NCBI GenBank assembly: GCA_002842395.1
Contig: PHCV01000004.1
Coordinates: forward strand, 256,374-320,373
Source: Betaproteobacteria bacterium HGW-Betaproteobacteria-11
Lineage (GTDB): Bacteria > Pseudomonadota > Gammaproteobacteria > Burkholderiales > Rhodocyclaceae
Direction: 5' to 3'
DNA length: 64,000 nt
A model generated the notes under the pieces. It did no database searches. It was not told the origin of the DNA and worked only from the letters and a program-made list of their open reading frames with translations. Positions 1-64,000 of this stretch are shown here, piece after piece; within the stretch, counting starts at the first letter, position 1, and every line of letters begins with the position of its first letter. The translations under genes and the position numbers were made by a program.

Positions 1-1051
1 GCAGGTTGCCTACCGCCTGGGCAAGATTTTCCGGGGTGGCGTCATCCTGCAAAAATTCCGGGGCGACAAAACGCCCGGCCAGGATATTGGGCAACCCGAC
101 CCAGGGTAGATAACCCATGCGCCGCATCAGCCGCCAGGACCAGGGCGACATCTTGTAGGCGATGACCAGCGGCCGGCCGACCAGCGCGGTTTCGAGCGTG
201 GCCGTGCCGCTGGCGACCAGCGCCACGTCGCTGGCCGCGATGGCCTCGGCGGCATGGCCGAACATCATGGTCAACGGCAGTTCATCGGCTTTCAATTTCC
301 ACAGTGCGGTCTCGAACTGCAAACGCGTTTCGCGCGAAACCAGCGGCACCAGGAAATGCACCGCCGGGTAGCGCTGATGCAGGAGTTTGGCCGTGGCGAC
401 GAAGGTCTCGGCCATGTAGTGCAGTTCGGATTGACGGCTGCCCGGCAGGAGGGCAATGACCGGCGGGCCGGCTTCAAGGTTAAGATGTTCGCGGGTCGCC
501 CGCTGATCGATCTGCAGGGGAATCATGTCGGCCAGCGGATGGCCGACATAGCTGCACGTGACCGGGGTTCCGGAATACAACTCGGGCTCGAAGGGATAGA
601 GCGCGAGGATGTGATTCACCGCCGGGATGATTTTCTTCAACCGCTCCTTGCGCCAGGCCCAGATCGACGGACTGACGAAATGAATGGTCGGAATGCCGGC
701 GCGCTTGAGGCGCTTTTCCAGCCAGAGGTTGAAATCGGAGCCATCGACGCCAATGAAGACATCCGGCCGCTCCTTGAGCAGGCGCTTGAGCAATTGCCGG
801 CGGATGCCGGTGATTTCACGGTAATGCCGCAGCACTTCCGCATAGCCGCGAACCGCCAGCTTCTCCGCCGGCCACAGCGAAAGAAAACCTTCACGCTGCA
901 TCTTCGCTCCGCCGATGCCATAGAACCGCGCCTCGGGCCGGTGCGCCTTGAGCGCCATGATCAGATGCGCGGCGAGTTGATCGCTGGAGGCCTCGCCAGC
1001 CACCATGGCGATGCGTATCGCGCGGGGAGCAGCAGAATCGGCCGCCGGCAT
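1..1051 (-). CDS. lpxB: Lipid-A-disaccharide synthase LpxB (3' end outside window)
   Basis: Glycosyltransferase (GT19) that joins UDP-2,3-diacylglucosamine and lipid X to make the lipid A disaccharide at the inner face of the cytoplasmic membrane. 350 residues are present; the family is about 380 long, so only the last ~30 are cut off by the window edge. Seen: N-terminal RIAMVAGEASSDQLAAHLI and GIGG, then FIGVDGSDFNLWLEKRLK, HFVSPSIWAWRKERLKKI, ALLPGSRQSE and the late VASGTATLETAL, all LpxB hallmarks. Its ATG shares one base with the lpxA stop (TGATG), so translation is coupled. It is the last gene of the envelope operon visible here. Confidence 0.96.
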   Translation of the reverse strand, partial: MPAADSAAPRAIRIAMVAGEASSDQLAAHLIMALKAHRPEARFYGIGGAKMQREGFLSLWPAEKLAVRGYAEVLRHYREITGIRRQLLKRLLKERPDVFIGVDGSDFNLWLEKRLKRAGIPTIHFVSPSIWAWRKERLKKIIPAVNHILALYPFEPELYSGTPVTCSYVGHPLADMIPLQIDQRATREHLNLEAGPPVIALLPGSRQSELHYMAETFVATAKLLHQRYPAVHFLVPLVSRETRLQFETALWKLKADELPLTMMFGHAAEAIAASDVALVASGTATLETALVGRPLVIAYKMSPWSWRLMRRMGYLPWVGLPNILAGRFVAPEFLQDDATPENLAQAVGNL

Positions 1052-1824
1052 CAGCGAATCATCCCCCGTCCGGGAGTTGCCAGAAAATCGGCGAGCGATC
1101 CGAGTTCGGGAGTCGCCGTCGCCTCGCCAACGATCAGCGCACGCGCCTGTTCAAGGGTCTGGCCAGACTTGTAGAGTGTCTTGTAGGCACGCTTCACCGC
1201 CGCCACGGCGGCGACGGAAAAGCCGCGGCGCTTCAAGCCCTCGGCATTGATCCCGCGCGGCACCGCCGGATTGCCGGCGGCCATGACGAAGGGCGGCAGA
1301 TCCTGGAGCAGGATGGTGCCCAGCGCCGTCATGCTGTGAGCCCCGATGCGGACGAACTGATGCACCGCGGTGAAGCCGCCCAGAATCGCCCAATCACCGA
1401 CCTGCACATGGCCGGCGAGTTGGGCATTGTTGGCGAAGATGGTGTGGTTGCCGATCTGGCAGTCATGCGCCAGATGCACATACGCCATGATCCAGTTGTC
1501 ATTGCCGAGGCGGGTCACGCCGGCGTCCTGGACGGTGCCGCAATTGAAGGTGCAAAACTCGCGGATGGTGTTGCGATCACCGATTTCGAGCCGGGTCGGC
1601 TCGCCGGCGTATTTCTTGTCCTGCGGTTCGGCGCCGATGGAATTGAACTGGAAAATTCGGTTGTCGCGGCCGATCGTGGTGTGTCCGCTGATCACGACAT
1701 GCGGCCCGATCTGCGTGTCGTCACCGATTCGGACATGTTCGCCGATCACCGACCAGGGGCCGATACTGACGTTCGCTCCCAGTTTCGCCTGGGCATGAAC
1801 AATGGCTGTCGGATGAATGGCCAT
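1051..1824 (-). CDS. lpxA: UDP-N-acetylglucosamine acyltransferase LpxA
   Basis: Catalyses the first step of lipid A synthesis, moving a 3-hydroxyacyl chain from ACP to the 3-OH of UDP-GlcNAc in the cytoplasm. The 257-residue length fits the family. The N-terminal two thirds is a left-handed beta helix of hexapeptide repeats ([24 protein letters not shown] and so on). The conserved stretch [13 protein letters not shown] carries His117 and His120; by family position His120 is the likely general base. [13 protein letters not shown] and the helical C-terminal domain follow. Its start shares one base with the end of fabZ, and its stop shares one base with the lpxB start, giving a fully coupled fabZ-lpxA-lpxB run. 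Confidence 0.97.
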
Positions 1825-2300
1825 CAGGCCGTCGGCCTCACGGCGCAGATCAGATCGGCCTCGGCGGCCAGCTCGCCCCCCACTCGCGCGACCGCGGAGA
1901 ATTTCCAGATGCCACGCTTGTTGGCATTCAATCTCGCCTCGAGCAGCAACTGATCCCCCGGTACGACCGGCCTCTTGAAGCGGGTGTTATCGATGCCGAC
2001 GAAGTAGTAAACCGAGTTGGCGTCGGGCAGTTGTCCCAGCGTCTTGAAGGAGAGAATGGCCGCCGCCTGGGCCATCGCTTCGACGATCAGCACGCCGGGC
2101 ATGACCGGATGATGCGGGTAATGGCCGGGGAAGAATGGCTCGTTCATGCTGACGTTTTTCAAGGCGAGGATGCGTTCGCCCGGTATCACTTCGAGCACCC
2201 GATCGACCAGCAGGAACGGGTAGCGATGCGGCAGGTAGTCGAGGATCTGGTGGATATCCATGCCACTGGCGGCGGCTGCGCTTTCGCTGGGTGATGTCAT
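1824..2300 (-). CDS. fabZ: 3-hydroxyacyl-ACP dehydratase FabZ
   Basis: Hot-dog fold dehydratase that removes water from 3-hydroxyacyl-ACP in fatty acid elongation, competing with LpxA and LpxD for the same substrate pool. The catalytic pair is visible: His60 in [14 protein letters not shown] and Glu74 in VLIVEAMAQ. Length is 158 residues; the first 13 (rich in Ser and Ala) are extra compared with short homologues, and [16 protein letters not shown] at residue 14 is a possible alternative start. The ATG overlaps the lpxD stop by 4 nt (ATGA), supporting the longer start. Placement between lpxD and lpxA is the standard proteobacterial order. Confidence 0.96.
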
Positions 2301-3322
2301 GATTTTTTCTCCAGTGCGGCAAGCCGCTGTTCGAGGGCGCGGATTTTATCGGCCATCGCCTCCAGATGGCGCAAGCGTGAAAAATTCTTCAGCCAGGCGC
2401 CATGTTCGAGAAAGGGTACGCTGCCCGCATAGGTACCGGCCCGGGTGATCGATTTGGCCACCAGTGTGCCGGCCAGTACATTGACCTCGTCGGCCAGCGC
2501 AAGGTGACCCAGGATCACCGCTGCTCCGCCGATCGTGCAGTGCGCGCCGATCACGGCACTGCCGGCGATACCGACGCAACCGGCAATCGCCGTATGCGGG
2601 CCGATCTTGACGTTGTGCGCGACCTGGATCTGATTGTCGAGCTTGACACCCTCGCCGATCACCGTATCACCCAGCGCACCGCGATCGATCGTGGTGTTGG
2701 CACCGATTTCAACGTCATCACCGATCAGCACCCGGCCGATCTGCGGGATCTTGACCCAGGCGCCATCGGCTTCGCGGGCAAAACCGAAACCGTCGGCGCC
2801 GATCACGGCGCCGGAGTGAATCAGGCAACGCGCACCGATATGGCAGGCAGAGTACACCGAGACGTGAGCCGCCAGCCGCGTACCCTTGCCGATTTCGACC
2901 TCTTCGCCAATCGCACAATGGGCGCCGATCACGGCATCGGCGCCGACCCGCGCGCCACGGCCGATGACGACGTGCGCACCGATGCTGGCCGATGGCGCGA
3001 CCTCACCCTCGACTACGGCGCTCGGGTGAATCCCTGGCACGGCAGCCGGTGGCGGATTGAGCCATTGGGCGACACGGGCATAGTAAAGATAGGGTTGCGA
3101 CGTCAGAATCGCGGGAACCGCGACATCGTCGGCCGGCGGCGCCATGATCACCGCGGCAGCGCGGGTCTGCGCAAGTTGCGTGCGGTATTTCGGGTTCGAT
3201 AAAAAGGCGAGCTCGCCTGGCCCCGCCGTATCCAGCGCCGCGAGCCGCGAAATCGCCGTCTCGCCAGCGCCGACTATTTCGCCACCGAAGCGGGCAACGA
3301 TCTCGTCAAGCCGTACGCTCAC
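2297..3322 (-). CDS. lpxD: UDP-3-O-(3-hydroxyacyl)glucosamine N-acyltransferase LpxD
   Basis: Third enzyme of lipid A synthesis; adds the second 3-hydroxyacyl chain from ACP to the 2-amino group. 341 residues, as expected. Domains: uridine-binding N-terminal domain (about 1-100, with AFLSNPKY), hexapeptide-repeat beta helix (about 100-310), and a C-terminal coiled coil ([19 protein letters not shown]). His236 in QVAHNVKIG is the expected catalytic histidine. Residues 14-23 ([10 protein letters not shown]) are encoded by a stretch closely matching the dispersed 25-bp repeat of this window, but the G.G pattern is natural for LpxD, so this copy may be partly coincidental. The gene lies 11 bp after skp and overlaps fabZ by 4 nt. 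Confidence 0.97.
3254..3279 (+). repeat. Dispersed 25-bp repeat, copy 1 (inside lpxD)
   Basis: Left arm CGCCGTCTCGCC is exact and the core reads AGCGCCGACTATTT, one mismatch. It encodes VGAGETA in LpxD. Because that peptide fits the LpxD family, this is one of the less certain members. Confidence 0.55.
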
Positions 3323-3333
3323 GGCCGGGCGGC

Positions 3334-3834
3334 CTATTTCGTACCGTCACCCAGCGCCTTGATCACCTTGTCGGTGATATCGATGCGCGGATTGAAATAC
3401 ACCGCATCCTGCAGGATGACGTCGTATTTTTCGGTCTCGGCAATCTGTTTGATGGCCTTGTTCACCCGATCGAAAATGGCCGCCATTTCCTCGTTCTGGC
3501 GCTGGCTGAGATCCTCGCGGAATTCGCGCTGCTTGCGCTGGATGTCGCGCGTCAGGTCGGCCAGCTCGCGCTCCTTGGTGCGCCGCTCGCTCTCCGCCAT
3601 GGTGGCCGAGTTCTTGTCCAACGTCTCTTGCAGCGTCTGGATCTGTTTGCCCATGCGCTGCAAGTCCTGATCACGCTTCTCGAAATCTTTTTCGATTTTC
3701 TTTTTCGCACGCGCCGCCTGCGGCGACTCGGCGAGAATGCGCTGACTGTTGATGAAGCCGATTTTGCTTTCCGCCTGCGCCGCTCCGGCAATCGAGAGCA
3801 GGGCGAACGCGGTGATGAGTGATTTTCTTAGCAT
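3334..3834 (-). CDS. skp: Periplasmic chaperone Skp/OmpH
   Basis: Holdase that carries unfolded outer-membrane proteins through the periplasm to the BAM complex. The first ~21 residues form a signal peptide ([21 protein letters not shown], cut before [10 protein letters not shown]). The remainder is the charged, heptad-rich coiled coil typical of Skp tentacles ([19 protein letters not shown] onward), ending in the [17 protein letters not shown] trimer region. 166 residues is normal. It sits directly between bamA and lpxD, the usual order, and its job matches that of its upstream neighbour. Confidence 0.95.
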
Positions 3835-3855
3835 GATTTTCTCGCAATGACGAAA

Positions 3856-6135
3856 TTAAAAAACCGAGCCAAACTGGAACTGCAGGCGCTGCAGCTTGTC
3901 CTCGGGTTTCTTGTTGATGGGTTGCGCAAAGGAAAACTTGAGCGGGCCGACCGGGGAATTCCACGAGAGCGACAGCCCGGCGCTGTAACGCATGTCGCCG
4001 AGGCTGAATTTGTTGTTGTCGCCCCAGATATTGCCGGCATCGACGAATGCGCCAAGCCGCATCGATTTATCCAGTCCCGACCCCGGCAAGGGCAGCAGCA
4101 GTTCGGCGTTCCCCACCAGGCGCTTGTCACCTCCCAGAACATCGTTGGTCACCGGATCGCGCGGCCCCAGAGTATTGGATTCGTAACCACGCACCGAGCC
4201 GATACCACCGGCATAGAAATTCTTGAAGAAGGGCAGTTCCTTGTTGCCATAGGTCTTGGCGACGCCAAACTCGCCATTCAACGCCAGCGTCATCTTTCTC
4301 GGCAAGGGCCTGAAATACTGGTGCTGGTAAGTGACCCGGGCATAGGTCGAGGTGCTTCCCGGCAACGACAGTTCGAGTACCGCGCGACGGTAGCTGCCCT
4401 TGGTCGTAAACAGCAGGCTGTCCCGTTCATCCTTTTGCCAGCCGGCCGTGGCCAGCCAGGTCGTGCTCTTGTCACCGACCCGATTGACATAATCCTGATA
4501 GCGCTGCGGGCTGTTGGCATCGATCTTGAGCCGGGTGCGATCGAACGAAAAGCCGACATTCACATAATCATCCTCGCCGATCGGCAGGCCGTAGCGCACG
4601 CCACCCCCCGCCGCATCGGATGCAAAGGAACCGACGGCGAGCGTACTGGTGTTGGTCTTGCGGGTGTAGACGTCGAATCCCTGGCTGATGCCATCGACGG
4701 TGAAATAGGGATCGGTGTGCGACAAGGAGTAAATCTGGTTCGACTTGCTGGTGCTGACCTGGACGCCGATGTGCTTGCCGCTGCCGAACACGTTCTGCTG
4801 CTGTACCGAACCCGAGAGCGTGAGCTTTTCCGAACTGGAAAAACCCGCCCCCAGCATCAGCGTTCCGGTCGGCTTTTCCTTGACCTTGACATCGACATCA
4901 ACCTGATCCGTCGTTCCGGCGACAGCCGGAGTTTCCAGCGTCACCTCGTCGAAGTAACCGAGGCGGTCCACGCGGGTACGCGACTTGTTGATCTTTTCAC
5001 CGTCGTACCAGGCCGTTTCCATCTGTCGCATTTCGCGGCGGATGACTTCATCGCGGGTCTTGGTGTTGCCGGTCACATTGATCCGGCGGACATAGACGCG
5101 CCGCCCCGGGTCGACGAACACGGTGAACGCCACCTGGCGTTTTTCCTTGTCGAGTTCCGGCGCCGCATTGACATTGGCAAAAGCATAGCCCTCGTTGCCC
5201 AGGCGTTCGCTGATGGCCTTGGTGGACTCGGTCATTTTCTCGCGCGAAAAAATCTCGCCAGGCTTGATCCGCACCAGTTTCTGCAATTCGGCTTCCGGCA
5301 ACAGCAGGTTGCCGGCCAGCTTGACGCTCGACACCGTATATTTCTCGCCCTCGGTCACGTTGATCGTGATGTAGATGTCATGCTTGTCGGGGGAGATCGA
5401 AACCTGGGTCGAGTCGAGGTTGAATTCCAGGTAACCACGGTTCATGTACCAGGAGCGCAGGGTTTCCAGGTCGCCCGCCAGCTTCTGCTTGGAATACTGG
5501 TCGTTCTTGGTGTACCAGGTCAACCATCCCGAAGTGCGCAGCACCATCTGGTCGAGCAATTCGCTTTCCTTGAAGGTATTGGCGCCGATGATGTTGATCT
5601 GCTTGATCTTGGCGATTTCACCTTCGTTCACCGTGAAATTGATGCCGACACGGTTGCGTTCGAGCGGCGTCACCGTGGTCGTCACCTCCACCGCGTAATG
5701 TCCCTGGGAGAGATACTGGCGTTTCAGTTCCTGCTCGGCGCGCTCAACCATCGCCCGGTCGAAAATGCGCGATTCGGCCAGGCCGATTTCACGCAAACCC
5801 TTTTTCAGGTCCTCCGGCTTGAAGGCCTTGAGGCCGACGAACTCGAGCGAGGCAATGGCCGGCCGTTCCTCGACGACGACGACCAGCACCTGGCCCTCGA
5901 TTTCGAGACGAACATCCTTGAAGAAGCCGGTCGCAAACAACGCCTTGATCGCGGTGGCGGCCTTCTCGTCATCCATCGTATCGCCGACCTTGACCGGCAG
6001 ATAGGAGAACACGGTACCGGCTTCGGTACGCTGAATGCCTTCGACGCGGATATCCTTGATCTGGAATGCATCGAAGGCCAGTCCCGATTGCGAGAGCAGC
6101 GCGGCAACCAGGCCAGCGAGTAACTTTTTATTCAT
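3856..6135 (-). CDS. bamA: Outer-membrane assembly factor BamA
   Basis: Core of the BAM complex that folds beta-barrel proteins into the outer membrane. A signal peptide (MNKKLLAGLVAALLSQSGLA) is followed by FDAFQIKDIRVEGIQRTEAG, the start of POTRA1. Five POTRA repeats span roughly 20-420 and a 16-strand barrel the rest, with the VRGY lid-lock motif (GIGSVRGYESNTLGPRD) and a terminal aromatic F (FQFGSVF). I chose the ATG at 6135; an in-frame TTG at 6150 would add five residues and abut the rseP stop. About 759 residues, normal for the family. It belongs to the same transcription unit as rseP and skp. Confidence 0.97.
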   Translation of the reverse strand: MNKKLLAGLVAALLSQSGLAFDAFQIKDIRVEGIQRTEAGTVFSYLPVKVGDTMDDEKAATAIKALFATGFFKDVRLEIEGQVLVVVVEERPAIASLEFVGLKAFKPEDLKKGLREIGLAESRIFDRAMVERAEQELKRQYLSQGHYAVEVTTTVTPLERNRVGINFTVNEGEIAKIKQINIIGANTFKESELLDQMVLRTSGWLTWYTKNDQYSKQKLAGDLETLRSWYMNRGYLEFNLDSTQVSISPDKHDIYITINVTEGEKYTVSSVKLAGNLLLPEAELQKLVRIKPGEIFSREKMTESTKAISERLGNEGYAFANVNAAPELDKEKRQVAFTVFVDPGRRVYVRRINVTGNTKTRDEVIRREMRQMETAWYDGEKINKSRTRVDRLGYFDEVTLETPAVAGTTDQVDVDVKVKEKPTGTLMLGAGFSSSEKLTLSGSVQQQNVFGSGKHIGVQVSTSKSNQIYSLSHTDPYFTVDGISQGFDVYTRKTNTSTLAVGSFASDAAGGGVRYGLPIGEDDYVNVGFSFDRTRLKIDANSPQRYQDYVNRVGDKSTTWLATAGWQKDERDSLLFTTKGSYRRAVLELSLPGSTSTYARVTYQHQYFRPLPRKMTLALNGEFGVAKTYGNKELPFFKNFYAGGIGSVRGYESNTLGPRDPVTNDVLGGDKRLVGNAELLLPLPGSGLDKSMRLGAFVDAGNIWGDNNKFSLGDMRYSAGLSLSWNSPVGPLKFSFAQPINKKPEDKLQRLQFQFGSVF

Positions 6136-6150
6136 TGGATTCAGTGCCAA

Positions 6151-7524
6151 TCAACCAGAGATGAGTCGAGTGAGATCGTTGTAAAAGGCAAAGGCCATCA
6201 GCAAGGCAAGCAAGGCAAGCCCGATCTGCTGGCCTATCTCCAGCACCCGCTCGGACAGGGGGCCGCCCTTGATGAACTCGGCGAGATAATACAACAAATG
6301 GCCCCCATCCAGAATCGGTACCGGCAGCAGGTTGAGCACCCCCAGACTGATGCTGATCAAGGCCAAAAAACTCAGGTAAGTGGCCAGGCCGAGTTGTGCC
6401 GACTGGCCGGCATAATCGGCGATGGTCACCGGGCCGGAAAGATTCTTCCAGGACAGATCGCCACTCACCATGCGCCCCATCATGCGCAAGCTGATGATCG
6501 CCGTATCCCAGGTCTTGGCCAGGGCACGCCAGGCCGCCTCGAGCGGTCCGTAGCGGACCACCGTCATCATGCCGGCCGCCTCGCTGCCGTCCGTGTGCAC
6601 CATCACACCGAGCCGCGCCACCCGTACCCCGCCCTCCTCGCCGATGCGCGGCCTGGCGGAAAGCTGCATGCGTTGGCCGGTGCGCTCGATGTCGAACAGC
6701 AGCGAGCGTTCACCGGCGGTACGGATCAGCGCCGATAGCTCGGCCCATTCACGGATCGGCCGACCGTCCACCGCAAGCACCCGGTCGCCGCTACGCAAAC
6801 CCGCCTCGGCCGCCGCCGACCCGGGCATCACCTGGCCGATGACAGCCGGCATGGGTGGCCGGTAAAGCACCAGGCCGAGCGGCCCCAGCGGATCTTTCTC
6901 GATTGCCGCGAGGGGAATGCCCAGGTTGTCGATCGCGAAGCTTGCCGCTGTTCCTTCCTCGGTGAGCACGTCGACCCGCAGCGGCACGGCATCCATCGCC
7001 TGGCGCATCACCTCCCAGCGCAGATCCTGCCAGCTGAGGATAGGCTTGTCATTGACCGCGCGCACCAGTGCGCCCACGGGCACGCCAGCCACGGCCGCCG
7101 GGCTTCCGGCGGGCGGCGCTCCCAGGCGGGGCTTCAATTCGTTCATGCCGGCCATGAACAACAGCCAGTAAAGCACCACGGCCAGCAGCAGATTGGCCGC
7201 CGGCCCGGCCACAACGATCAGGGCGCGTCGCCCCAGGGGCTGACGGTTGAACGCTCGCGGCAGGTCTTCCGCGGCAACGGTCCCCTCCCGTTCATCGGCC
7301 ATCTTGACATAGCCGCCCAGAGGAAAGGCTGCAATCGCCCATTCCGTCTGATCTTTTCCGATTCGCCATGAGCAGAGCGTGCGGCCAAAACCGAAGGCGA
7401 ACCGCAGAACCTTGACGCCGCAGGCGCGTGCCATCAGGTAGTGGCCCATCTCATGCACCACGACGAGTATGCCGAGGGCCAGGATGAACGCCCCGAGATA
7501 CCCGATCAGCATTGCAGGATTCAT
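6151..7524 (-). CDS. rseP: Site-2 metalloprotease RseP
   Basis: Inner-membrane zinc protease that cleaves the anti-sigma factor RseA within the membrane and clears signal-peptide remnants. HEMGH at residues 24-28 is the HExxH zinc site in the first membrane helix. Two PDZ-like regions follow (about 120-300, with [20 protein letters not shown]), and [13 protein letters not shown] near residue 400 supplies the third zinc ligand. 457 residues. The start codon overlaps the dxr stop by 4 nt. Being in an operon with bamA, skp and lpx genes links it to envelope quality control. Confidence 0.96.
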
Positions 7525-8702
7525 GTTGCGTAGCGTCGCAACGCTGTTTCCGCGGCAATACGGCCCTGGCGATCGGCCTCCAGCACGGCGGCAAGATCGG
7601 GTAGTCCCGCCTGTGCCACAGTGGCCAGCGCCGCGGCAATCACGTCGGCGATATTGAGGAAGGGCAAGCGGCGTTCGAGAAAGGCGGCGACGGCGACTTC
7701 ATTGGCGGCATTGAGCACGGCGGCCGCGTTGCCGCCGGCGCGCAACGCCTGGAACGCCAGGTCGAGGCAGGGGAAACGCGCATGATCGGGGCGTTCGAAA
7801 TCGAGCCGTGCCACGGCAAACAGATCAAGCGGTGCCACGGCCGAGGCGATCCGCTCGGGCCAGGCCAGCGCATGGGCGATTGGCGTGCGCATGTCGGGAT
7901 TGCCAAGTTGCGCCAGCACCGAGCCATCGACATAGTCGACCAGCGAATGGATCACGCTCTGCGGATGGATCACGACTTCGATCTGTTCGGCCCCGGCATT
8001 GAACAACCAGTGGGCCTCGATCACCTCCAGCCCCTTGTTCATCAGGGTCGCCGAGTCGACCGAGATTTTCCTGCCCATCGACCACTTCGGATGCGCCACG
8101 GCCTGCTCCGGCGTCACCGTACACAACTCGGCGAGCGGCGTGGTGCGGAACGGCCCCCCGGAGGCCGTCAGCAGAATCCGGCGCACTCCGACCTGCGCCA
8201 GGTTGCCGGCGTGCAACGGCGGCAGACACTGAAAAATCGCATTGTGTTCGCTGTCGATCGGCAACAGTTGCGCACCGCCACGCTGCACCTCGGCCATGAA
8301 CACGGCGCCGGCCATCACCAGCGCTTCCTTGTTGGCCAGCAGCACCCGCTTGCCGGCCCGGGCGGCGGCCAGTGTCGGTTCGAGACCGACGGCACCGACG
8401 ATGGCCGCCATCACGGCGTCGACTTCGGGCAGCGCGGCCATCTGCTCCAGCGCCTGCGGGCCATGCAGAATCTCGGTGGCTGCCGAAGAATCCGCGAGCA
8501 GCGTCGCCAGCCGCCTGGCATCGTCCGCATTGCCGACGACCGCATAAGCCGGGCGAAACCGTCGGCATTGCGCCGCCAGCAGGTCGATCCGCGTATGTCC
8601 GCTCAAGGCCGCCACGGTGAAACGATCCGGGTGCCGGGCCACGACATCCAGCGTGCTGACGCCGATCGAACCGGTCGACCCGAGGATGGCCAGCCGGATC
8701 AT
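7521..8702 (-). CDS. dxr: 1-deoxy-D-xylulose 5-phosphate reductoisomerase
   Basis: NADPH-dependent enzyme making MEP in the non-mevalonate isoprenoid pathway. [16 protein letters not shown] at the N terminus is the dinucleotide-binding loop. [25 protein letters not shown] (metal-binding Asp and Glu) and TASGGPFR followed by [23 protein letters not shown] are the signature catalytic segments. Length 393 is typical. It overlaps cdsA upstream and rseP downstream by 4 nt each. Together with uppS two genes upstream, the operon feeds isoprenoid units into undecaprenyl phosphate for the cell wall. Confidence 0.97.
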
Positions 8703-9499
8703 CGCGCGAGTTGCAGCAACAAGGCCGCCAATGGCAGGGTCGAGGTCAGGCTGTCAATGCGGTCGAGTACGCCACCATGACCCGGCAACAGCGCACTGCT
8801 GTCCTTCAGGCCAGCCTGGCGTTTGAGCAGGGATTCAAACAGATCGCCGGCGATGCTGACCGCCGTCAGCAGCAGCAAGCCGGCAACCAGCAGCAGCCAG
8901 GGCAGGGAAAATGCCAGCGGGGCAAAGGTCATCAGCGTGCCGCCATACAGCACTACCCCCAGCACGGCGCCGCCGACGCCTTCCCAGGTCTTGCCGGGAC
9001 TGATCGCCGGCGCCAGTTTGTGCTTGCCGAACCGGCGCCCCGAAAAATAGGCCGCGATGTCAGCCACCCAGACCAGCGCCATGACCGCCAGCAACAGCCA
9101 GGGACTGCTCGCATGGAGTTGCAACAAGGCGGCCCAGGTCGGCAATATGACCAGAAAGCCGATCAGGTAGCCAAAAAAATCGTTGCCGGACAGCGTCCAT
9201 TTCCGTACCAGCCACAGCGGAACGATGAGTATCCAGAAAATGGCGGCCATGACCAGCAAAACCGCAATCAGCTCCGGTGCCGCCACCTGGATCTGCCAGC
9301 AGAACAGTAGCAGGACGAAGGCATACATCACTCGTGCCGGCGAACCCTGCCGCATCAACCCTGCCCACTCCCAGGCGGCGAGTGCGGCAAGTGCCGCAAA
9401 CGCCAGCGCGGCAGCTCGCGGCGGCAGCACGAAGAGCACGACCAGCAGCCCGGCGGCCAGGCAAATGGCCGTGATGACCCGCTGCTGCAGATTAGACAT
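8699..9499 (-). CDS. cdsA: Phosphatidate cytidylyltransferase CdsA
   Basis: Integral membrane enzyme that makes CDP-diacylglycerol from CTP and phosphatidic acid, the branch point of phospholipid synthesis. The start [19 protein letters not shown] was chosen because it begins the first membrane helix and overlaps the uppS end by 8 nt; a longer open frame upstream is only the out-of-frame shadow of uppS. About 266 residues with some seven hydrophobic segments. The family signature is at the C terminus: [13 protein letters not shown] followed by [13 protein letters not shown]. Confidence 0.95.
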
Positions 9500-10340
9500 C
9501 GGCACGCGTGGCGTCGTCCTGCGGCAGACACTGGGTCGGCGTTGGCGACACGCCGGCTGGCGAATTCGCCAGGGAAGAAGCCGCCGCGGATGGCACCAGC
9601 TGCTCGCTGGTGCGGCCGAAACGGCGTTCACGCCGGCGGTAGGAAGCGATCGCGACATCCAGCGCGGCCGCATCGAAATCCGGCCAGAGCGTGTCGGTGA
9701 AATAAAACTCCGTGTAGGCCAATTGCCAGAGCAGAAAATTGCTGATGCGCTGCTCGCCACCGGTGCGGATGAACAGGTCGGGTTCGGGCGCATAGGCCAT
9801 GGCCAGATGCGGCGCCAGGTCGGCTTCGCTGTAATGGCCGATTTTTTCCGGATGGGCCAGCGACAGCTGGTTGATGGCCTGCAGGACATCCCAGCGGCCA
9901 CCGTAGTTGGCGGCGATGGTCAGGGTCAGCCGGGTATTGTTGGCGGTCAGCGCCTCGCCTTCGCGAATCAGCGCCAGCAGGCGCGGTTCGAATGCCACCA
10001 GATCGCCAACCACCCGCAACCGCACGCCATTGGCATGGAGCCGACCGATCTCGCCTTGCAACGCACTGACGAACAGGTTCATCAGAAAGGCCACTTCCTC
10101 CACCGGCCGGCGCCAGTTTTCAGAAGAAAAGGCGAACAGGGTCAGGTAGCCGATGTCGCGCGCAATGCAGGCCTTGACCAGCGCACGCACCGTCTCGACG
10201 CCACGCTTGTGGCCGGCGATACGCGGCAGGAAGCGTTTCTGGGCCCAGCGTCCGTTGCCATCCATGATGACCGCCAGATGGCGCGGCACGTCGCCTACAT
10301 CGGGTATCGCCTGCGTCGAACTGGTGAACTTTCCCGCCAT
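9492..10340 (-). CDS. uppS: Undecaprenyl (polyprenyl) diphosphate synthase UppS
   Basis: Cis-prenyltransferase that builds the C55 lipid carrier for peptidoglycan. [16 protein letters not shown] holds the catalytic Asp27. [27 protein letters not shown] and [10 protein letters not shown] are the other conserved regions. A strong Shine-Dalgarno (AAAGGAG) lies just upstream of the ATG. 282 residues is a little long: after the conserved [10 protein letters not shown] comes a tail of about 35 residues rich in Ser, Ala and Pro that overlaps the cdsA start and has no obvious counterpart in short homologues. Confidence 0.96.
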
Positions 10341-10390
10341 GACACTCCTTTCAGTGATCAGGCATCAGATTAAGGAACCGCTGAACAAGT

Positions 10391-10470
10391 CGTCATGCCC
10401 GCGCAAGCGGGCATCCAGCGCGTTGATTTTCATGGATTCCCGCTTCGCCCGCCGCGAAGCGGAGTCCCGA
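10391..10470. repeat. Bipartite hairpin repeat, copy A
   Basis: Lies in the frr-uppS gap. The first hairpin is ATGCCCGC, loop gcaa, GCGGGCAT (10395-10414). The second is CCGCTTCG and CGAAGCGG (10440-10462). A second copy with the same layout is at 56121. It resembles REP-type intergenic elements found widely in proteobacteria; no transposase is nearby. Confidence 0.75.
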
Positions 10471-10511
10471 TGAATGGCGCTTCATATCCCGAAGTTTTGC
10501 CAATCCCTGAC

Positions 10512-11069
10512 TCAGACCGCCATCAGATCTTTCTCTTTTTCCGCGAGCAGGCGATCGACCTCGGTCACATAACGATCGGTCAGTTTCTGGATTTCGTCCT
10601 CGGCGCGGCGCTCGTCGTCCTCGGAGATTTCCTTCTTCTTCAACCCTTCCTTGAGCTGCGCATTGGCATCGCGGCGTAGATTGCGCAACGCGATCTTGGC
10701 TTCCTCGCCCTCGTGTCGCACCACCTTGATCAGATCGCGCCGACGTTCCTCGGTCAGGGCCGGCATCGGCACGCGGATGACATCGCCCTGGGTCGCCGGA
10801 TTGAGTCCCAGATCGGAATCGCGAATCGCCTTTTCGACCTTGCCCACCATGGCTTTTTCCCAGGGTTGAACGCCGATGGTACGGGCATCGAGCAAGGTGA
10901 TGTTGGCTACCTGATTGACCGGCATCGGCGAGCCGTAATAATCGACCTGCACATGGTCGAGCAGGCCGGTGTGCGCCCGTCCCGTACGCACCTTGCCGAG
11001 ATCGGCACGCAGCGCCTCAAGGCTTTTCTGCATCTTGTATTCCGTGGTTTTCTTCAACTCGGGAATCAT
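10512..11069 (-). CDS. frr: Ribosome recycling factor
   Basis: Splits post-termination ribosomes together with EF-G. 185 residues, exactly the family size. The sequence shows the long helical bundle with [22 protein letters not shown] and [17 protein letters not shown], then [20 protein letters not shown]-like and [20 protein letters not shown], all diagnostic. The gene lies 20 bp after pyrH. Downstream, a hairpin repeat of about 80 bp separates it from uppS, so the first four genes (rpsB to frr) may form a partly separate transcript. Confidence 0.97.
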
Positions 11070-11089
11070 GCCCGACTCCTCAACATGGT

Positions 11090-11806
11090 CTAGACGTGAA
11101 CCAGCGTTCCCTCGTCTTCACCCAGCACCACGCGCTTCAAAGCACCCGGCTTGAAAATCGAGAACACATTGATCGGCAACCGCTGGTCACGGCACAGGGC
11201 GAAAGCCGTCGCATCCATCACCGCCAGATTGAGGCGGATAGCCTCATCGAAGCTGATGCGGTTAAAGCGCGTAGCCGTGGCATCGAGTTTCGGATCGGCC
11301 GAGTAAATCCCGTCCACCTTGGTCGCCTTGAGCACGATTTCGGCGCCGATCTCGGAGCCACGCAGGGCAGCGGCGGTGTCCGTTGTAAAAAATGGATTTC
11401 CCGTGCCGGCGGCAAAAATGACCACCCGCCCCTCTTCGAGATAACGGATGGCCTTGCCGCGAATGTACGGTTCGATCACCTGTTCGATATGGAGTGCCGA
11501 TTGCACGCGGGCATTGAGGCCTGCCTGGCGCATTGCATCGGACAATGCCATGCCGTTCATCACCGTCGCCAGCATGCCCATGTAGTCGGCCGTGGCCCGA
11601 TCCATGCCGGTCGCCGTGCCGGCGATACCGCGAAAGATGTTGCCGCCGCCGATGACGACGCCGATCTCGACACCGAGATCGGCAACCGCCTTGATTTCCG
11701 CCACGATCCCGCCCAGCATCCGCGTGTTGATGCCATAGGCATCATCACCCATCAGCGCCTCGCCCGAAAGCTTGAGCAGGATCCGGCGAAACTTCGGGGC
11801 ACTCAT
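11090..11806 (-). CDS. pyrH: Uridylate kinase PyrH
   Basis: Hexameric bacterial UMP kinase of the amino-acid kinase fold, making UDP for pyrimidine nucleotide synthesis. I start it at [20 protein letters not shown] (11806), which gives 238 residues, the usual size; a longer frame to 11899 overlaps tsf and lacks similarity. Seen motifs: KLSGEAL (phosphate loop), [28 protein letters not shown] and [13 protein letters not shown]. It is 4 bp from the tsf end. Confidence 0.96.
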
Positions 11807-11810
11807 CGGC

Positions 11811-12710
11811 TTACTTGTTTCCCGCGGCGGCCGCCGCCTGCGCCGCCACTTCCGCGGCAAAGTCGGTGACCTTCTTTTCGATGCCCTCGCCGACGACATA
11901 CAGCGTGAAACCCGCCACCGAGGCGCCCTTGCTTTTCAGCAGTTGCTCGATGGTCTGCTTGCCGTCCTCGGCCTTGACGAACACCTGGCCAAGCAATGTC
12001 ACGTCCTTCAGATACTTCTGTACCGTGCCTTCGGCAATCTTCTCCAGCATCGCCTCCGGCTTGCCGGCCTCGCGGGCCTTTTCGATGGCGATGCGGCGCT
12101 CGGTATCCAGCAGTTCGGCAGGAACGCCGGACGCATCGAGCGACTTCGGCCGGGAAGCGGCGATATGCATGGCCAGGTCCTTGCCCAGCTGGTCGTCGCC
12201 GCCGACCACATCGACCAGCACGCCGATCTTGGCGCCGCCGTGAATGTACGAAGCCAGCCGTCCCTTGGCTTCGTTCCGCACGAAGCGGCGCAAGCTCATG
12301 TTCTCGCCGATCTTGCCGACCAGGGCGGTGCGGGTCGATTCGACCGTGCCCTCGCCCAGCGGCAACGCCGACAGCGCGGCGACATCGGCTGGATTCTGGC
12401 TGCTCACCAGATGGGTGCAATCGGCCGCCAGCTTGAGAAACTCATCATTCTTGGCGACGAAATCGGTCTCGGAATTGATTTCGAGAATGCTGCCCAGCTT
12501 GCCGTCGGCACGAATGTCGATGGCCACCACGCCTTCCGCGGCAACCCGCGCGGCGGCCTTCGAGGCTTTGTTGCCCAGCTTGACGCGCAGGATTTCCTCG
12601 GCCTTGTCCATGTCGCCGGCAGCCTCGGTCAGGGCTTTCTTGCATTCCATCATCGGCGCGTCGGTTTTTTCGCGCAGTTCCTTCACCATGCTTGCGGTAA
12701 TTTCCGCCAT
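11811..12710 (-). CDS. tsf: Elongation factor Ts
   Basis: Nucleotide exchange factor for EF-Tu. The N-terminal domain begins [27 protein letters not shown] (UBA-like part, about 1-55), followed by the EF-Tu-contacting [10 protein letters not shown] motif and the duplicated core ending [11 protein letters not shown]. 299 residues is standard. CTGGAGTG upstream is a reasonable Shine-Dalgarno. It is co-transcribed with rpsB, separated by a 108-bp gap holding a 13-bp perfect hairpin. Confidence 0.97.
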
Positions 12711-12766
12711 TTTTCACTCCAGATACGTATATGACTCGATCGAAACAGACGCTCTCGCGACCAACG

Positions 12767-12803
12767 CGACATCATGGCGCAACCAGATGTCGCCATGATG
12801 TCG
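12767..12803 (-). promoter_or_regulatory. 13-bp perfect hairpin between rpsB and tsf
   Basis: Arms CGACATCATGGCG (12767-12779) and CGCCATGATGTCG (12791-12803) pair perfectly around an 11-nt loop. No U run follows on the transcribed strand, so it is more likely a processing, stability or attenuation site than a strong terminator. A hairpin between rpsB and tsf is also known in E. coli. Confidence 0.6.
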
Positions 12804-12818
12804 TATACCGACTACGGG

Positions 12819-13571
12819 TTATTCCGCAGCGGCGGGCTCGACTTCGACGAACTCTTCTTCGCCGGCGAGTTGTTCGACCAGTTCGCCCAGCGCCTGGTTC
12901 TGGCCTTCCAGCACCGAGTCGGCGACGCCACGGGCATACAGCCGGATGGCGCTGGTCGAATCGTCATTGCCGGGAATGACATAGCTCACGCCCAGCGGCG
13001 AGTGATTGGTATCGACCACGCCGACCACCGGGATGCCGAGCTTGCCGGCTTCGGTGATGGCGATCTTGTGGTAGCCGACATCGATCACGAAAATCGCATC
13101 CGGCAGACCGTTCATGTCCTTGATGCCGCCGATCGACTTGTGCAGCTTGTCCAGCTCGCGCTGCGTCGTCAGGGCTTCCTTCTTGGTCAGCTTCTCAAGG
13201 CTGCCATCGGTCACCATCTGCTCCAGCTCATGCAGGCGCTTGACGGAAAGCTTCAGCGTCTTGAAGTTGGTCAGCATGCCGCCCAGCCAGCGCTCATCGA
13301 CAAATGGCATGCCGCAGCGTTGCGCCTCTTCGGCAACGATCTCGCGCGCCTGACGCTTGGTGCCGACGAACAGGACGGTGCCTTTCTTGGCCGCCAGCTT
13401 GCGCACGAAAGTCATCGCCTCGGTGTACTTTTCGAGGGTCTTTTCGAGATTGACGATATGGATTTTGTTGCGATGGCCGAAAATGTACGGGGCCATCTTG
13501 GGATTCCAGAAACGGGTCTGGTGGCCGAAGTGAACGCCGGCCTCCAGCATTTGGCGCATGGTAGTACTCAT
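12819..13571 (-). CDS. rpsB: Ribosomal protein S2
   Basis: Small-subunit protein needed for S1 binding and late 30S assembly. [26 protein letters not shown] opens the protein, followed by [23 protein letters not shown] and [27 protein letters not shown], all S2 signatures. The C terminus is acidic ([13 protein letters not shown]). 250 residues. It is the first gene of the long minus-strand operon; its promoter should lie in the 13572-13934 gap shared with map. Confidence 0.97.
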
Positions 13572-13742
13572 CAGGTATCTCCGATATGGGTTGAACCGCC
13601 GCCCGGCCGTGCTGCTTCTGACGAAGCCACCCTATCGGCGCCGAGCGTGTGGATTTCCGTCCGGGACCATCCCGGCGGAACGCGTATTGTAGTCGCCCCG
13701 GAGTAGTCACGCAAGCCGGCACGCCGCCGCTGGCGTCGATAG

Positions 13743-13768
13743 AAAAGTCGGCGCTGGCGGGAACGTGG
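13743..13768 (-). repeat. Dispersed 25-bp repeat, copy 2 (rpsB-map gap)
   Basis: AAAAGTCGGCGCT exact, followed by GGCGGGAACG, a slightly altered left arm. Intergenic. Confidence 0.85.
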
Positions 13769-13837
13769 AATCCCCTACGGCCCGGTCCGACTTTCGGCGC
13801 AGGCTCACGTGAGCACAGCGAACGTTATGCCGAAGCC

Positions 13838-13863
13838 AAAAGTCGGCGCTGGCAACACGGCGA
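13838..13863 (-). repeat. Dispersed 25-bp repeat, copy 3 (rpsB-map gap)
   Basis: AAAAGTCGGCGCT exact, then GGCAACACGGCG, the variant arm also found in the addB copy. It is a direct repeat of copy 2, 95 bp away. Confidence 0.9.
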
Positions 13864-13934
13864 CGGCGCACTGGCTGCATTCACCATCTGGCGCTTAAAA
13901 TGGCCGCCACCCCAACCTGTAGAACAACCATCCC

Positions 13935-14744
13935 ATGTCCATCACCATAAAAACTCCGGAAGACATCGCCAAGATGCGCATCGTCTGCCATCTCGCCGCC
14001 GAAGTGCTGGACTACATCGCCCCCTTCGTCAAGCCCGGTGTCACCACCGAAGAGCTTGACCGCCTGTGCCACGACTACACCGTCAATGTCCAGGGCTGCA
14101 TTCCCGCCCCGCTCAACTATGCGCCGCCGGGCTACTCTCCCTATCCCAAATCGATTTGCGCCTCGATCAATCATCAGGTCTGCCATGGCGTACCCAACGA
14201 ACGGCCGCTGAAAAAAGGCGATATCGTCAATCTCGACATCACCAACATCAAGGAAGGCTGGCACGGCGACACCAGCCGCACCTTTATCGTCGGCGAAGCC
14301 TCGATCCTCGCCAGGCGGCTGGTCAAGATTACCCACGAATGCCTGTGGCTGGGCATCGCCCAGGTCAAGCCCGGCATCCACCTCGGCGCCATCGGCGCGG
14401 CCATCCAGAATCATGCCGAGAGCCAGGGCTTTTCGGTGGTGCGCGAATTCTGCGGCCACGGTATCGGCCGCACCTTTCACGAAGAGCCGCAGGTGCTGCA
14501 CTATGGGCGCCGCAACGAGGGGCCGCTCATGGAGCCCGGCATGGTGTTCACCATCGAGCCGATGATCAATGCCGGCAAGGCGGCCATTTCCCAGCTCGCC
14601 GACGGCTGGACCATCGTCACCAAGGATCGCAGCCTGTCGGCACAATTCGAACACACCGTGGCGGTTACCGCGACGGGGGTCGAAGTCATGACCCTTTCGG
14701 CCGGCACCCCGCCCTGTCCCGCCCACATCAAAATCACACCATGA
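13935..14744 (+). CDS. map: Methionine aminopeptidase type I
   Basis: Metalloprotease that removes the initiator Met from new proteins. 269 residues. The pita-bread fold is recognisable: YAPPGYSPYPKSICASINHQ, GDIVNLDITNIKEGWHGDTS (metal-binding Asp pair), CGHGIGRTFHEEPQVLHYG (metal His) and GMVFTIEPM plus LSAQFEHTVAVT (metal Glu residues). It begins a plus-strand pair with glnD, one base apart, and is divergent from rpsB. Confidence 0.97.
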   Translation: MSITIKTPEDIAKMRIVCHLAAEVLDYIAPFVKPGVTTEELDRLCHDYTVNVQGCIPAPLNYAPPGYSPYPKSICASINHQVCHGVPNERPLKKGDIVNLDITNIKEGWHGDTSRTFIVGEASILARRLVKITHECLWLGIAQVKPGIHLGAIGAAIQNHAESQGFSVVREFCGHGIGRTFHEEPQVLHYGRRNEGPLMEPGMVFTIEPMINAGKAAISQLADGWTIVTKDRSLSAQFEHTVAVTATGVEVMTLSAGTPPCPAHIKITP

Positions 14745-14745
14745 G

Positions 14746-17307
14746 ATGGATAACCTGACAGAACTGGCATCCATCCTGCGCCGGCGGCTCGTCGCCGAAC
14801 GGCAGCAGATCACTACCCGCTGGCAGACAAACCACGGCGGGCGTGTCTTGCTGACGGCGCATGCGCGATGCGTCGATGAAATCCTCCGCGAACTATGGAG
14901 CGCACTGGCCATGCCGGACGACTACGTCCTGGTGGCGGTGGGTGGCTACGGACGCGGCGAGCTCTACCCGGCTTCCGACGTCGACCTGCTGATTCTGCGT
15001 CCGGCCACGGCCGAGATGGACAGCGCCGCCCAACTCGAGCAGTTCATCAGCCTGGCATGGGACAGCGGACTGGAGATCGGTCACAGCGTACGCACCATCG
15101 ATGAATGCCTGTACCAGGCCGAACGCGACATCACGGTGCAGACCGCCCTGCTCGAAGCACGCCATCTGATCGGCGCGCCTGCCCTCTTTCGCCAGTTCAG
15201 CGAAAGCTTCACCGCCGCGCTCGATCCCGCCGCCTTCTTCAGGGCCAAGCAACTCGAACAGGCCGAACGCTACGCCAAATACCACGACACACCGTTCAGT
15301 CTCGAACCCAATTGCAAGGAAAGTCCCGGCGGCTTGCGTGACCTGCAGGTCATTCTGTGGGTTGCCCGCACCGCGCGACTCGGCGATGACTGGAAAGCTC
15401 TGGCGCAAAACGGGCTGATCACCACCATCGAGGCGCGCCAGCTCGAGCGTGTCGAACGCCGCCTGCGCGAACTGCGCATCGCGCTGCATCTGCTCGCCGG
15501 ACGGCGGGAAGACCGCCTGCTCTTCGACCATCAAGAGAAGCTCGCCGCCGCCCTGGGTGTCGTTGCCAGCGACGCCAAGCGCGCCTCCGAAGTCCTGATG
15601 CAGCACTATTACCAGAACGCCAAGCTGATCACCCAGCTCAACCTGCTGGCCCTGCAACTGCTCGCCGATCGGCTGCTGCCGGCGCGTAGCGGCGCAACGC
15701 TGCTGATCGATGCCCATTTCCAGAGTTTTCGCGGCCAGCTCGACGTGCGCGCCGACGATACATTCGAACGCCATCCCTCCGCCCTGCTCCAGTGCTTTCT
15801 ACTGCAGATGCAGCGCAGCGAGCTCTCCGGCATGACGCCACGCACGCTACGCGCCTTGTGGCGGGCGCGACGCCTGATCAATGCCCGCTTCCGCGCCGAT
15901 CTGCAAAACCGCGTGCTGTTCATCGCGCTGTTCAAGCAACGCCATCTGATCCACGCCCTGCGGCGGATGGATCAATTCGACATCCTCGGCCGCTACCTGC
16001 CCGCCTTCGGCCGCATCGTCGGCCAGATGCAGCACGATCTGTTTCACGTGTATACCGTCGACCAGCACATCCTGCAGGTGATGCGCAACCTGCGCCGTTT
16101 CGCCATGGCCGAGTTTGCCCACGAGTACCCATTTTGCTCGCGGCTGATGGCCGGTCTCGAAAAGCCCTGGCTGCTCTACCTCGGCGCGCTGTTCCACGAT
16201 ATCGCCAAGGGACGCGGCGGCGACCATTCGCGCCTGGGAATGACCGATGCCGAAGAATTCTGCCGCGCGCACGGTCTGAGCGACGAGGAAACCGGACTCG
16301 TCGTCTTTCTCGTCGGCGAACACCTGACCATGTCGCAGGTCGCGCAGAAACAGGATCTGTCCAATCCCGAGGTAATTCGCGCCTTCGCCCGGCGGATCGG
16401 CGACATGCAGCGCCTGACCCTGCTCTATCTGTTCACCGTGGCCGACATCCGCGGCACCAGCCCGAAAGTCTGGAACGTGTGGAAGGGCAAGCTGCTCGAA
16501 GACCTGTTCCGCATGACCGCCCGCCTGCTCGCCGGCGACACGGTACCGCAACTGGCCGGCGTCGCCGAGCGGCAGGAAGGGGCCCGCCGCATCCTGCGCC
16601 TTCACGGCCTGCGTCCCGGCGTCGAAGACGCCCTGTGGGAACATCTCGACACGGCCTATTTCCTGCGCCACGACAGCGATGAGGTCGCCTGGCAGACGCG
16701 TGCCCTCTACTATCGTCCAGAAGGCGATGCTCCTGTCGTCCGCGCCCGCCTCAATCCGATCGGCGAAGGCCTTCAGGTGATGATCTACAGTCGCGATCAG
16801 CCCCTGCTGTTCGCCCGTCTGTGCGGCTTTTTCGCATGCCTCGGCTACACCATCGTCGATGCCCGCATCCACACCACGCGCCACGGTTATGCGCTCGACA
16901 GCTTCGTGGTCTTCGCCACCACGGAAGACCCCGGGTACCGCGACATGATCGCCCTGATCGAACACGATCTGGCCGAACAGCTGGCGCAGCAGGCGCCGCT
17001 GCCGGCCATCCCGGGCGGGCGGCTGTCACGGCAGGTCAGGCATTTCCCGATGACTCCGGAAGTCGATATCCGCCCCGACGAACGCGGCGAGCAGTATCTG
17101 ATGGGCATCAGCGCGATCGACCGTCCCGGCCTGCTCTATGTGATCGCCCGGGTACTCGGCGAACACGACATTCGCCTGCATACCGCCAAGATCGCCACGC
17201 TTGGTGAACGGGTCGAGGATGTCTTTCTGATCAGCGGCGAGGAACTGACCCAGACCGCCTCGCTGGTGCGGCTGGAGCAGGACCTTCTTGCCGCGCTGCA
17301 GATCTGA
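14746..17307 (+). CDS. glnD: Bifunctional uridylyltransferase/uridylyl-removing enzyme GlnD
   Basis: Primary nitrogen sensor; adds UMP to PII proteins when glutamine is low and removes it when glutamine is high. 853 residues, typical. Domains: nucleotidyltransferase with GGYGRGELYPASDVDLLIL (residues 66-84); HD domain with LFHDIAKGRGGDHS near residue 485; two C-terminal ACT domains, the first starting at LQVMIYSRDQPLLFARLCG and the second at YLMGISAIDRPGLLYVIARVL. All key residues of the transferase GG...D.D and the HD motif are present, so both activities are expected. It follows map by one base. Confidence 0.97.
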   Translation: MDNLTELASILRRRLVAERQQITTRWQTNHGGRVLLTAHARCVDEILRELWSALAMPDDYVLVAVGGYGRGELYPASDVDLLILRPATAEMDSAAQLEQFISLAWDSGLEIGHSVRTIDECLYQAERDITVQTALLEARHLIGAPALFRQFSESFTAALDPAAFFRAKQLEQAERYAKYHDTPFSLEPNCKESPGGLRDLQVILWVARTARLGDDWKALAQNGLITTIEARQLERVERRLRELRIALHLLAGRREDRLLFDHQEKLAAALGVVASDAKRASEVLMQHYYQNAKLITQLNLLALQLLADRLLPARSGATLLIDAHFQSFRGQLDVRADDTFERHPSALLQCFLLQMQRSELSGMTPRTLRALWRARRLINARFRADLQNRVLFIALFKQRHLIHALRRMDQFDILGRYLPAFGRIVGQMQHDLFHVYTVDQHILQVMRNLRRFAMAEFAHEYPFCSRLMAGLEKPWLLYLGALFHDIAKGRGGDHSRLGMTDAEEFCRAHGLSDEETGLVVFLVGEHLTMSQVAQKQDLSNPEVIRAFARRIGDMQRLTLLYLFTVADIRGTSPKVWNVWKGKLLEDLFRMTARLLAGDTVPQLAGVAERQEGARRILRLHGLRPGVEDALWEHLDTAYFLRHDSDEVAWQTRALYYRPEGDAPVVRARLNPIGEGLQVMIYSRDQPLLFARLCGFFACLGYTIVDARIHTTRHGYALDSFVVFATTEDPGYRDMIALIEHDLAEQLAQQAPLPAIPGGRLSRQVRHFPMTPEVDIRPDERGEQYLMGISAIDRPGLLYVIARVLGEHDIRLHTAKIATLGERVEDVFLISGEELTQTASLVRLEQDLLAALQI

Positions 17308-17343
17308 ACCCTGTCACCCGTTTTTGCGGCAGCGGAGTTTCGC

Positions 17344-17685
17344 CTAGGCTTTCTTGACGAACTCCGATTTGAGCTGCATCGCGCCGATCCCGTCGATCTT
17401 GCAGTCGATATCGTGATCGCCCTCGACCAGGCGGATATTCTTCACCTTGGTGCCAACCTTGACCACCGCCGACGAACCCTTGATCTTCATATCCTTGATC
17501 ACCGTCACCGAATCGCCATCGGCCAGCACGTTGCCATGGGCATCGCAAACCACGCGCTTTTGTTCAAGGCTCTCCGCGACGGCGTCGGGCGACCATTCGT
17601 GAGCGCATTCCGGACAGATCAGCAAGGCGCCGTCCGCGTAGGTCAGGACTGAAGCACACAGCGGGCAAGGAGGATGGGGATTCAT
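17344..17685 (-). CDS. PhnA/YjdM-family zinc-ribbon protein
   Basis: Small protein of the YjdM (formerly PhnA) family; its function is not established despite the old alkylphosphonate label. 113 residues. An N-terminal zinc ribbon is visible as CPLC and CPEC (residues 6-28), followed by the beta-rich domain with [17 protein letters not shown] and [19 protein letters not shown], diagnostic of the family. It is convergent with glnD, with a 36-bp gap and no clear terminator hairpin. Confidence 0.9.
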
Positions 17686-17739
17686 GGCAGAAGGTCTCGC
17701 TCAACAGAAAACGGAGCGCATTGTCTCACGGTGGCCGGC

Positions 17740-20700
17740 TCAATCGAGCACCAGCATCGTGCCATGGGCGACATAGAACACCGCCGTCTTGACCGGCAGC
17801 CCCTCCTCGACAAGCAAGGCGGCATAGCGTTCCAGTTGCGGCCGGTAGCGTTCGGCATGCTGCGCGAGTTGCGCCCGATCGGCCGCTTCGCCCAGCCACG
17901 CGGTTTTCCAGTCGATGATCCAGCGCACGCCGTCCTCGACGAAGCTGCGATCGATGACCCGGGTCACGCTTTCGCTCGCCGTCTCGTCAGCGCCGAGTTT
18001 TGTCAGCGCGAGTTCGGCCGCCTGCTCCTCGCGCCGACGCAAAGCCCACCGTCCGGCCTCGCTGCCCAGCGTGGTGCGCAGCCAGCCAACCACTTGCGCC
18101 GCACCTTGCGCTGAATCACGCGAAGCCCAGCCACGGCTCATCAGCCAGCCCTCCGCAGCAGCCGCAAGTTGCCCCAGGCGCGCCCCGTCCCAGGCCTCGG
18201 GGTCGGTCGCGATCTGTTCGAGGCAGGCGTGAGTCAGCGTGCCCAGGGTGGCCGCCAGCGCAGCGCCGGTCGATTCCGCCTCGGGCGCCGGCACCGCCTG
18301 TGGCGGCGCCCACCAGTCCGCGGCAACCCGCGGCGCGACCAGACGCCGCAACTGCGGCACGAAGGTCGCCGGATCATCGGCGGAATCGACCGGAGCACCG
18401 GGCATTCCTTCACTCGCGAACGATTCACCGGCGGCGGCCAGCGGCCAGACCCCGGCGACCACGAGCCGCGCCAGCGGCGAGCCGGCGCGGGGCGGGGTCG
18501 GCATTCCGTCACGGTTGCGGGAGCAGGTCGCCAATAGATGCAGGGTCCGAATGGCGCGGGTGGCGGCGACATACAGCACGCGTGCTTCTTCGTTGGCATC
18601 GCGCTCGGCCTCGATGGTTTGCAGGAAGTCGTACAGCGTCGGCACCGCTTCCTTGCGCCGGCGCGGATTGACCGGCGCCGCCAGCAGGCGCTCGCCGGCG
18701 GCGAAGGGAAAACTGTCCCAGATCAGGAGTGGTTTGTCGCGCGAGGGATTGGCGCGCGCCAGGCCGGGCACGATCACGGTATCGAATTCGAGCCCCTTGG
18801 CCTTATGAATGGTCATCAGCTGCAAACGGCCGCCGGCCTCGCCCTCGGTCACCGCATCGGCCGCCGCGAACAGCCGCGCCATGTCGTCTTCCAGCGAGTC
18901 GACGCTGAACCGCCCGGCACTGTCGATCACTTCCAGCCGCTCGAAAAACGCTTCCGCATCGCGCAAGGCACTGCCGTCTTCGACGCAGGCCGCGCCGCCC
19001 AGCTTGCGCCAGACATCCTCGACCCAGCGTCGCCGGCGTTGCCGCCCCTGACCCGCCAGCGCCTCGCCGAGCACCGCCCGCAGATGCGCCAGTCGCCGCT
19101 GCCCATCCTCGCTCAACCGCGCGATGCGCCTGGCATCGTTGAGCAGCGACCAGATCGTCGCCTGATGGTCGTCGGCCGCCAGTGCGTGCAGATCGGCCAG
19201 CCGTAAACCGCACCAGGGCGCGCGCAGGATGGCCAGCCAGTTCAAGCGGTCGGCGCGATGATGCAGGGCCCGGGTGAGCGCGAGCAGATCCTGGATCACC
19301 TGGCGGCCACTGAGCGGCTCCAGTTCGACGGCGGCAAAACGCCAGCCTGCCGGATGCCGCCGGATCGCCGTCACCAGCGCGCCCAGGTGATCGCGGGCGC
19401 GGGCAAGCACGGCGACGCGGCGCGCCGGGTCGGCCCGCCATTCGGCCTCGATCAGCGCCACCACGGCCGCGGCTTCCTGGCGGGCAACGGTATCCCGCTC
19501 ATCCTCCTCGCCGACCCAAACGGAATGCAGATGCGCCCCGGCGCCCGGCAGGGTGTCGCGGGTGGCGACGAAAGGCCGGTAGCGAATCTCGCCCGAGAAC
19601 GGCTCGTCCCGCGCCGGAAACACCGCCGGAAAGCTGCCGTTGATCCATGCCACCAGCGCCGGCGTGGAACGGTTGTTGCGCGACAGGCGCAGCGATTCGA
19701 GACGCAGGTTGCCGATGCCGTTTTCCGCGACGCGGAGGAAAAGCCCGACATCGGCCTTGCGAAAGCGGTAGATCGACTGCATCGGATCGCCGACCAGGAA
19801 CAGCGTGCGGCCATCCCCCGCCTGCCAGCCGGCGGTCAGCCGTTCGAGCAGTTCGATTTGGGTCGGGCTGGTGTCCTGAAACTCGTCGACCAGCAGATGC
19901 CGAATCCGATAGTCGAGGCGCAGGGCAAGCTCGCTCGGGGCTTGCGCATCGCCCAGAGCCACGCTGGCGCGCAAGGCCAGCTCGGTAAAATCGACTTCGC
20001 CTTCGGCGCGGAACACCAGCCACAGTTCGGCGGCGGCCAGCTTCAGCAGGCGCGCCAGAGCATGCACCACGGCATCGTCGGCATGGTCCGGCTGCGGCAG
20101 CCGGCGCAGCCGGCGCAAGGCGGCCACCGTCCCCTCATCGAGCGCGCCGAGAAATTCGAGCATCGCCTCTTTTTGCACCTTGGCGTCCGGGCCGGCGGGA
20201 AAACCGTTATTCACGTTCACCGTCCTGCGCGGCTCGTCCTTCTGCGTCAGCAACAACTCGGCCAGCGCCCGCCAGCCGGGCAGCGCTTCAAGTTCGGGCC
20301 GCAGTGCATCGCTCCACTCGGCGAGCGGCCCGCCGCCCAGGTGGCTGGCGGCAAACCGCGCCAGCGGCATCAGCGGCCGCTGCCAGCCGGCATCGAGCAG
20401 CGCGGAGATTGCCTCCAGTTCTGCTTCGACCAGGGCGCAGGCCGACTCGAACAGCACCGCTTCGGGCCGGCCGAGGGCGCCCACCGCCAGCCACTGCTCG
20501 CGCCGCGCCAGCATGTCGGCCAGGAGCCCGGCCAGCCGCATCACGTCGTTATCGAGGTAGCCCAGTACCGTGGCGACGATTCCGGCGGGCTCGTCTTCTT
20601 CTTCGAGGTGCGCCAGCGCACGATGCGCCGCCTCCAGATAATGCCGTCGCGCCTCCTCGGCCACCGCGGGCTGCGTCCCGAAGCGCGACAGCAACGGCAT

Positions 20701-21099
20701 CTGCCGGGCCAGGCTGGCGCACAAGGCATCGATGGTGGTCAGCCGCAACCGCCCCGGTTGCGTCGCCAGTTGCCAGCCGAGCGCGGCATCGCGCGCCAGC
20801 GCCGCGCGCGCCAACTCATCGGTGACCCGTTCGTGCGCCGCCGGCATGGCGGCGTCCGCCGTACCGCGGCGGGCGCGCTCGAGATAGTTCTGCAAACGCT
20901 GCCGCATCTCGTCGGCCGCCTTGTTGGTGAAGGTGATGGCGAGAATTTCTTCCGGCTCGTCCACCGTCGCCAGCAGGCGCAGGATGCGCTGCGTCAGCAG
21001 CTCGGTCTTGCCCGCGCCGGCCGGCGCCTCGACGATGAAGGAGGCGAGTTCGAGCGCGCGGCGGCGGTTGTTCTCGTCTTCCAGAAGCAGGTCGCTCAT
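17740..21099 (-). CDS. UvrD/AddA-like helicase-nuclease
   Basis: Superfamily 1 helicase fused to a PD-(D/E)XK nuclease, presumably acting on double-strand breaks. 1119 residues. Walker A is EAPAGAGKTELLTQR (about 24-38); ITFTNKAADEMRQRL is motif Ia; LLVDEFQDTSPTQ is motif II; MTIHKAKGLEFDTVIVPG is motif V. The C-terminal nuclease shows GTLTHACLEQIA, then WIIDWKTAW (D and K catalytic) and AERYRPQLERYAAL. It overlaps the AddB-like gene by 4 nt, so the two are almost surely partners. Nothing resembling RecC or RecD is nearby. A variant repeat copy encodes KLGADETA near the C-terminal part. Confidence 0.9.
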   Translation of the reverse strand: MSDLLLEDENNRRRALELASFIVEAPAGAGKTELLTQRILRLLATVDEPEEILAITFTNKAADEMRQRLQNYLERARRGTADAAMPAAHERVTDELARAALARDAALGWQLATQPGRLRLTTIDALCASLARQMPLLSRFGTQPAVAEEARRHYLEAAHRALAHLEEEDEPAGIVATVLGYLDNDVMRLAGLLADMLARREQWLAVGALGRPEAVLFESACALVEAELEAISALLDAGWQRPLMPLARFAASHLGGGPLAEWSDALRPELEALPGWRALAELLLTQKDEPRRTVNVNNGFPAGPDAKVQKEAMLEFLGALDEGTVAALRRLRRLPQPDHADDAVVHALARLLKLAAAELWLVFRAEGEVDFTELALRASVALGDAQAPSELALRLDYRIRHLLVDEFQDTSPTQIELLERLTAGWQAGDGRTLFLVGDPMQSIYRFRKADVGLFLRVAENGIGNLRLESLRLSRNNRSTPALVAWINGSFPAVFPARDEPFSGEIRYRPFVATRDTLPGAGAHLHSVWVGEEDERDTVARQEAAAVVALIEAEWRADPARRVAVLARARDHLGALVTAIRRHPAGWRFAAVELEPLSGRQVIQDLLALTRALHHRADRLNWLAILRAPWCGLRLADLHALAADDHQATIWSLLNDARRIARLSEDGQRRLAHLRAVLGEALAGQGRQRRRRWVEDVWRKLGGAACVEDGSALRDAEAFFERLEVIDSAGRFSVDSLEDDMARLFAAADAVTEGEAGGRLQLMTIHKAKGLEFDTVIVPGLARANPSRDKPLLIWDSFPFAAGERLLAAPVNPRRRKEAVPTLYDFLQTIEAERDANEEARVLYVAATRAIRTLHLLATCSRNRDGMPTPPRAGSPLARLVVAGVWPLAAAGESFASEGMPGAPVDSADDPATFVPQLRRLVAPRVAADWWAPPQAVPAPEAESTGAALAATLGTLTHACLEQIATDPEAWDGARLGQLAAAAEGWLMSRGWASRDSAQGAAQVVGWLRTTLGSEAGRWALRRREEQAAELALTKLGADETASESVTRVIDRSFVEDGVRWIIDWKTAWLGEAADRAQLAQHAERYRPQLERYAALLVEEGLPVKTAVFYVAHGTMLVLD
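17977..18001 (+). repeat. Dispersed 25-bp repeat, copy 4 (inside addA-like gene)
   Basis: CGCCGTCTCGTC then AGCGCCGAGTTTT; two mismatches to the consensus. Reads KLGADETA in the protein. Confidence 0.6.
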
Positions 21100-23918
21100 T
21101 CAACCGCCCTCCCCGCGGCCCCCGCCCCAGGGGCGAGGATGGCTTGGGTTTCCTCCCATTGCTGGCGCCGTTCGGCCAGCCGCAACAGCGGTTTGACTTC
21201 GCAATACGCCAGATCGCTTTCGCGTTCGCAGACCACTGCCGCGACGCCCTGCAGAATTTCGCGCGCCAGCTCGGTAATGGATCCGGCCCAGTGCCGGCGC
21301 AGCGCGGGCCAGTCGGGAAACACCTCCAGGGCATAGCGCCGGCGCTGTTCGTCGAGCGACTTGACCCCGGGCAGCAGGCCGCTTTCTTCGGCGACACCGG
21401 CAAAGCCCGGCGCATCGCTCACCACCCGCGCCAGGGCAACCGCCGCCAGCGGCCGGTCGGGATAAACGCATGACGCATAGATCGGCAACTGCGGCTCGAC
21501 CAGGCGCGCCTCGCTCCAGCTTTCGGCACGCGCAGTGCGGCCGCTTTTGTAATCGAGGATGACCAGGCGGCCGTCGGCCAGCGCATCGACCCGATCGACG
21601 ACCAGCCGCACCGGCAGGCCCTCGATGCTGATTTCATGGCGCTCCTCGCAGGCCAGCACCCGAAACGGCGGACGCGCGGCTTCGAGCGCCAACCAGCGCG
21701 CCAGCAGCGCCTCCAGCCGCACCTTTTCCAGTCCGGCCAGGCGGGACGGCAGCGGTTCGACGGCGCGGCGACCGAACTCGGCCAGCGCCTGGTCTACCAC
21801 GCGGGCGATCTCGGCCGGCAAGGCGCCGCTTTCCATGAACCGCAGCAGGTCGGCCTGCGCCCGGCCGCGCCAGAAGGCCTCCAGCGCCAGATGCAGCAGC
21901 GCGCCGCGGGCCCGCGCATCGAGCAAAAAAGTCGGCGCTGGCAACACGGCGGCCCCCAGGCGATAGCGATAGAAGGCCCAGGCCGGGCAGATCGCCTGCG
22001 CCGCCAGCAGCGCCGTGCCGCCGCGAACCCGCTCGTCCGCGCTCACGGCTGGCGCCCGCGCATCGTCGAGCAGCTCGATGGCCGGTGCGGTTGACTCCGC
22101 CGGCAAAGCGGCCTTCCCTTCGGACAAGAGCCCGCCCACGGCCAATGCATCCGCCAGCAACGGACTGGGCCGCAACATCCGCTCGCCGGCCTGGCGCGAC
22201 CAGGAAAACACCACTTCGGCGGCACTCGCCCGCCACACCGCCTGCGCCTCCCGCGCGGCAGCGGCGAGCGTCGTGGCCGAAGCCGCCGGAATGCCGCGCG
22301 CGCGCTGCACGGCCGCCGGCAACAGCGGGTTGGGTCGTGGCAGCGGGGGCCAGACGGACTCGTTCAGGCCCAGCAACCACACGCCATCGAGCGGCCCGGC
22401 CGGCACGTCGCCGAGGCGGCAGATCTCGATCGCTGGCTGGCTTGTCCGCGTGCCGGGCAATGGGCGTATCCGGCGGGCGCGGCATTGCCGACGCAGTTCG
22501 CGCCAGGCCATGCCGGCTTCGATGCGCCCGGCGACATCGTCGAGCAGGATGGTCGCCGTCAGCAGTTCACTCAAGGCATCGCAGGCAAAGCGCTCGACCA
22601 CCAGCAGCGGCCGCTCGCCCGGCCAGCCGAGGTTTTCGAGCCAGGCGGCAAAACGCGCGGCCCAGTGCGATGGCGCAGCCCGGCCGGCACTCTGCCGCGC
22701 GGCGTCCTGCAAGGCGGCGAGCGCAACGGCCAGCCTGCGCGTTTGGCTGTCGGTGTCATTCGCCTTTTCGGCCTTTTCGTCTTCCTGCCGCAACCAGGCG
22801 AGTGATCTGCGCACGATCCGCTCGAGCGTGGTTTGCGCCGGCAGGCACTCGCGCAGGAAGACATCGAGCCGGGCACGCAAGTCGGCGGCGGACAGGTCAC
22901 CGGCCCAGCCGGGCGCGCAGAGCAAGGCGCCGAATTCGGCCAGCGCCACCTGCCGCGGGCCGATGGCCAGGCGCAACAGGCGCAAGGCGGTGGCCACCGG
23001 CTCGATCTCCGCCAGCGGCTGGCCGTCGCTGAAGACGAAATCGCGCGGCAGCGGCGCCCATCCGGCGCCCACGGCCTGCGGCCGCAGAGCAGCCTCCAGC
23101 GCCGCTTCGAGCGTGGCTTGGGTGGCCGGCAGATCGGCCAGCGCGATGCGCAGCCGCACGTCGGGTTTGCGCGCCCGCCAGTCGCGCGCCCAGGCGGCGG
23201 CGGCACGGCATTCGGCGGCCCGGTCGGCGGCCGGCAAATGACGCGGGGCAACCGGCGCAGAGGTGGCGAAATCGAGTTCGAACAGCGCGACGCCGCGCTG
23301 CATCAGTGCCCTCAGAACCTGCTCCAGCAGCGGATCGTGGGTCATGAACCCGGCGATCAGCAGGCGTTGCGGCATTTTTCCCGCACCGCGTTCGAGACAG
23401 GCGAGCCGCCACAGCAGCGCCTCGGCCTGCGTCACCCAGCGGGCGTTGCGGCAGCGTTCGGCCACCAGCTCCTGCCAGCGGCGGAATGCCCGGTATTCCT
23501 CGCTTTCCAGATCGGCCGGAACCTCGATGCGCCACAACCGGAAAAGCTGGTCGGCCTCGATTGCCGCCGCCACCAGTGCCTCCGTGTCGAACAGGTCTGC
23601 CAGCGGCTCGCTGTCCATCTCCTCGCGCAACGCGGTTTCCCACAGCGGGCGCTCCTGCGCCGGGGTGAGAAAGCGTCCCGGCATCGCCGCCGGCGGAATC
23701 TCGCCAGAGAGCAGCGCGGCCGAAATGGTGTGTTCGAGCCACTGCGCCACCGTCGCCCCCTGCAAGGGACGCCAGAGCCGGCGCCCGGCGCGCGCCTGGG
23801 CTTCTCCATGCGCCCGGCGCAGGTCGGTGGCCAAATGCGCGGTGGCACAGAGCACGACATCCTCGGCGCCTCCCGGCAGATCGGCCAGAGCAAGCCGCGG
23901 CAAGGCAGGCTCCATCAT
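21096..23918 (-). CDS. AddB-like PD-(D/E)XK nuclease / probable DNA repair protein
   Basis: Partner of the AddA-like helicase, related to AddB but of the proteobacterial 'probable DNA repair protein' type. With the start at 23918 (tandem ATGATG) it has about 940 residues; another in-frame ATG is at 23954. The nuclease core is at the C terminus: LRLVVDRVDALADGRLVILDYKSGR-like Asp and Lys, then PQLPIYASC. One Cys precedes the nuclease (AQAICPAWAFYRYRLGA) but I do not see the three downstream Cys of the AddB iron-sulfur staple. The start overlaps the stop of a 33-codon ORF. A near-perfect repeat copy encodes LPAPTFLL before LDARARG. Confidence 0.85.
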   Translation of the reverse strand: MMEPALPRLALADLPGGAEDVVLCATAHLATDLRRAHGEAQARAGRRLWRPLQGATVAQWLEHTISAALLSGEIPPAAMPGRFLTPAQERPLWETALREEMDSEPLADLFDTEALVAAAIEADQLFRLWRIEVPADLESEEYRAFRRWQELVAERCRNARWVTQAEALLWRLACLERGAGKMPQRLLIAGFMTHDPLLEQVLRALMQRGVALFELDFATSAPVAPRHLPAADRAAECRAAAAWARDWRARKPDVRLRIALADLPATQATLEAALEAALRPQAVGAGWAPLPRDFVFSDGQPLAEIEPVATALRLLRLAIGPRQVALAEFGALLCAPGWAGDLSAADLRARLDVFLRECLPAQTTLERIVRRSLAWLRQEDEKAEKANDTDSQTRRLAVALAALQDAARQSAGRAAPSHWAARFAAWLENLGWPGERPLLVVERFACDALSELLTATILLDDVAGRIEAGMAWRELRRQCRARRIRPLPGTRTSQPAIEICRLGDVPAGPLDGVWLLGLNESVWPPLPRPNPLLPAAVQRARGIPAASATTLAAAAREAQAVWRASAAEVVFSWSRQAGERMLRPSPLLADALAVGGLLSEGKAALPAESTAPAIELLDDARAPAVSADERVRGGTALLAAQAICPAWAFYRYRLGAAVLPAPTFLLDARARGALLHLALEAFWRGRAQADLLRFMESGALPAEIARVVDQALAEFGRRAVEPLPSRLAGLEKVRLEALLARWLALEAARPPFRVLACEERHEISIEGLPVRLVVDRVDALADGRLVILDYKSGRTARAESWSEARLVEPQLPIYASCVYPDRPLAAVALARVVSDAPGFAGVAEESGLLPGVKSLDEQRRRYALEVFPDWPALRRHWAGSITELAREILQGVAAVVCERESDLAYCEVKPLLRLAERRQQWEETQAILAPGAGAAGRAVE
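21925..21952 (-). repeat. Dispersed 25-bp repeat, copy 5 (inside addB-like gene)
   Basis: AAAAAAGTCGGCGCT exact, then GGCAACACGGCGG. Same arm variant as copy 3. Encodes LPAPTF in a variable linker. Confidence 0.9.
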
Positions 23919-24016
23919 CCGGCCAGCGGCAGCAGCAGCATGCCAATCGCGCATAGGGTGGTAGTGGTCAGAAACACGATGAAATCGGCATGTGTGGAAA
24001 CTGATGAATCGGGCAT
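23915..24016 (-). CDS. Small hydrophobic ORF (33 aa) coupled to addB-like gene
   Basis: A 33-codon frame beginning MPDSSVSTHADF and continuing with a hydrophobic stretch IVFLTTTTLCAIGMLLLPLAG that could span the membrane once. GGAG lies 8 nt before the ATG. Its TGA is embedded in the ATGATG start of the addB-like gene, so translation of the two would be coupled. I do not recognise the peptide. It could be a small membrane protein, a leader peptide setting AddB-like expression, or chance; conservation in relatives would decide. Confidence 0.5.
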   Translation of the reverse strand: MPDSSVSTHADFIVFLTTTTLCAIGMLLLPLAG

Positions 24017-24079
24017 GGCAATGGCTCCGCAAGATGAGAGTCCATTGTGCCGGGGGCGAAGCTCATGGCGTGAGCCTGC

Positions 24080-25438
24080 TCAGTCCGGGTCGGATTTTTC
24101 GGAAATTCTGGCGACAACGGCCGGCAGCAGCTCGGCGGCCTGCAAGGTGCGGGTCTGCGACTCGATCGGCGTCAGCGCGCGGATATCCTTGTCCTCGCCG
24201 GTGACCTTGAGTTCGCGAAACTTGCGCGCCGTGACCAGCACCCGCGATTCGAGCGAGGCCACCGATTTGTTGTAAGCCGATACGGCCTCGTTCAGGTTCC
24301 TGCCGACCCCTGCCCAGTGGTCGCCCAGCACGGCCAGCCGCTCGTAGAGCTCGCGTCCCAGCACGCTGATGCGTTCGGCATTCTCGGTGAGCGCCTGCTG
24401 CGTCCAGCCATAGGCGACGGCGCGCAACAGGGCGATCAGCGTGGTCGGCGTGGCAAGGATGACGCGGGTATCGACCCCGGCCTCGATCAGGGACGGATCG
24501 GCCTCCAGCGCGGCGGAGTAGAACATCTCGCCGGGCAGGAAGAGAACGACGAAATCCGGCGTCGGCTGGAACTGTTCCCAGTACGCCTTGCGGCCAAGCT
24601 TTTGCAGATGGTCACGCACCTGCCGCGCATGCTCCTGCAGTTTGTGCTTTTTCTCGCGCTCGTCGTTGGTTTCCAGCGCTTCGAGATAGGCGGCGAGCGG
24701 CGCCTTGGCATCGACCACGATGTTCTTGCCGCCCGGCAGCTTGATCACCAGATCGGGACGCAAGCGGCCTTCCTCGGTGTGGGTGCTTTCCTGCTCGAAG
24801 AAGTCGCAATGATCGAGCATGCCGGCCATCTCGACCACCCGTTTGAGTTGCAGCTCGCCCCAGCGGCCGCGCGTCTGCGGGGCGCGCAGGGCCTTCACCA
24901 GATTGCCGGTTTCGCTACGCAGCGCCAGTTGCGCTTCCGCCATCTGCCGCACCTGCTCGGACAACGTGGCGTAGGCATCGATGCGTGATTTTTCGATGCC
25001 GTGAATCTGCTGCTCGAATTTCTCCAGCGTCTGCCTGACCGGCAGCACCAGTTCGCCGATCGCCTGGCTGCGTTTTTCCAGTTCGGCCCGCGCCGCCGCC
25101 TGCTGTCCCTCCAGGGTGACGCGCGCCAGTTCGAGGAAGGACTGGTTGTTCTTCGCCAGCGCATCGGCCGAGAGCGCGCGGAAAGCGTCGGCGAAACTGG
25201 TGCGCGCGGCTTCGAGCATCGCCTGACGCTCGGCGAACAGGCTGCGCTCGGCCTCCAGCGCCCCTTCCAGCTCGGCACGCCGTATCGCCAGCGCCGACTT
25301 TTCCTCGCGCAGCAACACAAGCTCCCGTTCGCATTGCGCGAGCGCGGCGCGCAGCTCGGCCAGGCGCGACCTGAGCACCAATGACATCCCGCCCGCACCG
25401 AGCAGCAGGCCAAGCAGAAGTGCGATGGTCATTTCCAT
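24080..25438 (-). CDS. rmuC: DNA recombination protein RmuC
   Basis: Family linked to suppression of inversions at short inverted repeats and thought to act with nucleases at DNA ends. 452 residues. An N-terminal membrane helix (TIALLLGLLLGAGGMSLVL) precedes a long coiled coil (about 25-190). The conserved RmuC core follows, with RGRWGELQLKRVVEMAGML, LRPDLVIKLPGGKNIVVDAKAPL, FLPGEMFYSAALEADPSLIE and ATPTTLIALLRAVAYGW. It ends 63 bp before the small ORF and may share a transcript with the AddAB-like pair. A repeat copy encodes EKSALAIRR in the coiled coil. Confidence 0.94.
   Translation of the reverse strand: MEMTIALLLGLLLGAGGMSLVLRSRLAELRAALAQCERELVLLREEKSALAIRRAELEGALEAERSLFAERQAMLEAARTSFADAFRALSADALAKNNQSFLELARVTLEGQQAAARAELEKRSQAIGELVLPVRQTLEKFEQQIHGIEKSRIDAYATLSEQVRQMAEAQLALRSETGNLVKALRAPQTRGRWGELQLKRVVEMAGMLDHCDFFEQESTHTEEGRLRPDLVIKLPGGKNIVVDAKAPLAAYLEALETNDEREKKHKLQEHARQVRDHLQKLGRKAYWEQFQPTPDFVVLFLPGEMFYSAALEADPSLIEAGVDTRVILATPTTLIALLRAVAYGWTQQALTENAERISVLGRELYERLAVLGDHWAGVGRNLNEAVSAYNKSVASLESRVLVTARKFRELKVTGEDKDIRALTPIESQTRTLQAAELLPAVVARISEKSDPD
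25278..25302 (+). repeat. Dispersed 25-bp repeat, copy 6 (inside rmuC)
   Basis: CGCCGTATCGCC then AGCGCCGACTTTT; one arm mismatch, core exact. Encodes KSALAIRR in the coiled coil. Confidence 0.85.
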
Positions 25439-25515
25439 GAAGTCATTCCCGGGTATTGATTTCGATTTCAGCGGGTCGATGCCGTGGCGACAGCCAGCCC
25501 GTCAGCCTGCCCAGT

Positions 25516-25899
25516 TTATTCGTTGAAGCCGCGGATCAGGCGTCCGGCCTTCTTTGTCGGTCGTCCCCTGAGCCCGGCCCCCGGCATCGGGGCCAGCCGG
25601 CACACTTCCTGCAGACGCTCCCGCGCGGCACGGCTGACTTCGGTTTCGACATAGAGCCGGCGTGCTTCGCCGGCCGGGCGACGCTGGGCGGCCAGGTCGC
25701 TGACGATGACTTCCCGGCAAGTTTCCCCGCTGCGGATTTCCAGCCGGTCGCCGACGGCGATTTCACGCGCCGGCTTGGCCGGCGAACCATTCCATTTCAC
25801 CTTGTTGCCGGCAATGGCCTGCGCGGCGAGGCTGCGCGTCTTGAAGAAACGCGCAACCCACAGCCACTTGTCGAGGCGCTGACGCCCGCTTTCAGTCAT
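25516..25899 (-). CDS. hslR: S4-domain RNA-binding heat-shock protein (Hsp15-like)
   Basis: Hsp15 binds stalled 50S-nascent chain complexes. The start MTESGRQRLDKWLWVARF (25899) gives 127 residues, matching the family; the frame is open further upstream but lacks similarity. The S4 domain is RLDKWLWVARFFKTRSLAAQ through GNKVKWNGSPAKPAREIAVGD. The tail is basic (GRPTKKAGRLIRGF), as in Hsp15. It overlaps the nitroreductase end by 8 nt, suggesting co-translation. Confidence 0.9.
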   Translation of the reverse strand: MTESGRQRLDKWLWVARFFKTRSLAAQAIAGNKVKWNGSPAKPAREIAVGDRLEIRSGETCREVIVSDLAAQRRPAGEARRLYVETEVSRAARERLQEVCRLAPMPGAGLRGRPTKKAGRLIRGFNE

Positions 25900-26593
25900 G
25901 GCGACGGACAAACTCTTCGAGCCCGGCGCGTTCGGTGAGCAGCGTGTTCTCGATCGCGTACGGATCGGCATAACCGAGGGCCATGCCGCAGACCAGTTGC
26001 TCCTCTGCCGGAAGACCGAGAATCTCGCTGATGAGCCGGTGGTAATCGATCCACGCCGCCTGCGGACAGGTATCGAGTCCGCGCGCCCGCGCGGCGAGCA
26101 TCACATTCTGCAGAAACATGCCGTAATCCAGCCAGCTGCCGAGAGCCAGGCGCCGATCAATGGTGAACATCAGGCCGACCGGCGCGCCGAAGAACTCGAA
26201 GTTCCGCCGATGCTGGGCGTGCATCCGCGCCTTGTCACCACGGGCGATGCCGAGCAGGCCGTAGAGATCCCAGCCGACCTTGCGCCGGCGGCTCAGATAA
26301 GGCTCGAAAAATTCCGCCGGATAGTAGCGATACTCCGCCGTGTATGCCGGATCGATCCCCTTCGCCGCGGCATCGAAGGCGGCGCCTGCCCCGGCAACCA
26401 GGCGCTCGCGGGTCTGGCCGGTCAGCACATGCACGCGCCAGGGCTGGATGTTGGTGCCCGAAGGCGCCCGCGCGGCGATGCACAGGATCTCGTCGATCAG
26501 CTCCGCCGCGACCGCCCGTGGCAGGAAGGCACGCACCGAACGACGGCCGGCCATGACGGCCTCGACGGCCTGCCGAATTGCGTTCGGTTCCAT
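25892..26593 (-). CDS. Nitroreductase-family flavoprotein
   Basis: FMN-dependent NAD(P)H oxidoreductase; substrate unknown. RRSVRAFLP with ARAPSGTNIQPWRVHVL is the standard FMN-binding opening of the family, and YGMFLQNVMLAARARGLDTCPQ and VCGMALGYADP are the later conserved blocks. From the ATG at 26593 (MEPNAIRQAVEAVM) it has 233 residues. GAGGTG abuts this ATG, too close to be an ideal ribosome site, so the start is uncertain and an in-frame ATG at 26635 is possible. Its end overlaps hslR. Confidence 0.85.
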   Translation of the reverse strand: MEPNAIRQAVEAVMAGRRSVRAFLPRAVAAELIDEILCIAARAPSGTNIQPWRVHVLTGQTRERLVAGAGAAFDAAAKGIDPAYTAEYRYYPAEFFEPYLSRRRKVGWDLYGLLGIARGDKARMHAQHRRNFEFFGAPVGLMFTIDRRLALGSWLDYGMFLQNVMLAARARGLDTCPQAAWIDYHRLISEILGLPAEEQLVCGMALGYADPYAIENTLLTERAGLEEFVRRHD

Positions 26594-26635
26594 CACCTCA
26601 CAGCCCGCATTCATCGGCATCGATGCGGACGGCAA

Positions 26636-26669
26636 GGCATGGGCGGGCTGAATCCGTCCCGTCCATGCC
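26636..26669 (-). terminator. Hairpin after the diguanylate cyclase gene
   Basis: GGCATGGGCGGG (26636-26647) pairs with CCCGTCCATGCC (26658-26669), 12 bp with one G-U, loop of 10. It starts 8 nt past the cyclase stop. No U run follows, so termination would need help. Confidence 0.45.
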
Positions 26670-26676
26670 GGCGAGA

Positions 26677-28557
26677 TCAGTCCTTCGCCGTCTCAAAGAC
26701 ATGGTAACGGCCCTTGCCCGCTTGCTTGGCGAGATACATTGCCTGATCGGCATGCCGCAGCAGCACGTCGGCATCCGCGTTGTCTTCCGGATAAAGCGCA
26801 ACACCGATGCTGGCGCCGATACTCACCGACCGGCCCGGTGCGACCTCGATCGGCTGACTGATTTCGGCAAGCAGACGATTCAGGCCGGAGGCATATTCTT
26901 CCGCGGCCGCCAGACCCACCAGCAGGACGACGAATTCGTCGCCGCCGAGCCGGGCCACCGTGTCCTCCTCGCGGATGACCCCGCGCAGGCGTCGCGCTAC
27001 CTCGATCAATACCTGGTCGCCTGTTGCGTGGCCGAAACTGTCATTGATGGGCTTGAATCCATCCAGATCGAGATAACACACCGCCATCAATCCCTTGTCG
27101 CGCCGGGTGCGCGCCAAGGCCTGCAGCAGACGATCCATCAGCAGTACGCGATTGGGCACGCCGGTCAACGCATCGTAGTGCGCGATGTGTTCGAGTTGCT
27201 GCTCGTGTGCCTGGCGCTCGGTGATATCCGCCGCCAGACCTATCAGGCCCCGCAGACTGCCATCTTGGTTGACCAGCCGCACCTTGGTAATTTCCAGCAG
27301 GTGCTCGCCGCCATCGACGAAAGGCAACCATTCCATGGAAAGATGCGGCGTTTCCTGCCCGTAACATTCCCTGTCCGACTGCATGCAATTGGCCGCGATC
27401 GATGGCGGCAGCACGTCAGAGTAATGTTCGGCAGCAACGAACCGCGCTTCGCTGATTCCCGTTGCCTTGCAGAAACTTTGGTTGACGAACTGTATCTTGC
27501 CCTGCGTATCCACCATCCAGATGCCCAAGGGGGCGTTATCGAGTATGGTCTGAAACAAACTGTGCCCATCCGCCAGCGCCTGCCGGGAACACAATATCTC
27601 TTCCTGGATGCGCTTGTTTTCGCTGATATCGACATGCGTGCCGGCCATGCGCAGCACCCGGCCGTTCGCATCGCGGGCGATCGCGCGGCCCCGACACAGT
27701 ACCCACAGATAACTTCCGTCCTTGCAGCGCAACCGCCCTTCGGCGCTGAACTGCTCGCCACCATCGCCTTTCAGGTAGGCCTTGAGCTGTGTGAAAATCC
27801 GCTCTCTCTCCGCGGGATGCAGCAAGGGCTCGATGTCGCGTCCGCGGTCACCGATTTCTGTTTTGTCATATCCAAGCATGCGGGTAAAATTTGGTGAGAA
27901 ATGGAATCGATCGTTGCCAATGTCCCAGTCCCAGGTGGCATCCCCCGCACTTTCCAGCCCCAGCCGCCAGCGCTCGTCGATCCGGCTTTGGAGTTCATGC
28001 TCCTGCTCTCGTTTGTACTGCGCCACCCTGACCGTCTCGTAGTTCCAGAAAATGAAGAACAGGGCGATCAGATAGAGGCACGTGGTGACGATGTCGATGT
28101 GTGAATACCCGGTCTCGAGCCCGGGCACGAGATGCGCCGCGACGATGGCGAACAGGATGAAGCCGAGCCAGTAGAGGCCTGTTCTGCGGCCTTTCAGATA
28201 AAACGCGGCCGCCGAGAGCAGGAAAAACAACGCCAGGCGCATGGTGTTGTACGGCGCCAGCATATAAATGGTGAAGAACAGCACGAAGGCCAGCACGATC
28301 GCCAGCGTGCTGATCAATTCGACCTTTTCCCGATGCCACCTGAGATAGGTCAGTGCGCCAATCCCGATGGCGGAAAAACCGAAATCGACCGCCCCCATGA
28401 GATGGCTGTGCTGCCAGCGGTAGAACCCCATGCCGAAAGCCACCACCGTCGCCAGAAGAAATACGCTATTGAGAAAATCGACCTTGAATTTAAGGTGCAG
28501 CTCATGCTCGGCGAATGCCTGATCGGAAGCGAGCCGGGTGAGCAAGGACTTGATCAT
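26677..28557 (-). CDS. Membrane PAS-PAS-GGDEF diguanylate cyclase
   Basis: Predicted to make c-di-GMP in response to a membrane or PAS-sensed signal. 626 residues. Roughly residues 25-175 hold about six hydrophobic segments forming a membrane sensor I cannot assign to a named family. Two PAS domains follow: one near 195-320 with GLESAGDATWDWDIGNDRF, one near 325-450 starting FQTILDNAPLGIWMVD. The GGDEF domain ends the protein, with ARLGGDEFVVLL at about 538 and an inhibitory I-site REED five residues before it, so an active, product-inhibited cyclase is expected. No EAL domain. Confidence 0.92.
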   Translation of the reverse strand: MIKSLLTRLASDQAFAEHELHLKFKVDFLNSVFLLATVVAFGMGFYRWQHSHLMGAVDFGFSAIGIGALTYLRWHREKVELISTLAIVLAFVLFFTIYMLAPYNTMRLALFFLLSAAAFYLKGRRTGLYWLGFILFAIVAAHLVPGLETGYSHIDIVTTCLYLIALFFIFWNYETVRVAQYKREQEHELQSRIDERWRLGLESAGDATWDWDIGNDRFHFSPNFTRMLGYDKTEIGDRGRDIEPLLHPAERERIFTQLKAYLKGDGGEQFSAEGRLRCKDGSYLWVLCRGRAIARDANGRVLRMAGTHVDISENKRIQEEILCSRQALADGHSLFQTILDNAPLGIWMVDTQGKIQFVNQSFCKATGISEARFVAAEHYSDVLPPSIAANCMQSDRECYGQETPHLSMEWLPFVDGGEHLLEITKVRLVNQDGSLRGLIGLAADITERQAHEQQLEHIAHYDALTGVPNRVLLMDRLLQALARTRRDKGLMAVCYLDLDGFKPINDSFGHATGDQVLIEVARRLRGVIREEDTVARLGGDEFVVLLVGLAAAEEYASGLNRLLAEISQPIEVAPGRSVSIGASIGVALYPEDNADADVLLRHADQAMYLAKQAGKGRYHVFETAKD

Positions 28558-28586
28558 GATGAAACTTCAGGGACTGGTTTGGCACA

Positions 28587-28621
28587 GAAAAAACAAAACG
28601 CCCCTCGGCAGGAGGGGCGTT
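28587..28621 (-). terminator. Rho-independent terminator of acs
   Basis: Read on the minus strand: AACGCCCCTC, loop of 5, GAGGGGCGTT, then TTGTTTTTT. A 10-bp perfect stem plus U run, 25 bp past the acs stop. Confidence 0.85.
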
Positions 28622-28646
28622 CGATTTTACCTGCAAGCCACCCGGA

Positions 28647-30629
28647 TCAGGAGGCCTTCTTGAGTTGGTCGAGAATCTGCGGATTCTCCAGGGTCGAGAC
28701 ATCCTGCGTGATCTCCTCGCCCTTCGCCAGGCTGCGCAGCAGGCGGCGCATGATCTTGCCGGAACGGGTCTTGGGCAGATTCTCGCCGAAACGGATTTCC
28801 TTGGGCTTGGCGATCGGGCCGATTTCCTTGCCCACCCAGTTGCGCAGGTCGTTGGCGATTTTCTTCGCTTCCTCGTCGCTCGGCCGCGCCTGCTTGAGCA
28901 CCACGAAGGCGCAGATCGCCTCGCCGGTCAGGTCGTCGGGACGGCCAACCACCGCGGCCTCGGCCACCAGTGGATTGGCCACCAGCGCCGATTCGATTTC
29001 CATCGTGCCCATGCGATGTCCGGAGACATTAAGCACATCGTCGATGCGGCCGGTGATGGTGAAGTAGCCGGTCTTGGCATCACGAATGGCGCCATCGCCG
29101 GCCAGATACAGCGTACCGCCGAGGTCTTCAGGGTAGTAGGACTTCTTGAAACGCTCGGGATCGCCCCAAATGGTGCGGATCATCGACGGCCAAGGTTTCC
29201 TGACCACCAGCAGGCCGCCCTTGCCCCATTCCAGCTCGGTGCCGGTTTCATCGACGATGGCCGCCTGAATGCCGGGGAACGGCAGGGTGCAGGAGCCGGG
29301 CACCAGCGGCGTCACCCCGGGCAGCGGGGTAATCATGTGACCGCCGGTTTCGGTCTGCCAGAAGGTATCGACGATCGGGCAGCGGCCACCGCCGATGTTT
29401 TCGTAGTACCACTCCCAGGCCGCCGGATTGATCGGCTCGCCGACCGAACCCAGAATGCGCAGCGACGACAGGTCGTAGTGCTTGGGATGCACCGCTGGTG
29501 TCGTATCGGCGGCCTTGATCAGGGCGCGGATCGCGGTCGGTGCGGTATAGAAAACGCTGACCTTGTGATCCTGGATCATGCGCCAGAAACGGCCGGCGTC
29601 CGGATAGGTGGGCACGCTCTCGAACACGATCTGGGTCGCGCCGCAGGCCAGCGGGCCATAGGCGATGTAGGTGTGACCGGTGACCCAGCCGATGTCGGCC
29701 GTGCACCAGAAAACATCGTCCGGCTTGATGTCGAAGGTCCACTTCATGGTCAGGACGGCATGCAGCAGATAGCCGCCGGTGCTGTGCTGGACGCCTTTCG
29801 GCGATCCGGTGGAACCGGAAGTGAACAGCAGGAACAGCGGGTGTTCAGCCTCGACCCATTCCGGCTCGCAGACGGCCGGCTGACCCGCGGTGATCTCGTC
29901 CCACCACACGTCACGGCCGGCCACCATCTGACACGGGCCGGCAGTGCGCCTGGAAACGATCACCCGCTTGACCGACTCGCAACCGCCGAGCGCGATGGCT
30001 TCATCGACCGCCGGTTTGAGCGGGATGTTCTTTCCGCCGCGGCATTGCTCATTGGCGGTAATCACCGCACAGGCGCCGGCACTCTGGATTCGCTCCTGCA
30101 CGCTCTTCGCGGAGAAGCCGCCGAACACCACCGAATGAATGGCGCCGATCCGGGCGCAGGCCTGCATCGCCACCACGCCCTCGATCGACATGGCCATGTA
30201 AATCAGAACCCGGTCGCCCTTCTTGATGCCCTGCGCGCGCAGCGCATTGGCAAACGTGCCGACCCGTGTCAGCAAGTCCTTGTAGGTCACGCGCGTGACA
30301 CTGCCGTCATCGGCTTCGAAAATGATGGCCACCTTGTCACCGAGGCCGGCCTCGACATTGCGATCGAGGCAGTTGTACGAAACGTTCAGCTTGCCGTCGG
30401 CAAACCACTTGTAAAAGGGGGCGCTCGATTCATCGAGGGATTGCGTGAACGGTTGCTTCCAGCTCACATGTTCTTTCGCCAGACGCGCCCAGTACCCGGC
30501 ATAGTCCCGCTCGGATTCCTGGCACAGCGCCTGGTACGCCGCCATCCCGGAAACCACGGCATTTTTCATCATGGCTTCCGACGGATGGTAAAGCTTGTGT
30601 TCGCTGCTCCCTGATTCAGATGCTGACAT
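28647..30629 (-). CDS. acs: Acetyl-CoA synthetase Acs
   Basis: AMP-forming enzyme activating acetate to acetyl-CoA. The start [19 protein letters not shown] (30629) follows a strong GAGGAGA ribosome site and gives 660 residues, the family length. Diagnostic stretches: [20 protein letters not shown] (P-loop), [40 protein letters not shown] and the C-terminal [13 protein letters not shown], whose Lys is the acetylation-controlled residue in this family. It is divergent from the fumarase gene across a 265-bp gap that must hold both promoters. With pta-ackA elsewhere in the window, the cell has both acetate routes. Confidence 0.97.
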
Positions 30630-30894
30630 GACCACTTCTCCTCGTGCATTCAAGACAGACGAATTCCAGGTCTCTGGATCAGCCGATTTGAATCTGGGCA
30701 AAGGCGACCCGTGACCCGGTGTTGTGGCGCCCCTCTTTTTGGTCTTACAGGAGACTCCGTGGTCGATTCTAGCGCCCGACGGCTTAAAATGAAAGGCGTC
30801 CGCTCCTGCGGTACTATGCGCCTCGTTTCGGCTCCATGCCGCGCTACGCCCGCCGGAACGCCTCCATCACAATAACCTGCTTACGGAATTTGCC

Positions 30895-32412
30895 ATGACT
30901 CCCATCCGCCAGGACGACTTCATTCAGTCCGTCGCCGACGCTTTCCAGTTCATCAGCTACTACCATCCGCTCGATTACATCAAAGCCCTCGGCGAAGCCC
31001 ATGCGCGCGAGGAATCTCCCGCCGCCAGGGACGCCATCGCCCAGATCCTGACCAATAGCCGGATGAGTGCCGAAGGCCACCGGCCGATCTGTCAGGACAC
31101 CGGGATTGCCCTGGTCTTTCTCAAGGTCGGCATGAACGTGCGCTGGGAGACCAGCTTTTCGCTTCAGGAAATGGTCGACGAAGGCGTGCGGCGCGCCTAC
31201 CTCGATCCGCACAATCCACTGCGCGCCTCGGTGCTGGCGGATCCCGCCGGCAAACGCACGAACACCAAGGACAACACCCCGGCCGTGGTGCATTATGAGA
31301 TCGTCCCCGGCGATCATGTCGAAGTCATTTGCGCGGCCAAGGGTGGCGGCTCGGAAGCCAAGTCCAAGTTCGCCATGCTCAATCCGTCCGACGACCTGGT
31401 CGAATGGGTGCTCAAAACCGTACCGACCATGGGTGCCGGCTGGTGCCCTCCGGGCATCCTCGGCCTCGGCATCGGCGGCACGCCGGAAAAAGCCATGCTG
31501 CTGGCCAAGGAAGCGATCATGGCGCCGGTCGACATCCATGAACTGAAAGCCCGCGGCGCGCGAAATCGCGCCGAGGAATTGCGCCTGGAGCTTTACGAAA
31601 AGGTCAATGCGCTCGGCATCGGCGCGCAAGGCCTCGGCGGGCTGACCACGGTGCTCGACGTCAAGGTGCTCGACTATCCGTGCCATGCCGCCAACCTGCC
31701 GGTGGCCCTGATTCCCAATTGCGCCGCCACCCGTCATATCCACTTTCACCTCGACGGTTCGGGCCCGGCGCATCTGGAACCGCCGAAGCTCGCCGACTGG
31801 CCGGCGGTAACCTGGACCCCGGACACCGAAACGGCGACCGCCGTCGATCTCGACACCCTGACCCGCGAACGGGTGGCCGCCTGGAAACCCGGCCAGAAAC
31901 TGTTGCTCAACGGCAAGATGCTGACCGGGCGCGACGCGGCGCACAAGCGAATCGCCGACATGCTGGCCCGCGGCGAGAAACTGCCGGTGGACTTCACCAA
32001 CCGGGTGATTTATTACGTCGGCCCGGTCGATCCGGTCGGCGACGAAGTGGTCGGCCCCGCCGGCCCGACCACCGCCACGCGAATGGACAAATTCACCCGC
32101 ATGATGCTGGAACAGACCGGCCTCATCTCGATGATCGGCAAGTCCGAGCGCGGCCCCGTCGCCATCGAGGCGATCAAGGACAACCGCTCCGCCTATCTGA
32201 TGGCCGTCGGCGGCGCGGCTTATCTGGTCGCCAAGGCGATCAAGTCGGCGAAAGTCGTCGGCTTCCCCGACCTCGGCATGGAAGCGATCTACGAGTTCGA
32301 AGTGAAGGACATGCCGGTGACCGTGGCGGTGGACTCCAGCGGCACCTCGGTGCATGAAACCGGGCCGCGCGAGTGGCGTCTCAGGATCGGCAAGATTCCG
32401 CTCGCGGCCTGA
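30895..32412 (+). CDS. fumA: Class I fumarate hydratase
   Basis: Iron-sulfur, oxygen-sensitive fumarase of the TCA cycle. 505 residues, both alpha and beta domains in one chain. Candidate cluster cysteines are in RPICQDTGIALVF, MGAGWCPPGILGLGIGG and IPNCAATRHIHFHLDGSG. Further conserved parts are TKDNTPAVVHYEIVPGD, GPTTATRMDKFTRMM and KVVGFPDLGMEAIYEFEVKD. A stand-alone gene between the acs promoter and the OsmC gene. The symbol follows general usage for class I fumarases. Confidence 0.94.
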   Translation: MTPIRQDDFIQSVADAFQFISYYHPLDYIKALGEAHAREESPAARDAIAQILTNSRMSAEGHRPICQDTGIALVFLKVGMNVRWETSFSLQEMVDEGVRRAYLDPHNPLRASVLADPAGKRTNTKDNTPAVVHYEIVPGDHVEVICAAKGGGSEAKSKFAMLNPSDDLVEWVLKTVPTMGAGWCPPGILGLGIGGTPEKAMLLAKEAIMAPVDIHELKARGARNRAEELRLELYEKVNALGIGAQGLGGLTTVLDVKVLDYPCHAANLPVALIPNCAATRHIHFHLDGSGPAHLEPPKLADWPAVTWTPDTETATAVDLDTLTRERVAAWKPGQKLLLNGKMLTGRDAAHKRIADMLARGEKLPVDFTNRVIYYVGPVDPVGDEVVGPAGPTTATRMDKFTRMMLEQTGLISMIGKSERGPVAIEAIKDNRSAYLMAVGGAAYLVAKAIKSAKVVGFPDLGMEAIYEFEVKDMPVTVAVDSSGTSVHETGPREWRLRIGKIPLAA

Positions 32413-32415
32413 GCG

Positions 32416-32452
32416 ATGGCGCCGAAGACACGCCTGGATGCTCCGGCGCCAT
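32416..32452. terminator. Hairpin between fumarase and OsmC genes
   Basis: ATGGCGCCG (32416-32424) pairs perfectly with CGGCGCCAT (32444-32452) around a 19-nt loop. It lies between convergent genes and could serve both, although no T run flanks it. Confidence 0.45.
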
Positions 32453-32459
32453 TCACCAT

Positions 32460-32834
32460 TCAACCCCCATCGATCACGAATTCGACGGCATCACCATGCT
32501 GAATCAATTTCTTGACCGGACACTCGCCGATCGAGGCCAGCACATCAGGAATCAGTTGCCGCGGAAAATCCACGGGAAAAGTCGTCTTGATCGTCAACTT
32601 GCGAATGTCGTTGCTGCCCGCAGCCACCATCGGCTTGAGCCGGATCTCGATCCCTTCCGCGGAAACTCCGGCGGCGGCGCAGGCTTTCCCGGCATAAACC
32701 CCGGCGCAACCGGCGATCGTCGCCAGGGCACCCTCGAACGGGTTGGGCGCGGAACCGTCGGTGGCGAAGGTGGTCACCCCGCTGCGCGATTTGACGTTGA
32801 GTCGGGTGCTTCCATCCAGGCAAAGCGAAAACAT
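32460..32834 (-). CDS. OsmC/Ohr-family protein
   Basis: Probable thiol-dependent peroxide-handling protein. 124 residues. The two family cysteines are visible in TIAGCAGVYAG and SIGECPVKKLI, positioned as in OsmC-like proteins, and NPFEGAL with IEIRLKPMVAAG fits the fold. Whether it works on organic peroxides or another substrate cannot be told. Convergent with the fumarase gene and divergent from murI across a short AT-rich gap. Confidence 0.85.
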   Translation of the reverse strand: MFSLCLDGSTRLNVKSRSGVTTFATDGSAPNPFEGALATIAGCAGVYAGKACAAAGVSAEGIEIRLKPMVAAGSNDIRKLTIKTTFPVDFPRQLIPDVLASIGECPVKKLIQHGDAVEFVIDGG

Positions 32835-32927
32835 GGCATCTCTCCTTTGATGAGGACATGCAGATTATATATTAGTTATTTATTATTTTGCAAGACTCCA
32901 GTCACGACAGCGTGCAACAGCCTTCTT

Positions 32928-32953
32928 CGCCGTCCCGCCAACGCCGACTTTTT
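32928..32953 (+). repeat. Dispersed 25-bp repeat, copy 7 (before murI)
   Basis: CGCCGTCCCGCC then AACGCCGACTTTTT; one core mismatch. Sits 18 bp before the preferred murI ATG. Confidence 0.8.
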
Positions 32954-32971
32954 GCACAGCGGCCCAAACCA

Positions 32972-33745
32972 ATGATCGGCGTGTTCGATTCGGGCCTCGG
33001 TGGACTCTCGGTACTGGACGCCCTGGTGGACGCCTTGCCGCAGGCAGATTTCACCTACTTTGCCGACACCGCCCACATCCCCTACGGCAACAAGACGGAA
33101 GCCGAGATTCAGCAGCGCGTGCTGGCCATCGGCGCGCAACTCACGGATCAGGGCTGCGGCCTGCTCGTCGTCGCCTGCAATACCGCGACCGTTGCGGCTG
33201 TACAAGCCCTGCGCGAGGCCCACCCGGAGATTCCGGTGGTCGGCATCGAACCGGGCATCAAACCCGCCGCACGCGCCTCGAAAAGCGGCCGCATCGCCGT
33301 GCTGGCGACCGAAACCACCGCCCGCAGCCCGCGCCTGGCCAGTCTCGTCGCCGAGCATGCCCAGGGCGTCGAGGTGCTGATCGAAGCCTGCCCCGGCTGG
33401 GCGACCCATGTCGAGCAACTCGCGCTCGACGATCCGCAACTCGCCGCCGACATTGCCGCGCGCGTTTCCCCATTGATCGAGCAAGGCGTCGACCAACTGG
33501 TGCTGGGTTGCACCCACTACAGTTTCCTCTCCCCCGCACTGGCTCGACTGGCGGCAAACCGGGCACAACTGGTCGATGTCGCCATGGCGGTGGCCGAGCA
33601 GACCCGGCGGCTGGCCGGCCCCCTGGCCCGGGGCCAGGGACGACTCCATCTACAGAGCTCCGCTCGCCCGGAACACTTGCCGGCGGCGCTGCCTCGGCTC
33701 AAGCTCGCTCACCTCCTGCCGCGCATCGTTTCGTCAGCGGCCTGA
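32972..33745 (+). CDS. murI: Glutamate racemase MurI
   Basis: Makes D-glutamate for peptidoglycan. From MIGVFDSGLGGLSVLDALV (32972) it has 257 residues, the usual size. The two catalytic Cys are in VVACNTATVAAVQALR and LVLGCTHYSFLSPAL. FADTAHIPYGNKTEAEI is also diagnostic. An in-frame ATG at 32888 would add 28 residues, partly encoded by a copy of the dispersed repeat; that extension has no counterpart in the family, so I prefer the internal start. Convergent with relA. Confidence 0.93.
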   Translation: MIGVFDSGLGGLSVLDALVDALPQADFTYFADTAHIPYGNKTEAEIQQRVLAIGAQLTDQGCGLLVVACNTATVAAVQALREAHPEIPVVGIEPGIKPAARASKSGRIAVLATETTARSPRLASLVAEHAQGVEVLIEACPGWATHVEQLALDDPQLAADIAARVSPLIEQGVDQLVLGCTHYSFLSPALARLAANRAQLVDVAMAVAEQTRRLAGPLARGQGRLHLQSSARPEHLPAALPRLKLAHLLPRIVSSAA

Positions 33746-33796
33746 TCCGGCCGACTGAATCAGGCTGACCCGCCCGGGGCTCGATAGCTACGCTGC

Positions 33797-36013
33797 TCAG
33801 CGTCGCCTGACTTGGCTCACCCCCGACACTTCAGCCAGTTGCGCGGTGATTTTCTGCAGGCTTTCCGCGTCGGGAACATCCACCGTCAGACCCATTTTTG
33901 CCTGCGCGTTTCGACTGCGCATTTTTACGCCGGAGACGTTCACCCGCTGCCGGGACAGGACATCCGAAACATCCTTGAGCAAGCCCTGCCGATCGCTCGC
34001 CTCGATCAACAGATCGACCGCATACACGCCCTCGCTCTTGCCCCAGGTCGCCTCGATCACCCGTTCCGGATTTTTGCGCGCCATGTGCCGGAAATTCACG
34101 CAGCCGATGCGATGCACCGAAATTCCCTTACCGCGGGTGACGAAGCCGATGATCGCATCGGGCGGCATGGGTTTGCAGCAACGGCCGATCTGGGTCAGCA
34201 GCTTGTCGACACCGACGATCAGGATGCCCGAGCGGCCGTTCGCCTGATCGACCCGGCTGGCATGGATAGGGATCGTCTCGTCCTGTGGCGGCGCCTCCGC
34301 CGGGCCACGCACGGCGCCTTCGATGGCGCGCGCGCCGATCTGGCCTCGTGCCGCCGCCAGGAACAGTCCGTCAGCCCCGTCCAGTCCGAGCGCCACCGCC
34401 AGATCGGACAGCTTCATCTGGGTCGCCCCCAGCCGCTGCAATTCACGCATGACGATCGCACGGCCGGCGGCCAGTTGTTCGGCTTTTTCCCGCTCGACGA
34501 ACCACTGGCGGACCTTCTGCCGCGCCCGCGGGGTCGCCAGATAGCCTTCGCCGTGCAACCAGTCGCGCGAGGGGCCACCACTCTTGGTGGTAAGGATTTC
34601 CACACGCTGGCCGTTTTGCAGTGGCGTATCGAGCGGCACCATGTGGCCGTCGACCTTGGCTCCCCGGCAGCGATGGCCCAGATCGGTATGCAGCCGGTAG
34701 GCAAAATCGAGCGGCGTCGCCCCGCGTGCCAGATCGAGCACCTTGCCCTGCGGCGTCAGCACGTAGATCGTATCGTCGAGCGCGGCACGCCTGAACTGTT
34801 CGACCCATTCGGCCGAATCGGTGATTTCATCGCGCCAGGACAACAGTTGCCGCAACCATGAAATCTTGTCTTCATAGGCGCCGCTGGCCTTGGCGCCGCT
34901 ACCGGCCTCCTTGTAACGCCAGTGCGCCGCGACGCCCAGCTCGGCGTGCCGGTGCATCTCGTGGGTGCGAATCTGCACCTCCAGCGCGCGTCCGTCGTCG
35001 CCGATCACGGCAGTGTGCAGCGAACGGTAATCGTTGCCCTTGGGGTGCGAGATATAGTCGTCGAACTCGCCGTGGATCGGCGGCCACAGTTGATACACCA
35101 GCCCCAGCGCCGTGTAGCAATCCTTCACCTCGTCGACGATGATGCGCAGCGCGCGCACGTCATGCACCTGCTCGAACGCGAGTTTCTTGCCGCGCATCTT
35201 GTTCCAGATGCTGTAAATGTGTTTGGGCCGTCCCACCACTTCGGCACGGATTCCGGCGACCGCCAGCTCATTCCGCAGGCGCGCCACCGCCACCGTGATG
35301 AAGGCCTCGCGCTCCAGCCGCTTTTCGTCCAGCATCTGCGCGATGCGCTTGTAGGTCTCCGGCTCGAGGTAGCGAAAGGCCAGATCTTCCATCTCCCATT
35401 TCAACGGCCAGAGGCCCAGCCGATTGGCCAGCGGCGCATAGATCGACAGGCTTTCACGGGCCACCGCCAGACGCGCCTCGCCCGGTTGCGCCACCAGAAA
35501 ACGCAGTGTCTGCACCCGGCTCGCCAGACGCAGCAGAACCACCCGCAGATCATCGGCCATGGCGATCAGCATCTTGCGCAGGACTTCGATTTGCTCCTGC
35601 ACCTGTGCGCTGTTGCCATCGGCGGCGGCCCGGGTCAGCGGCCGCAACGAAGCCAGCCGGTGCAGGTTGGCAACCAGACCCGCCACCGTCTCGCCAAAGC
35701 CGACTTTTAGCCGCGCCGGTGCATCCGCGACCAGATCGGTGATGGAAAACAGCAACGCCGCGCAGCGTACCTCGCCATCGAGCTGCAGACCGGCGGCGAT
35801 CGAGGCCATGCCCAGCGCATGCTGCAGGGTCGGCTCGCCCGAGGACAACAACTTGCGCTCATACGTCGCGCAAGCCAGGTCGAGCGCGGCAGCGACCCGC
35901 GCCGCGGCCACGACATCGAGTCCAACCGTGAGCTGCGGCAGCGGATCGGGAGAACCTTGCAGGAGATCGAGGGCATGAACCACGGAAACCATGGGGTGAT
36001 TATCCCATGCCAC
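33797..36013 (-). CDS. relA: GTP pyrophosphokinase RelA
   Basis: Ribosome-associated (p)ppGpp synthetase of the stringent response. 738 residues. The N-terminal HD-type domain has lost the hydrolase residues (LQHALGMASIAAGL in place of HD-bearing sequence), so hydrolysis is not expected. The synthetase domain shows GRPKHIYSIWNKMRGKK and the RelA-type acidic motif EFDDYI with GNDYRSLHTAVIG. TGS (IYVLTPQGKVLDLARGATPLDFAYRLH), a zinc-finger region and a C-terminal ACT domain follow. Start 36013 has GGAG 4 nt upstream. Divergent from the MtfA-like gene. Confidence 0.95.
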   Translation of the reverse strand: MAWDNHPMVSVVHALDLLQGSPDPLPQLTVGLDVVAAARVAAALDLACATYERKLLSSGEPTLQHALGMASIAAGLQLDGEVRCAALLFSITDLVADAPARLKVGFGETVAGLVANLHRLASLRPLTRAAADGNSAQVQEQIEVLRKMLIAMADDLRVVLLRLASRVQTLRFLVAQPGEARLAVARESLSIYAPLANRLGLWPLKWEMEDLAFRYLEPETYKRIAQMLDEKRLEREAFITVAVARLRNELAVAGIRAEVVGRPKHIYSIWNKMRGKKLAFEQVHDVRALRIIVDEVKDCYTALGLVYQLWPPIHGEFDDYISHPKGNDYRSLHTAVIGDDGRALEVQIRTHEMHRHAELGVAAHWRYKEAGSGAKASGAYEDKISWLRQLLSWRDEITDSAEWVEQFRRAALDDTIYVLTPQGKVLDLARGATPLDFAYRLHTDLGHRCRGAKVDGHMVPLDTPLQNGQRVEILTTKSGGPSRDWLHGEGYLATPRARQKVRQWFVEREKAEQLAAGRAIVMRELQRLGATQMKLSDLAVALGLDGADGLFLAAARGQIGARAIEGAVRGPAEAPPQDETIPIHASRVDQANGRSGILIVGVDKLLTQIGRCCKPMPPDAIIGFVTRGKGISVHRIGCVNFRHMARKNPERVIEATWGKSEGVYAVDLLIEASDRQGLLKDVSDVLSRQRVNVSGVKMRSRNAQAKMGLTVDVPDAESLQKITAQLAEVSGVSQVRRR
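35684..35708 (+). repeat. Dispersed 25-bp repeat, copy 8 (inside relA, degenerate)
   Basis: CACCGTCTCGCC then AAAGCCGACTTTT; about three mismatches. Encodes KVGFGETV, which also suits RelA, so this may be a chance resemblance. Confidence 0.4.
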
Positions 36014-36075
36014 TCCATGCCTGATGGCTCCCGGCCTGCGCTATTCTCACGCCATGCGACACGACAGTTCGAGCG

Positions 36076-36825
36076 ATGATTGATCTACTGCGCACCTGGT
36101 GGCGACGGCGGCAGGCCGCGCGTCTCGCCATTCCGCCGTCCTTATGGCAGGAAGTCGAAAGCGGCCTGCCCCTGCTCGCCCGCCTGACGGCCAGCGAGCG
36201 CCGCCGGCTACGTCAGCTGGCGCGCGAGTTTGTCGTCAGCAAGGAATGGACAGGGGCGGCGGAGTTACAGCTCACGCCGCGAATCCAGCTCGCCATCGCC
36301 CTGCAGGCCTGCCTGCTGGTGCTCAACCTCGATCTCGACTTTTATGCCGGCTGGGTCGGCATCGTCGTCTATCCGGGCGATTTCCACACACCGCGCCAAC
36401 GGGTCGATGAGGCCGGCGTGGTGCACGAATTCGACGAGACCCTGCTGGGCGAAGCCTGGGCCGGCGGGCCGGTGCTGGTTTCCTGGTTCGACCCGCCGGA
36501 AGCGCTCGATGGCATCAATCCAGTGATTCACGAATTCGCCCATCAGATCGACATGAAGAATGGCCGCGCCGACGGCTTGCCGCCGCTCCACGGCGACATG
36601 TCCGTCGCCCGCTGGGGCACAGCCATGAATGCCGCCTTCGCCGATCTGCAACAACGCCTCGAGCACGGCCACGGTACGGCCATCGATCCCTATGCCGCCG
36701 AATCCCCCGCCGAATTTTTTGCGGTGGTCAGCGAAGTCTTCTTCGAGACCCCGCGAATCCTGCGCAACGCCTATCCGCGGGTCTTCGCGCAGCTTGCCCT
36801 GTTCTATCGGCAACACCCGGAATGA
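36076..36825 (+). CDS. MtfA-like zinc peptidase (M90)
   Basis: Homologue of MtfA, which in E. coli binds the repressor Mlc and has aminopeptidase activity. 249 residues. The zinc motif is VIHEFAHQIDMKNG (HEFAH, about residues 154-158), with the downstream ligand region YAAESPAEFFAVVSEVFFE. The N-terminal half includes LTASERRRLRQLAREFV and VYPGDFHTPR. Whether an Mlc partner exists here is unknown. Its stop touches the terminator of tRNA-His on the other strand. Confidence 0.88.
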   Translation: MIDLLRTWWRRRQAARLAIPPSLWQEVESGLPLLARLTASERRRLRQLAREFVVSKEWTGAAELQLTPRIQLAIALQACLLVLNLDLDFYAGWVGIVVYPGDFHTPRQRVDEAGVVHEFDETLLGEAWAGGPVLVSWFDPPEALDGINPVIHEFAHQIDMKNGRADGLPPLHGDMSVARWGTAMNAAFADLQQRLEHGHGTAIDPYAAESPAEFFAVVSEVFFETPRILRNAYPRVFAQLALFYRQHPE

Positions 36826-36849
36826 AAAACGGAGCCCACGGGCTCCGTT
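36824..36849 (-). terminator. Terminator of tRNA-His
   Basis: On the minus strand AACGGAGCC, loop cgtg, GGCTCCGTT, then a short U run. A 9-bp perfect stem 10 bp past the tRNA CCA end. Confidence 0.8.
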
Positions 36850-36858
36850 ACCTGTTTC

Positions 36859-36935
36859 TGGGGTGGCTGATGGGACTCGAACCCACGACAACCGGAATCA
36901 CAATCCGGGACTCTACCAACTGAGCTACAGCCACC
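36859..36935 (-). tRNA. tRNA-His (GTG)
   Basis: Minus strand GGTGGCTGTAGCTCAG starts the molecule; the anticodon loop TTGTGAT gives GTG. The T arm GTGGGTTCGAGTCCCAT and the acceptor closing CAGCCACC followed by an encoded CCA are all present. The extra 5' G at position -1, a tRNA-His identity element, is encoded. It lies downstream of the SNF2 gene; an 8-bp GC hairpin at 36943-36966 separates them. Confidence 0.97.
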
Positions 36936-37076
36936 ACTATCAGCCGCCGGCGACAAATCCGGCGGCGGGCGTGCATTATCGGCGAAGGCCGGCAAAGAAT
37001 CAAGGCAGGCGATCTGTCGCGCTCTCGAATTTTTCGGGTGAAACAACACGCGACATCGGGCACATGAGACCCCAGC

Positions 37077-40478
<3,402 letters not shown>

Positions 40479-40534
40479 GATCGGTGCCCGGGCACGAGAG
40501 AAGCGGGGCTCGGAAGATACCACAGCCCGCCCTT

Positions 40535-40560
40535 CGCCGTCTCATCAGCGCCGACCTTTT
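40535..40560 (+). repeat. Dispersed 25-bp repeat, copy 9 (abutting EAL gene stop)
   Basis: CGCCGTCTCATC then AGCGCCGACCTTTT. It abuts the TGA stop of the GGDEF-EAL gene (TGAAAAGG). Confidence 0.75.
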
Positions 40561-42970
40561 CAGGCCGGTGCAGAGTCGTTGTCGACGTGCAATAGTTTCA
40601 CGAACTCGTCCGCCGGAACCGGTCTGGACCTGAGATAGCCCTGCCAGCGATCGATGCCAAGGTTTTCCAGCCATTCGAGCTGCGCCTCAGTCTCCACACC
40701 CTCGGCCAGCACGTCGAGTTTCATCGCGTGACCAAGGGCGATGATGGCGGTGGCGATCTTGCGGTCGGAGGCCCGTTCGACCAGATGGTCGACGAAGCTC
40801 TTGTCGATTTTCAGCTCGTTCAGCGGAAAGAACTGCAAGTAGGCCAGCGATGAAAAGCCGGTGCCGAAATCGTCGATCGAGAGCTCGATCCCCATCGCAC
40901 GCAGGCGATCGAGTTGCGGCAGAAGAATCTCCCTGTTTTCCATCAATGTCGATTCCGTCAGTTCGAGCACCAGCCCGCTCCCCGGATAGCCGTTCTGCGC
41001 CAGAGCTGCCGCCACCGTGCCACCAGGTTGCCGGCCGCCCACTGGCGGGCAGCCACATTCACCGCCAGTTTCAGCGGCGGCAGACCGGCGGCACGCCAGG
41101 CGGCGCCCTGGCGGCAGGTCTCGAACAGTACCTGGCGGCCGAGTTCGACGATCAGGCCGGAGTCTTCCGCGACCTGAATGAAGCGGTCGGGCGGCACCAG
41201 GCCATGCAGCGGATCCCGCCAGCGCACCAGCGCCTCGGCACCGATCACGCGACCATGCCGTACCTCGATCTGCGACTGAAAGAAGACGCACATCTCGTTC
41301 CCGGCGAGCGCCTGGCGCAGCCGGTTTTCCAGATCGAGCCGGGCTCGGGCGCGTTCAGTCAGTTCGCTGCTGGCAAAACGGTACTGGCTGTCCGTTTCGC
41401 GGCGCGCCGCCTCGAGGGCGGAATCGGCCTGGCGCAGCAACGAGCTGACCGACGACCCGTCGCCCGGGCAAAGTGCAATCCCGATCGCCGCGCCGAGCAC
41501 CACCGGGCGGTCTTCGATGACATGGGGTTGCTCCAGCGCATGGAGTACGGTGCTGGCAAAGCGGGCGGCTTCTTCCTGGCTGATGTCGGAATTGAGAAAC
41601 ACGGCGAACTCGTCGCCCTCCATGTGGCATGTCAGATGGCCTTCGGTCGCCGCCTGCAGGCGGCGTGCCGTTTCCACCAAAACCACATCGCCGGCCTCGA
41701 TGCCGAAGCTGGCGTTTAGCCGCTGAAACCCGTGCAGATTGATCAGCAGCAGGGCAAAGCCGCGCCGCTCGCCGTTGCCAACCAGGGCGACCGCCTCCTT
41801 CAACCGGGCCAGCAGGAAGGTGCGGTTGGGCAGCCCCACCAGCGCGCTGTTCCAGGCCAGCGCCTCGGCGCGGGATTCGGCGGCCTTGATTTCCGAAAGA
41901 TCGGTGAACACGCCGACATAATGGGTGACTGCGCCATGCTCGTCACAAGCCGCGCTGATCGACAGCCATTCCGGCCAGAGCTGACCATTTTTGCGCCGAT
42001 TCCAGATTTCGCCCGCCCAGAACCCCTGTTCCGCAATGCTGCGCCACATCGCCGCGTAGAACTCGGGGCCCTGGCGGCCGGACTGCAGAATCCGCGGCGT
42101 CTGGCCGACAGCTTCCTCGGCGCTGTAGCCGGTGATCGCGGTGAAGGCAGGATTCACTTGCTCGATGCGGCCGGCGGCATCGGTGATGGTGATGCCCTCA
42201 CGGCTTGCCTCGAAGGCCAGCGTGGCATGCAGCATGCGCTGGCGCAACGCATTCCATTCCGTCTGCAACGCATTGAACACCTCTACCGCCTCGGCAATTT
42301 CGCGAGCACCGCCATGCACCTCGATGCGGCGGAATTCGCCTGCGGGAAAGTTCTCGACCTGACGACGGATCGACCCCAACGGCGCCACCACCCAGCGTGC
42401 CAGGAGAGCGAACAACAAGATCAGGCAAAAGGCGGCGATACTCGTTTCGCGCAGTAACTGCCCGGCCACCTGCTGCCACACGGCCTGCTGCCGGGCCGAC
42501 ACATCGAGGGCCAGGAACAGTCCGCCGCCCTCGGTGACCGAGAGCGGCGTCCAGGCCACCAGGGTATGGGTCGCTGCGTCGAATTCCTGTTGCGGGCCCA
42601 ACCCGTGGCGCGAAGCACCCCAGTTCGCCAGCGTCAGGGAGAAGTCACCGGGCGCAGTCTGTCCATCCCGCCGCTCGCCGCGGCTGGCCGCCCGTGCTTG
42701 ACCAGTCGCATCGACCAGCACCAGGGCGACAAGCTCCGGATCGGCCTTCGACACCTGAATTTCCTGCATGATGCCATTTGCATCGATGCGGCCATCGGAC
42801 AATCGATGCTTTTGAAGTGCCTCCAGCAGGAAAGCGGCCTTGGCTTTCGCCGCAAGCAGCATCCGGTGTGTTTCGCTGCGCTCCAGCCACCAGGCATTCG
42901 CACCAATGAAAAGGATCAGGCTGGCCAGCAATAGGGCAAACAGACGGAACGATAAGGAAGGTGTTTGCAT
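40560..42970 (-). pseudogene. PAS-GGDEF-EAL protein with a frameshift in the EAL domain
   Basis: Would be a c-di-GMP phosphodiesterase. The frame from MQTPSLSFRLFALLLAS (42970, behind AAGGAA) holds a membrane helix, a periplasmic part, a second helix and HAMP-like stretch, a PAS domain (FEASREGITITDAAGRI), a degenerate GGDEF (MEGDEFAVFL, no I-site) and the first half of EAL (GAEALVRWRDPLHG). Near 41015-41024 the frame shifts by one base: AVNVAARQWAAGNLVA runs into junk and stops at 40958, while TVAAALAQNGYPGSGLVLELTEST continues in another frame with SIDDFGTGFSSLAYL to a stop at 40560. All other EAL residues look intact, so the lesion is recent or a sequencing error. Confidence 0.85.
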
Positions 42971-43080
42971 TTTTAATTCCTTCACTACAAGCCGGCCAGA
43001 GCTTACCTTAAAAGCATAACCTCGGTATGACTATTGCAAACGGTCGGGGACGAGGCCAACGGCGCGACGGCGCCCGCATC

Positions 43081-44661
43081 TCACAGGGTAGCTTCGACCA
43101 CCACCCGGTCGCGTCCGCCGTGCTTGGCGGCGTACATCGCTTCGTCGGCATGGCGCATCAGTTCGACCGGTTCCGTATCGCCGGTAAACAAGGCCAGTCC
43201 GATGCTGGCGGTCACACGATGCTCGACCTGGCCGCCGCCTTCCTGGATCAGGAAGTAAGGCGCGGCCAGCGCCAGGCGCAGCTTTTCCGCCAATACCCGC
43301 GCCGCCTCCACGGCTTCCGCCGGATCGTTGCCGAGATCGGGCGCGAGCACGACGAACTCGTCGCCACCGAGCCGCGCCACGGTATCGCTCTCGCGTACCA
43401 CCTCGCGCATCCGCCGCGCCACCTCGCACAGCAACTTGTCGCCGAGGGCATGGCCGTATTGATCGTTGAGCGGCTTGAAGTTGTCGAGATCGAGGTAGAT
43501 CAGGGCGCCCTGCTGGTCGTTGCGGCGGGCCCGGGCCAGCGCCAGGTGCAGACGGTCTTCCAGATGACGCCGGTTGGAGAGGGCGGTGAGCGCATCATGC
43601 AGCGCGAACTCCTGGGCCTCGGCCAGCAGACGCCGATTATCCGCCGCCGCCGTGCGCAGGCGCCGATGCGAGTGCAACAGCAGTCCCGCCAGCAGCACGA
43701 CCACCAGCAACAAGGAGGCCATTGCCGTCAACGGCTGGCGATAACGCAACATGACATCGGCAAAGGTGAATTGCTTGAGTTCTTCCGGATGGGCCCGCAG
43801 GCGCAGCATCAGCAGCTCGACCGGTGTGTAATCCGCCGGCGGACGAAAGCCGGCGATCTGCGCCTGGCGCGCCAGCACATCACCAGGCTCGATGGCGAGC
43901 AGCGCGCGCGTCACGGCACGCGCCGTCTCCGGCGCAACATGGCGGGCCGCGGCAAAAGGAAATTCGGGCACGCGCGCCGTCGAATGCAGCTGCGGAAATT
44001 CGTTCTGCGGCTGGCGATTGAGAATCTTCAGCGGCGATCCGGCGCCGAGGCGCAGCTTGCCTTCGGCAGCCTGCGCCTCGAGCACGCCGCTGCGCACCAT
44101 GCCGGCATCAACCTCGCGACGCAGCACGGCGCTCACCACATGGTCATGCGGTTGACCGGTGAAGCGGTAGCGCACTTCGATGCCACGTTTTTGCAACTCC
44201 CAGGCGCCGAGCAGGTAGCCACCCAACGCCTCTTCCGCCACGGCGGCTACGGTTTTGCCGGAAAGGTCGTCGAGCGTTTCGATGTCAGGGCGGTCGGCGC
44301 GAGTGAATATCACCCCCGCCAACTCCACCAGTGGCCGCCCATCTTCCAGCCGCACCAGCGTGGCCAGCGCGGTGGCGCCATAGCGGTTGCGCAACAGCAC
44401 GAAATGTTCGGGATTGGTGAGCATGAAATCGAGCCGGCCGGCCCGCGCCGCGGCATCGAACTCGGGGTAGCCGAGAACGACCAGCTCCACGCGCGTGTCG
44501 GGCAATACGGTTTCCAGCAAGGGCGGCAGCGCTGCCCATTGCCTGCGGGTGATCTCGGGCGGCCGGAAGGCAAGGATGCCGACCCGCACCACCGTCTCCG
44601 CCGAGGACTCCGGCACTGCGGTGAACAGGCTCACCAGCCAGATGGCAATCAGACAGCGCAT
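43081..44661 (-). CDS. Periplasmic binding domain (PhnD-like) plus GGDEF diguanylate cyclase
   Basis: Sensor cyclase with a substrate-binding-protein domain as its input. 526 residues. A signal-anchor start (MRCLIAIWLVSLFTAVPESSA) is followed by a PhnD/phosphonate-type binding domain (VRVGILAFRPPEITRRQW, LDFMLTNPEHFVLLRNRYG, VRSGVLEAQAAEGKL; about 25-290). A membrane helix (AMASLLLVVVLLAGLLLH) precedes the GGDEF domain, with ARLGGDEFVVLAP near 430 and I-site RESD just before it. The ligand is unknown. It is on the same strand as, and 110 bp upstream of, the GGDEF-EAL gene, suggesting a cyclase/phosphodiesterase pair. Confidence 0.9.
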   Translation of the reverse strand: MRCLIAIWLVSLFTAVPESSAETVVRVGILAFRPPEITRRQWAALPPLLETVLPDTRVELVVLGYPEFDAAARAGRLDFMLTNPEHFVLLRNRYGATALATLVRLEDGRPLVELAGVIFTRADRPDIETLDDLSGKTVAAVAEEALGGYLLGAWELQKRGIEVRYRFTGQPHDHVVSAVLRREVDAGMVRSGVLEAQAAEGKLRLGAGSPLKILNRQPQNEFPQLHSTARVPEFPFAAARHVAPETARAVTRALLAIEPGDVLARQAQIAGFRPPADYTPVELLMLRLRAHPEELKQFTFADVMLRYRQPLTAMASLLLVVVLLAGLLLHSHRRLRTAAADNRRLLAEAQEFALHDALTALSNRRHLEDRLHLALARARRNDQQGALIYLDLDNFKPLNDQYGHALGDKLLCEVARRMREVVRESDTVARLGGDEFVVLAPDLGNDPAEAVEAARVLAEKLRLALAAPYFLIQEGGGQVEHRVTASIGLALFTGDTEPVELMRHADEAMYAAKHGGRDRVVVEATL

Positions 44662-44795
44662 GATCCCAACATCCTACGCCAACCCCCGCAACAGTCAAAA
44701 CCCGGCGGCCGCTGGCCGCCACCAGATCAGGATGAAACCATACCGCCCCGGCAATCTGCCTGCGCTATGATGCCCAAATAGCGAAAGGAACCCCG

Positions 44796-45938
44796 ATGCG
44801 GTTTGCCCCGTTCCGTCCTCACCTCTGGTTCATCGTCCTGGTTGCGTGGCTCATGCCGACCTCACCGGTTTTGGCGGAGGACGCGTTGCCACTGGAAAAA
44901 ATCCGTCTGCCGCCCGGTTTTTCCATCGCGCTATGGACCCGGGTCGACAATCCCCGCCAGATGGCGCTCGGCGCCCGCGATGCGACCGGCGGCACGGTCT
45001 ATGTTGGCTCCATGCGCGCCGGCCGCGTCCATGCGGTGCGCTTCGATAGCCGCCATCAGGCGAGCGGCGTCAGCACGGTGGCCAGCGGCCTGACCCTGCC
45101 CTCGGGGGTGGCCTGGCGCGACGGGGCGCTGTATGTCGCGGCCGTCGATCGCATCCTGCGCTATGCCGACATCGACCGGCGTCTGGCCAACCCACCGGCG
45201 CCGGTGGTGGTCAGGAACACCTTGCCACGACAGAACGAGCACGGCTGGAAATTCATCGCCTTCGGCCCCGATGGCAAACTTTATGTGCCGGTCGGCGCAC
45301 CCTGCAACAGCTGCGCGCCGGGCGAGCCTTATGCCAGCATTCTGCGCATGGACGCCGATGGCTCGAACGCCGAAATTTATGCCCGCGGCGTGCGCAACTC
45401 GATCGGCTTCGACTGGGACCCGGCCGATGGCACGCTGTGGTTCACCGACAACGGCCGCGACTGGCTGGGCCCGGATGCGCCGCCCGACGAGCTCAACCAC
45501 GCGCCACGCCCCGGCCTCGATTTCGGCTTTCCGTTCTGCCACGGCGGCGAGATCGCCGATCCGGACTTCGGCAAGGCGCGCCGCTGCGACGAATTCATCC
45601 CGCCGGCGCAAAAACTCGGCGCTCACGTTGCGGCGCTCGGCATGCGCTTTTACGTCGGCAACCAGTTTCCCGAAGCCTATCGCCACAGCATTTTCATCGC
45701 CGAACACGGCTCGTGGAACCGCTGGCAGAAAGTCGGCTATCGCATCACGCGGGTGCCCATCCGTAACGGCAAAGCCGCGGGCTACGAGGTATTCGCCGAG
45801 GGCTGGCTGGAAGACAGCCTGCTCGGCGGCAGCGCCTGGGGCCGGCCGAGCGATGTGCTGGCGCTGCCCGACGGTTCGCTGCTGGTCGCCGACGATCAGG
45901 CCAACGCGATTTACCGCATCAGCTGGCGCGGCCGGTAA
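44796..45938 (+). CDS. PQQ-type sugar (sorbosone-like) dehydrogenase, periplasmic
   Basis: Six-bladed beta-propeller protein related to soluble PQQ-dependent sugar/L-sorbosone dehydrogenases; true substrate unknown. 380 residues. Signal peptide WFIVLVAWLMPTSPVLA, cut near residue 28. Family stretches: LPPGFSIALWTRVDNPRQMA, LPSGVAWRDGALYVA, GWKFIAFGPDGKLYVPVGAPC, YARGVRNSIGFDWDPADG, LWFTDNGRDWLG, and HGSWNRWQKVGYRI. AAAGGAA lies before the ATG. Divergent from the PhnD-GGDEF gene. No PQQ synthesis genes are in the window. Confidence 0.88.
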   Translation: MRFAPFRPHLWFIVLVAWLMPTSPVLAEDALPLEKIRLPPGFSIALWTRVDNPRQMALGARDATGGTVYVGSMRAGRVHAVRFDSRHQASGVSTVASGLTLPSGVAWRDGALYVAAVDRILRYADIDRRLANPPAPVVVRNTLPRQNEHGWKFIAFGPDGKLYVPVGAPCNSCAPGEPYASILRMDADGSNAEIYARGVRNSIGFDWDPADGTLWFTDNGRDWLGPDAPPDELNHAPRPGLDFGFPFCHGGEIADPDFGKARRCDEFIPPAQKLGAHVAALGMRFYVGNQFPEAYRHSIFIAEHGSWNRWQKVGYRITRVPIRNGKAAGYEVFAEGWLEDSLLGGSAWGRPSDVLALPDGSLLVADDQANAIYRISWRGR

Positions 45939-45997
45939 TCCTGTCGTCACGACTCCGCTTTAGAATCCGCGCCAGAAGCAGGACCCTACCGCCCGTT

Positions 45998-46021
45998 CGC
46001 CGTCTCGCCAGCGCCGACTTT
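45998..46021 (+). repeat. Dispersed 25-bp repeat, copy 10 (before pta)
   Basis: CGCCGTCTCGCC then AGCGCCGACTTT exact, intergenic, 22 bp before the pta ATG. Confidence 0.9.
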
Positions 46022-46043
46022 CCCATCGCCACCAAGGATATTC

Positions 46044-47447
46044 ATGACCCCATCCCAGGACTACATCGAGAACCGCACCTTCGACGAAATTGTCATCGGT
46101 GAATCGGCGACACTGACGCGCACGCTGAAACCGGAAGACATCCAGATGTTCGCCATCATCTCCGGCGACATCAATCCGGCGCTGGTCGATCCGGAATACG
46201 CCCGCTCCTCGATGTTCCACGAGGTCATCGCCCATGGCATGTGGGGGGGCGCCCTGATCTCCACCGTGCTCGGCACCGAGTTTCCCGGCCCCGGCACCAT
46301 CTACGTCGGCCAGACGCTGAACTTCGAGCGTCCGCTGCGCGTCGGCGACACGCTGACGCTGACACTCACCTGCCAGAAGAAGTTCGCCCACGATCACCAT
46401 GTCATTCTCGACTGCCGCGGCGTCAATCAGGAAGGCCAGCCGGTGCTCAACGGCACCGCCGAGGTGCTGGCGCCGACGCAAAAGGTGCGCCGGCCGAAAC
46501 AAGACCTGCCCGAGCTGCATCTCACGCCCAGCAAACATTCGCGCTTCGAGCATCTGCTCAAGATCACTGCCGGCCTCGTGCCGATCGCCATGGGCGTGGT
46601 GCACCCGTGCGATGCCGAGTCGCTCAAGGGGGCGCTGATGGCGCGCGATCGCGGCCTGATCCTGCCGACGCTGATCGGCCCGGAAGCCAAAATCCGCAGC
46701 CTGGCCGAGACCAACGTGCTCGATCTGGCCGGCTGCACGCTGATCGATGCCGAACACAGCCATGCCGCTGCCGAAACGGCCGTCGCCCTGGCCCGCACAG
46801 GCAAACTCGAGGCGCTGATGAAGGGCTCGCTGCACACCGACGAGTTGATGGCCGCGGTGGTGGACAAGACCAACGGCCTGCGCACCGCGCGGCGCATCAG
46901 CCACGTCTTTCTGATGAGCGTGCCAAGCTACCCGCGCCTGCTCATGATTACCGATGCCGCGGTCAATGTCTCGCCGAACCTGCTGGGCAAGGCCGACATC
47001 CTGCGGAACGCGATCGATCTGGCCCATCTCTTGAAGATCGCCGAGCCGAAGGTGGCGATCCTCGCCGCGGTGGAAACCGTCAATCCCGACATGCAGGCCA
47101 CGCTCGATGCCGCCGCCCTGTGCAAGATGGCCGATCGCGGCCAGATCACCGGGGGCGTCGTCGATGGCCCGCTGGCCTTCGACAATGCCATCTCGCTGGT
47201 CGCGGCGCGGACCAAGGGGATCAAGTCGGCGGTGGCCGGACAGGCCGACATCCTGCTGGTGCCGGACATCGAATCGGGCAACATGCTGGCCAAGCAACTC
47301 GAATATCTGGCCGATGCGCTGGCCTGCGGCATCGTCCTCGGCGCCCGGGTGCCGATCGTCCTCACCAGCCGCGCCGACTCGGCCGAAACCCGTACCGCCT
47401 CGACCGCCGTGGCGATGGTCATGGCTCACGCGAAACGACAGCAATGA
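46044..47447 (+). CDS. MaoC-like hydratase fused to phosphate acetyltransferase
   Basis: Two-domain enzyme of 467 residues. The N-terminal part (about 1-145) is a MaoC/R-specific enoyl-CoA hydratase hot-dog domain: DINPALVDPEYARSSMFHEV, HGMWGGALISTVLG and PLRVGDTLTLTLT. The C-terminal part (about 165-467) is a phosphate acyltransferase of the Pta/Ptb group: GVVHPCDAESLKGALMA, TDAAVNVSPNLLGKADIL, GPLAFDNAISLVAARTKGI and AGQADILLVPDIESGNML. Its stop overlaps the ackA start, so acyl-CoA to acyl phosphate to carboxylate plus ATP is the likely path. Acetyl- versus butyryl-specificity cannot be read from sequence. Confidence 0.93.
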   Translation: MTPSQDYIENRTFDEIVIGESATLTRTLKPEDIQMFAIISGDINPALVDPEYARSSMFHEVIAHGMWGGALISTVLGTEFPGPGTIYVGQTLNFERPLRVGDTLTLTLTCQKKFAHDHHVILDCRGVNQEGQPVLNGTAEVLAPTQKVRRPKQDLPELHLTPSKHSRFEHLLKITAGLVPIAMGVVHPCDAESLKGALMARDRGLILPTLIGPEAKIRSLAETNVLDLAGCTLIDAEHSHAAAETAVALARTGKLEALMKGSLHTDELMAAVVDKTNGLRTARRISHVFLMSVPSYPRLLMITDAAVNVSPNLLGKADILRNAIDLAHLLKIAEPKVAILAAVETVNPDMQATLDAAALCKMADRGQITGGVVDGPLAFDNAISLVAARTKGIKSAVAGQADILLVPDIESGNMLAKQLEYLADALACGIVLGARVPIVLTSRADSAETRTASTAVAMVMAHAKRQQ

Positions 47448-48676
47448 CCCACGGCGCCCTGCTCACCCTCAATGCCGGCTCGTCCTCGATCAAGTTCGCG
47501 CTGTTCGCCGATGCCGCAGCGCCCGCGGCGCAAGCCGAACTGTGCGGACAAATCGAGGGCCTGGACGAAGCTCCGGGAGGCACGGCCACAGCCGCCCGCC
47601 TGAGCGTGCACGATGCCGCCGGCCGGCCGCTGGCCGATCAGGAACTCCCGCACACGCCTTCGCATGCCAGCGCACTCCAACGGCTGCTCGACTGGCTCGA
47701 CGCGCACCTGGAAGGCCGCTCGATTCGCGCCGTCGGTCATCGCGTGGTGCATGGCGGCACGCAATTCGCCGCACCCGCCGTGGTGTCAGCGCCGACTTTT
47801 TCCGCCTTGCGTGAACTCATCCCGCTCGCGCCGTTGCACCAGCCGCACAACCTGGCCGGCATCGAGGCCATGCTGGCCTTTCTGCCCGGCGTGCCCCAGG
47901 TAGCCTGCTTCGATACCGCCTTTCACCGCACCCAGCCGGAACTCGCGCAACGCTTCGCCCTGCCGCGCGCGCTGCTTGATGCCGGCGTGCGGCGTTATGG
48001 CTTTCACGGCCTGTCCTACGAATACATTGCCGAAGTGCTGCCCCAACACCTTCCCGCCGAAGTTGCCCGCGGCCGGGTGCTCGTTGCCCATCTGGGCAAC
48101 GGCGCCTCGATGTGCGCGCTGCAGGACCGGCGCAGCATCGCCTCGACCATGGGCTTCACGGCACTCGATGGCCTGGTGATGGGCACCCGTTGCGGCACCA
48201 TCGATCCGGGTGTGCTGCTGTATCTGCTGGAGCAGCGCGGCATGTCGGCAACCGCCATCAGTCACCTGCTCTATCACCAGTCCGGACTGCTCGGCGTCTC
48301 CGGCATTTCCGCCGACATGCACACCCTGCTCGCCAGTAGCGAACCGCTGGCGGCGGAAGCCGTCGAGCTGTTCTGCTACCGCGCCGCGCGCGAAGCCGGT
48401 TCGCTGATCGCCGCGCTCGGCGGCCTCGACGCCCTGATCTTCACCGGCGGCATCGGCGAGCATGCCGCGCCGGTACGCGAAAAAATCTGCGCCCGGCTCG
48501 GCTGGCTTGGGCTGGAACTGGACAGCGCGGCCCATGCGGCGACAGCCGTGCCCACACCCGCCCGGGTGATTTCGACCACCGCCAGCCGGATCGCCGTCGC
48601 CGTGATTCCGACCAACGAAGAATGGATGATCGCCCGCCACACCGCGCACCTGATCGAGCACACGACCATCGGCTGA
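47444..48676 (+). CDS. ackA: Acetate kinase AckA
   Basis: Interconverts acetyl phosphate plus ADP and acetate plus ATP. The start MTHGALLTLNAGSSSIKFALF overlaps the pta stop (ATGA) and gives 410 residues. Conserved parts: NAGSSSIKF, GHRVVHGG, FDTAFHRTQPE, RRYGFHGLSYEYIAEVL, LVAHLGNGASMCAL, GTRCGTIDPGVLLYLL and FTGGIGEHAAPVREKIC. A dispersed-repeat copy encodes VVSAPTFSAL between VHGG and APLH; the spacing there (23 residues) equals that of E. coli AckA, so the repeat replaced rather than lengthened the sequence. Confidence 0.95.
   Translation: MTHGALLTLNAGSSSIKFALFADAAAPAAQAELCGQIEGLDEAPGGTATAARLSVHDAAGRPLADQELPHTPSHASALQRLLDWLDAHLEGRSIRAVGHRVVHGGTQFAAPAVVSAPTFSALRELIPLAPLHQPHNLAGIEAMLAFLPGVPQVACFDTAFHRTQPELAQRFALPRALLDAGVRRYGFHGLSYEYIAEVLPQHLPAEVARGRVLVAHLGNGASMCALQDRRSIASTMGFTALDGLVMGTRCGTIDPGVLLYLLEQRGMSATAISHLLYHQSGLLGVSGISADMHTLLASSEPLAAEAVELFCYRAAREAGSLIAALGGLDALIFTGGIGEHAAPVREKICARLGWLGLELDSAAHAATAVPTPARVISTTASRIAVAVIPTNEEWMIARHTAHLIEHTTIG
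47776..47801 (+). repeat. Dispersed 25-bp repeat, copy 11 (inside ackA)
   Basis: CGCCGTGGTGTC then AGCGCCGACTTTTT; core exact. Encodes VVSAPTF with no length change relative to E. coli AckA. Confidence 0.85.
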
Positions 48677-48778
48677 GCAAACCCTCCAGCAAGAAACACT
48701 TCCGGCGCACCGGGGCGCAAACGTCGAAAAGCTGCCTCATCCTGCTGTTTTTTTGACCTTTCCGGGCGGAATTTTGGC

Positions 48779-48794
48779 ACACTATATCTAGTAG
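48779..48794 (+). promoter_or_regulatory. NrdR-like box upstream of nrdJ
   Basis: ACACTATATCTAGTAG matches 13 of 16 positions of the known NrdR consensus acaCwAtATaTwGtgt. It lies about 145 bp before the nrdJ start in an AT-rich stretch, so repression of nrdJ by NrdR is likely. Confidence 0.6.
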
Positions 48795-48811
48795 TCGAAC
48801 TGCTGCTATGC

Positions 48812-48826
48812 ACAAGTAAAACTTGT
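48812..48826. promoter_or_regulatory. Palindrome ACAAGT-N3-ACTTGT upstream of nrdJ
   Basis: A perfect 6-bp inverted repeat, its centre about 32 bp (three helical turns) past the NrdR-like box centre. It is a poor NrdR match base by base, but the spacing fits the paired boxes typical for NrdR; it may instead bind another regulator. Confidence 0.4.
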
Positions 48827-48936
48827 AACATATTGTTTTATATGATATTGAAAAATATTCATTTGCCGAATACAAAACAGCGCGTTATGCTCCGTGCTCA
48901 AAGAAAAAAATGCATGAACCATCACCGGGAGAACAC

Positions 48937-51831
48937 ATGAACACGACGCCAGAACACCTCGAAGCCGCCACCAGCGACGAATACGATGGCCAGATGGGCC
49001 TGCCCCTGCCCCAGGAAATCTCGGGCGAGGTGCTGCTCGAAAAATATGCCAAGGGCAATGAACGCAACGTGCATGAGGTGCGCGGCCGCGTCGCCCGCGC
49101 GCTGGCCGCGGTCGAAGCCGAAGACAAACGCGCTTGCTGGGAAACCCGTTTCCTCGAAGCCCAGGAAAACGGTTTCGTGCCGGCCGGGCGCATCAATTCC
49201 GCCGCCGGCACCGATCTGTGCGCCACGCTGATCAACTGCTTCGTGCAGCCGGTCGGCGACTCGATCTCCGAGACCGTCGATGGCCGTCCCGGCATCTATA
49301 CGGCACTGTTGCAGGCGGCCGAAACCATGCGCCGCGGCGGTGGCGTCGGCTACGACTTTTCCTCCATCCGTCCGGTCGGCGCCCACGTGAAAGGCACCCA
49401 GTCGCGTGCTTCCGGACCGGTGTCCTACATGCGCGTCTTCGACCGCTCCTGCGAAACCGTCGAATCGGCCGGTTCCCGCCGTGGCGCCCAGATGGGCGTG
49501 ATGCGCTGCGATCACCCGGATATCGAGGATTTCATCCACGCCAAGGACAAGGGCGATCTGACCAACTTCAATATTTCCGTTGGTGTCACCGATGCCTTCA
49601 TGCAGGCAGTGGAAAACGATGGCGAGGTCGAGCTTGCCCACCGCGCCCCGCCCGCCGCCGATATCAAGGCTGCCGGCGCCTATCAACGCGAGGATGGCCA
49701 ATGGGTGTATCGCAAGGTGCGCGCCCGCGAGTTGTGGGAGCAGATCATGCGCTCGACCTATGACCATGCCGAGCCGGGCATCCTTTTCCTCGACCGGATG
49801 AACAAGGACAACAACCTCAATTATTGCGAAACCATCGAAGCCACCAACCCCTGCGCGGAACAGCCGCTGCCCCCGTATGGCTGCTGTTGTCTGGGCTCGA
49901 TCAACCTCACGCTGTTCGTGCGCGAGGCTTTCTCCGGGCACGCCCGCTTCGATTACGAGACCTTCGGCCAGGTCGTCGATGTCTCCGTGCGCATGCTCGA
50001 CAATGTGCTCGAAGCCACCCACTGGCCGCTGCCGCAGCAATTGCAAGAAGCCCAGTCAAAACGCCGCGTCGGCCTCGGCTTCACCGGTCTGGGTGATGCG
50101 CTGATCATGTTGCAGAAGCGCTATGACACACAGGAAGCCCAGGATCTGGCCACCGAAATCTCCGCCTTCATGCGCGACCGCGCCTATCTGGCCTCGGTCG
50201 AACTGGCCAGGGAACGCGGCGCCTTCCCGTTGTTCAACCGCGACCTGTATCTTTCCGGCGGCAACTTCGCCTCCCGACTGCCGCAGGAGATCAAGGAGCA
50301 GATCAGGAAGCACGGCATCCGCAACTCGCATCTGCTCTCCATCGCCCCCACCGGCACGATCAGCCTGGCCTTCGCCGACAACGCCAGCAACGGCATCGAG
50401 CCCCCCTTCTCGTGGACCTACACGCGCAAGAAACGCATGGCCGATGGCACCCACAAGGAATACGCGGTCGAGGATTACGCCTGGCGGCTTTACAAGCACC
50501 AGGGCGGCGACGTGGCGAAACTGCCCGCCTACTTCGTCACCGCGCTGGAAATCTCGGCCCAGGCGCACGAGCAAATGGTCGCCGCCGTTGCACCCTACGT
50601 CGACACCTCGATCTCGAAGACGGTCAATGTGCCGGCCGACTATCCCTACGCCGAGTTCGAGGATCTCTACATGGTGGCCTGGAAATCCGGTCTGAAAGGG
50701 CTCGCCACCTACCGCCCCAACTCGGTGCTGGGCAGCGTGCTCTCGGTCGAACCGGCGGCCACGGCCAACGCCCAGAAGCAGCCACAGGACGTTACCCTCG
50801 ATTCAGCCAACCGGCGCCTGTCGATCGGCGCCTTGCCGGCGCCGGTGCTGGCCAGCCTGCGCTGGCCGAGCCGGCCGCATCTGGCCGATGGCAACACCGC
50901 CTGGACCTACATGATCGAGGCGCCACAAGGCGAGTTCGCCCTCTTCGTCGGCCAGATCGAAAACGACATGGGCCGCCCGATGCCCTTCGAAGTCTGGGTC
51001 AATGGCACCGACCAGCCGCGCGGCATCGGCGCGGTGGCCAAGACCCTGTCGATGGACATGCGGGCCAACGACAAGGCCTGGCTCAGGCTCAAGCTCGATG
51101 CCCTGGCCCGCGCCCAGGACGAGGACTCCTTCGAACTGCCCTTCCCGCCCAATGGCGAGAAGAAGCTCGTTCCCGGCGTCGTCTCGGCGCTGGCGCAGGT
51201 GGTGCGTTACCGTTGCGAGAAGCTTGGTGCCCTTGATGGCGAAGGCCCGACGCCGGTGATCGACTGCATGTTCAGCCGCGACGAGCCGAAGACCGGCACC
51301 GACGGCACGCTGTCGTGGACGGTCGATGTCGCCAACCCGGCCTCGGGTGAAGAGTTCGTCCTCGGCCTCAAGGAAATCACCCTGCCCGACGGCGTCACCC
51401 GGCCCTACTCGGTCTGGCTCTCCGGCCACTACCCGCGCGCCTTGGATGGCCTCACCCGCCTGCTCTCGCTCGACATGCGGGTGGTCGATCCGGCCTGGAT
51501 CGGCATGAAGCTGCGCAAGCTGACCAACTATGCCGAACCGCTGGGCGATTTCATGGCCCGCGTCCCCGGCTCGAACCGCCAGCAGAGCTGGCCTTCGACC
51601 GTCGCCTACATCGCCCGCCTGATCATGCACCGCTATACCATGCTCGGCATCCTCGACGAGAACGGCTATCCGACCCGCGAGATGGGCATCCTCGAAACGC
51701 CCGGAGAAAAGAGTGGTGGCGTGAAAGTCATGCAGGGTGCGCTGTGCGGCGAATGCGGCAACTACACGGTGATCCGCAAGGACGGCTGCGACTTCTGCTC
51801 CGCCTGCGGCGCCGTGGGCAGCTGCGGCTGA
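48937..51831 (+). CDS. nrdJ: Adenosylcobalamin-dependent (class II) ribonucleotide reductase
   Basis: Reduces ribonucleotides to deoxyribonucleotides with B12, independent of oxygen. The start at 48937 follows GGGAGA; an upstream ATG at 48910 lacks such a site. 964 residues. Catalytic part about 1-600: [51 protein letters not shown] and [15 protein letters not shown]. About 600-890 holds two similar TSCPD-like blocks ([17 protein letters not shown] and [16 protein letters not shown]). The C terminus has Cys pairs CGECGNY and [14 protein letters not shown], expected to shuttle electrons to the active site. No nrdA/nrdB is in the window and no cobalamin riboswitch is visible upstream. Confidence 0.95.
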
Positions 51832-51851
51832 TTTCGCGATAGCCTTCCTCT

Positions 51852-51904
51852 GCCGTCCCACCCCGTTCGCCAAAAAATCGGCGCTGGTGGGACGGCGGTT
51901 CTTT
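51852..51904 (+). terminator. Terminator-like hairpin after nrdJ, containing a repeat copy
   Basis: GCCGTCCCACC (51852-51862) pairs perfectly with GGTGGGACGGC (51886-51896), 11 bp, loop of 23, followed by GGTTCTTTTG. The downstream arm is the left arm of a dispersed-repeat copy. Confidence 0.65.
51872..51897 (-). repeat. Dispersed 25-bp repeat, copy 12 (nrdJ terminator)
   Basis: AAAAAATCGGCGCT then GGTGGGACGGCG; one core mismatch. It supplies half of the hairpin stem after nrdJ. Confidence 0.8.
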
Positions 51905-51909
51905 TGTTC

Positions 51910-53094
51910 ATGGCACTCCAACGCACATTCCACCAGGGTACGGACTTCCGCCGCGCGCTGTCGATCGCCGAGCTGCGCCTGATCGCCCGCCGACGGGTGC
52001 CGCACTTCGCCTTCGAATATGTCGATAGCGGCGCGCAGGACGAGATCACCCTGCGCCGCAACCGAAGCGCCTTCGAGGCCATCGGCTTCATCCCGCCGAC
52101 CCTGTGCGACACCAGCGCGCGCCAGCAGCGCACGCGCCTGTTCGGCGCGGAACTATCGAGCCCCCTGGTGGTTGCGCCGACGGCGCTGAACGGCCTGCTC
52201 CACCGCCAGGGCGACCTGGCCCTGGCCCGCGCCGCCAAGGCTGCCGGCATCCCCTTTACCCTCGCCACCTTGTCCACCGTCACGCTCGAACGCGTCGCCC
52301 GCGAAGTCGGCGGGCGCTTGTGGATGCAGCTCTACCTGATGCAGGATCGCCGCGTGGCGCGGGAGATCATCGCCCGTGCCGAGGCCGCCGGATTCGAGGC
52401 GCTGGTCCTCACCTCCGATGCCAATGTCTTCGGCCAGCGCGAATGGGATCGGCGCAACTACCGCGCGCCGGGGCAACTGAATCTGCGCAACCTGCTCGAT
52501 GTCGCGCGGCACCCGGGCTGGCTATGGCAAATCCTCTGGCCACACGGCATCCCGCGGTTCGCCAACGTTGCCAGCGCCCTGCCGCCGGAAGCCCGCAGCG
52601 CACGCGCCGGCGTCGCCCACCTGCCGCGCCTGATGCTGCCCGACATCTCCTGGCAGGATCTCGCCTGGGTCCGCGAAGCCTGGCCACGCACCCTGATCCT
52701 CAAGGGCGTACTCACCGTCGCCGACGCCGAACGCGCCGCCCGCCACGGCTGCGACGGCATCGTTCTCACCAATCATGGTGGCCGCCAGCTCGATGGCACG
52801 ATCGCCCCGCTCGAGGTTCTGCCCGAGATCGCCGAGGCCGTGGGCAAACAACTCACCCTGCTCATCGACAGCGGCTTCCGCCGCGGCACCGACGTGGTCA
52901 AGGCGCTCGCCCTCGGCGCCGATGGCGTCATGCTCGGCGCCGCCACCCTGTATGGACTGGCCGCCGGCGGCGAAGCGGGCGTGACGCATGCACTGGACAT
53001 TCTGCGCGGCGAAATCGACCGCACGCTCGGCCAGCTCGGCTGCAATTCGATCGCCGAACTCGGCCCGCATCTGCTCAAGAACTCATCGCGCTGA
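51910..53094 (+). CDS. FMN-dependent alpha-hydroxy acid dehydrogenase (lactate/mandelate type)
   Basis: Oxidises a 2-hydroxy acid with FMN, probably feeding electrons to the respiratory chain. 394 residues from the ATG at 51910. Seen: FEYVDSGAQDEITLRRN (FMN side), VVAPTALNGLLHRQGDLALARAAK, LWMQLYLMQDR, LILKGVLTVADAE (conserved Lys) and the active-site block GIVLTNHGGRQLDGTIAPLE with His and Arg, then LIDSGFRRGTDVVKALALGAD. Lactate is the common substrate in this subgroup, but mandelate or others are possible, so I give no symbol. Confidence 0.92.
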   Translation: MALQRTFHQGTDFRRALSIAELRLIARRRVPHFAFEYVDSGAQDEITLRRNRSAFEAIGFIPPTLCDTSARQQRTRLFGAELSSPLVVAPTALNGLLHRQGDLALARAAKAAGIPFTLATLSTVTLERVAREVGGRLWMQLYLMQDRRVAREIIARAEAAGFEALVLTSDANVFGQREWDRRNYRAPGQLNLRNLLDVARHPGWLWQILWPHGIPRFANVASALPPEARSARAGVAHLPRLMLPDISWQDLAWVREAWPRTLILKGVLTVADAERAARHGCDGIVLTNHGGRQLDGTIAPLEVLPEIAEAVGKQLTLLIDSGFRRGTDVVKALALGADGVMLGAATLYGLAAGGEAGVTHALDILRGEIDRTLGQLGCNSIAELGPHLLKNSSR

Positions 53095-53096
53095 CG

Positions 53097-53141
53097 ACGC
53101 TCGCCGTCTCGCCATCCGCTACGGCGAGGAGAGCGTTTTTT
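53097..53141 (+). terminator. Terminator of the hydroxy acid dehydrogenase gene
   Basis: ACGCTC pairs with GAGCGT directly before TTTTTT; alternatively CTCGCCGT (53100-53107) pairs with ACGGCGAG (53121-53128). It begins 3 bp after the stop. Its loop includes CTCGCCGTCTCGCCA, which equals the left half of the dispersed repeat. Confidence 0.75.
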
Positions 53142-53169
53142 GCTCGACCGCCTTGTAGCGCAGTTGCTT

Positions 53170-53187
53170 CACCAGCGCCGACTTTTC
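53170..53187 (+). repeat. Dispersed 25-bp repeat, copy 13 (abutting GIY-YIG stop)
   Basis: Core AGCGCCGACTTTT exact, left arm lost. On the minus strand it overlaps the stop of the GIY-YIG gene (TGAAAAG), as copy 9 does at the EAL gene. Confidence 0.75.
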
Positions 53188-53446
53188 AGGCGTCCGCGCG
53201 GGCCAGACTTGCGGCATACGCCCGCTTGGCCTGGGGCGTGAGCTGCTTGAGCCGCCACTCGGCGCGCAAGGCCGCGCCACGGTCGGGCCAGGACTCGCTG
53301 GCCAGCACGCGCAGCGGTGGATGCGAACGGGTATAGCGCGCGCCCTTGCCCTGCTGGTGAGCGATAAAACGCTTCTCGACATCGCGGGCGATGCCGGTAT
53401 AAATACTGCCGTCAGTACATTCGAGCAGATAGACGAACCAGCTCAT
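53186..53446 (-). CDS. GIY-YIG domain protein (UPF0213 type)
   Basis: Small single-domain member of the GIY-YIG nuclease superfamily; biological role unknown. 86 residues. The motif is read as WFVYLLECTDGSIYTGIARDVEKR (VYLLEC and IYTGIA stand for GIY and YIG), with GKGARYTRSHPPLRVL and the late Glu in AEWRLKQLTPQAKRA. The stop codon overlaps a copy of the dispersed repeat. It is followed by the lldD-type gene in convergent orientation. Confidence 0.9.
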   Translation of the reverse strand: MSWFVYLLECTDGSIYTGIARDVEKRFIAHQQGKGARYTRSHPPLRVLASESWPDRGAALRAEWRLKQLTPQAKRAYAASLARADA

Positions 53447-53459
53447 ATCCCATTCGGAT

Positions 53460-53894
53460 TCAGGTCAGCAGCGGGTGCAGCCAGACAAACAGCGCCTGCC
53501 CCTGCGACTCGGCAAGCTGGGCGAGATCGGCCAGCTCGATGAGCATTTCCATGACTTCTTCCTCCGGCCAGCCCTCCAGCTCGAAATCTTCGGTAGCCAC
53601 AAGTTCCGCGGCAAACCGCGCGAGAGCCTCTTCGTCGAGCGACGCCAGCTTTGCCATGGCCTCATCGGCCAGGCGCAGCACCACCACGCCTTCGCCACCG
53701 ACATAGACCGGCTCGTAGAAACTTGCCGCAAGATCGAAATCGTCGCCGGTCAGCAGGCAATGCATGACCGCGATCTTTGCGGTGTCGATGCCGCGTCGCT
53801 CGACGCCGCTCCATTCATCCAGCGGCCGCAACGACTCGCCGATGGCATCGGATTCATCATCTTCGGCGGCAACGATCTGGGTCAATACGCTCAT
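53460..53894 (-). CDS. Unknown acidic protein
   Basis: 144 residues, strongly acidic (runs such as EDDESDAIGESL and GWPEEEVMEM), no signal peptide or membrane segment, no cysteine pair. I do not recognise a family. AAGGAGA lies 9 nt before the ATG, a good ribosome site, and codon use resembles the neighbours, so it is probably real. It sits between the GIY-YIG gene (13 bp) and uup (30 bp), all on one strand, and may be co-transcribed with them. Confidence 0.7.
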   Translation of the reverse strand: MSVLTQIVAAEDDESDAIGESLRPLDEWSGVERRGIDTAKIAVMHCLLTGDDFDLAASFYEPVYVGGEGVVVLRLADEAMAKLASLDEEALARFAAELVATEDFELEGWPEEEVMEMLIELADLAQLAESQGQALFVWLHPLLT

Positions 53895-53924
53895 CGGCTG
53901 TTTCTCCTTGCGGACGTTGCAGGC

Positions 53925-55832
53925 TCAGGCCGCCAGCGACTCCAGGGCTTCCCAGCGCAGCAGCGCGGCATCGATGTCGCCATCGATTTCGGCCAGGCGC
54001 GCCTGTGCCTGGCGTTGGGTTTCCAGTGGCTGGCGGTAGAACTCGGGAGCGGCCAGCCGCTGTTGCAGCTGGGTCTGCTCGGCTTCCAGCGTGGCCAGAC
54101 GTACGGGCAACTGTTCCAGTTCACGCTGCTCCTTGAAACCGAGCTTTCTGCGGCCGGGCGGGTTCGCTGCGCTCCCCGCTGCCGCGGGAATTTTCTTCCC
54201 GGCTTTCGCCGCTTCGCGCAGCGCGGCCGCGGGCATGGCCGCCGTCCGCTGCTGCAACCAGTCGCTATAGCCGCCGACATACTCCTTCCACTTGCCATCG
54301 CCTTCGCTGGCGATGGTCTGGGTCACCACGTTGTCGAGAAAGGCACGGTCGTGACTGACCAGGAATACCGTTCCGGCATAATCCTGCAAGAGCGCCTCGA
54401 GCAGTTCCAGGGTTTCGATGTCAAGGTCGTTGGTCGGCTCGTCGAGCACCAGGACATTGGCCGGCCGGGCGAACAGGCGCGCCAGCAAGAGGCGGTTCTT
54501 CTCGCCGCCGGAAAGCGATTTCACCTTGGATCGGGCGCGCGCCGGAGCGAACAGAAAATCCTCCAGATAGCCGATGACATGTTTCTTGATGCCCCCGATC
54601 TCGACGTAATCGGAGCCCGGACTGATGACATCGGCAAGCGTCGCCTCGGCATCGAGCTGGCTGCGAAACTGGTCGAAGTAGGCTACCTCGACGCGACTGC
54701 CGAGACGCACCGTACCGCTGTCCGCCGCGATCTGGCCAAGAATCAGGCGCAACAGCGTGGTCTTGCCCGCGCCATTGGGGCCGATCAGGCCAATCTTGTC
54801 GCCGCGCTGGAGACGACAGGAAAAATCCCTCACCACGCAACGCTCGCCAAAACATTTGCCGACCTGTTCCAGTTCGGCCACCAGCTTGCCCGAAGCCTCG
54901 CCGCGCGCCAGTTGAAAATCGACCCGCCCCAACTGTTCCCGTCGCGCGGCACGTTCGCTACGCAGATGTTCCAGCCGATTGATGCGGCCGACGCTGCGGG
55001 TGCGCCGCGCCTCGACGCCCTTGCGAATCCAGATTTCTTCCTGCGCCAGCAGCTTGTCGGCGCGCGCATTGGCCAGCGCCTCCTCGTGCAACAGCATCTC
55101 CTTGCGTTCCTGATAAGCCGCGAAACGGCCGGGAAAGCTGGTCAGCTTGCCGCGATCGAGTTCGATGATGCGCGTCGCCACGCCATCGAGGAAGGCGCGG
55201 TCATGGGTAATCAGCATGACCGCCCCGGGATAGCCTTTGAGCAGTTCCTCCAGCCACAGAATGCCATCGACATCGAGATGATTGGTCGGCTCGTCGAGCA
55301 GCAGCAATTCGGGCTCCATCACCAGCGCCCGGGCCAGGGCGACGCGCTTCTTGCCGCCGCCGGAGAGCGCGGCGACCGGTGCATCGCCATCGAGTCCGAG
55401 TCGCGATACCGCCTGCTCGATCCGCGAATTCAGTCGCCAGCCATCGGCTGCTTCGAGCGCCGCCTGCAAGGTCTGCAACTGCTCCAGCGCCGCCGTGTCG
55501 CCAGCGCCGACTTTTTGCGTCGCCGCGTGATACTCGGACAAGACCCGGGCCACCGTCCCGAGGCCGGCCGCTACCGCGGCAAAGACGTTGTCATCAGCGG
55601 AAAACTCCGGCTCCTGCGGCACATAAGCGATGCGCAAACCCGGTTGCCGCCAGAGCAGTCCGTCGTCCAGCGACGACAGCCCGGCCAGCGCCTGCAGCAA
55701 GCTGGATTTGCCACTACCGTTGCGGCCGATCAGGCCGACACATTCACCGGCATCGATCTGCAATGCCGCGTGATCGAGCAGGGCGACGTGGCCGAAGGCG
55801 AGACAGGCACGATCGAGGGTAAGCAGGGGCAC
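53925..55832 (-). CDS. uup: ABC-F ATPase of the Uup type
   Basis: Soluble double ABC protein; Uup relatives affect transposon excision and ribosome function. 635 residues. First ABC: GLIGRNGSGKSSLLQALAG (Walker A), LSGGGKKRVALARAL and LLLLDEPTNHLDVDG. Second: GLIGPNGAGKTTLLRLILG, LSGGEKNRLLLARLF and VLVLDEPTNDLDIET. A linker with basic RINRLEHLRSERAARRE lies between, and the C terminus (about 550-635) is the coiled-coil domain typical of Uup. A repeat copy encodes QKVGAGDTAALE in a variable loop of the first ABC domain. It is divergent from tRNA-Arg. Confidence 0.92.
   Translation of the reverse strand: MPLLTLDRACLAFGHVALLDHAALQIDAGECVGLIGRNGSGKSSLLQALAGLSSLDDGLLWRQPGLRIAYVPQEPEFSADDNVFAAVAAGLGTVARVLSEYHAATQKVGAGDTAALEQLQTLQAALEAADGWRLNSRIEQAVSRLGLDGDAPVAALSGGGKKRVALARALVMEPELLLLDEPTNHLDVDGILWLEELLKGYPGAVMLITHDRAFLDGVATRIIELDRGKLTSFPGRFAAYQERKEMLLHEEALANARADKLLAQEEIWIRKGVEARRTRSVGRINRLEHLRSERAARREQLGRVDFQLARGEASGKLVAELEQVGKCFGERCVVRDFSCRLQRGDKIGLIGPNGAGKTTLLRLILGQIAADSGTVRLGSRVEVAYFDQFRSQLDAEATLADVISPGSDYVEIGGIKKHVIGYLEDFLFAPARARSKVKSLSGGEKNRLLLARLFARPANVLVLDEPTNDLDIETLELLEALLQDYAGTVFLVSHDRAFLDNVVTQTIASEGDGKWKEYVGGYSDWLQQRTAAMPAAALREAAKAGKKIPAAAGSAANPPGRRKLGFKEQRELEQLPVRLATLEAEQTQLQQRLAAPEFYRQPLETQRQAQARLAEIDGDIDAALLRWEALESLAA
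55491..55516 (+). repeat. Dispersed 25-bp repeat, copy 14 (inside uup)
   Basis: CGCCGTGTCGCC then AGCGCCGACTTTTT; core exact, one arm mismatch. Encodes KVGAGDTA. Confidence 0.9.
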
Positions 55833-55898
55833 GGGGAGTAAATAAGGAAGAACAAGGGACAGCAGGATTATAGGCGAGCGGTTAGAATTCGCACCCCA

Positions 55899-55974
55899 GC
55901 CCGCGTAGCTCAGTGGATAGAGCGACCGCCTCCTAAGCGGTAGGTCACAGGTTCGATTCCCGTCGTGGGCACCA
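55899..55974 (+). tRNA. tRNA-Arg (CCT)
   Basis: GCCCGCGTAGCTCAGTGGAT begins the acceptor and D arm; anticodon loop CTCCTAA gives CCT, reading AGG. T arm ACAGGTTCGATTCCCGT and acceptor CGTGGGC follow, with CCA encoded. 76 nt. A run of seven T occurs just after the gene and may end transcription. Confidence 0.97.
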
Positions 55975-56281
55975 GTCGTTTTTTTCCGCTGCCGTGTTGT
56001 CAGTCATTTTCGATTGCGCCAACATGTGCCGATCTCGAGCGTGGCAACTTTGACTTGGCGGCCCAGGGCTCGGATGCTGGTGTAGTGCTTGCGAATTGTC
56101 GAAACCGTCAAAACACCTCGGCGTCATTCCCGCGGAAGCGGGAATCCAGTACGTTCCCGAATCCTCGCTTCGCCCGCCGCGAAGCGGAGCCCCGGGTGTG
56201 TCGAGACCGCGGGGACGACGATGGATTGACCGCCCCGGTACTGAAATTTACCAGGCGCCACGCTAGAGAGCGGACCTCCCA
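55975..56281. other. tRNA-Arg to sspB intergenic region
   Basis: 307 bp with no credible gene. It contains the T run after the tRNA and copy B of the bipartite hairpin repeat; the remainder shows nothing recognisable. Confidence 0.6.
56121..56196. repeat. Bipartite hairpin repeat, copy B
   Basis: ATTCCCGC, loop ggaa, GCGGGAAT (56126-56145), then CGCTTCG and CGAAGCG. Relative to copy A at 10391 the stem has a matched T-A for G-C exchange, so pairing is kept. No target duplication was identified. Confidence 0.75.
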
Positions 56282-56749
56282 CTACTTGACGCGAGTCAGC
56301 GCCGGACGGTCACCAGGAGGTTTGTGGCTTGGGCGTTCAGAAGTCGGCTCTGGTGCGACGGCGTTTTCCGTACTCGCCTGCTCGGTTGCTCCAGTGTGCG
56401 AAGCCGTTGCAGCTTCGACAACCTCGAACGCCATGCCTTCGCCATTCTCACGCGCGTAGATCGCTGCAACCCGCGCCAGGGGGATCAGCAACGGGAATAT
56501 CTTGCCGCCGAAACGGCCCTGAAAGGTGACCTCCTCGTTACCGAGCTGCAACTGGTTGGTAGCTTCGAGGCCCAGGTTGAGCACGATTTCACCATTCTTG
56601 ACGAACTCGCGCGGCACGCGTGTCGAAGCATCGACCGCCACCAAGAGATACGGCGTGAGCCCCTGATCGACGCACCACTCGTGAATGGCGCGTAGCAGAT
56701 AGGGCTTGAGCGACTGGCCGTGGGCCGGCATCGGCGGCGCAACCTGCAT
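56282..56749 (-). CDS. sspB: ClpXP specificity-enhancing factor SspB
   Basis: Adaptor that delivers ssrA-tagged proteins to ClpXP. The ATG at 56749 shares one base with the sspA stop; 155 residues. The folded domain runs about 8-115: SLKPYLLRAIHEWCVDQGLTPYLLV, REFVKNGEIVLNLG and FGGKIFPLLIPLARVAAIYARENGEGM. The tail is disordered, rich in Thr, Pro and Glu, and ends in a short basic stretch RPALTRVK that would be the ClpX-binding peptide. A degenerate repeat copy lies in the tail (AVAPEPTS). Confidence 0.93.
   Translation of the reverse strand: MQVAPPMPAHGQSLKPYLLRAIHEWCVDQGLTPYLLVAVDASTRVPREFVKNGEIVLNLGLEATNQLQLGNEEVTFQGRFGGKIFPLLIPLARVAAIYARENGEGMAFEVVEAATASHTGATEQASTENAVAPEPTSERPSHKPPGDRPALTRVK
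56339..56363 (-). repeat. Dispersed 25-bp repeat, copy 15 (inside sspB, degenerate)
   Basis: AGAAGTCGGCTCT then GGTGCGACGGCG; about three mismatches. Lies in the region coding the disordered tail, where drift is tolerated. Confidence 0.5.
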
Positions 56750-57345
56750 CAACGACGCATGACCTTTTCGGTCGGTGTCAGGGCATCGATGAAACCTTGC
56801 CGTGAGAAAATACGTTCCGCATATTTCATCAGGGGCGAAGCTGTATTCGGCAAAACGATGCCATAGTGGTCGAGACGCCATAACAGCGGCGCAATGGCGA
56901 CATCGAGCATGGAAAATTCGTCGGCCAGCAGATATTTCTGCTTGTTGAACATGCCCGAAAGCTCGGTCAGCCGGTCACGGATATGCAGACGTGACTTCTC
57001 GGCGGCCTTGGCGTTTTTTTCCAGCACATCGATATGACTAAACAGTTCCTGCTCCATCGTGAACAACAACTGGCGCGCCTTGGCCCGGGTCTGCGGATCC
57101 GGCGGCATCAGTTGCGGATGGGGAAAGCGCTCGTCGATGTATTCGTTGATGATGTTCGACTCGTAGAGCACCAGATCGCGATCGACCAGCACCGGGACGC
57201 GGTTGTACGGGTTGACGACAGCCATCTCTTCGGGCTTGTTGAACAGATCGACATCGATCACCTGAAAATCCATCTGCTTTTCATAAAGCACGATGCGGCA
57301 ACGATGGCTGAACGGGCAAGTAGTGCCTGAATACAGGTTCATCAT
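56749..57345 (-). CDS. sspA: Stringent starvation protein A (GST-like)
   Basis: RNA polymerase-associated protein with a glutathione S-transferase fold; in other proteobacteria it modulates transcription in starvation. I start it at MMNLYSGTTCPFSHRCRIVL (57345), matching family N termini, for 198 residues; the frame is open to 57423. The thioredoxin-like half has VDLFNKPEEMAVVNPYNRVPVLV and LYESNIINEYIDERFPHPQLMP; the helical half has FSMLDVAIAPLLWRLDHYG. Coupled to sspB and downstream of petC, the usual betaproteobacterial order. Confidence 0.94.
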   Translation of the reverse strand: MMNLYSGTTCPFSHRCRIVLYEKQMDFQVIDVDLFNKPEEMAVVNPYNRVPVLVDRDLVLYESNIINEYIDERFPHPQLMPPDPQTRAKARQLLFTMEQELFSHIDVLEKNAKAAEKSRLHIRDRLTELSGMFNKQKYLLADEFSMLDVAIAPLLWRLDHYGIVLPNTASPLMKYAERIFSRQGFIDALTPTEKVMRR

Positions 57346-57444
57346 GGCACTGGTGCCCCAGGAATAGTCGGCATCACGCACTACTTTGCGAACGGAAGGT
57401 GCATTCATTTCTCGGTGCCCCATGGTTGTCTTTCGGATATCAAG

Positions 57445-58161
57445 TTAATGGATGTCTTTCCAGTAGTTGCGCTTGAGCGCGTAGGAAAATACCAGCAAAA
57501 CCGCCAGGAAAGCCAGCACGATCCAGCCCAGATGCTTGCGCGAATTGGCCGCCGGTTCGCCCATGTATTGCAGAAAGCCGACCAGATCGGCCACCATGTC
57601 GTCGTACTCCTTGGGCGACATCTTGCCCGGCTTGACGAGTTTGAGCTGGTGATCCTCGCCCAGCACCTGATCGCCCTGAAATTCCCACAGCACATGCGGC
57701 ATGCCCACGTTCTGGAAAACCAAGTTGTTCCAGCCGGTGGGGCGTTCCTCGTCACGATAGAAGGTGCGCAGATAGGTATACAGCCAGTCGGCGCCCGAAC
57801 CGAATTCGGAGCCACGGGCACGGGCAATCACCGTCAGATCGGGAGGAGGAGCACCGAACCAGGCCTTGGCATCGGCACGTCGCATGGCGACGCGCATCGT
57901 CTCGCCTACCTTGTCCGCCGTGAACAACAGATTGTCCTTGATCTGCTGGTCGCTCAACCCAATGTCATGCAGGCGGTTGTAGCGCATGTAGGAGGCGGAA
58001 TGACAATTGAGACAATAATTGACAAAAATCTTGGCCCCGTTTTGTAGTGCCGCCTTGTCCTGCGAACGATCGGGAGCATGATCGAGATGGAGTTCCGGCC
58101 CGCTGGCCATGGCAAGCAGCGGAACCAGCAGGATTAAGGCAAGAAATCTCTTCATTTGCAT
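57445..58161 (-). CDS. petC: Cytochrome c1 of the bc1 complex
   Basis: Haem c subunit passing electrons from the Rieske protein to soluble cytochrome c in the periplasm. 238 residues. Signal peptide MKRFLALILLVPLLAMASG; haem site C50-L-N-C53-H54 in VNYCLNCHSASYMRYNRL; GMPHVLWEFQG gives the probable axial Met; C-terminal anchor IVLAFLAVLLVFSYALKRNYW. Overlaps petB by 10 nt. Confidence 0.96.
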   Translation of the reverse strand: MQMKRFLALILLVPLLAMASGPELHLDHAPDRSQDKAALQNGAKIFVNYCLNCHSASYMRYNRLHDIGLSDQQIKDNLLFTADKVGETMRVAMRRADAKAWFGAPPPDLTVIARARGSEFGSGADWLYTYLRTFYRDEERPTGWNNLVFQNVGMPHVLWEFQGDQVLGEDHQLKLVKPGKMSPKEYDDMVADLVGFLQYMGEPAANSRKHLGWIVLAFLAVLLVFSYALKRNYWKDIH

Positions 58162-59435
58162 GTCACCCGATCCGGTTCAGGCTTGCACTTGTCGATACTG
58201 CTGTAAATCGGCATCAGCAGGAAAAATGCAAAGTAAACCAATGCGCAAATCTGCGACACCAGCGTGCGGTCGGGGGTCGGCGGCAACACACCCAGATAAC
58301 CGAGGATGAAGAAGGAAACCAGGAAGGCCGCCAGAAATCCTTTGTAGAGCGGTCCACGATAACGGATCGACTTGACCGGACTCCGATCGAGCCAGGGCAG
58401 AAAGACAAAGATGATGGCCGAGGCGCCCATCGCCACCACGCCCCAGAACTTGGCATCGACCCCAAAGAGCGGATAAGTGACGGCACGCAGGATCGAATAG
58501 AACGGCGTGAAATACCATACCGGCGCGATATGCGGCGGCGTTTGCAACGGATCGGCCGGGAAAAAATTATTGGCCTCGATGAAATAGCCGCCCGCTTCCG
58601 GCGCAAAGAAGATGATGATCGAAAAGACGATCAGGAAGACGACGACACCGACAATATCCTTCACCGAATAGTAGGGATGAAAAGGGATGCCATCGAGCGG
58701 GATACCGTCGGGCCCCTTCTTTTTCTTGATCTCGATGCCATCCGGATTATTCGAACCCACCTCATGCAGGGCGATGATATGCGCTACTACCAGGCCGACC
58801 AGAACCAGCGGCACGGCGATCACATGAAAGGCGAAAAATCGGTTCAAGGTCGCATCGCCAACCACATAGTCACCGCGCAACCAGAGCGAAAGATCGGGGC
58901 CAACGAATGGAATTGCCGAAAACAGGTTGACGATGACCTGCGCGCCCCAGTACGACATCTGGCCCCAGGGCAGGAGATAGCCGAAGAACGCCTCGGCCAT
59001 CAGGCAGAGGAAAATCATCATGCCGAAGATCCAGATCAGTTCACGTGGTTTGCGATAGGAGCCGTACAGCATGCCGCGGAACATGTGCATATAAACGACA
59101 ATGAAGAAGGCCGAGGCTCCCGTCGAATGCATGTAGCGGATCAGCCAGCCCCAAGGGACATCGCGCATGATGTATTCGACGCTGGCAAAAGCCACCGGAA
59201 TGCCGGAAGCATTGAGCGAGGCGTCGGGCTTGAAGTGCATGACGAGAAAGATGCCGGTAATGATCTGGACCACCAGCACGAGGAGCGCCAGGGAACCGAA
59301 GAAATACCAGAAATTGAAATTCTTCGGCGCGTAGTATTCGGAAAGATGCGCCTTCCAGCCCGAGGTCAGCGGGAAGCGCTCATCGATCCAGTCGAGCAGG
59401 CTTTGCGCTTTGGTTTTGGCAATGGTTTCGCTCAT
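58152..59435 (-). CDS. petB: Cytochrome b of the bc1 complex
   Basis: Membrane core of the quinol:cytochrome c oxidoreductase, holding two b haems and both quinone sites. 427 residues with eight or more hydrophobic segments. The haem-binding His pairs are in YMHSTGASAFFIVVYMHMFRG and FFAFHVIAVPLVLVGLVVAHI. GYLLPWGQMSYWGAQV is the Qo-site region; in the C-terminal half PPHIAPVWYFTPFYSILRAV marks the PEWY-type loop, here PVWY. It lies 5 bp after petA and overlaps petC. Confidence 0.96.
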   Translation of the reverse strand: MSETIAKTKAQSLLDWIDERFPLTSGWKAHLSEYYAPKNFNFWYFFGSLALLVLVVQIITGIFLVMHFKPDASLNASGIPVAFASVEYIMRDVPWGWLIRYMHSTGASAFFIVVYMHMFRGMLYGSYRKPRELIWIFGMMIFLCLMAEAFFGYLLPWGQMSYWGAQVIVNLFSAIPFVGPDLSLWLRGDYVVGDATLNRFFAFHVIAVPLVLVGLVVAHIIALHEVGSNNPDGIEIKKKKGPDGIPLDGIPFHPYYSVKDIVGVVVFLIVFSIIIFFAPEAGGYFIEANNFFPADPLQTPPHIAPVWYFTPFYSILRAVTYPLFGVDAKFWGVVAMGASAIIFVFLPWLDRSPVKSIRYRGPLYKGFLAAFLVSFFILGYLGVLPPTPDRTLVSQICALVYFAFFLLMPIYSSIDKCKPEPDRVTCK

Positions 59436-59440
59436 TGGAT

Positions 59441-60043
59441 TCAGGCCCCTTTCTTGTCTTCGCCGATCAGTATCTTGGCGTCGCCAAGATACATGTGGGG
59501 GGGAATTTCAAGATTATCCGGGGCGGGTTTGCCTTTATAAACGCGACCGGCAAGATCGAAAGTCGAGCCATGACAGGGACACAGGAATCCGCCGGCCCAA
59601 TCCGGATCGATGCCCGACTCGGCGCCAGTCTTGAATTTTTCCGTCGGTGAGCACCCCAGGTGGGTACAAATGCCGACCGCCACCAGAATTTCAGGCTTGA
59701 TGGAGCGCGTCTCGTTCCGGCAATATTCAGGCTGCATGAGTTTGAGTGAATCCGGATCACTCACCTTGGCGTCGGTTTTTTTCAGCGAGGCCAGCATCTC
59801 CGGTGTGCGATTGATGATCCAGACCGGCTTGCCACGCCATTCCACCGCCATCATCTGCCCTGGCAACAGCTTGCTGAAATCGGCTTCAACAGGAGCGCCG
59901 GCCGCCTTGGCGCGCTCGGAAGGCAGCATGCTGGCCACGAAAGGCACGGCGGTGGCCACCCCGGCCACCCCACCCAGCGTCGCCGTCGCCAGCAACAGAC
60001 GCCGGCGACCGCAATCGACTTTTTCGTCACAACTCATGATCAA
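59441..60043 (-). CDS. petA: Rieske iron-sulfur subunit of the bc1 complex
   Basis: High-potential 2Fe-2S subunit. 200 residues. A twin-arginine-like N terminus (CGRRRLLLATATLGGVAGVA) acts as membrane anchor. The cluster-binding boxes are CTHLGCSP and CPCHGSTFD. First gene of the petABC-sspAB run; an FNR-type box is about 115 bp upstream, suggesting oxygen-linked control. Confidence 0.96.
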   Translation of the reverse strand: MIMSCDEKVDCGRRRLLLATATLGGVAGVATAVPFVASMLPSERAKAAGAPVEADFSKLLPGQMMAVEWRGKPVWIINRTPEMLASLKKTDAKVSDPDSLKLMQPEYCRNETRSIKPEILVAVGICTHLGCSPTEKFKTGAESGIDPDWAGGFLCPCHGSTFDLAGRVYKGKPAPDNLEIPPHMYLGDAKILIGEDKKGA

Positions 60044-60155
60044 TGTCCTTGGCTGGGGATTCGGGAAGGCCCCCCAAGCGCGCCATTGTAGCGAAGATCA
60101 GCAGCGGATTAAAGACCCCGGATATCGCAAGGAATCAATTTCATCAATATAAGGC

Positions 60156-60169
60156 TTAATAATCATCAA
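60156..60169 (-). promoter_or_regulatory. FNR/ANR-type box upstream of petA
   Basis: On the minus strand TTGAT-GATT-ATTAA, one mismatch to the FNR consensus TTGAT-N4-ATCAA, in an AT-rich stretch before petA. No clear -35/-10 pair could be placed relative to it. Confidence 0.4.
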
Positions 60170-60180
60170 GATAAAAATAG

Positions 60181-61407
60181 TCATCCAGTGATCTTTTCTT
60201 TCCGCAATGCAGCACGATCAGCCTCGGAATAGCCCAGACCGGCAAGAATTTCCTCGGTATGTTCGCCCAGTTTCGGCCCCAGCCAGCGCGTCGCACCGGG
60301 GGTGGCCGACAGCTTGGGCACGATGCCGGGCACGACAAAATCCTTTCCATCGGGAAGCTTCGCGGGCTCCAGCATCTGCCGGGCGATGAATTGCGGGTCG
60401 GAGAACATGTCGGCGACGGAATAAATCCGGCTGGCCGGCACCCCGGCTGCCGCGGCAATGCGCAACAGGCTTTCCATGTCGTTGGCGGCCACCCAGTCAC
60501 CGATCACGGCGTACAGTTCCGCCGCTCGCGCATCGCGCCCGGCGTTGCTGGCCAGTTGCGGATCGCTGGCCAGATCTTCACGCCCAATCACCTGCATTAG
60601 ACGTTTGAAAATCGCATCGCCATTGGCGCCGATGATGACGTGCTTGCCGTCCCTGGTGGTATGGGTATTCGATGGCGTAATGCCGGGCATCACGTTGCCG
60701 GTACGTTCGCGGATAAAGCCGAAGACATCGAATTCCGGCACCAGGCTTTCCATCATGGCGAACACGGCCTCGTAGAGGGCGACATCGACCACCTGCCCGC
60801 CACCGCCACTCACCTCGCGATGACGCAAGGCCATCAGGGCGCCGATCGCACCCCACAGAGCCGCAATGGAATCGCCGATCGAAACTCCGGTTTTGACCGG
60901 CGGCCGGTCGGCATAGCCAGTGATGTAGCGCAACCCGCCCATCGACTCGCCGATCGCGCCAAAGCCGGGTTGTTTGGCCATCGGCCCGCTCTGGCCAAAG
61001 CCGGAAAGACGCACCATCACCAGGCCGGGGTTGATGGCATGAAGCACGTCCCAGCCCAGACCGAGTTTTTCCAGAACCCCGGGGCGGAAGTTTTCCACCA
61101 CGATGTCGGCTTCTTGCACCAGCCGCTTGACGATCTCGATCCCCTTGGCCTGCTTGAGATCTATCGTCACCGATTTCTTGTTGCGGGCCTGGACGAACCA
61201 CCACAACGAAGTATCGCCTTCCGGCGCGGGATATAGCTTGCGCCATTTGCGCAACGGATCGCCTTCGCCCGGCGCTTCGATCTTGATCACCTCGGCGCCG
61301 AACTCGGCCAGGATGCGCGAACAGAAGGGGCCGGCGATCAGCGTACCCAGCTCGACCACCTTCACCCCGGCAAGTGGTGCAGTGGCCTGCGATGAAGCCT
61401 CGCTCAT
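60181..61407 (-). CDS. CaiB/BaiF family CoA-transferase
   Basis: Family III CoA-transferase; substrate unknown. The start [21 protein letters not shown] (61407) overlaps the recR stop by 4 nt and gives 408 residues. Family features: [28 protein letters not shown] at the start, [37 protein letters not shown] (region of the catalytic Asp in other members), and [13 protein letters not shown]. Formyl-, succinyl- and aromatic-acyl-CoA enzymes all belong here, so no narrower call is made. Confidence 0.9.
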
Positions 61408-62018
61408 GTGAAATCGCGGCGTTCGCGCATCGCCTGCGCCACGGTCGCCGCATCGCAAAACTCAAGCTCGCCGCCGACCGGCAGGCCACGGGCAATCCGG
61501 CTGACCTTCAGCCCGCGTGCATGGAGCAGTTCGGACAAGTAGTGCGCCGTGGCTTCGCCCTCGTTGGTGAAATTGGTGGCCAGAATCACCTCTTTCACCA
61601 CCCCATCGCTCGCCCGCGCCAGCAGACGTTCGAAGGCCAGTTCCTTGGGCCCGATGCCATCGAGCGGCGACAGCCTGCCCATCAGCACGTAATACAGGCC
61701 GTTGTAGGCCTGCGTCTGCTCCATGCTGTTGAGGTCGACCGGCATTTCGACGATGCATAGCAGCGCGGGATCGCGGCGCGACGACAGGCAGCGTTCGCAG
61801 ACCTCGGCCTCGGTGAAGGTATTGCAGCGGGTACAGTGATGCAGGCGCTGCAGAGCCTCGTCGAGGCTCAGTGCCAGGCGTCCGGCGCCGCGGCGATCAT
61901 GTTGCAGCAGATGGAAAGCCATCCGCTGCGCCGACTTGGGGCCGACTCCGGGCAGACAGCGCAAGGCCTCGATCAACTGACCCAGGCTGTCGTTCGAACG
62001 CATCGGGCGTTCGCTCAA
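61404..62018 (-). CDS. recR: Recombination mediator RecR
   Basis: Forms RecFOR-type complexes that load RecA on gapped DNA. 204 residues. Helix-hairpin-helix [18 protein letters not shown], zinc finger [16 protein letters not shown], Toprim part [22 protein letters not shown] and [20 protein letters not shown]. The start overlaps the ybaB end (ATGA). It completes the conserved dnaX-ybaB-recR cluster. Confidence 0.97.
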
Positions 62019-62338
62019 AAAGGCAGTTTGAAGCCTGGCGGCAGCTGCATGCCGGAGGTGAAGCCGCTCATCTTCTCTGCCGCGGCCGCTTCGGCGCGAC
62101 GGTTGGCATCGTTGAGCGCTGCGGCAACCAGATCCTCCAGCATTTCCTTGTCATCCATCACCGCGGGATCGATGCTGACGCGCTTGACGTCATGCTTGCA
62201 GGTCATGACGACCTTCACCGCGCCCGCACCGGACTGGCCCTCGACTTCCATCTGGGCCAGATCTTCCTGCGCCTTGGCCATGTTTTCCTGCATCTGCTGG
62301 GCCTTTTTCATCAGGCCGGCTATGCCACCTTTCATCAT
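62015..62338 (-). CDS. ybaB: YbaB/EbfC nucleoid-associated protein
   Basis: Small DNA-binding dimer between dnaX and recR. 107 residues: [22 protein letters not shown] helix, [21 protein letters not shown] and a C-terminal Gly/Met-rich tail [18 protein letters not shown], the standard layout. Confidence 0.96.
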
Positions 62339-62350
62339 GTCTGCTGCTCC

Positions 62351-63952
62351 TTACACAGGTTTAATGGTCGATTCATCGATGCTGGCATTGAACAGATCGA
62401 CCGCTTCGCGCACGAAGGGGTCTTGTTCAACGGCGGCAATCGCACGTTCCTGACGCTCGTTCTGCATATTTTTGTTGCGTTCGGCCGGTGTTTCAGCCGA
62501 CGGTTCGGCAATCTCTATGCTCAGCCGCAGCGGCCGGCCGAAATGGGTTTCCAATGCGGCCTGCAACTTGTCCTCCTGCACCTTGCCGAGCAAGTGCCGG
62601 TGTACCGGAGCCAGGCTCAAACGTATCGCGGTTTTACCCAGTTCCACCAGTTCGCAATGCTGGGCCAGTGGCCGGGCCATGCCGATCAGGGGTAGCTTTT
62701 CAACGCAGGCGTGCCAATCACCATCCACAGCTTTCTGCGGAACAAAAGTCGGCGCTGGCGGGACGGCGGCGACAGGCGCCGGGGGGGATGCCACGGCAGC
62801 CGCCGGCGTGGCCGAGCGACCGGCCACGGCTAGTTTTGCCGAGGTTGCAGCAAGCGAAGCAGCTCCCGCCCGCTCGGGGCGAAAGGCACAAAACCGCAGC
62901 AGCGCCATCACGAAACCCGAGTATTCATCGGGCGCAAGGGCAAGCTCGTCACGCCCATGCACCGCGATCTGATACGCGAGTTGCAGGAATTCGGCATCCA
63001 GCGCCGCAGCATAGGGTTGCAGGCGGGTGCGCTCGGCCGCATCGGGCAAGGCCTCCGGCACCATCTGCGCCAGGGCGATGCGATGAAACAGGGTCGCCAG
63101 CTCGAGCAGGCCGCCATCGAACGAAAGGCTGCTGGCTTCCATTTGTCGGGCAACTTCGGTCATGGCGAGTACATCCGCCGCGACCAGGGCATCGAGCAAA
63201 GCAAACAGATGCTCGTCGCCGACCGTGCCGAGCATGGCGCGCACATCCGCCTCCTCGATCTTGCCGGCGCCGTGGGCAATCGCCTGATCGAGCAGCGAGA
63301 GCGCATCGCGCATGCTGCCCGCCGCTCCCTTGGCCAGGTGACGCAGGGCCGCCGGCTCGAAGGCGATGCCTTCGGCCTCGAGCACATGGGACAGATGTTC
63401 GATGATCTGGGCGGGAGGCATCTGTTTCAGGTTGAACTGCAAACAGCGAGAAAGCACGGTGACCGGAATCTTTTGCGGATCGGTGGTGGCCAAAATGAAT
63501 TTGACATGTTCCGGCGGCTCTTCCAGCGTTTTCAGCATGGCATTGAAGGCGTGGCCGGAAAGCTGATGGACTTCGTCGATGACGTAGACCTTGAAACGCC
63601 CGCGGGTTGGCGCATAGGTGGCGCGATCGAGCAATTGCGTCATGTCGTCGACGCCGCGATTCGAGGCGGCATCGAGCTCGATGTAATCGACGAAGCGGCC
63701 GCTATCGATTTCCATGCAGGACGAGCAGACTCCGCATGGCGTGGCCGTCACCCCGGTTTCGCAATTCAGCGCCTTGGCCATGATCCGCGCCAGCGTGGTC
63801 TTGCCGACGCCACGCGTGCCGGTGAACAGATAGGCATGATGCAGCCGCCCCTGCTCCAGGGCATGGGTCAGCGCACGCACCACATGCTCCTGCCCCACCA
63901 GGGTGGCAAAGGATTTCGGGCGCCATTTTCGGGCAAGAACCTGGTAGCTCAT
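62351..63952 (-). CDS. dnaX: DNA polymerase III subunit tau (DnaX)
   Basis: Clamp-loader ATPase that also organises the replisome. 533 residues. AAA+ domain: SYQVLARKWRPKSFATLVGQ, Walker A FTGTRGVGKTTLARI, zinc-binding Cys CGVCSSC, Walker B YVIDEVHQLSGHAFNAML and ATTDPQKIPVTVLSRC. The C-terminal third includes an Ala/Pro-rich linker (near 365-405) containing a repeat-encoded PPAPTF. No A-AAA-AAG slippery heptamer was found, so a separate gamma form by that route is not supported. The 48 bp before its start show no gene. Confidence 0.95.
   Translation of the reverse strand: MSYQVLARKWRPKSFATLVGQEHVVRALTHALEQGRLHHAYLFTGTRGVGKTTLARIMAKALNCETGVTATPCGVCSSCMEIDSGRFVDYIELDAASNRGVDDMTQLLDRATYAPTRGRFKVYVIDEVHQLSGHAFNAMLKTLEEPPEHVKFILATTDPQKIPVTVLSRCLQFNLKQMPPAQIIEHLSHVLEAEGIAFEPAALRHLAKGAAGSMRDALSLLDQAIAHGAGKIEEADVRAMLGTVGDEHLFALLDALVAADVLAMTEVARQMEASSLSFDGGLLELATLFHRIALAQMVPEALPDAAERTRLQPYAAALDAEFLQLAYQIAVHGRDELALAPDEYSGFVMALLRFCAFRPERAGAASLAATSAKLAVAGRSATPAAAVASPPAPVAAVPPAPTFVPQKAVDGDWHACVEKLPLIGMARPLAQHCELVELGKTAIRLSLAPVHRHLLGKVQEDKLQAALETHFGRPLRLSIEIAEPSAETPAERNKNMQNERQERAIAAVEQDPFVREAVDLFNASIDESTIKPV
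62744..62768 (-). repeat. Dispersed 25-bp repeat, copy 16 (inside dnaX)
   Basis: AAAAGTCGGCGCT then GGCGGGACGGCG; core exact and the arm equals that of copy 7. Encodes VPPAPTF in the linker of tau. Confidence 0.9.
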
Positions 63953-64000
63953 GGGATCATCTCATCAAGCCCGCTCGGGCGACTCTCGTCCAGGTCAAGG

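Follow-up and report, generated by a model that had tools for sequence, protein, structure and literature searches.

How does a protein-coding gene come to hold a copy of a 26-bp repeat: was the copy inserted, or did it form in place by base substitution? This question is raised by ackA, the acetate kinase gene recognised from its translation and homologues at 47444-48676 (+ strand) of the window, by which we mean the whole stretch of 64,000 nucleotides analysed here. A motif copy at 47775-47801 (+ strand; CCGCCGTGGTGTCAGCGCCGACTTTTT) lies in frame within this gene, scores 37.7 out of a maximum of 46.7 with the position matrix, and encodes residues 112-120 (AVVSAPTF plus part of S). The original prediction attributed the copy to substitution, on the grounds that the spacing between VHGG and APLH equals that of E. 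coli AckA. The spacing is indeed the same, with 23 residues in the window (TQFAAPAVVSAPTFSALRELIPL) and 23 in E. coli K-12 (EKYTSSVVIDESVIQGIKDAASF, from the translated gene). The repeat-encoded VVSAPTFSAL had further been said to replace VVIDESVIQG-type residues; length is unchanged as claimed, but the pairing is off by one residue, the ungapped alignment placing VVIDESVIQG opposite AVVSAPTFSA, one residue to the left of VVSAPTFSAL.

Comparison with further homologues supports substitution over insertion for the ackA copy. Across residues 96-140 of AckA, no gap is found on either side in 110 of 110 rows (the window's own gene plus 109 homologues, of which at least two come from one contig). 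The columns beneath the motif are more variable than the protein mean (mean entropy of 2.20 versus 1.53 bits; 79th percentile of 391 windows), in agreement with the proposal that the motif occupies tolerant positions. Among the homologues, motif-like sequence at this site occurs only in G024 (twice, on L034 and L113), in that genome's own dialect CAGCGTCGACTTTT, and every AckA row not from G024 differs from the 14-base core by 4 mismatches or more. The proposed "gradual" gain is therefore not shown at ackA itself, although graded forms exist at addA (see below). A ready-made motif imported via homologous recombination would look identical at ackA; the data exclude insertion and not import, which sets a limit on the word "gradual". 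We also note that the window's ackA (47444-48676, compared with L112-L116, L135 and L137-L140) shares 64-66% identity with the ackA genes of several other genera and 51-52% with the ackA found in its own genus, which suggests that the gene may have been replaced by transfer.

The motif is abundant. Its consensus, derived from 46 copies as yCGCCGTNTYRYCAGCGCCGACTTTT, consists of two fixed blocks and a semi-fixed joining stretch, and is bipartite, asymmetric and not palindromic over its 26 bp. The window's own genome (G000, 2.34 Mb, 97% complete) holds 409 core copies at 1 mismatch or fewer, the right halves of the long forms described below included, versus 2 for the reversed control. Within the window, a 16-mer is matched 19 times at up to 3 mismatches, against 1.31 expected and a maximum of 5 in 100 shuffles. 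Both excesses argue that the ackA motif is not a product of chance. The position matrix, trained on 43 copies with the window's own among them, finds 18 sites at scores of 10 or above and 0 when reversed; two of the 18 are marginal, namely a site scoring 12.0 and the right half of a long form. Unsupervised search of the 64-kb window recovers the G000 motif, and an Rfam scan of the window returned tRNAs only. A coding-like context surrounds at least 17 of 45 copies.

Between predicted frames of the window, the matrix places copies at 13742-13768 (- strand; lower score of 29.6), at 13837-13863 (95 bp from the former and likewise on the - strand), at 40534-40560 (+ strand) and at 51872-51898 (- strand). 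Another, at 45997-46023 (+ strand), lies upstream of an enoyl-CoA hydratase/phosphate acetyltransferase gene. A degenerate copy in coding-like context is found at 35683-35709 (+ strand; 28.8), and weak motif-like sites at 45610-45636 (- strand; 20.1) and 56338-56364 (- strand; 21.5). The copy at 32927-32953 (+ strand) sits just upstream of a racemase gene (Pfam Asp_Glu_race) that we take to be murI, by its start MIGVFDSG. At this one place in the racemase leader, the short motif is present in seven genomes (G000, G003, G004, G005, G007, G016 and G027, the last with a score of 25.2), while the surrounding sequence differs between genomes. Together with sites in addB, rmuC and uup, this leader makes up the motif places conserved across genera.

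The distribution of the motif is narrow. Core counts in 61 genomes, the window's own included, separate 12 rich genomes (178-630 copies) from 49 with 0-19 copies, and the rich genomes are all nine sampled of the genus plus G009, G016 and G027. A survey of 399 genomes from the order, scored for the left-arm pattern CGTNTCRCCAGC, gave a clear excess over control in a single family, f1 (observed/control: 160/2 in G000, 108/6 in G185, 61/5 in G027 and 47/8 in G283); elsewhere, totals reach at most 33, with a control of 19 in that genome. The named loci that carry the motif come from two Sulfuritalea MAGs and one Sulfurisoma MAG, and in 1.33 Mb from 75 named loci belonging to other bacteria the matrix finds 0 sites at 8 or above, versus 9 when reversed. 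Among viral contigs (L420-L499), the exact full motif occurs in 87 stretches, which may be either phages of such hosts or host flanks.

Related genera carry dialects of the motif: the G000 type, those of G022 and G024, and a looser form in G031. Two hairpin elements of G022 end in CCAGCACCMACTGGC instead of CCAGCGCCGACTTTT. The dialect CAGCACCMACTGGC was predicted from these elements and then found in G022 (513 copies versus 2 for the control; 2-30 copies in 24 other genomes tested), with a logo, ACGGCGTGTCRCCAGCACCAACTGGCga, that shares the layout and register of the G000 motif. For G024, unsupervised search of 185 kb yields CAGCGTCGACTTTT, and AAAAGTCGACGC is observed 10 times versus 0.07 expected. 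The same search of 400 kb each of G031 and G028 returned nothing comparable to the motif, the top words looked at being tandem arrays, palindromes and common coding words. Exact-word search had made G031 appear motif-free, a classification that the matrix rules out: in 400 kb (L318-L337), it finds 22 sites at 8 or above, many of them with GCTGACTTT at the right end, versus 0 reversed, and 26 versus 2 at 4 or above. A matrix refined on G031's own sites, and circular in this respect, gives 59 sites versus 1 reversed in G031, and 5 in G028. Since exact words missed the G031 dialect, searches for exact words or exact cores can miss loose dialects elsewhere, and other genera may hide such forms. 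In 400 kb of G028, no motif was found (3 matrix sites at 4 or above versus 2 reversed), and 400 kb of G035 hold few sites (5 versus 0 reversed at the same threshold). G028 does contain tandem arrays of 7-bp (GGAAGGC) and 12-bp units, unrelated to the motif (L346, about 5937-6040; L341, about 6212-6308).

The original prediction likened the ackA copy to the way in which uptake sequences accumulate in genes. Our analysis points the same way, and we consider it probable that f1 is a third bacterial family with a DNA uptake sequence, namely this repeat. In favor of this reading, short of proof, are the motif's abundance, its confinement to a single family, its dialects, the mixing of strands and the places kept across genera. 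A density of about one core copy per 5.7 kb and a length of 26 bp count against it; uptake sequences of Neisseria and Haemophilus are denser than this. In the proposed mechanism, free DNA with the 26-bp bipartite motif would be preferentially bound and taken up by a pilus-based competence machinery, and the imported DNA would be recombined into the homologous locus. The uptake bias would pull near-matches toward the consensus and keep them. Copies would arise in place at permissive positions, and within genes as base substitutions that leave length unchanged (ackA, addB, rmuC, uup). We infer a receptor that reads the motif, with biased uptake as the driving force. The model also has a side component, which the data show in part: at a minority of sites, the motif is split by a 60-bp hairpin that carries open reading frames.

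ComEC is encoded in G000, and also in E. coli, taken as a control. ComP_DUS-family pilins (PF16732) are found in 29 of 30 family genomes, with one in G000. A ComP-like pilin clade is common in motif-bearing genomes, and G000's own PF16732 match falls outside it. This clade at first seemed tied to the motif, but as a candidate receptor it does not fully track it: G028 has the clade although its 400 kb contain no motif, and five motif-bearing assemblies of the genus (G000, G002, G004, G006 and G008) gave no good match to it. G035 lacks the clade, and its sites are too few for a judgement. The phylogeny that defines the clade lacks properly extracted pilins of G034a and G020. G031 is no counter-example to a tie between pilin and motif, because it carries the loose dialect.

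The incomplete agreement between pilin clade and motif lends some weight to a different function, namely that the motif is bound by a protein outside uptake, chromosome-organising or otherwise, with its copies kept by selection. A bipartite, asymmetric motif of 26 bp resembles a protein site, and its places are conserved across genera. However, the strands alternate without long runs (98 exact copies on five contigs; run tests, P 0.16-0.84), which is not the pattern of polar segregation motifs. In addition, the exact core is not in excess in most genera of the family, and the wholesale change of motif between genera would be odd for a core chromosome function. We therefore regard such a protein site as unlikely.

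A longer relative of the motif bears on both readings of the in-gene copies. The long form of the window, of about 87 bp at 53101-53186 (+ strand), consists of the two motif halves with a hairpin-forming stretch of 60 bp between them (left half, 53101-53112; hairpin, 53113-53172; right half, 53173-53186); no orthologous flank for it was found in relatives. Of 37 family genomes, 13 contain long forms (G000-G008, G009, G016, G022 and, as a single copy, G018), with at least 6-36 matches per rich genome, where one element can give two, and the search of plasmids gave no match. Pairing is preserved in 98.8% of cells across fifteen pairs of the hairpin. Three pairs are changed on both sides, a number reached by 0 of 500 shuffles in a test that related copies weaken.

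At 60 bp, or 78 bp in G022, the insert has a length divisible by three, and it is open in 3 of 6 frames. A long open frame runs through it in 13 of 26 loci, some of them possibly by chance in GC-rich DNA. Ten such frames were compared with Pfam: seven fall into known-gene families (IleRS, UvrD, RsmA, 2-oxoacid dehydrogenase E2, MidA-like methyltransferase, ValRS and heptosyltransferase), one is a restriction methylase (L183) and two have no match. The long form lies in frame in ileS, valS, uvrD, rsmA and aceF-like genes of relatives and of the window's own genome (L178-L207). Its usual peptide, KVGAG(D/E)..TALQGGRAKNALLAVADG.TA, corresponds to the KVGAGDTA of the short motif opened by 20 residues.

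The hairpin long form looks inserted, in contrast to short copies of the ackA type. In the racemase leader, G006 carries the long form exactly where seven other genomes have the short one, and parsimony across these relatives says that the motif would have been there before the hairpin. A second short/long pair is formed by L179 of G001 (long) and L029 of G000 (unsplit motif), and L192 fits the pattern when compared with G028, in a poor alignment. The reverse order, in which the mobile unit would first have been the long form, with the short motif as a scar left after hairpin loss, appears very improbable. It could draw on the two ends that both forms share, and on the MidA-like gene of G022 and L196: in the former, the motif-free homologue lacks the whole stretch and not the hairpin alone, and in the latter it likewise lacks more than the hairpin. 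It could also draw on G018, a genome with no motif excess, where a lone long form with motif ends (L187, 1501-1584) stands as if moved whole; this may be a transferred segment, or a unit moving with its ends. Against such a scar, the racemase leader is short in seven genomes of three genera and long in one, scars would still lengthen AckA, AddB, RmuC and Uup, and G000 holds at least 19 long-form matches versus its 409 core copies (right halves included).

Extending the uptake-sequence reading to the hairpin, we arrive at a third independent uptake-sequence system with genus-level dialects plus a hairpin parasite that lands in the motif, a composite that we hold tentatively and rate slightly short of an even chance. 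The parasite, a hairpin of 60-78 bp with open reading frames, would land in the motif and leave both halves, and would ride into genes such as ileS and valS carried by imported DNA.

The remaining in-gene short copies of the window permit the same comparison as ackA, and MAFFT alignments of orthologues from up to 12 genomes were made for addB, rmuC, uup, addA and dnaX. The copy in the addB-like gene (21096-24032), at 21926-21952 (- strand), encodes AVLPAPTF and stands at one place in 8 of 8 orthologues compared, with no gap. Similarly, all 8 orthologues that cover the site share the position of the copy in rmuC (24080-25438, - strand), at 25277-25303 (+ strand), again with no gap, two of the eight copies being degenerate (21.5 and 24.4). 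In the uup-like ABC-F gene (53925-55832, - strand), the copy at 55490-55516 (+ strand) encodes KVGAGDTA and is shared by 10 of 12 orthologues; those that lack it are of the same length (G013) or 3 residues longer (G027). The addA/uvrD-like gene (17740-21099, - strand) contains a copy at 17976-18002 (+ strand) for which scores in relatives fall through point differences (36.7, 30.6, 28.8, 20.7, 18.7, 13.7, 6.0, down to -16.5); here the aligners disagree, MAFFT leaving 8 of 8 rows gap-free inside the motif and tblastn 3 of 6. The copy in dnaX (62351-63952, - strand), at 62743-62769 (- strand), encodes PPAPTF in an indel-rich linker whose length varies in motif-bearing and motif-lacking proteins alike. 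A last copy, at 3253-3279 (+ strand), lies near the 5' end of lpxD (2297-3322, - strand).

Among 32 scored motif-lacking rows of the MAFFT set, a count that omits too-short rows (three at AddB column 49) and all-gap rows, 14 have some gap in the motif columns and 8 have at least 7 gapped residues. Three of the 14 reflect an N-terminal extension of AddB, three are gaps of 2-3 residues in Uup, and the 8 with large gaps fall at AddB column 288 and in DnaX, where the reference is gapped too; in every one of these 8, the motif-bearing reference is gapped to the same extent or more, and none of them is shorter than it. A wider test by tblastn drew on the window and on 30 loci from the same genome, taking copies that score 25 or above and have an open frame and a homologue; not all of these frames are necessarily genes. 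It gave 14 in-gene sites and 154 alignments to motif-lacking homologues, of which 129 are gap-free inside the motif and 3 have a gap of at least 7 residues, two of these three at 37% and 30% identity. AckA contributes 110 of the 154, and across the other 13 sites 19 of 44 alignments are gap-free, with the 3 large gaps among them.

The alignments of ackA, dnaX, addB, uup and rmuC thus reveal no insertion signature at the motif borders, and clean insertions of 24-30 bp at most in-gene copies are not seen. For ackA, and likewise for the other testable in-gene short copies, the evidence supports substitution over insertion. Consequently, we find it scarcely credible that the short repeat is a mobile element of the REP, MITE or palindromic-element type inserted in genes including ackA. 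Its strong consensus, the inserted appearance of its longer relative, which lies in genes, and the modest gap-free fraction once AckA is set aside would suit such an element, but AckA keeps its length throughout, large gaps are rare, addA shows graded forms, and filled sites are not longer than empty ones in the AckA rows, in MAFFT or in tblastn. Codon or amino-acid bias or chance convergence as the source of the ackA copy, finally, is refuted to near certainty by the counts (409 versus 2 in the genome; 18 versus 0 in the window): the variability of AckA at these columns can accommodate the residues that the motif encodes, but copies lie in several reading frames, in both orientations and between genes, and reversed controls give 0-2 matches.

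As an uptake sequence, the motif would resemble the USS of Pasteurellaceae in its abundance, its dialects (two in the USS) and its in-gene copies by substitution; the USS has further arms beyond its core. Unlike the USS, it is of unrelated sequence, bipartite over 26 bp, less dense and placed in a betaproteobacterial family. The same gap test on the H. influenzae USS found 24% of alignments (115/474) gapped, mostly outside the core, in the available part of that report (PMC1626085). The dialects of Neisseriaceae DUS are described in the accessible text as few-base differences around a fixed inner core (PMC3630211, PMC12616744), and Neisseria DUS as lying in permissive parts of conserved regions, with recombination, and not point mutation alone, argued as their origin (PMC2397512, in part). 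Our motif is like DUS/ComP in its dialects, its permissive places and the ComP_DUS-family pilins of f1, and unlike it in motif, in length and in a candidate pilin clade that does not fully track the motif. DUS and USS span 9-12 nt according to the portion at hand of PMC12616744, the motif here being longer at 26 bp; the same portion, in a 2025 statement, has uptake sequences on record in two other bacterial families and none for f1. Within the parts of the literature that our search reached, no uptake sequence is reported for this group, and the motif string was found in no bacterial paper. If the reading is true, this third family, in which related genera differ in dialect and some show no motif, would offer a natural experiment on the origin, drift and loss of uptake specificity.

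Further interest lies in the combination of an uptake-like motif with dialects and an open-frame hairpin that splits it. To our knowledge, a hairpin settling inside an uptake-like motif has no described counterpart, and our searches on this subject and on palindromic elements found none in the source texts available. Rickettsia palindromic elements (RPE) are short hairpin repeats with open frames, located in frame in conserved protein genes (PMC2229807, as far as its accessible text goes). The long form, and not the short one, is like RPE in being a hairpin repeat in frame in conserved genes (60 and 78 bp, versus 105-146 in RPE), a likeness of description; unlike RPE, it has a hairpin nested within a second repeat, the motif, and ends that follow the local dialect. 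Dispersed hairpins also recall REP/RAYT and IS200/IS605-derived elements, from which the long form differs in that Y1 transposase (PF01797) gave no match in G001, G003 and G005, all hairpin-rich. As a mobiliser this transposase was rejected: it does not follow the hairpin, with matches in 9 of 12 hairpin-rich genomes versus 12 of 22 others. We note, lastly, adjacent partial hairpin matches at two places in the window's own genome (G000:C3:141181-141297 and 146182-146298), as if the hairpin had doubled inside one long form.
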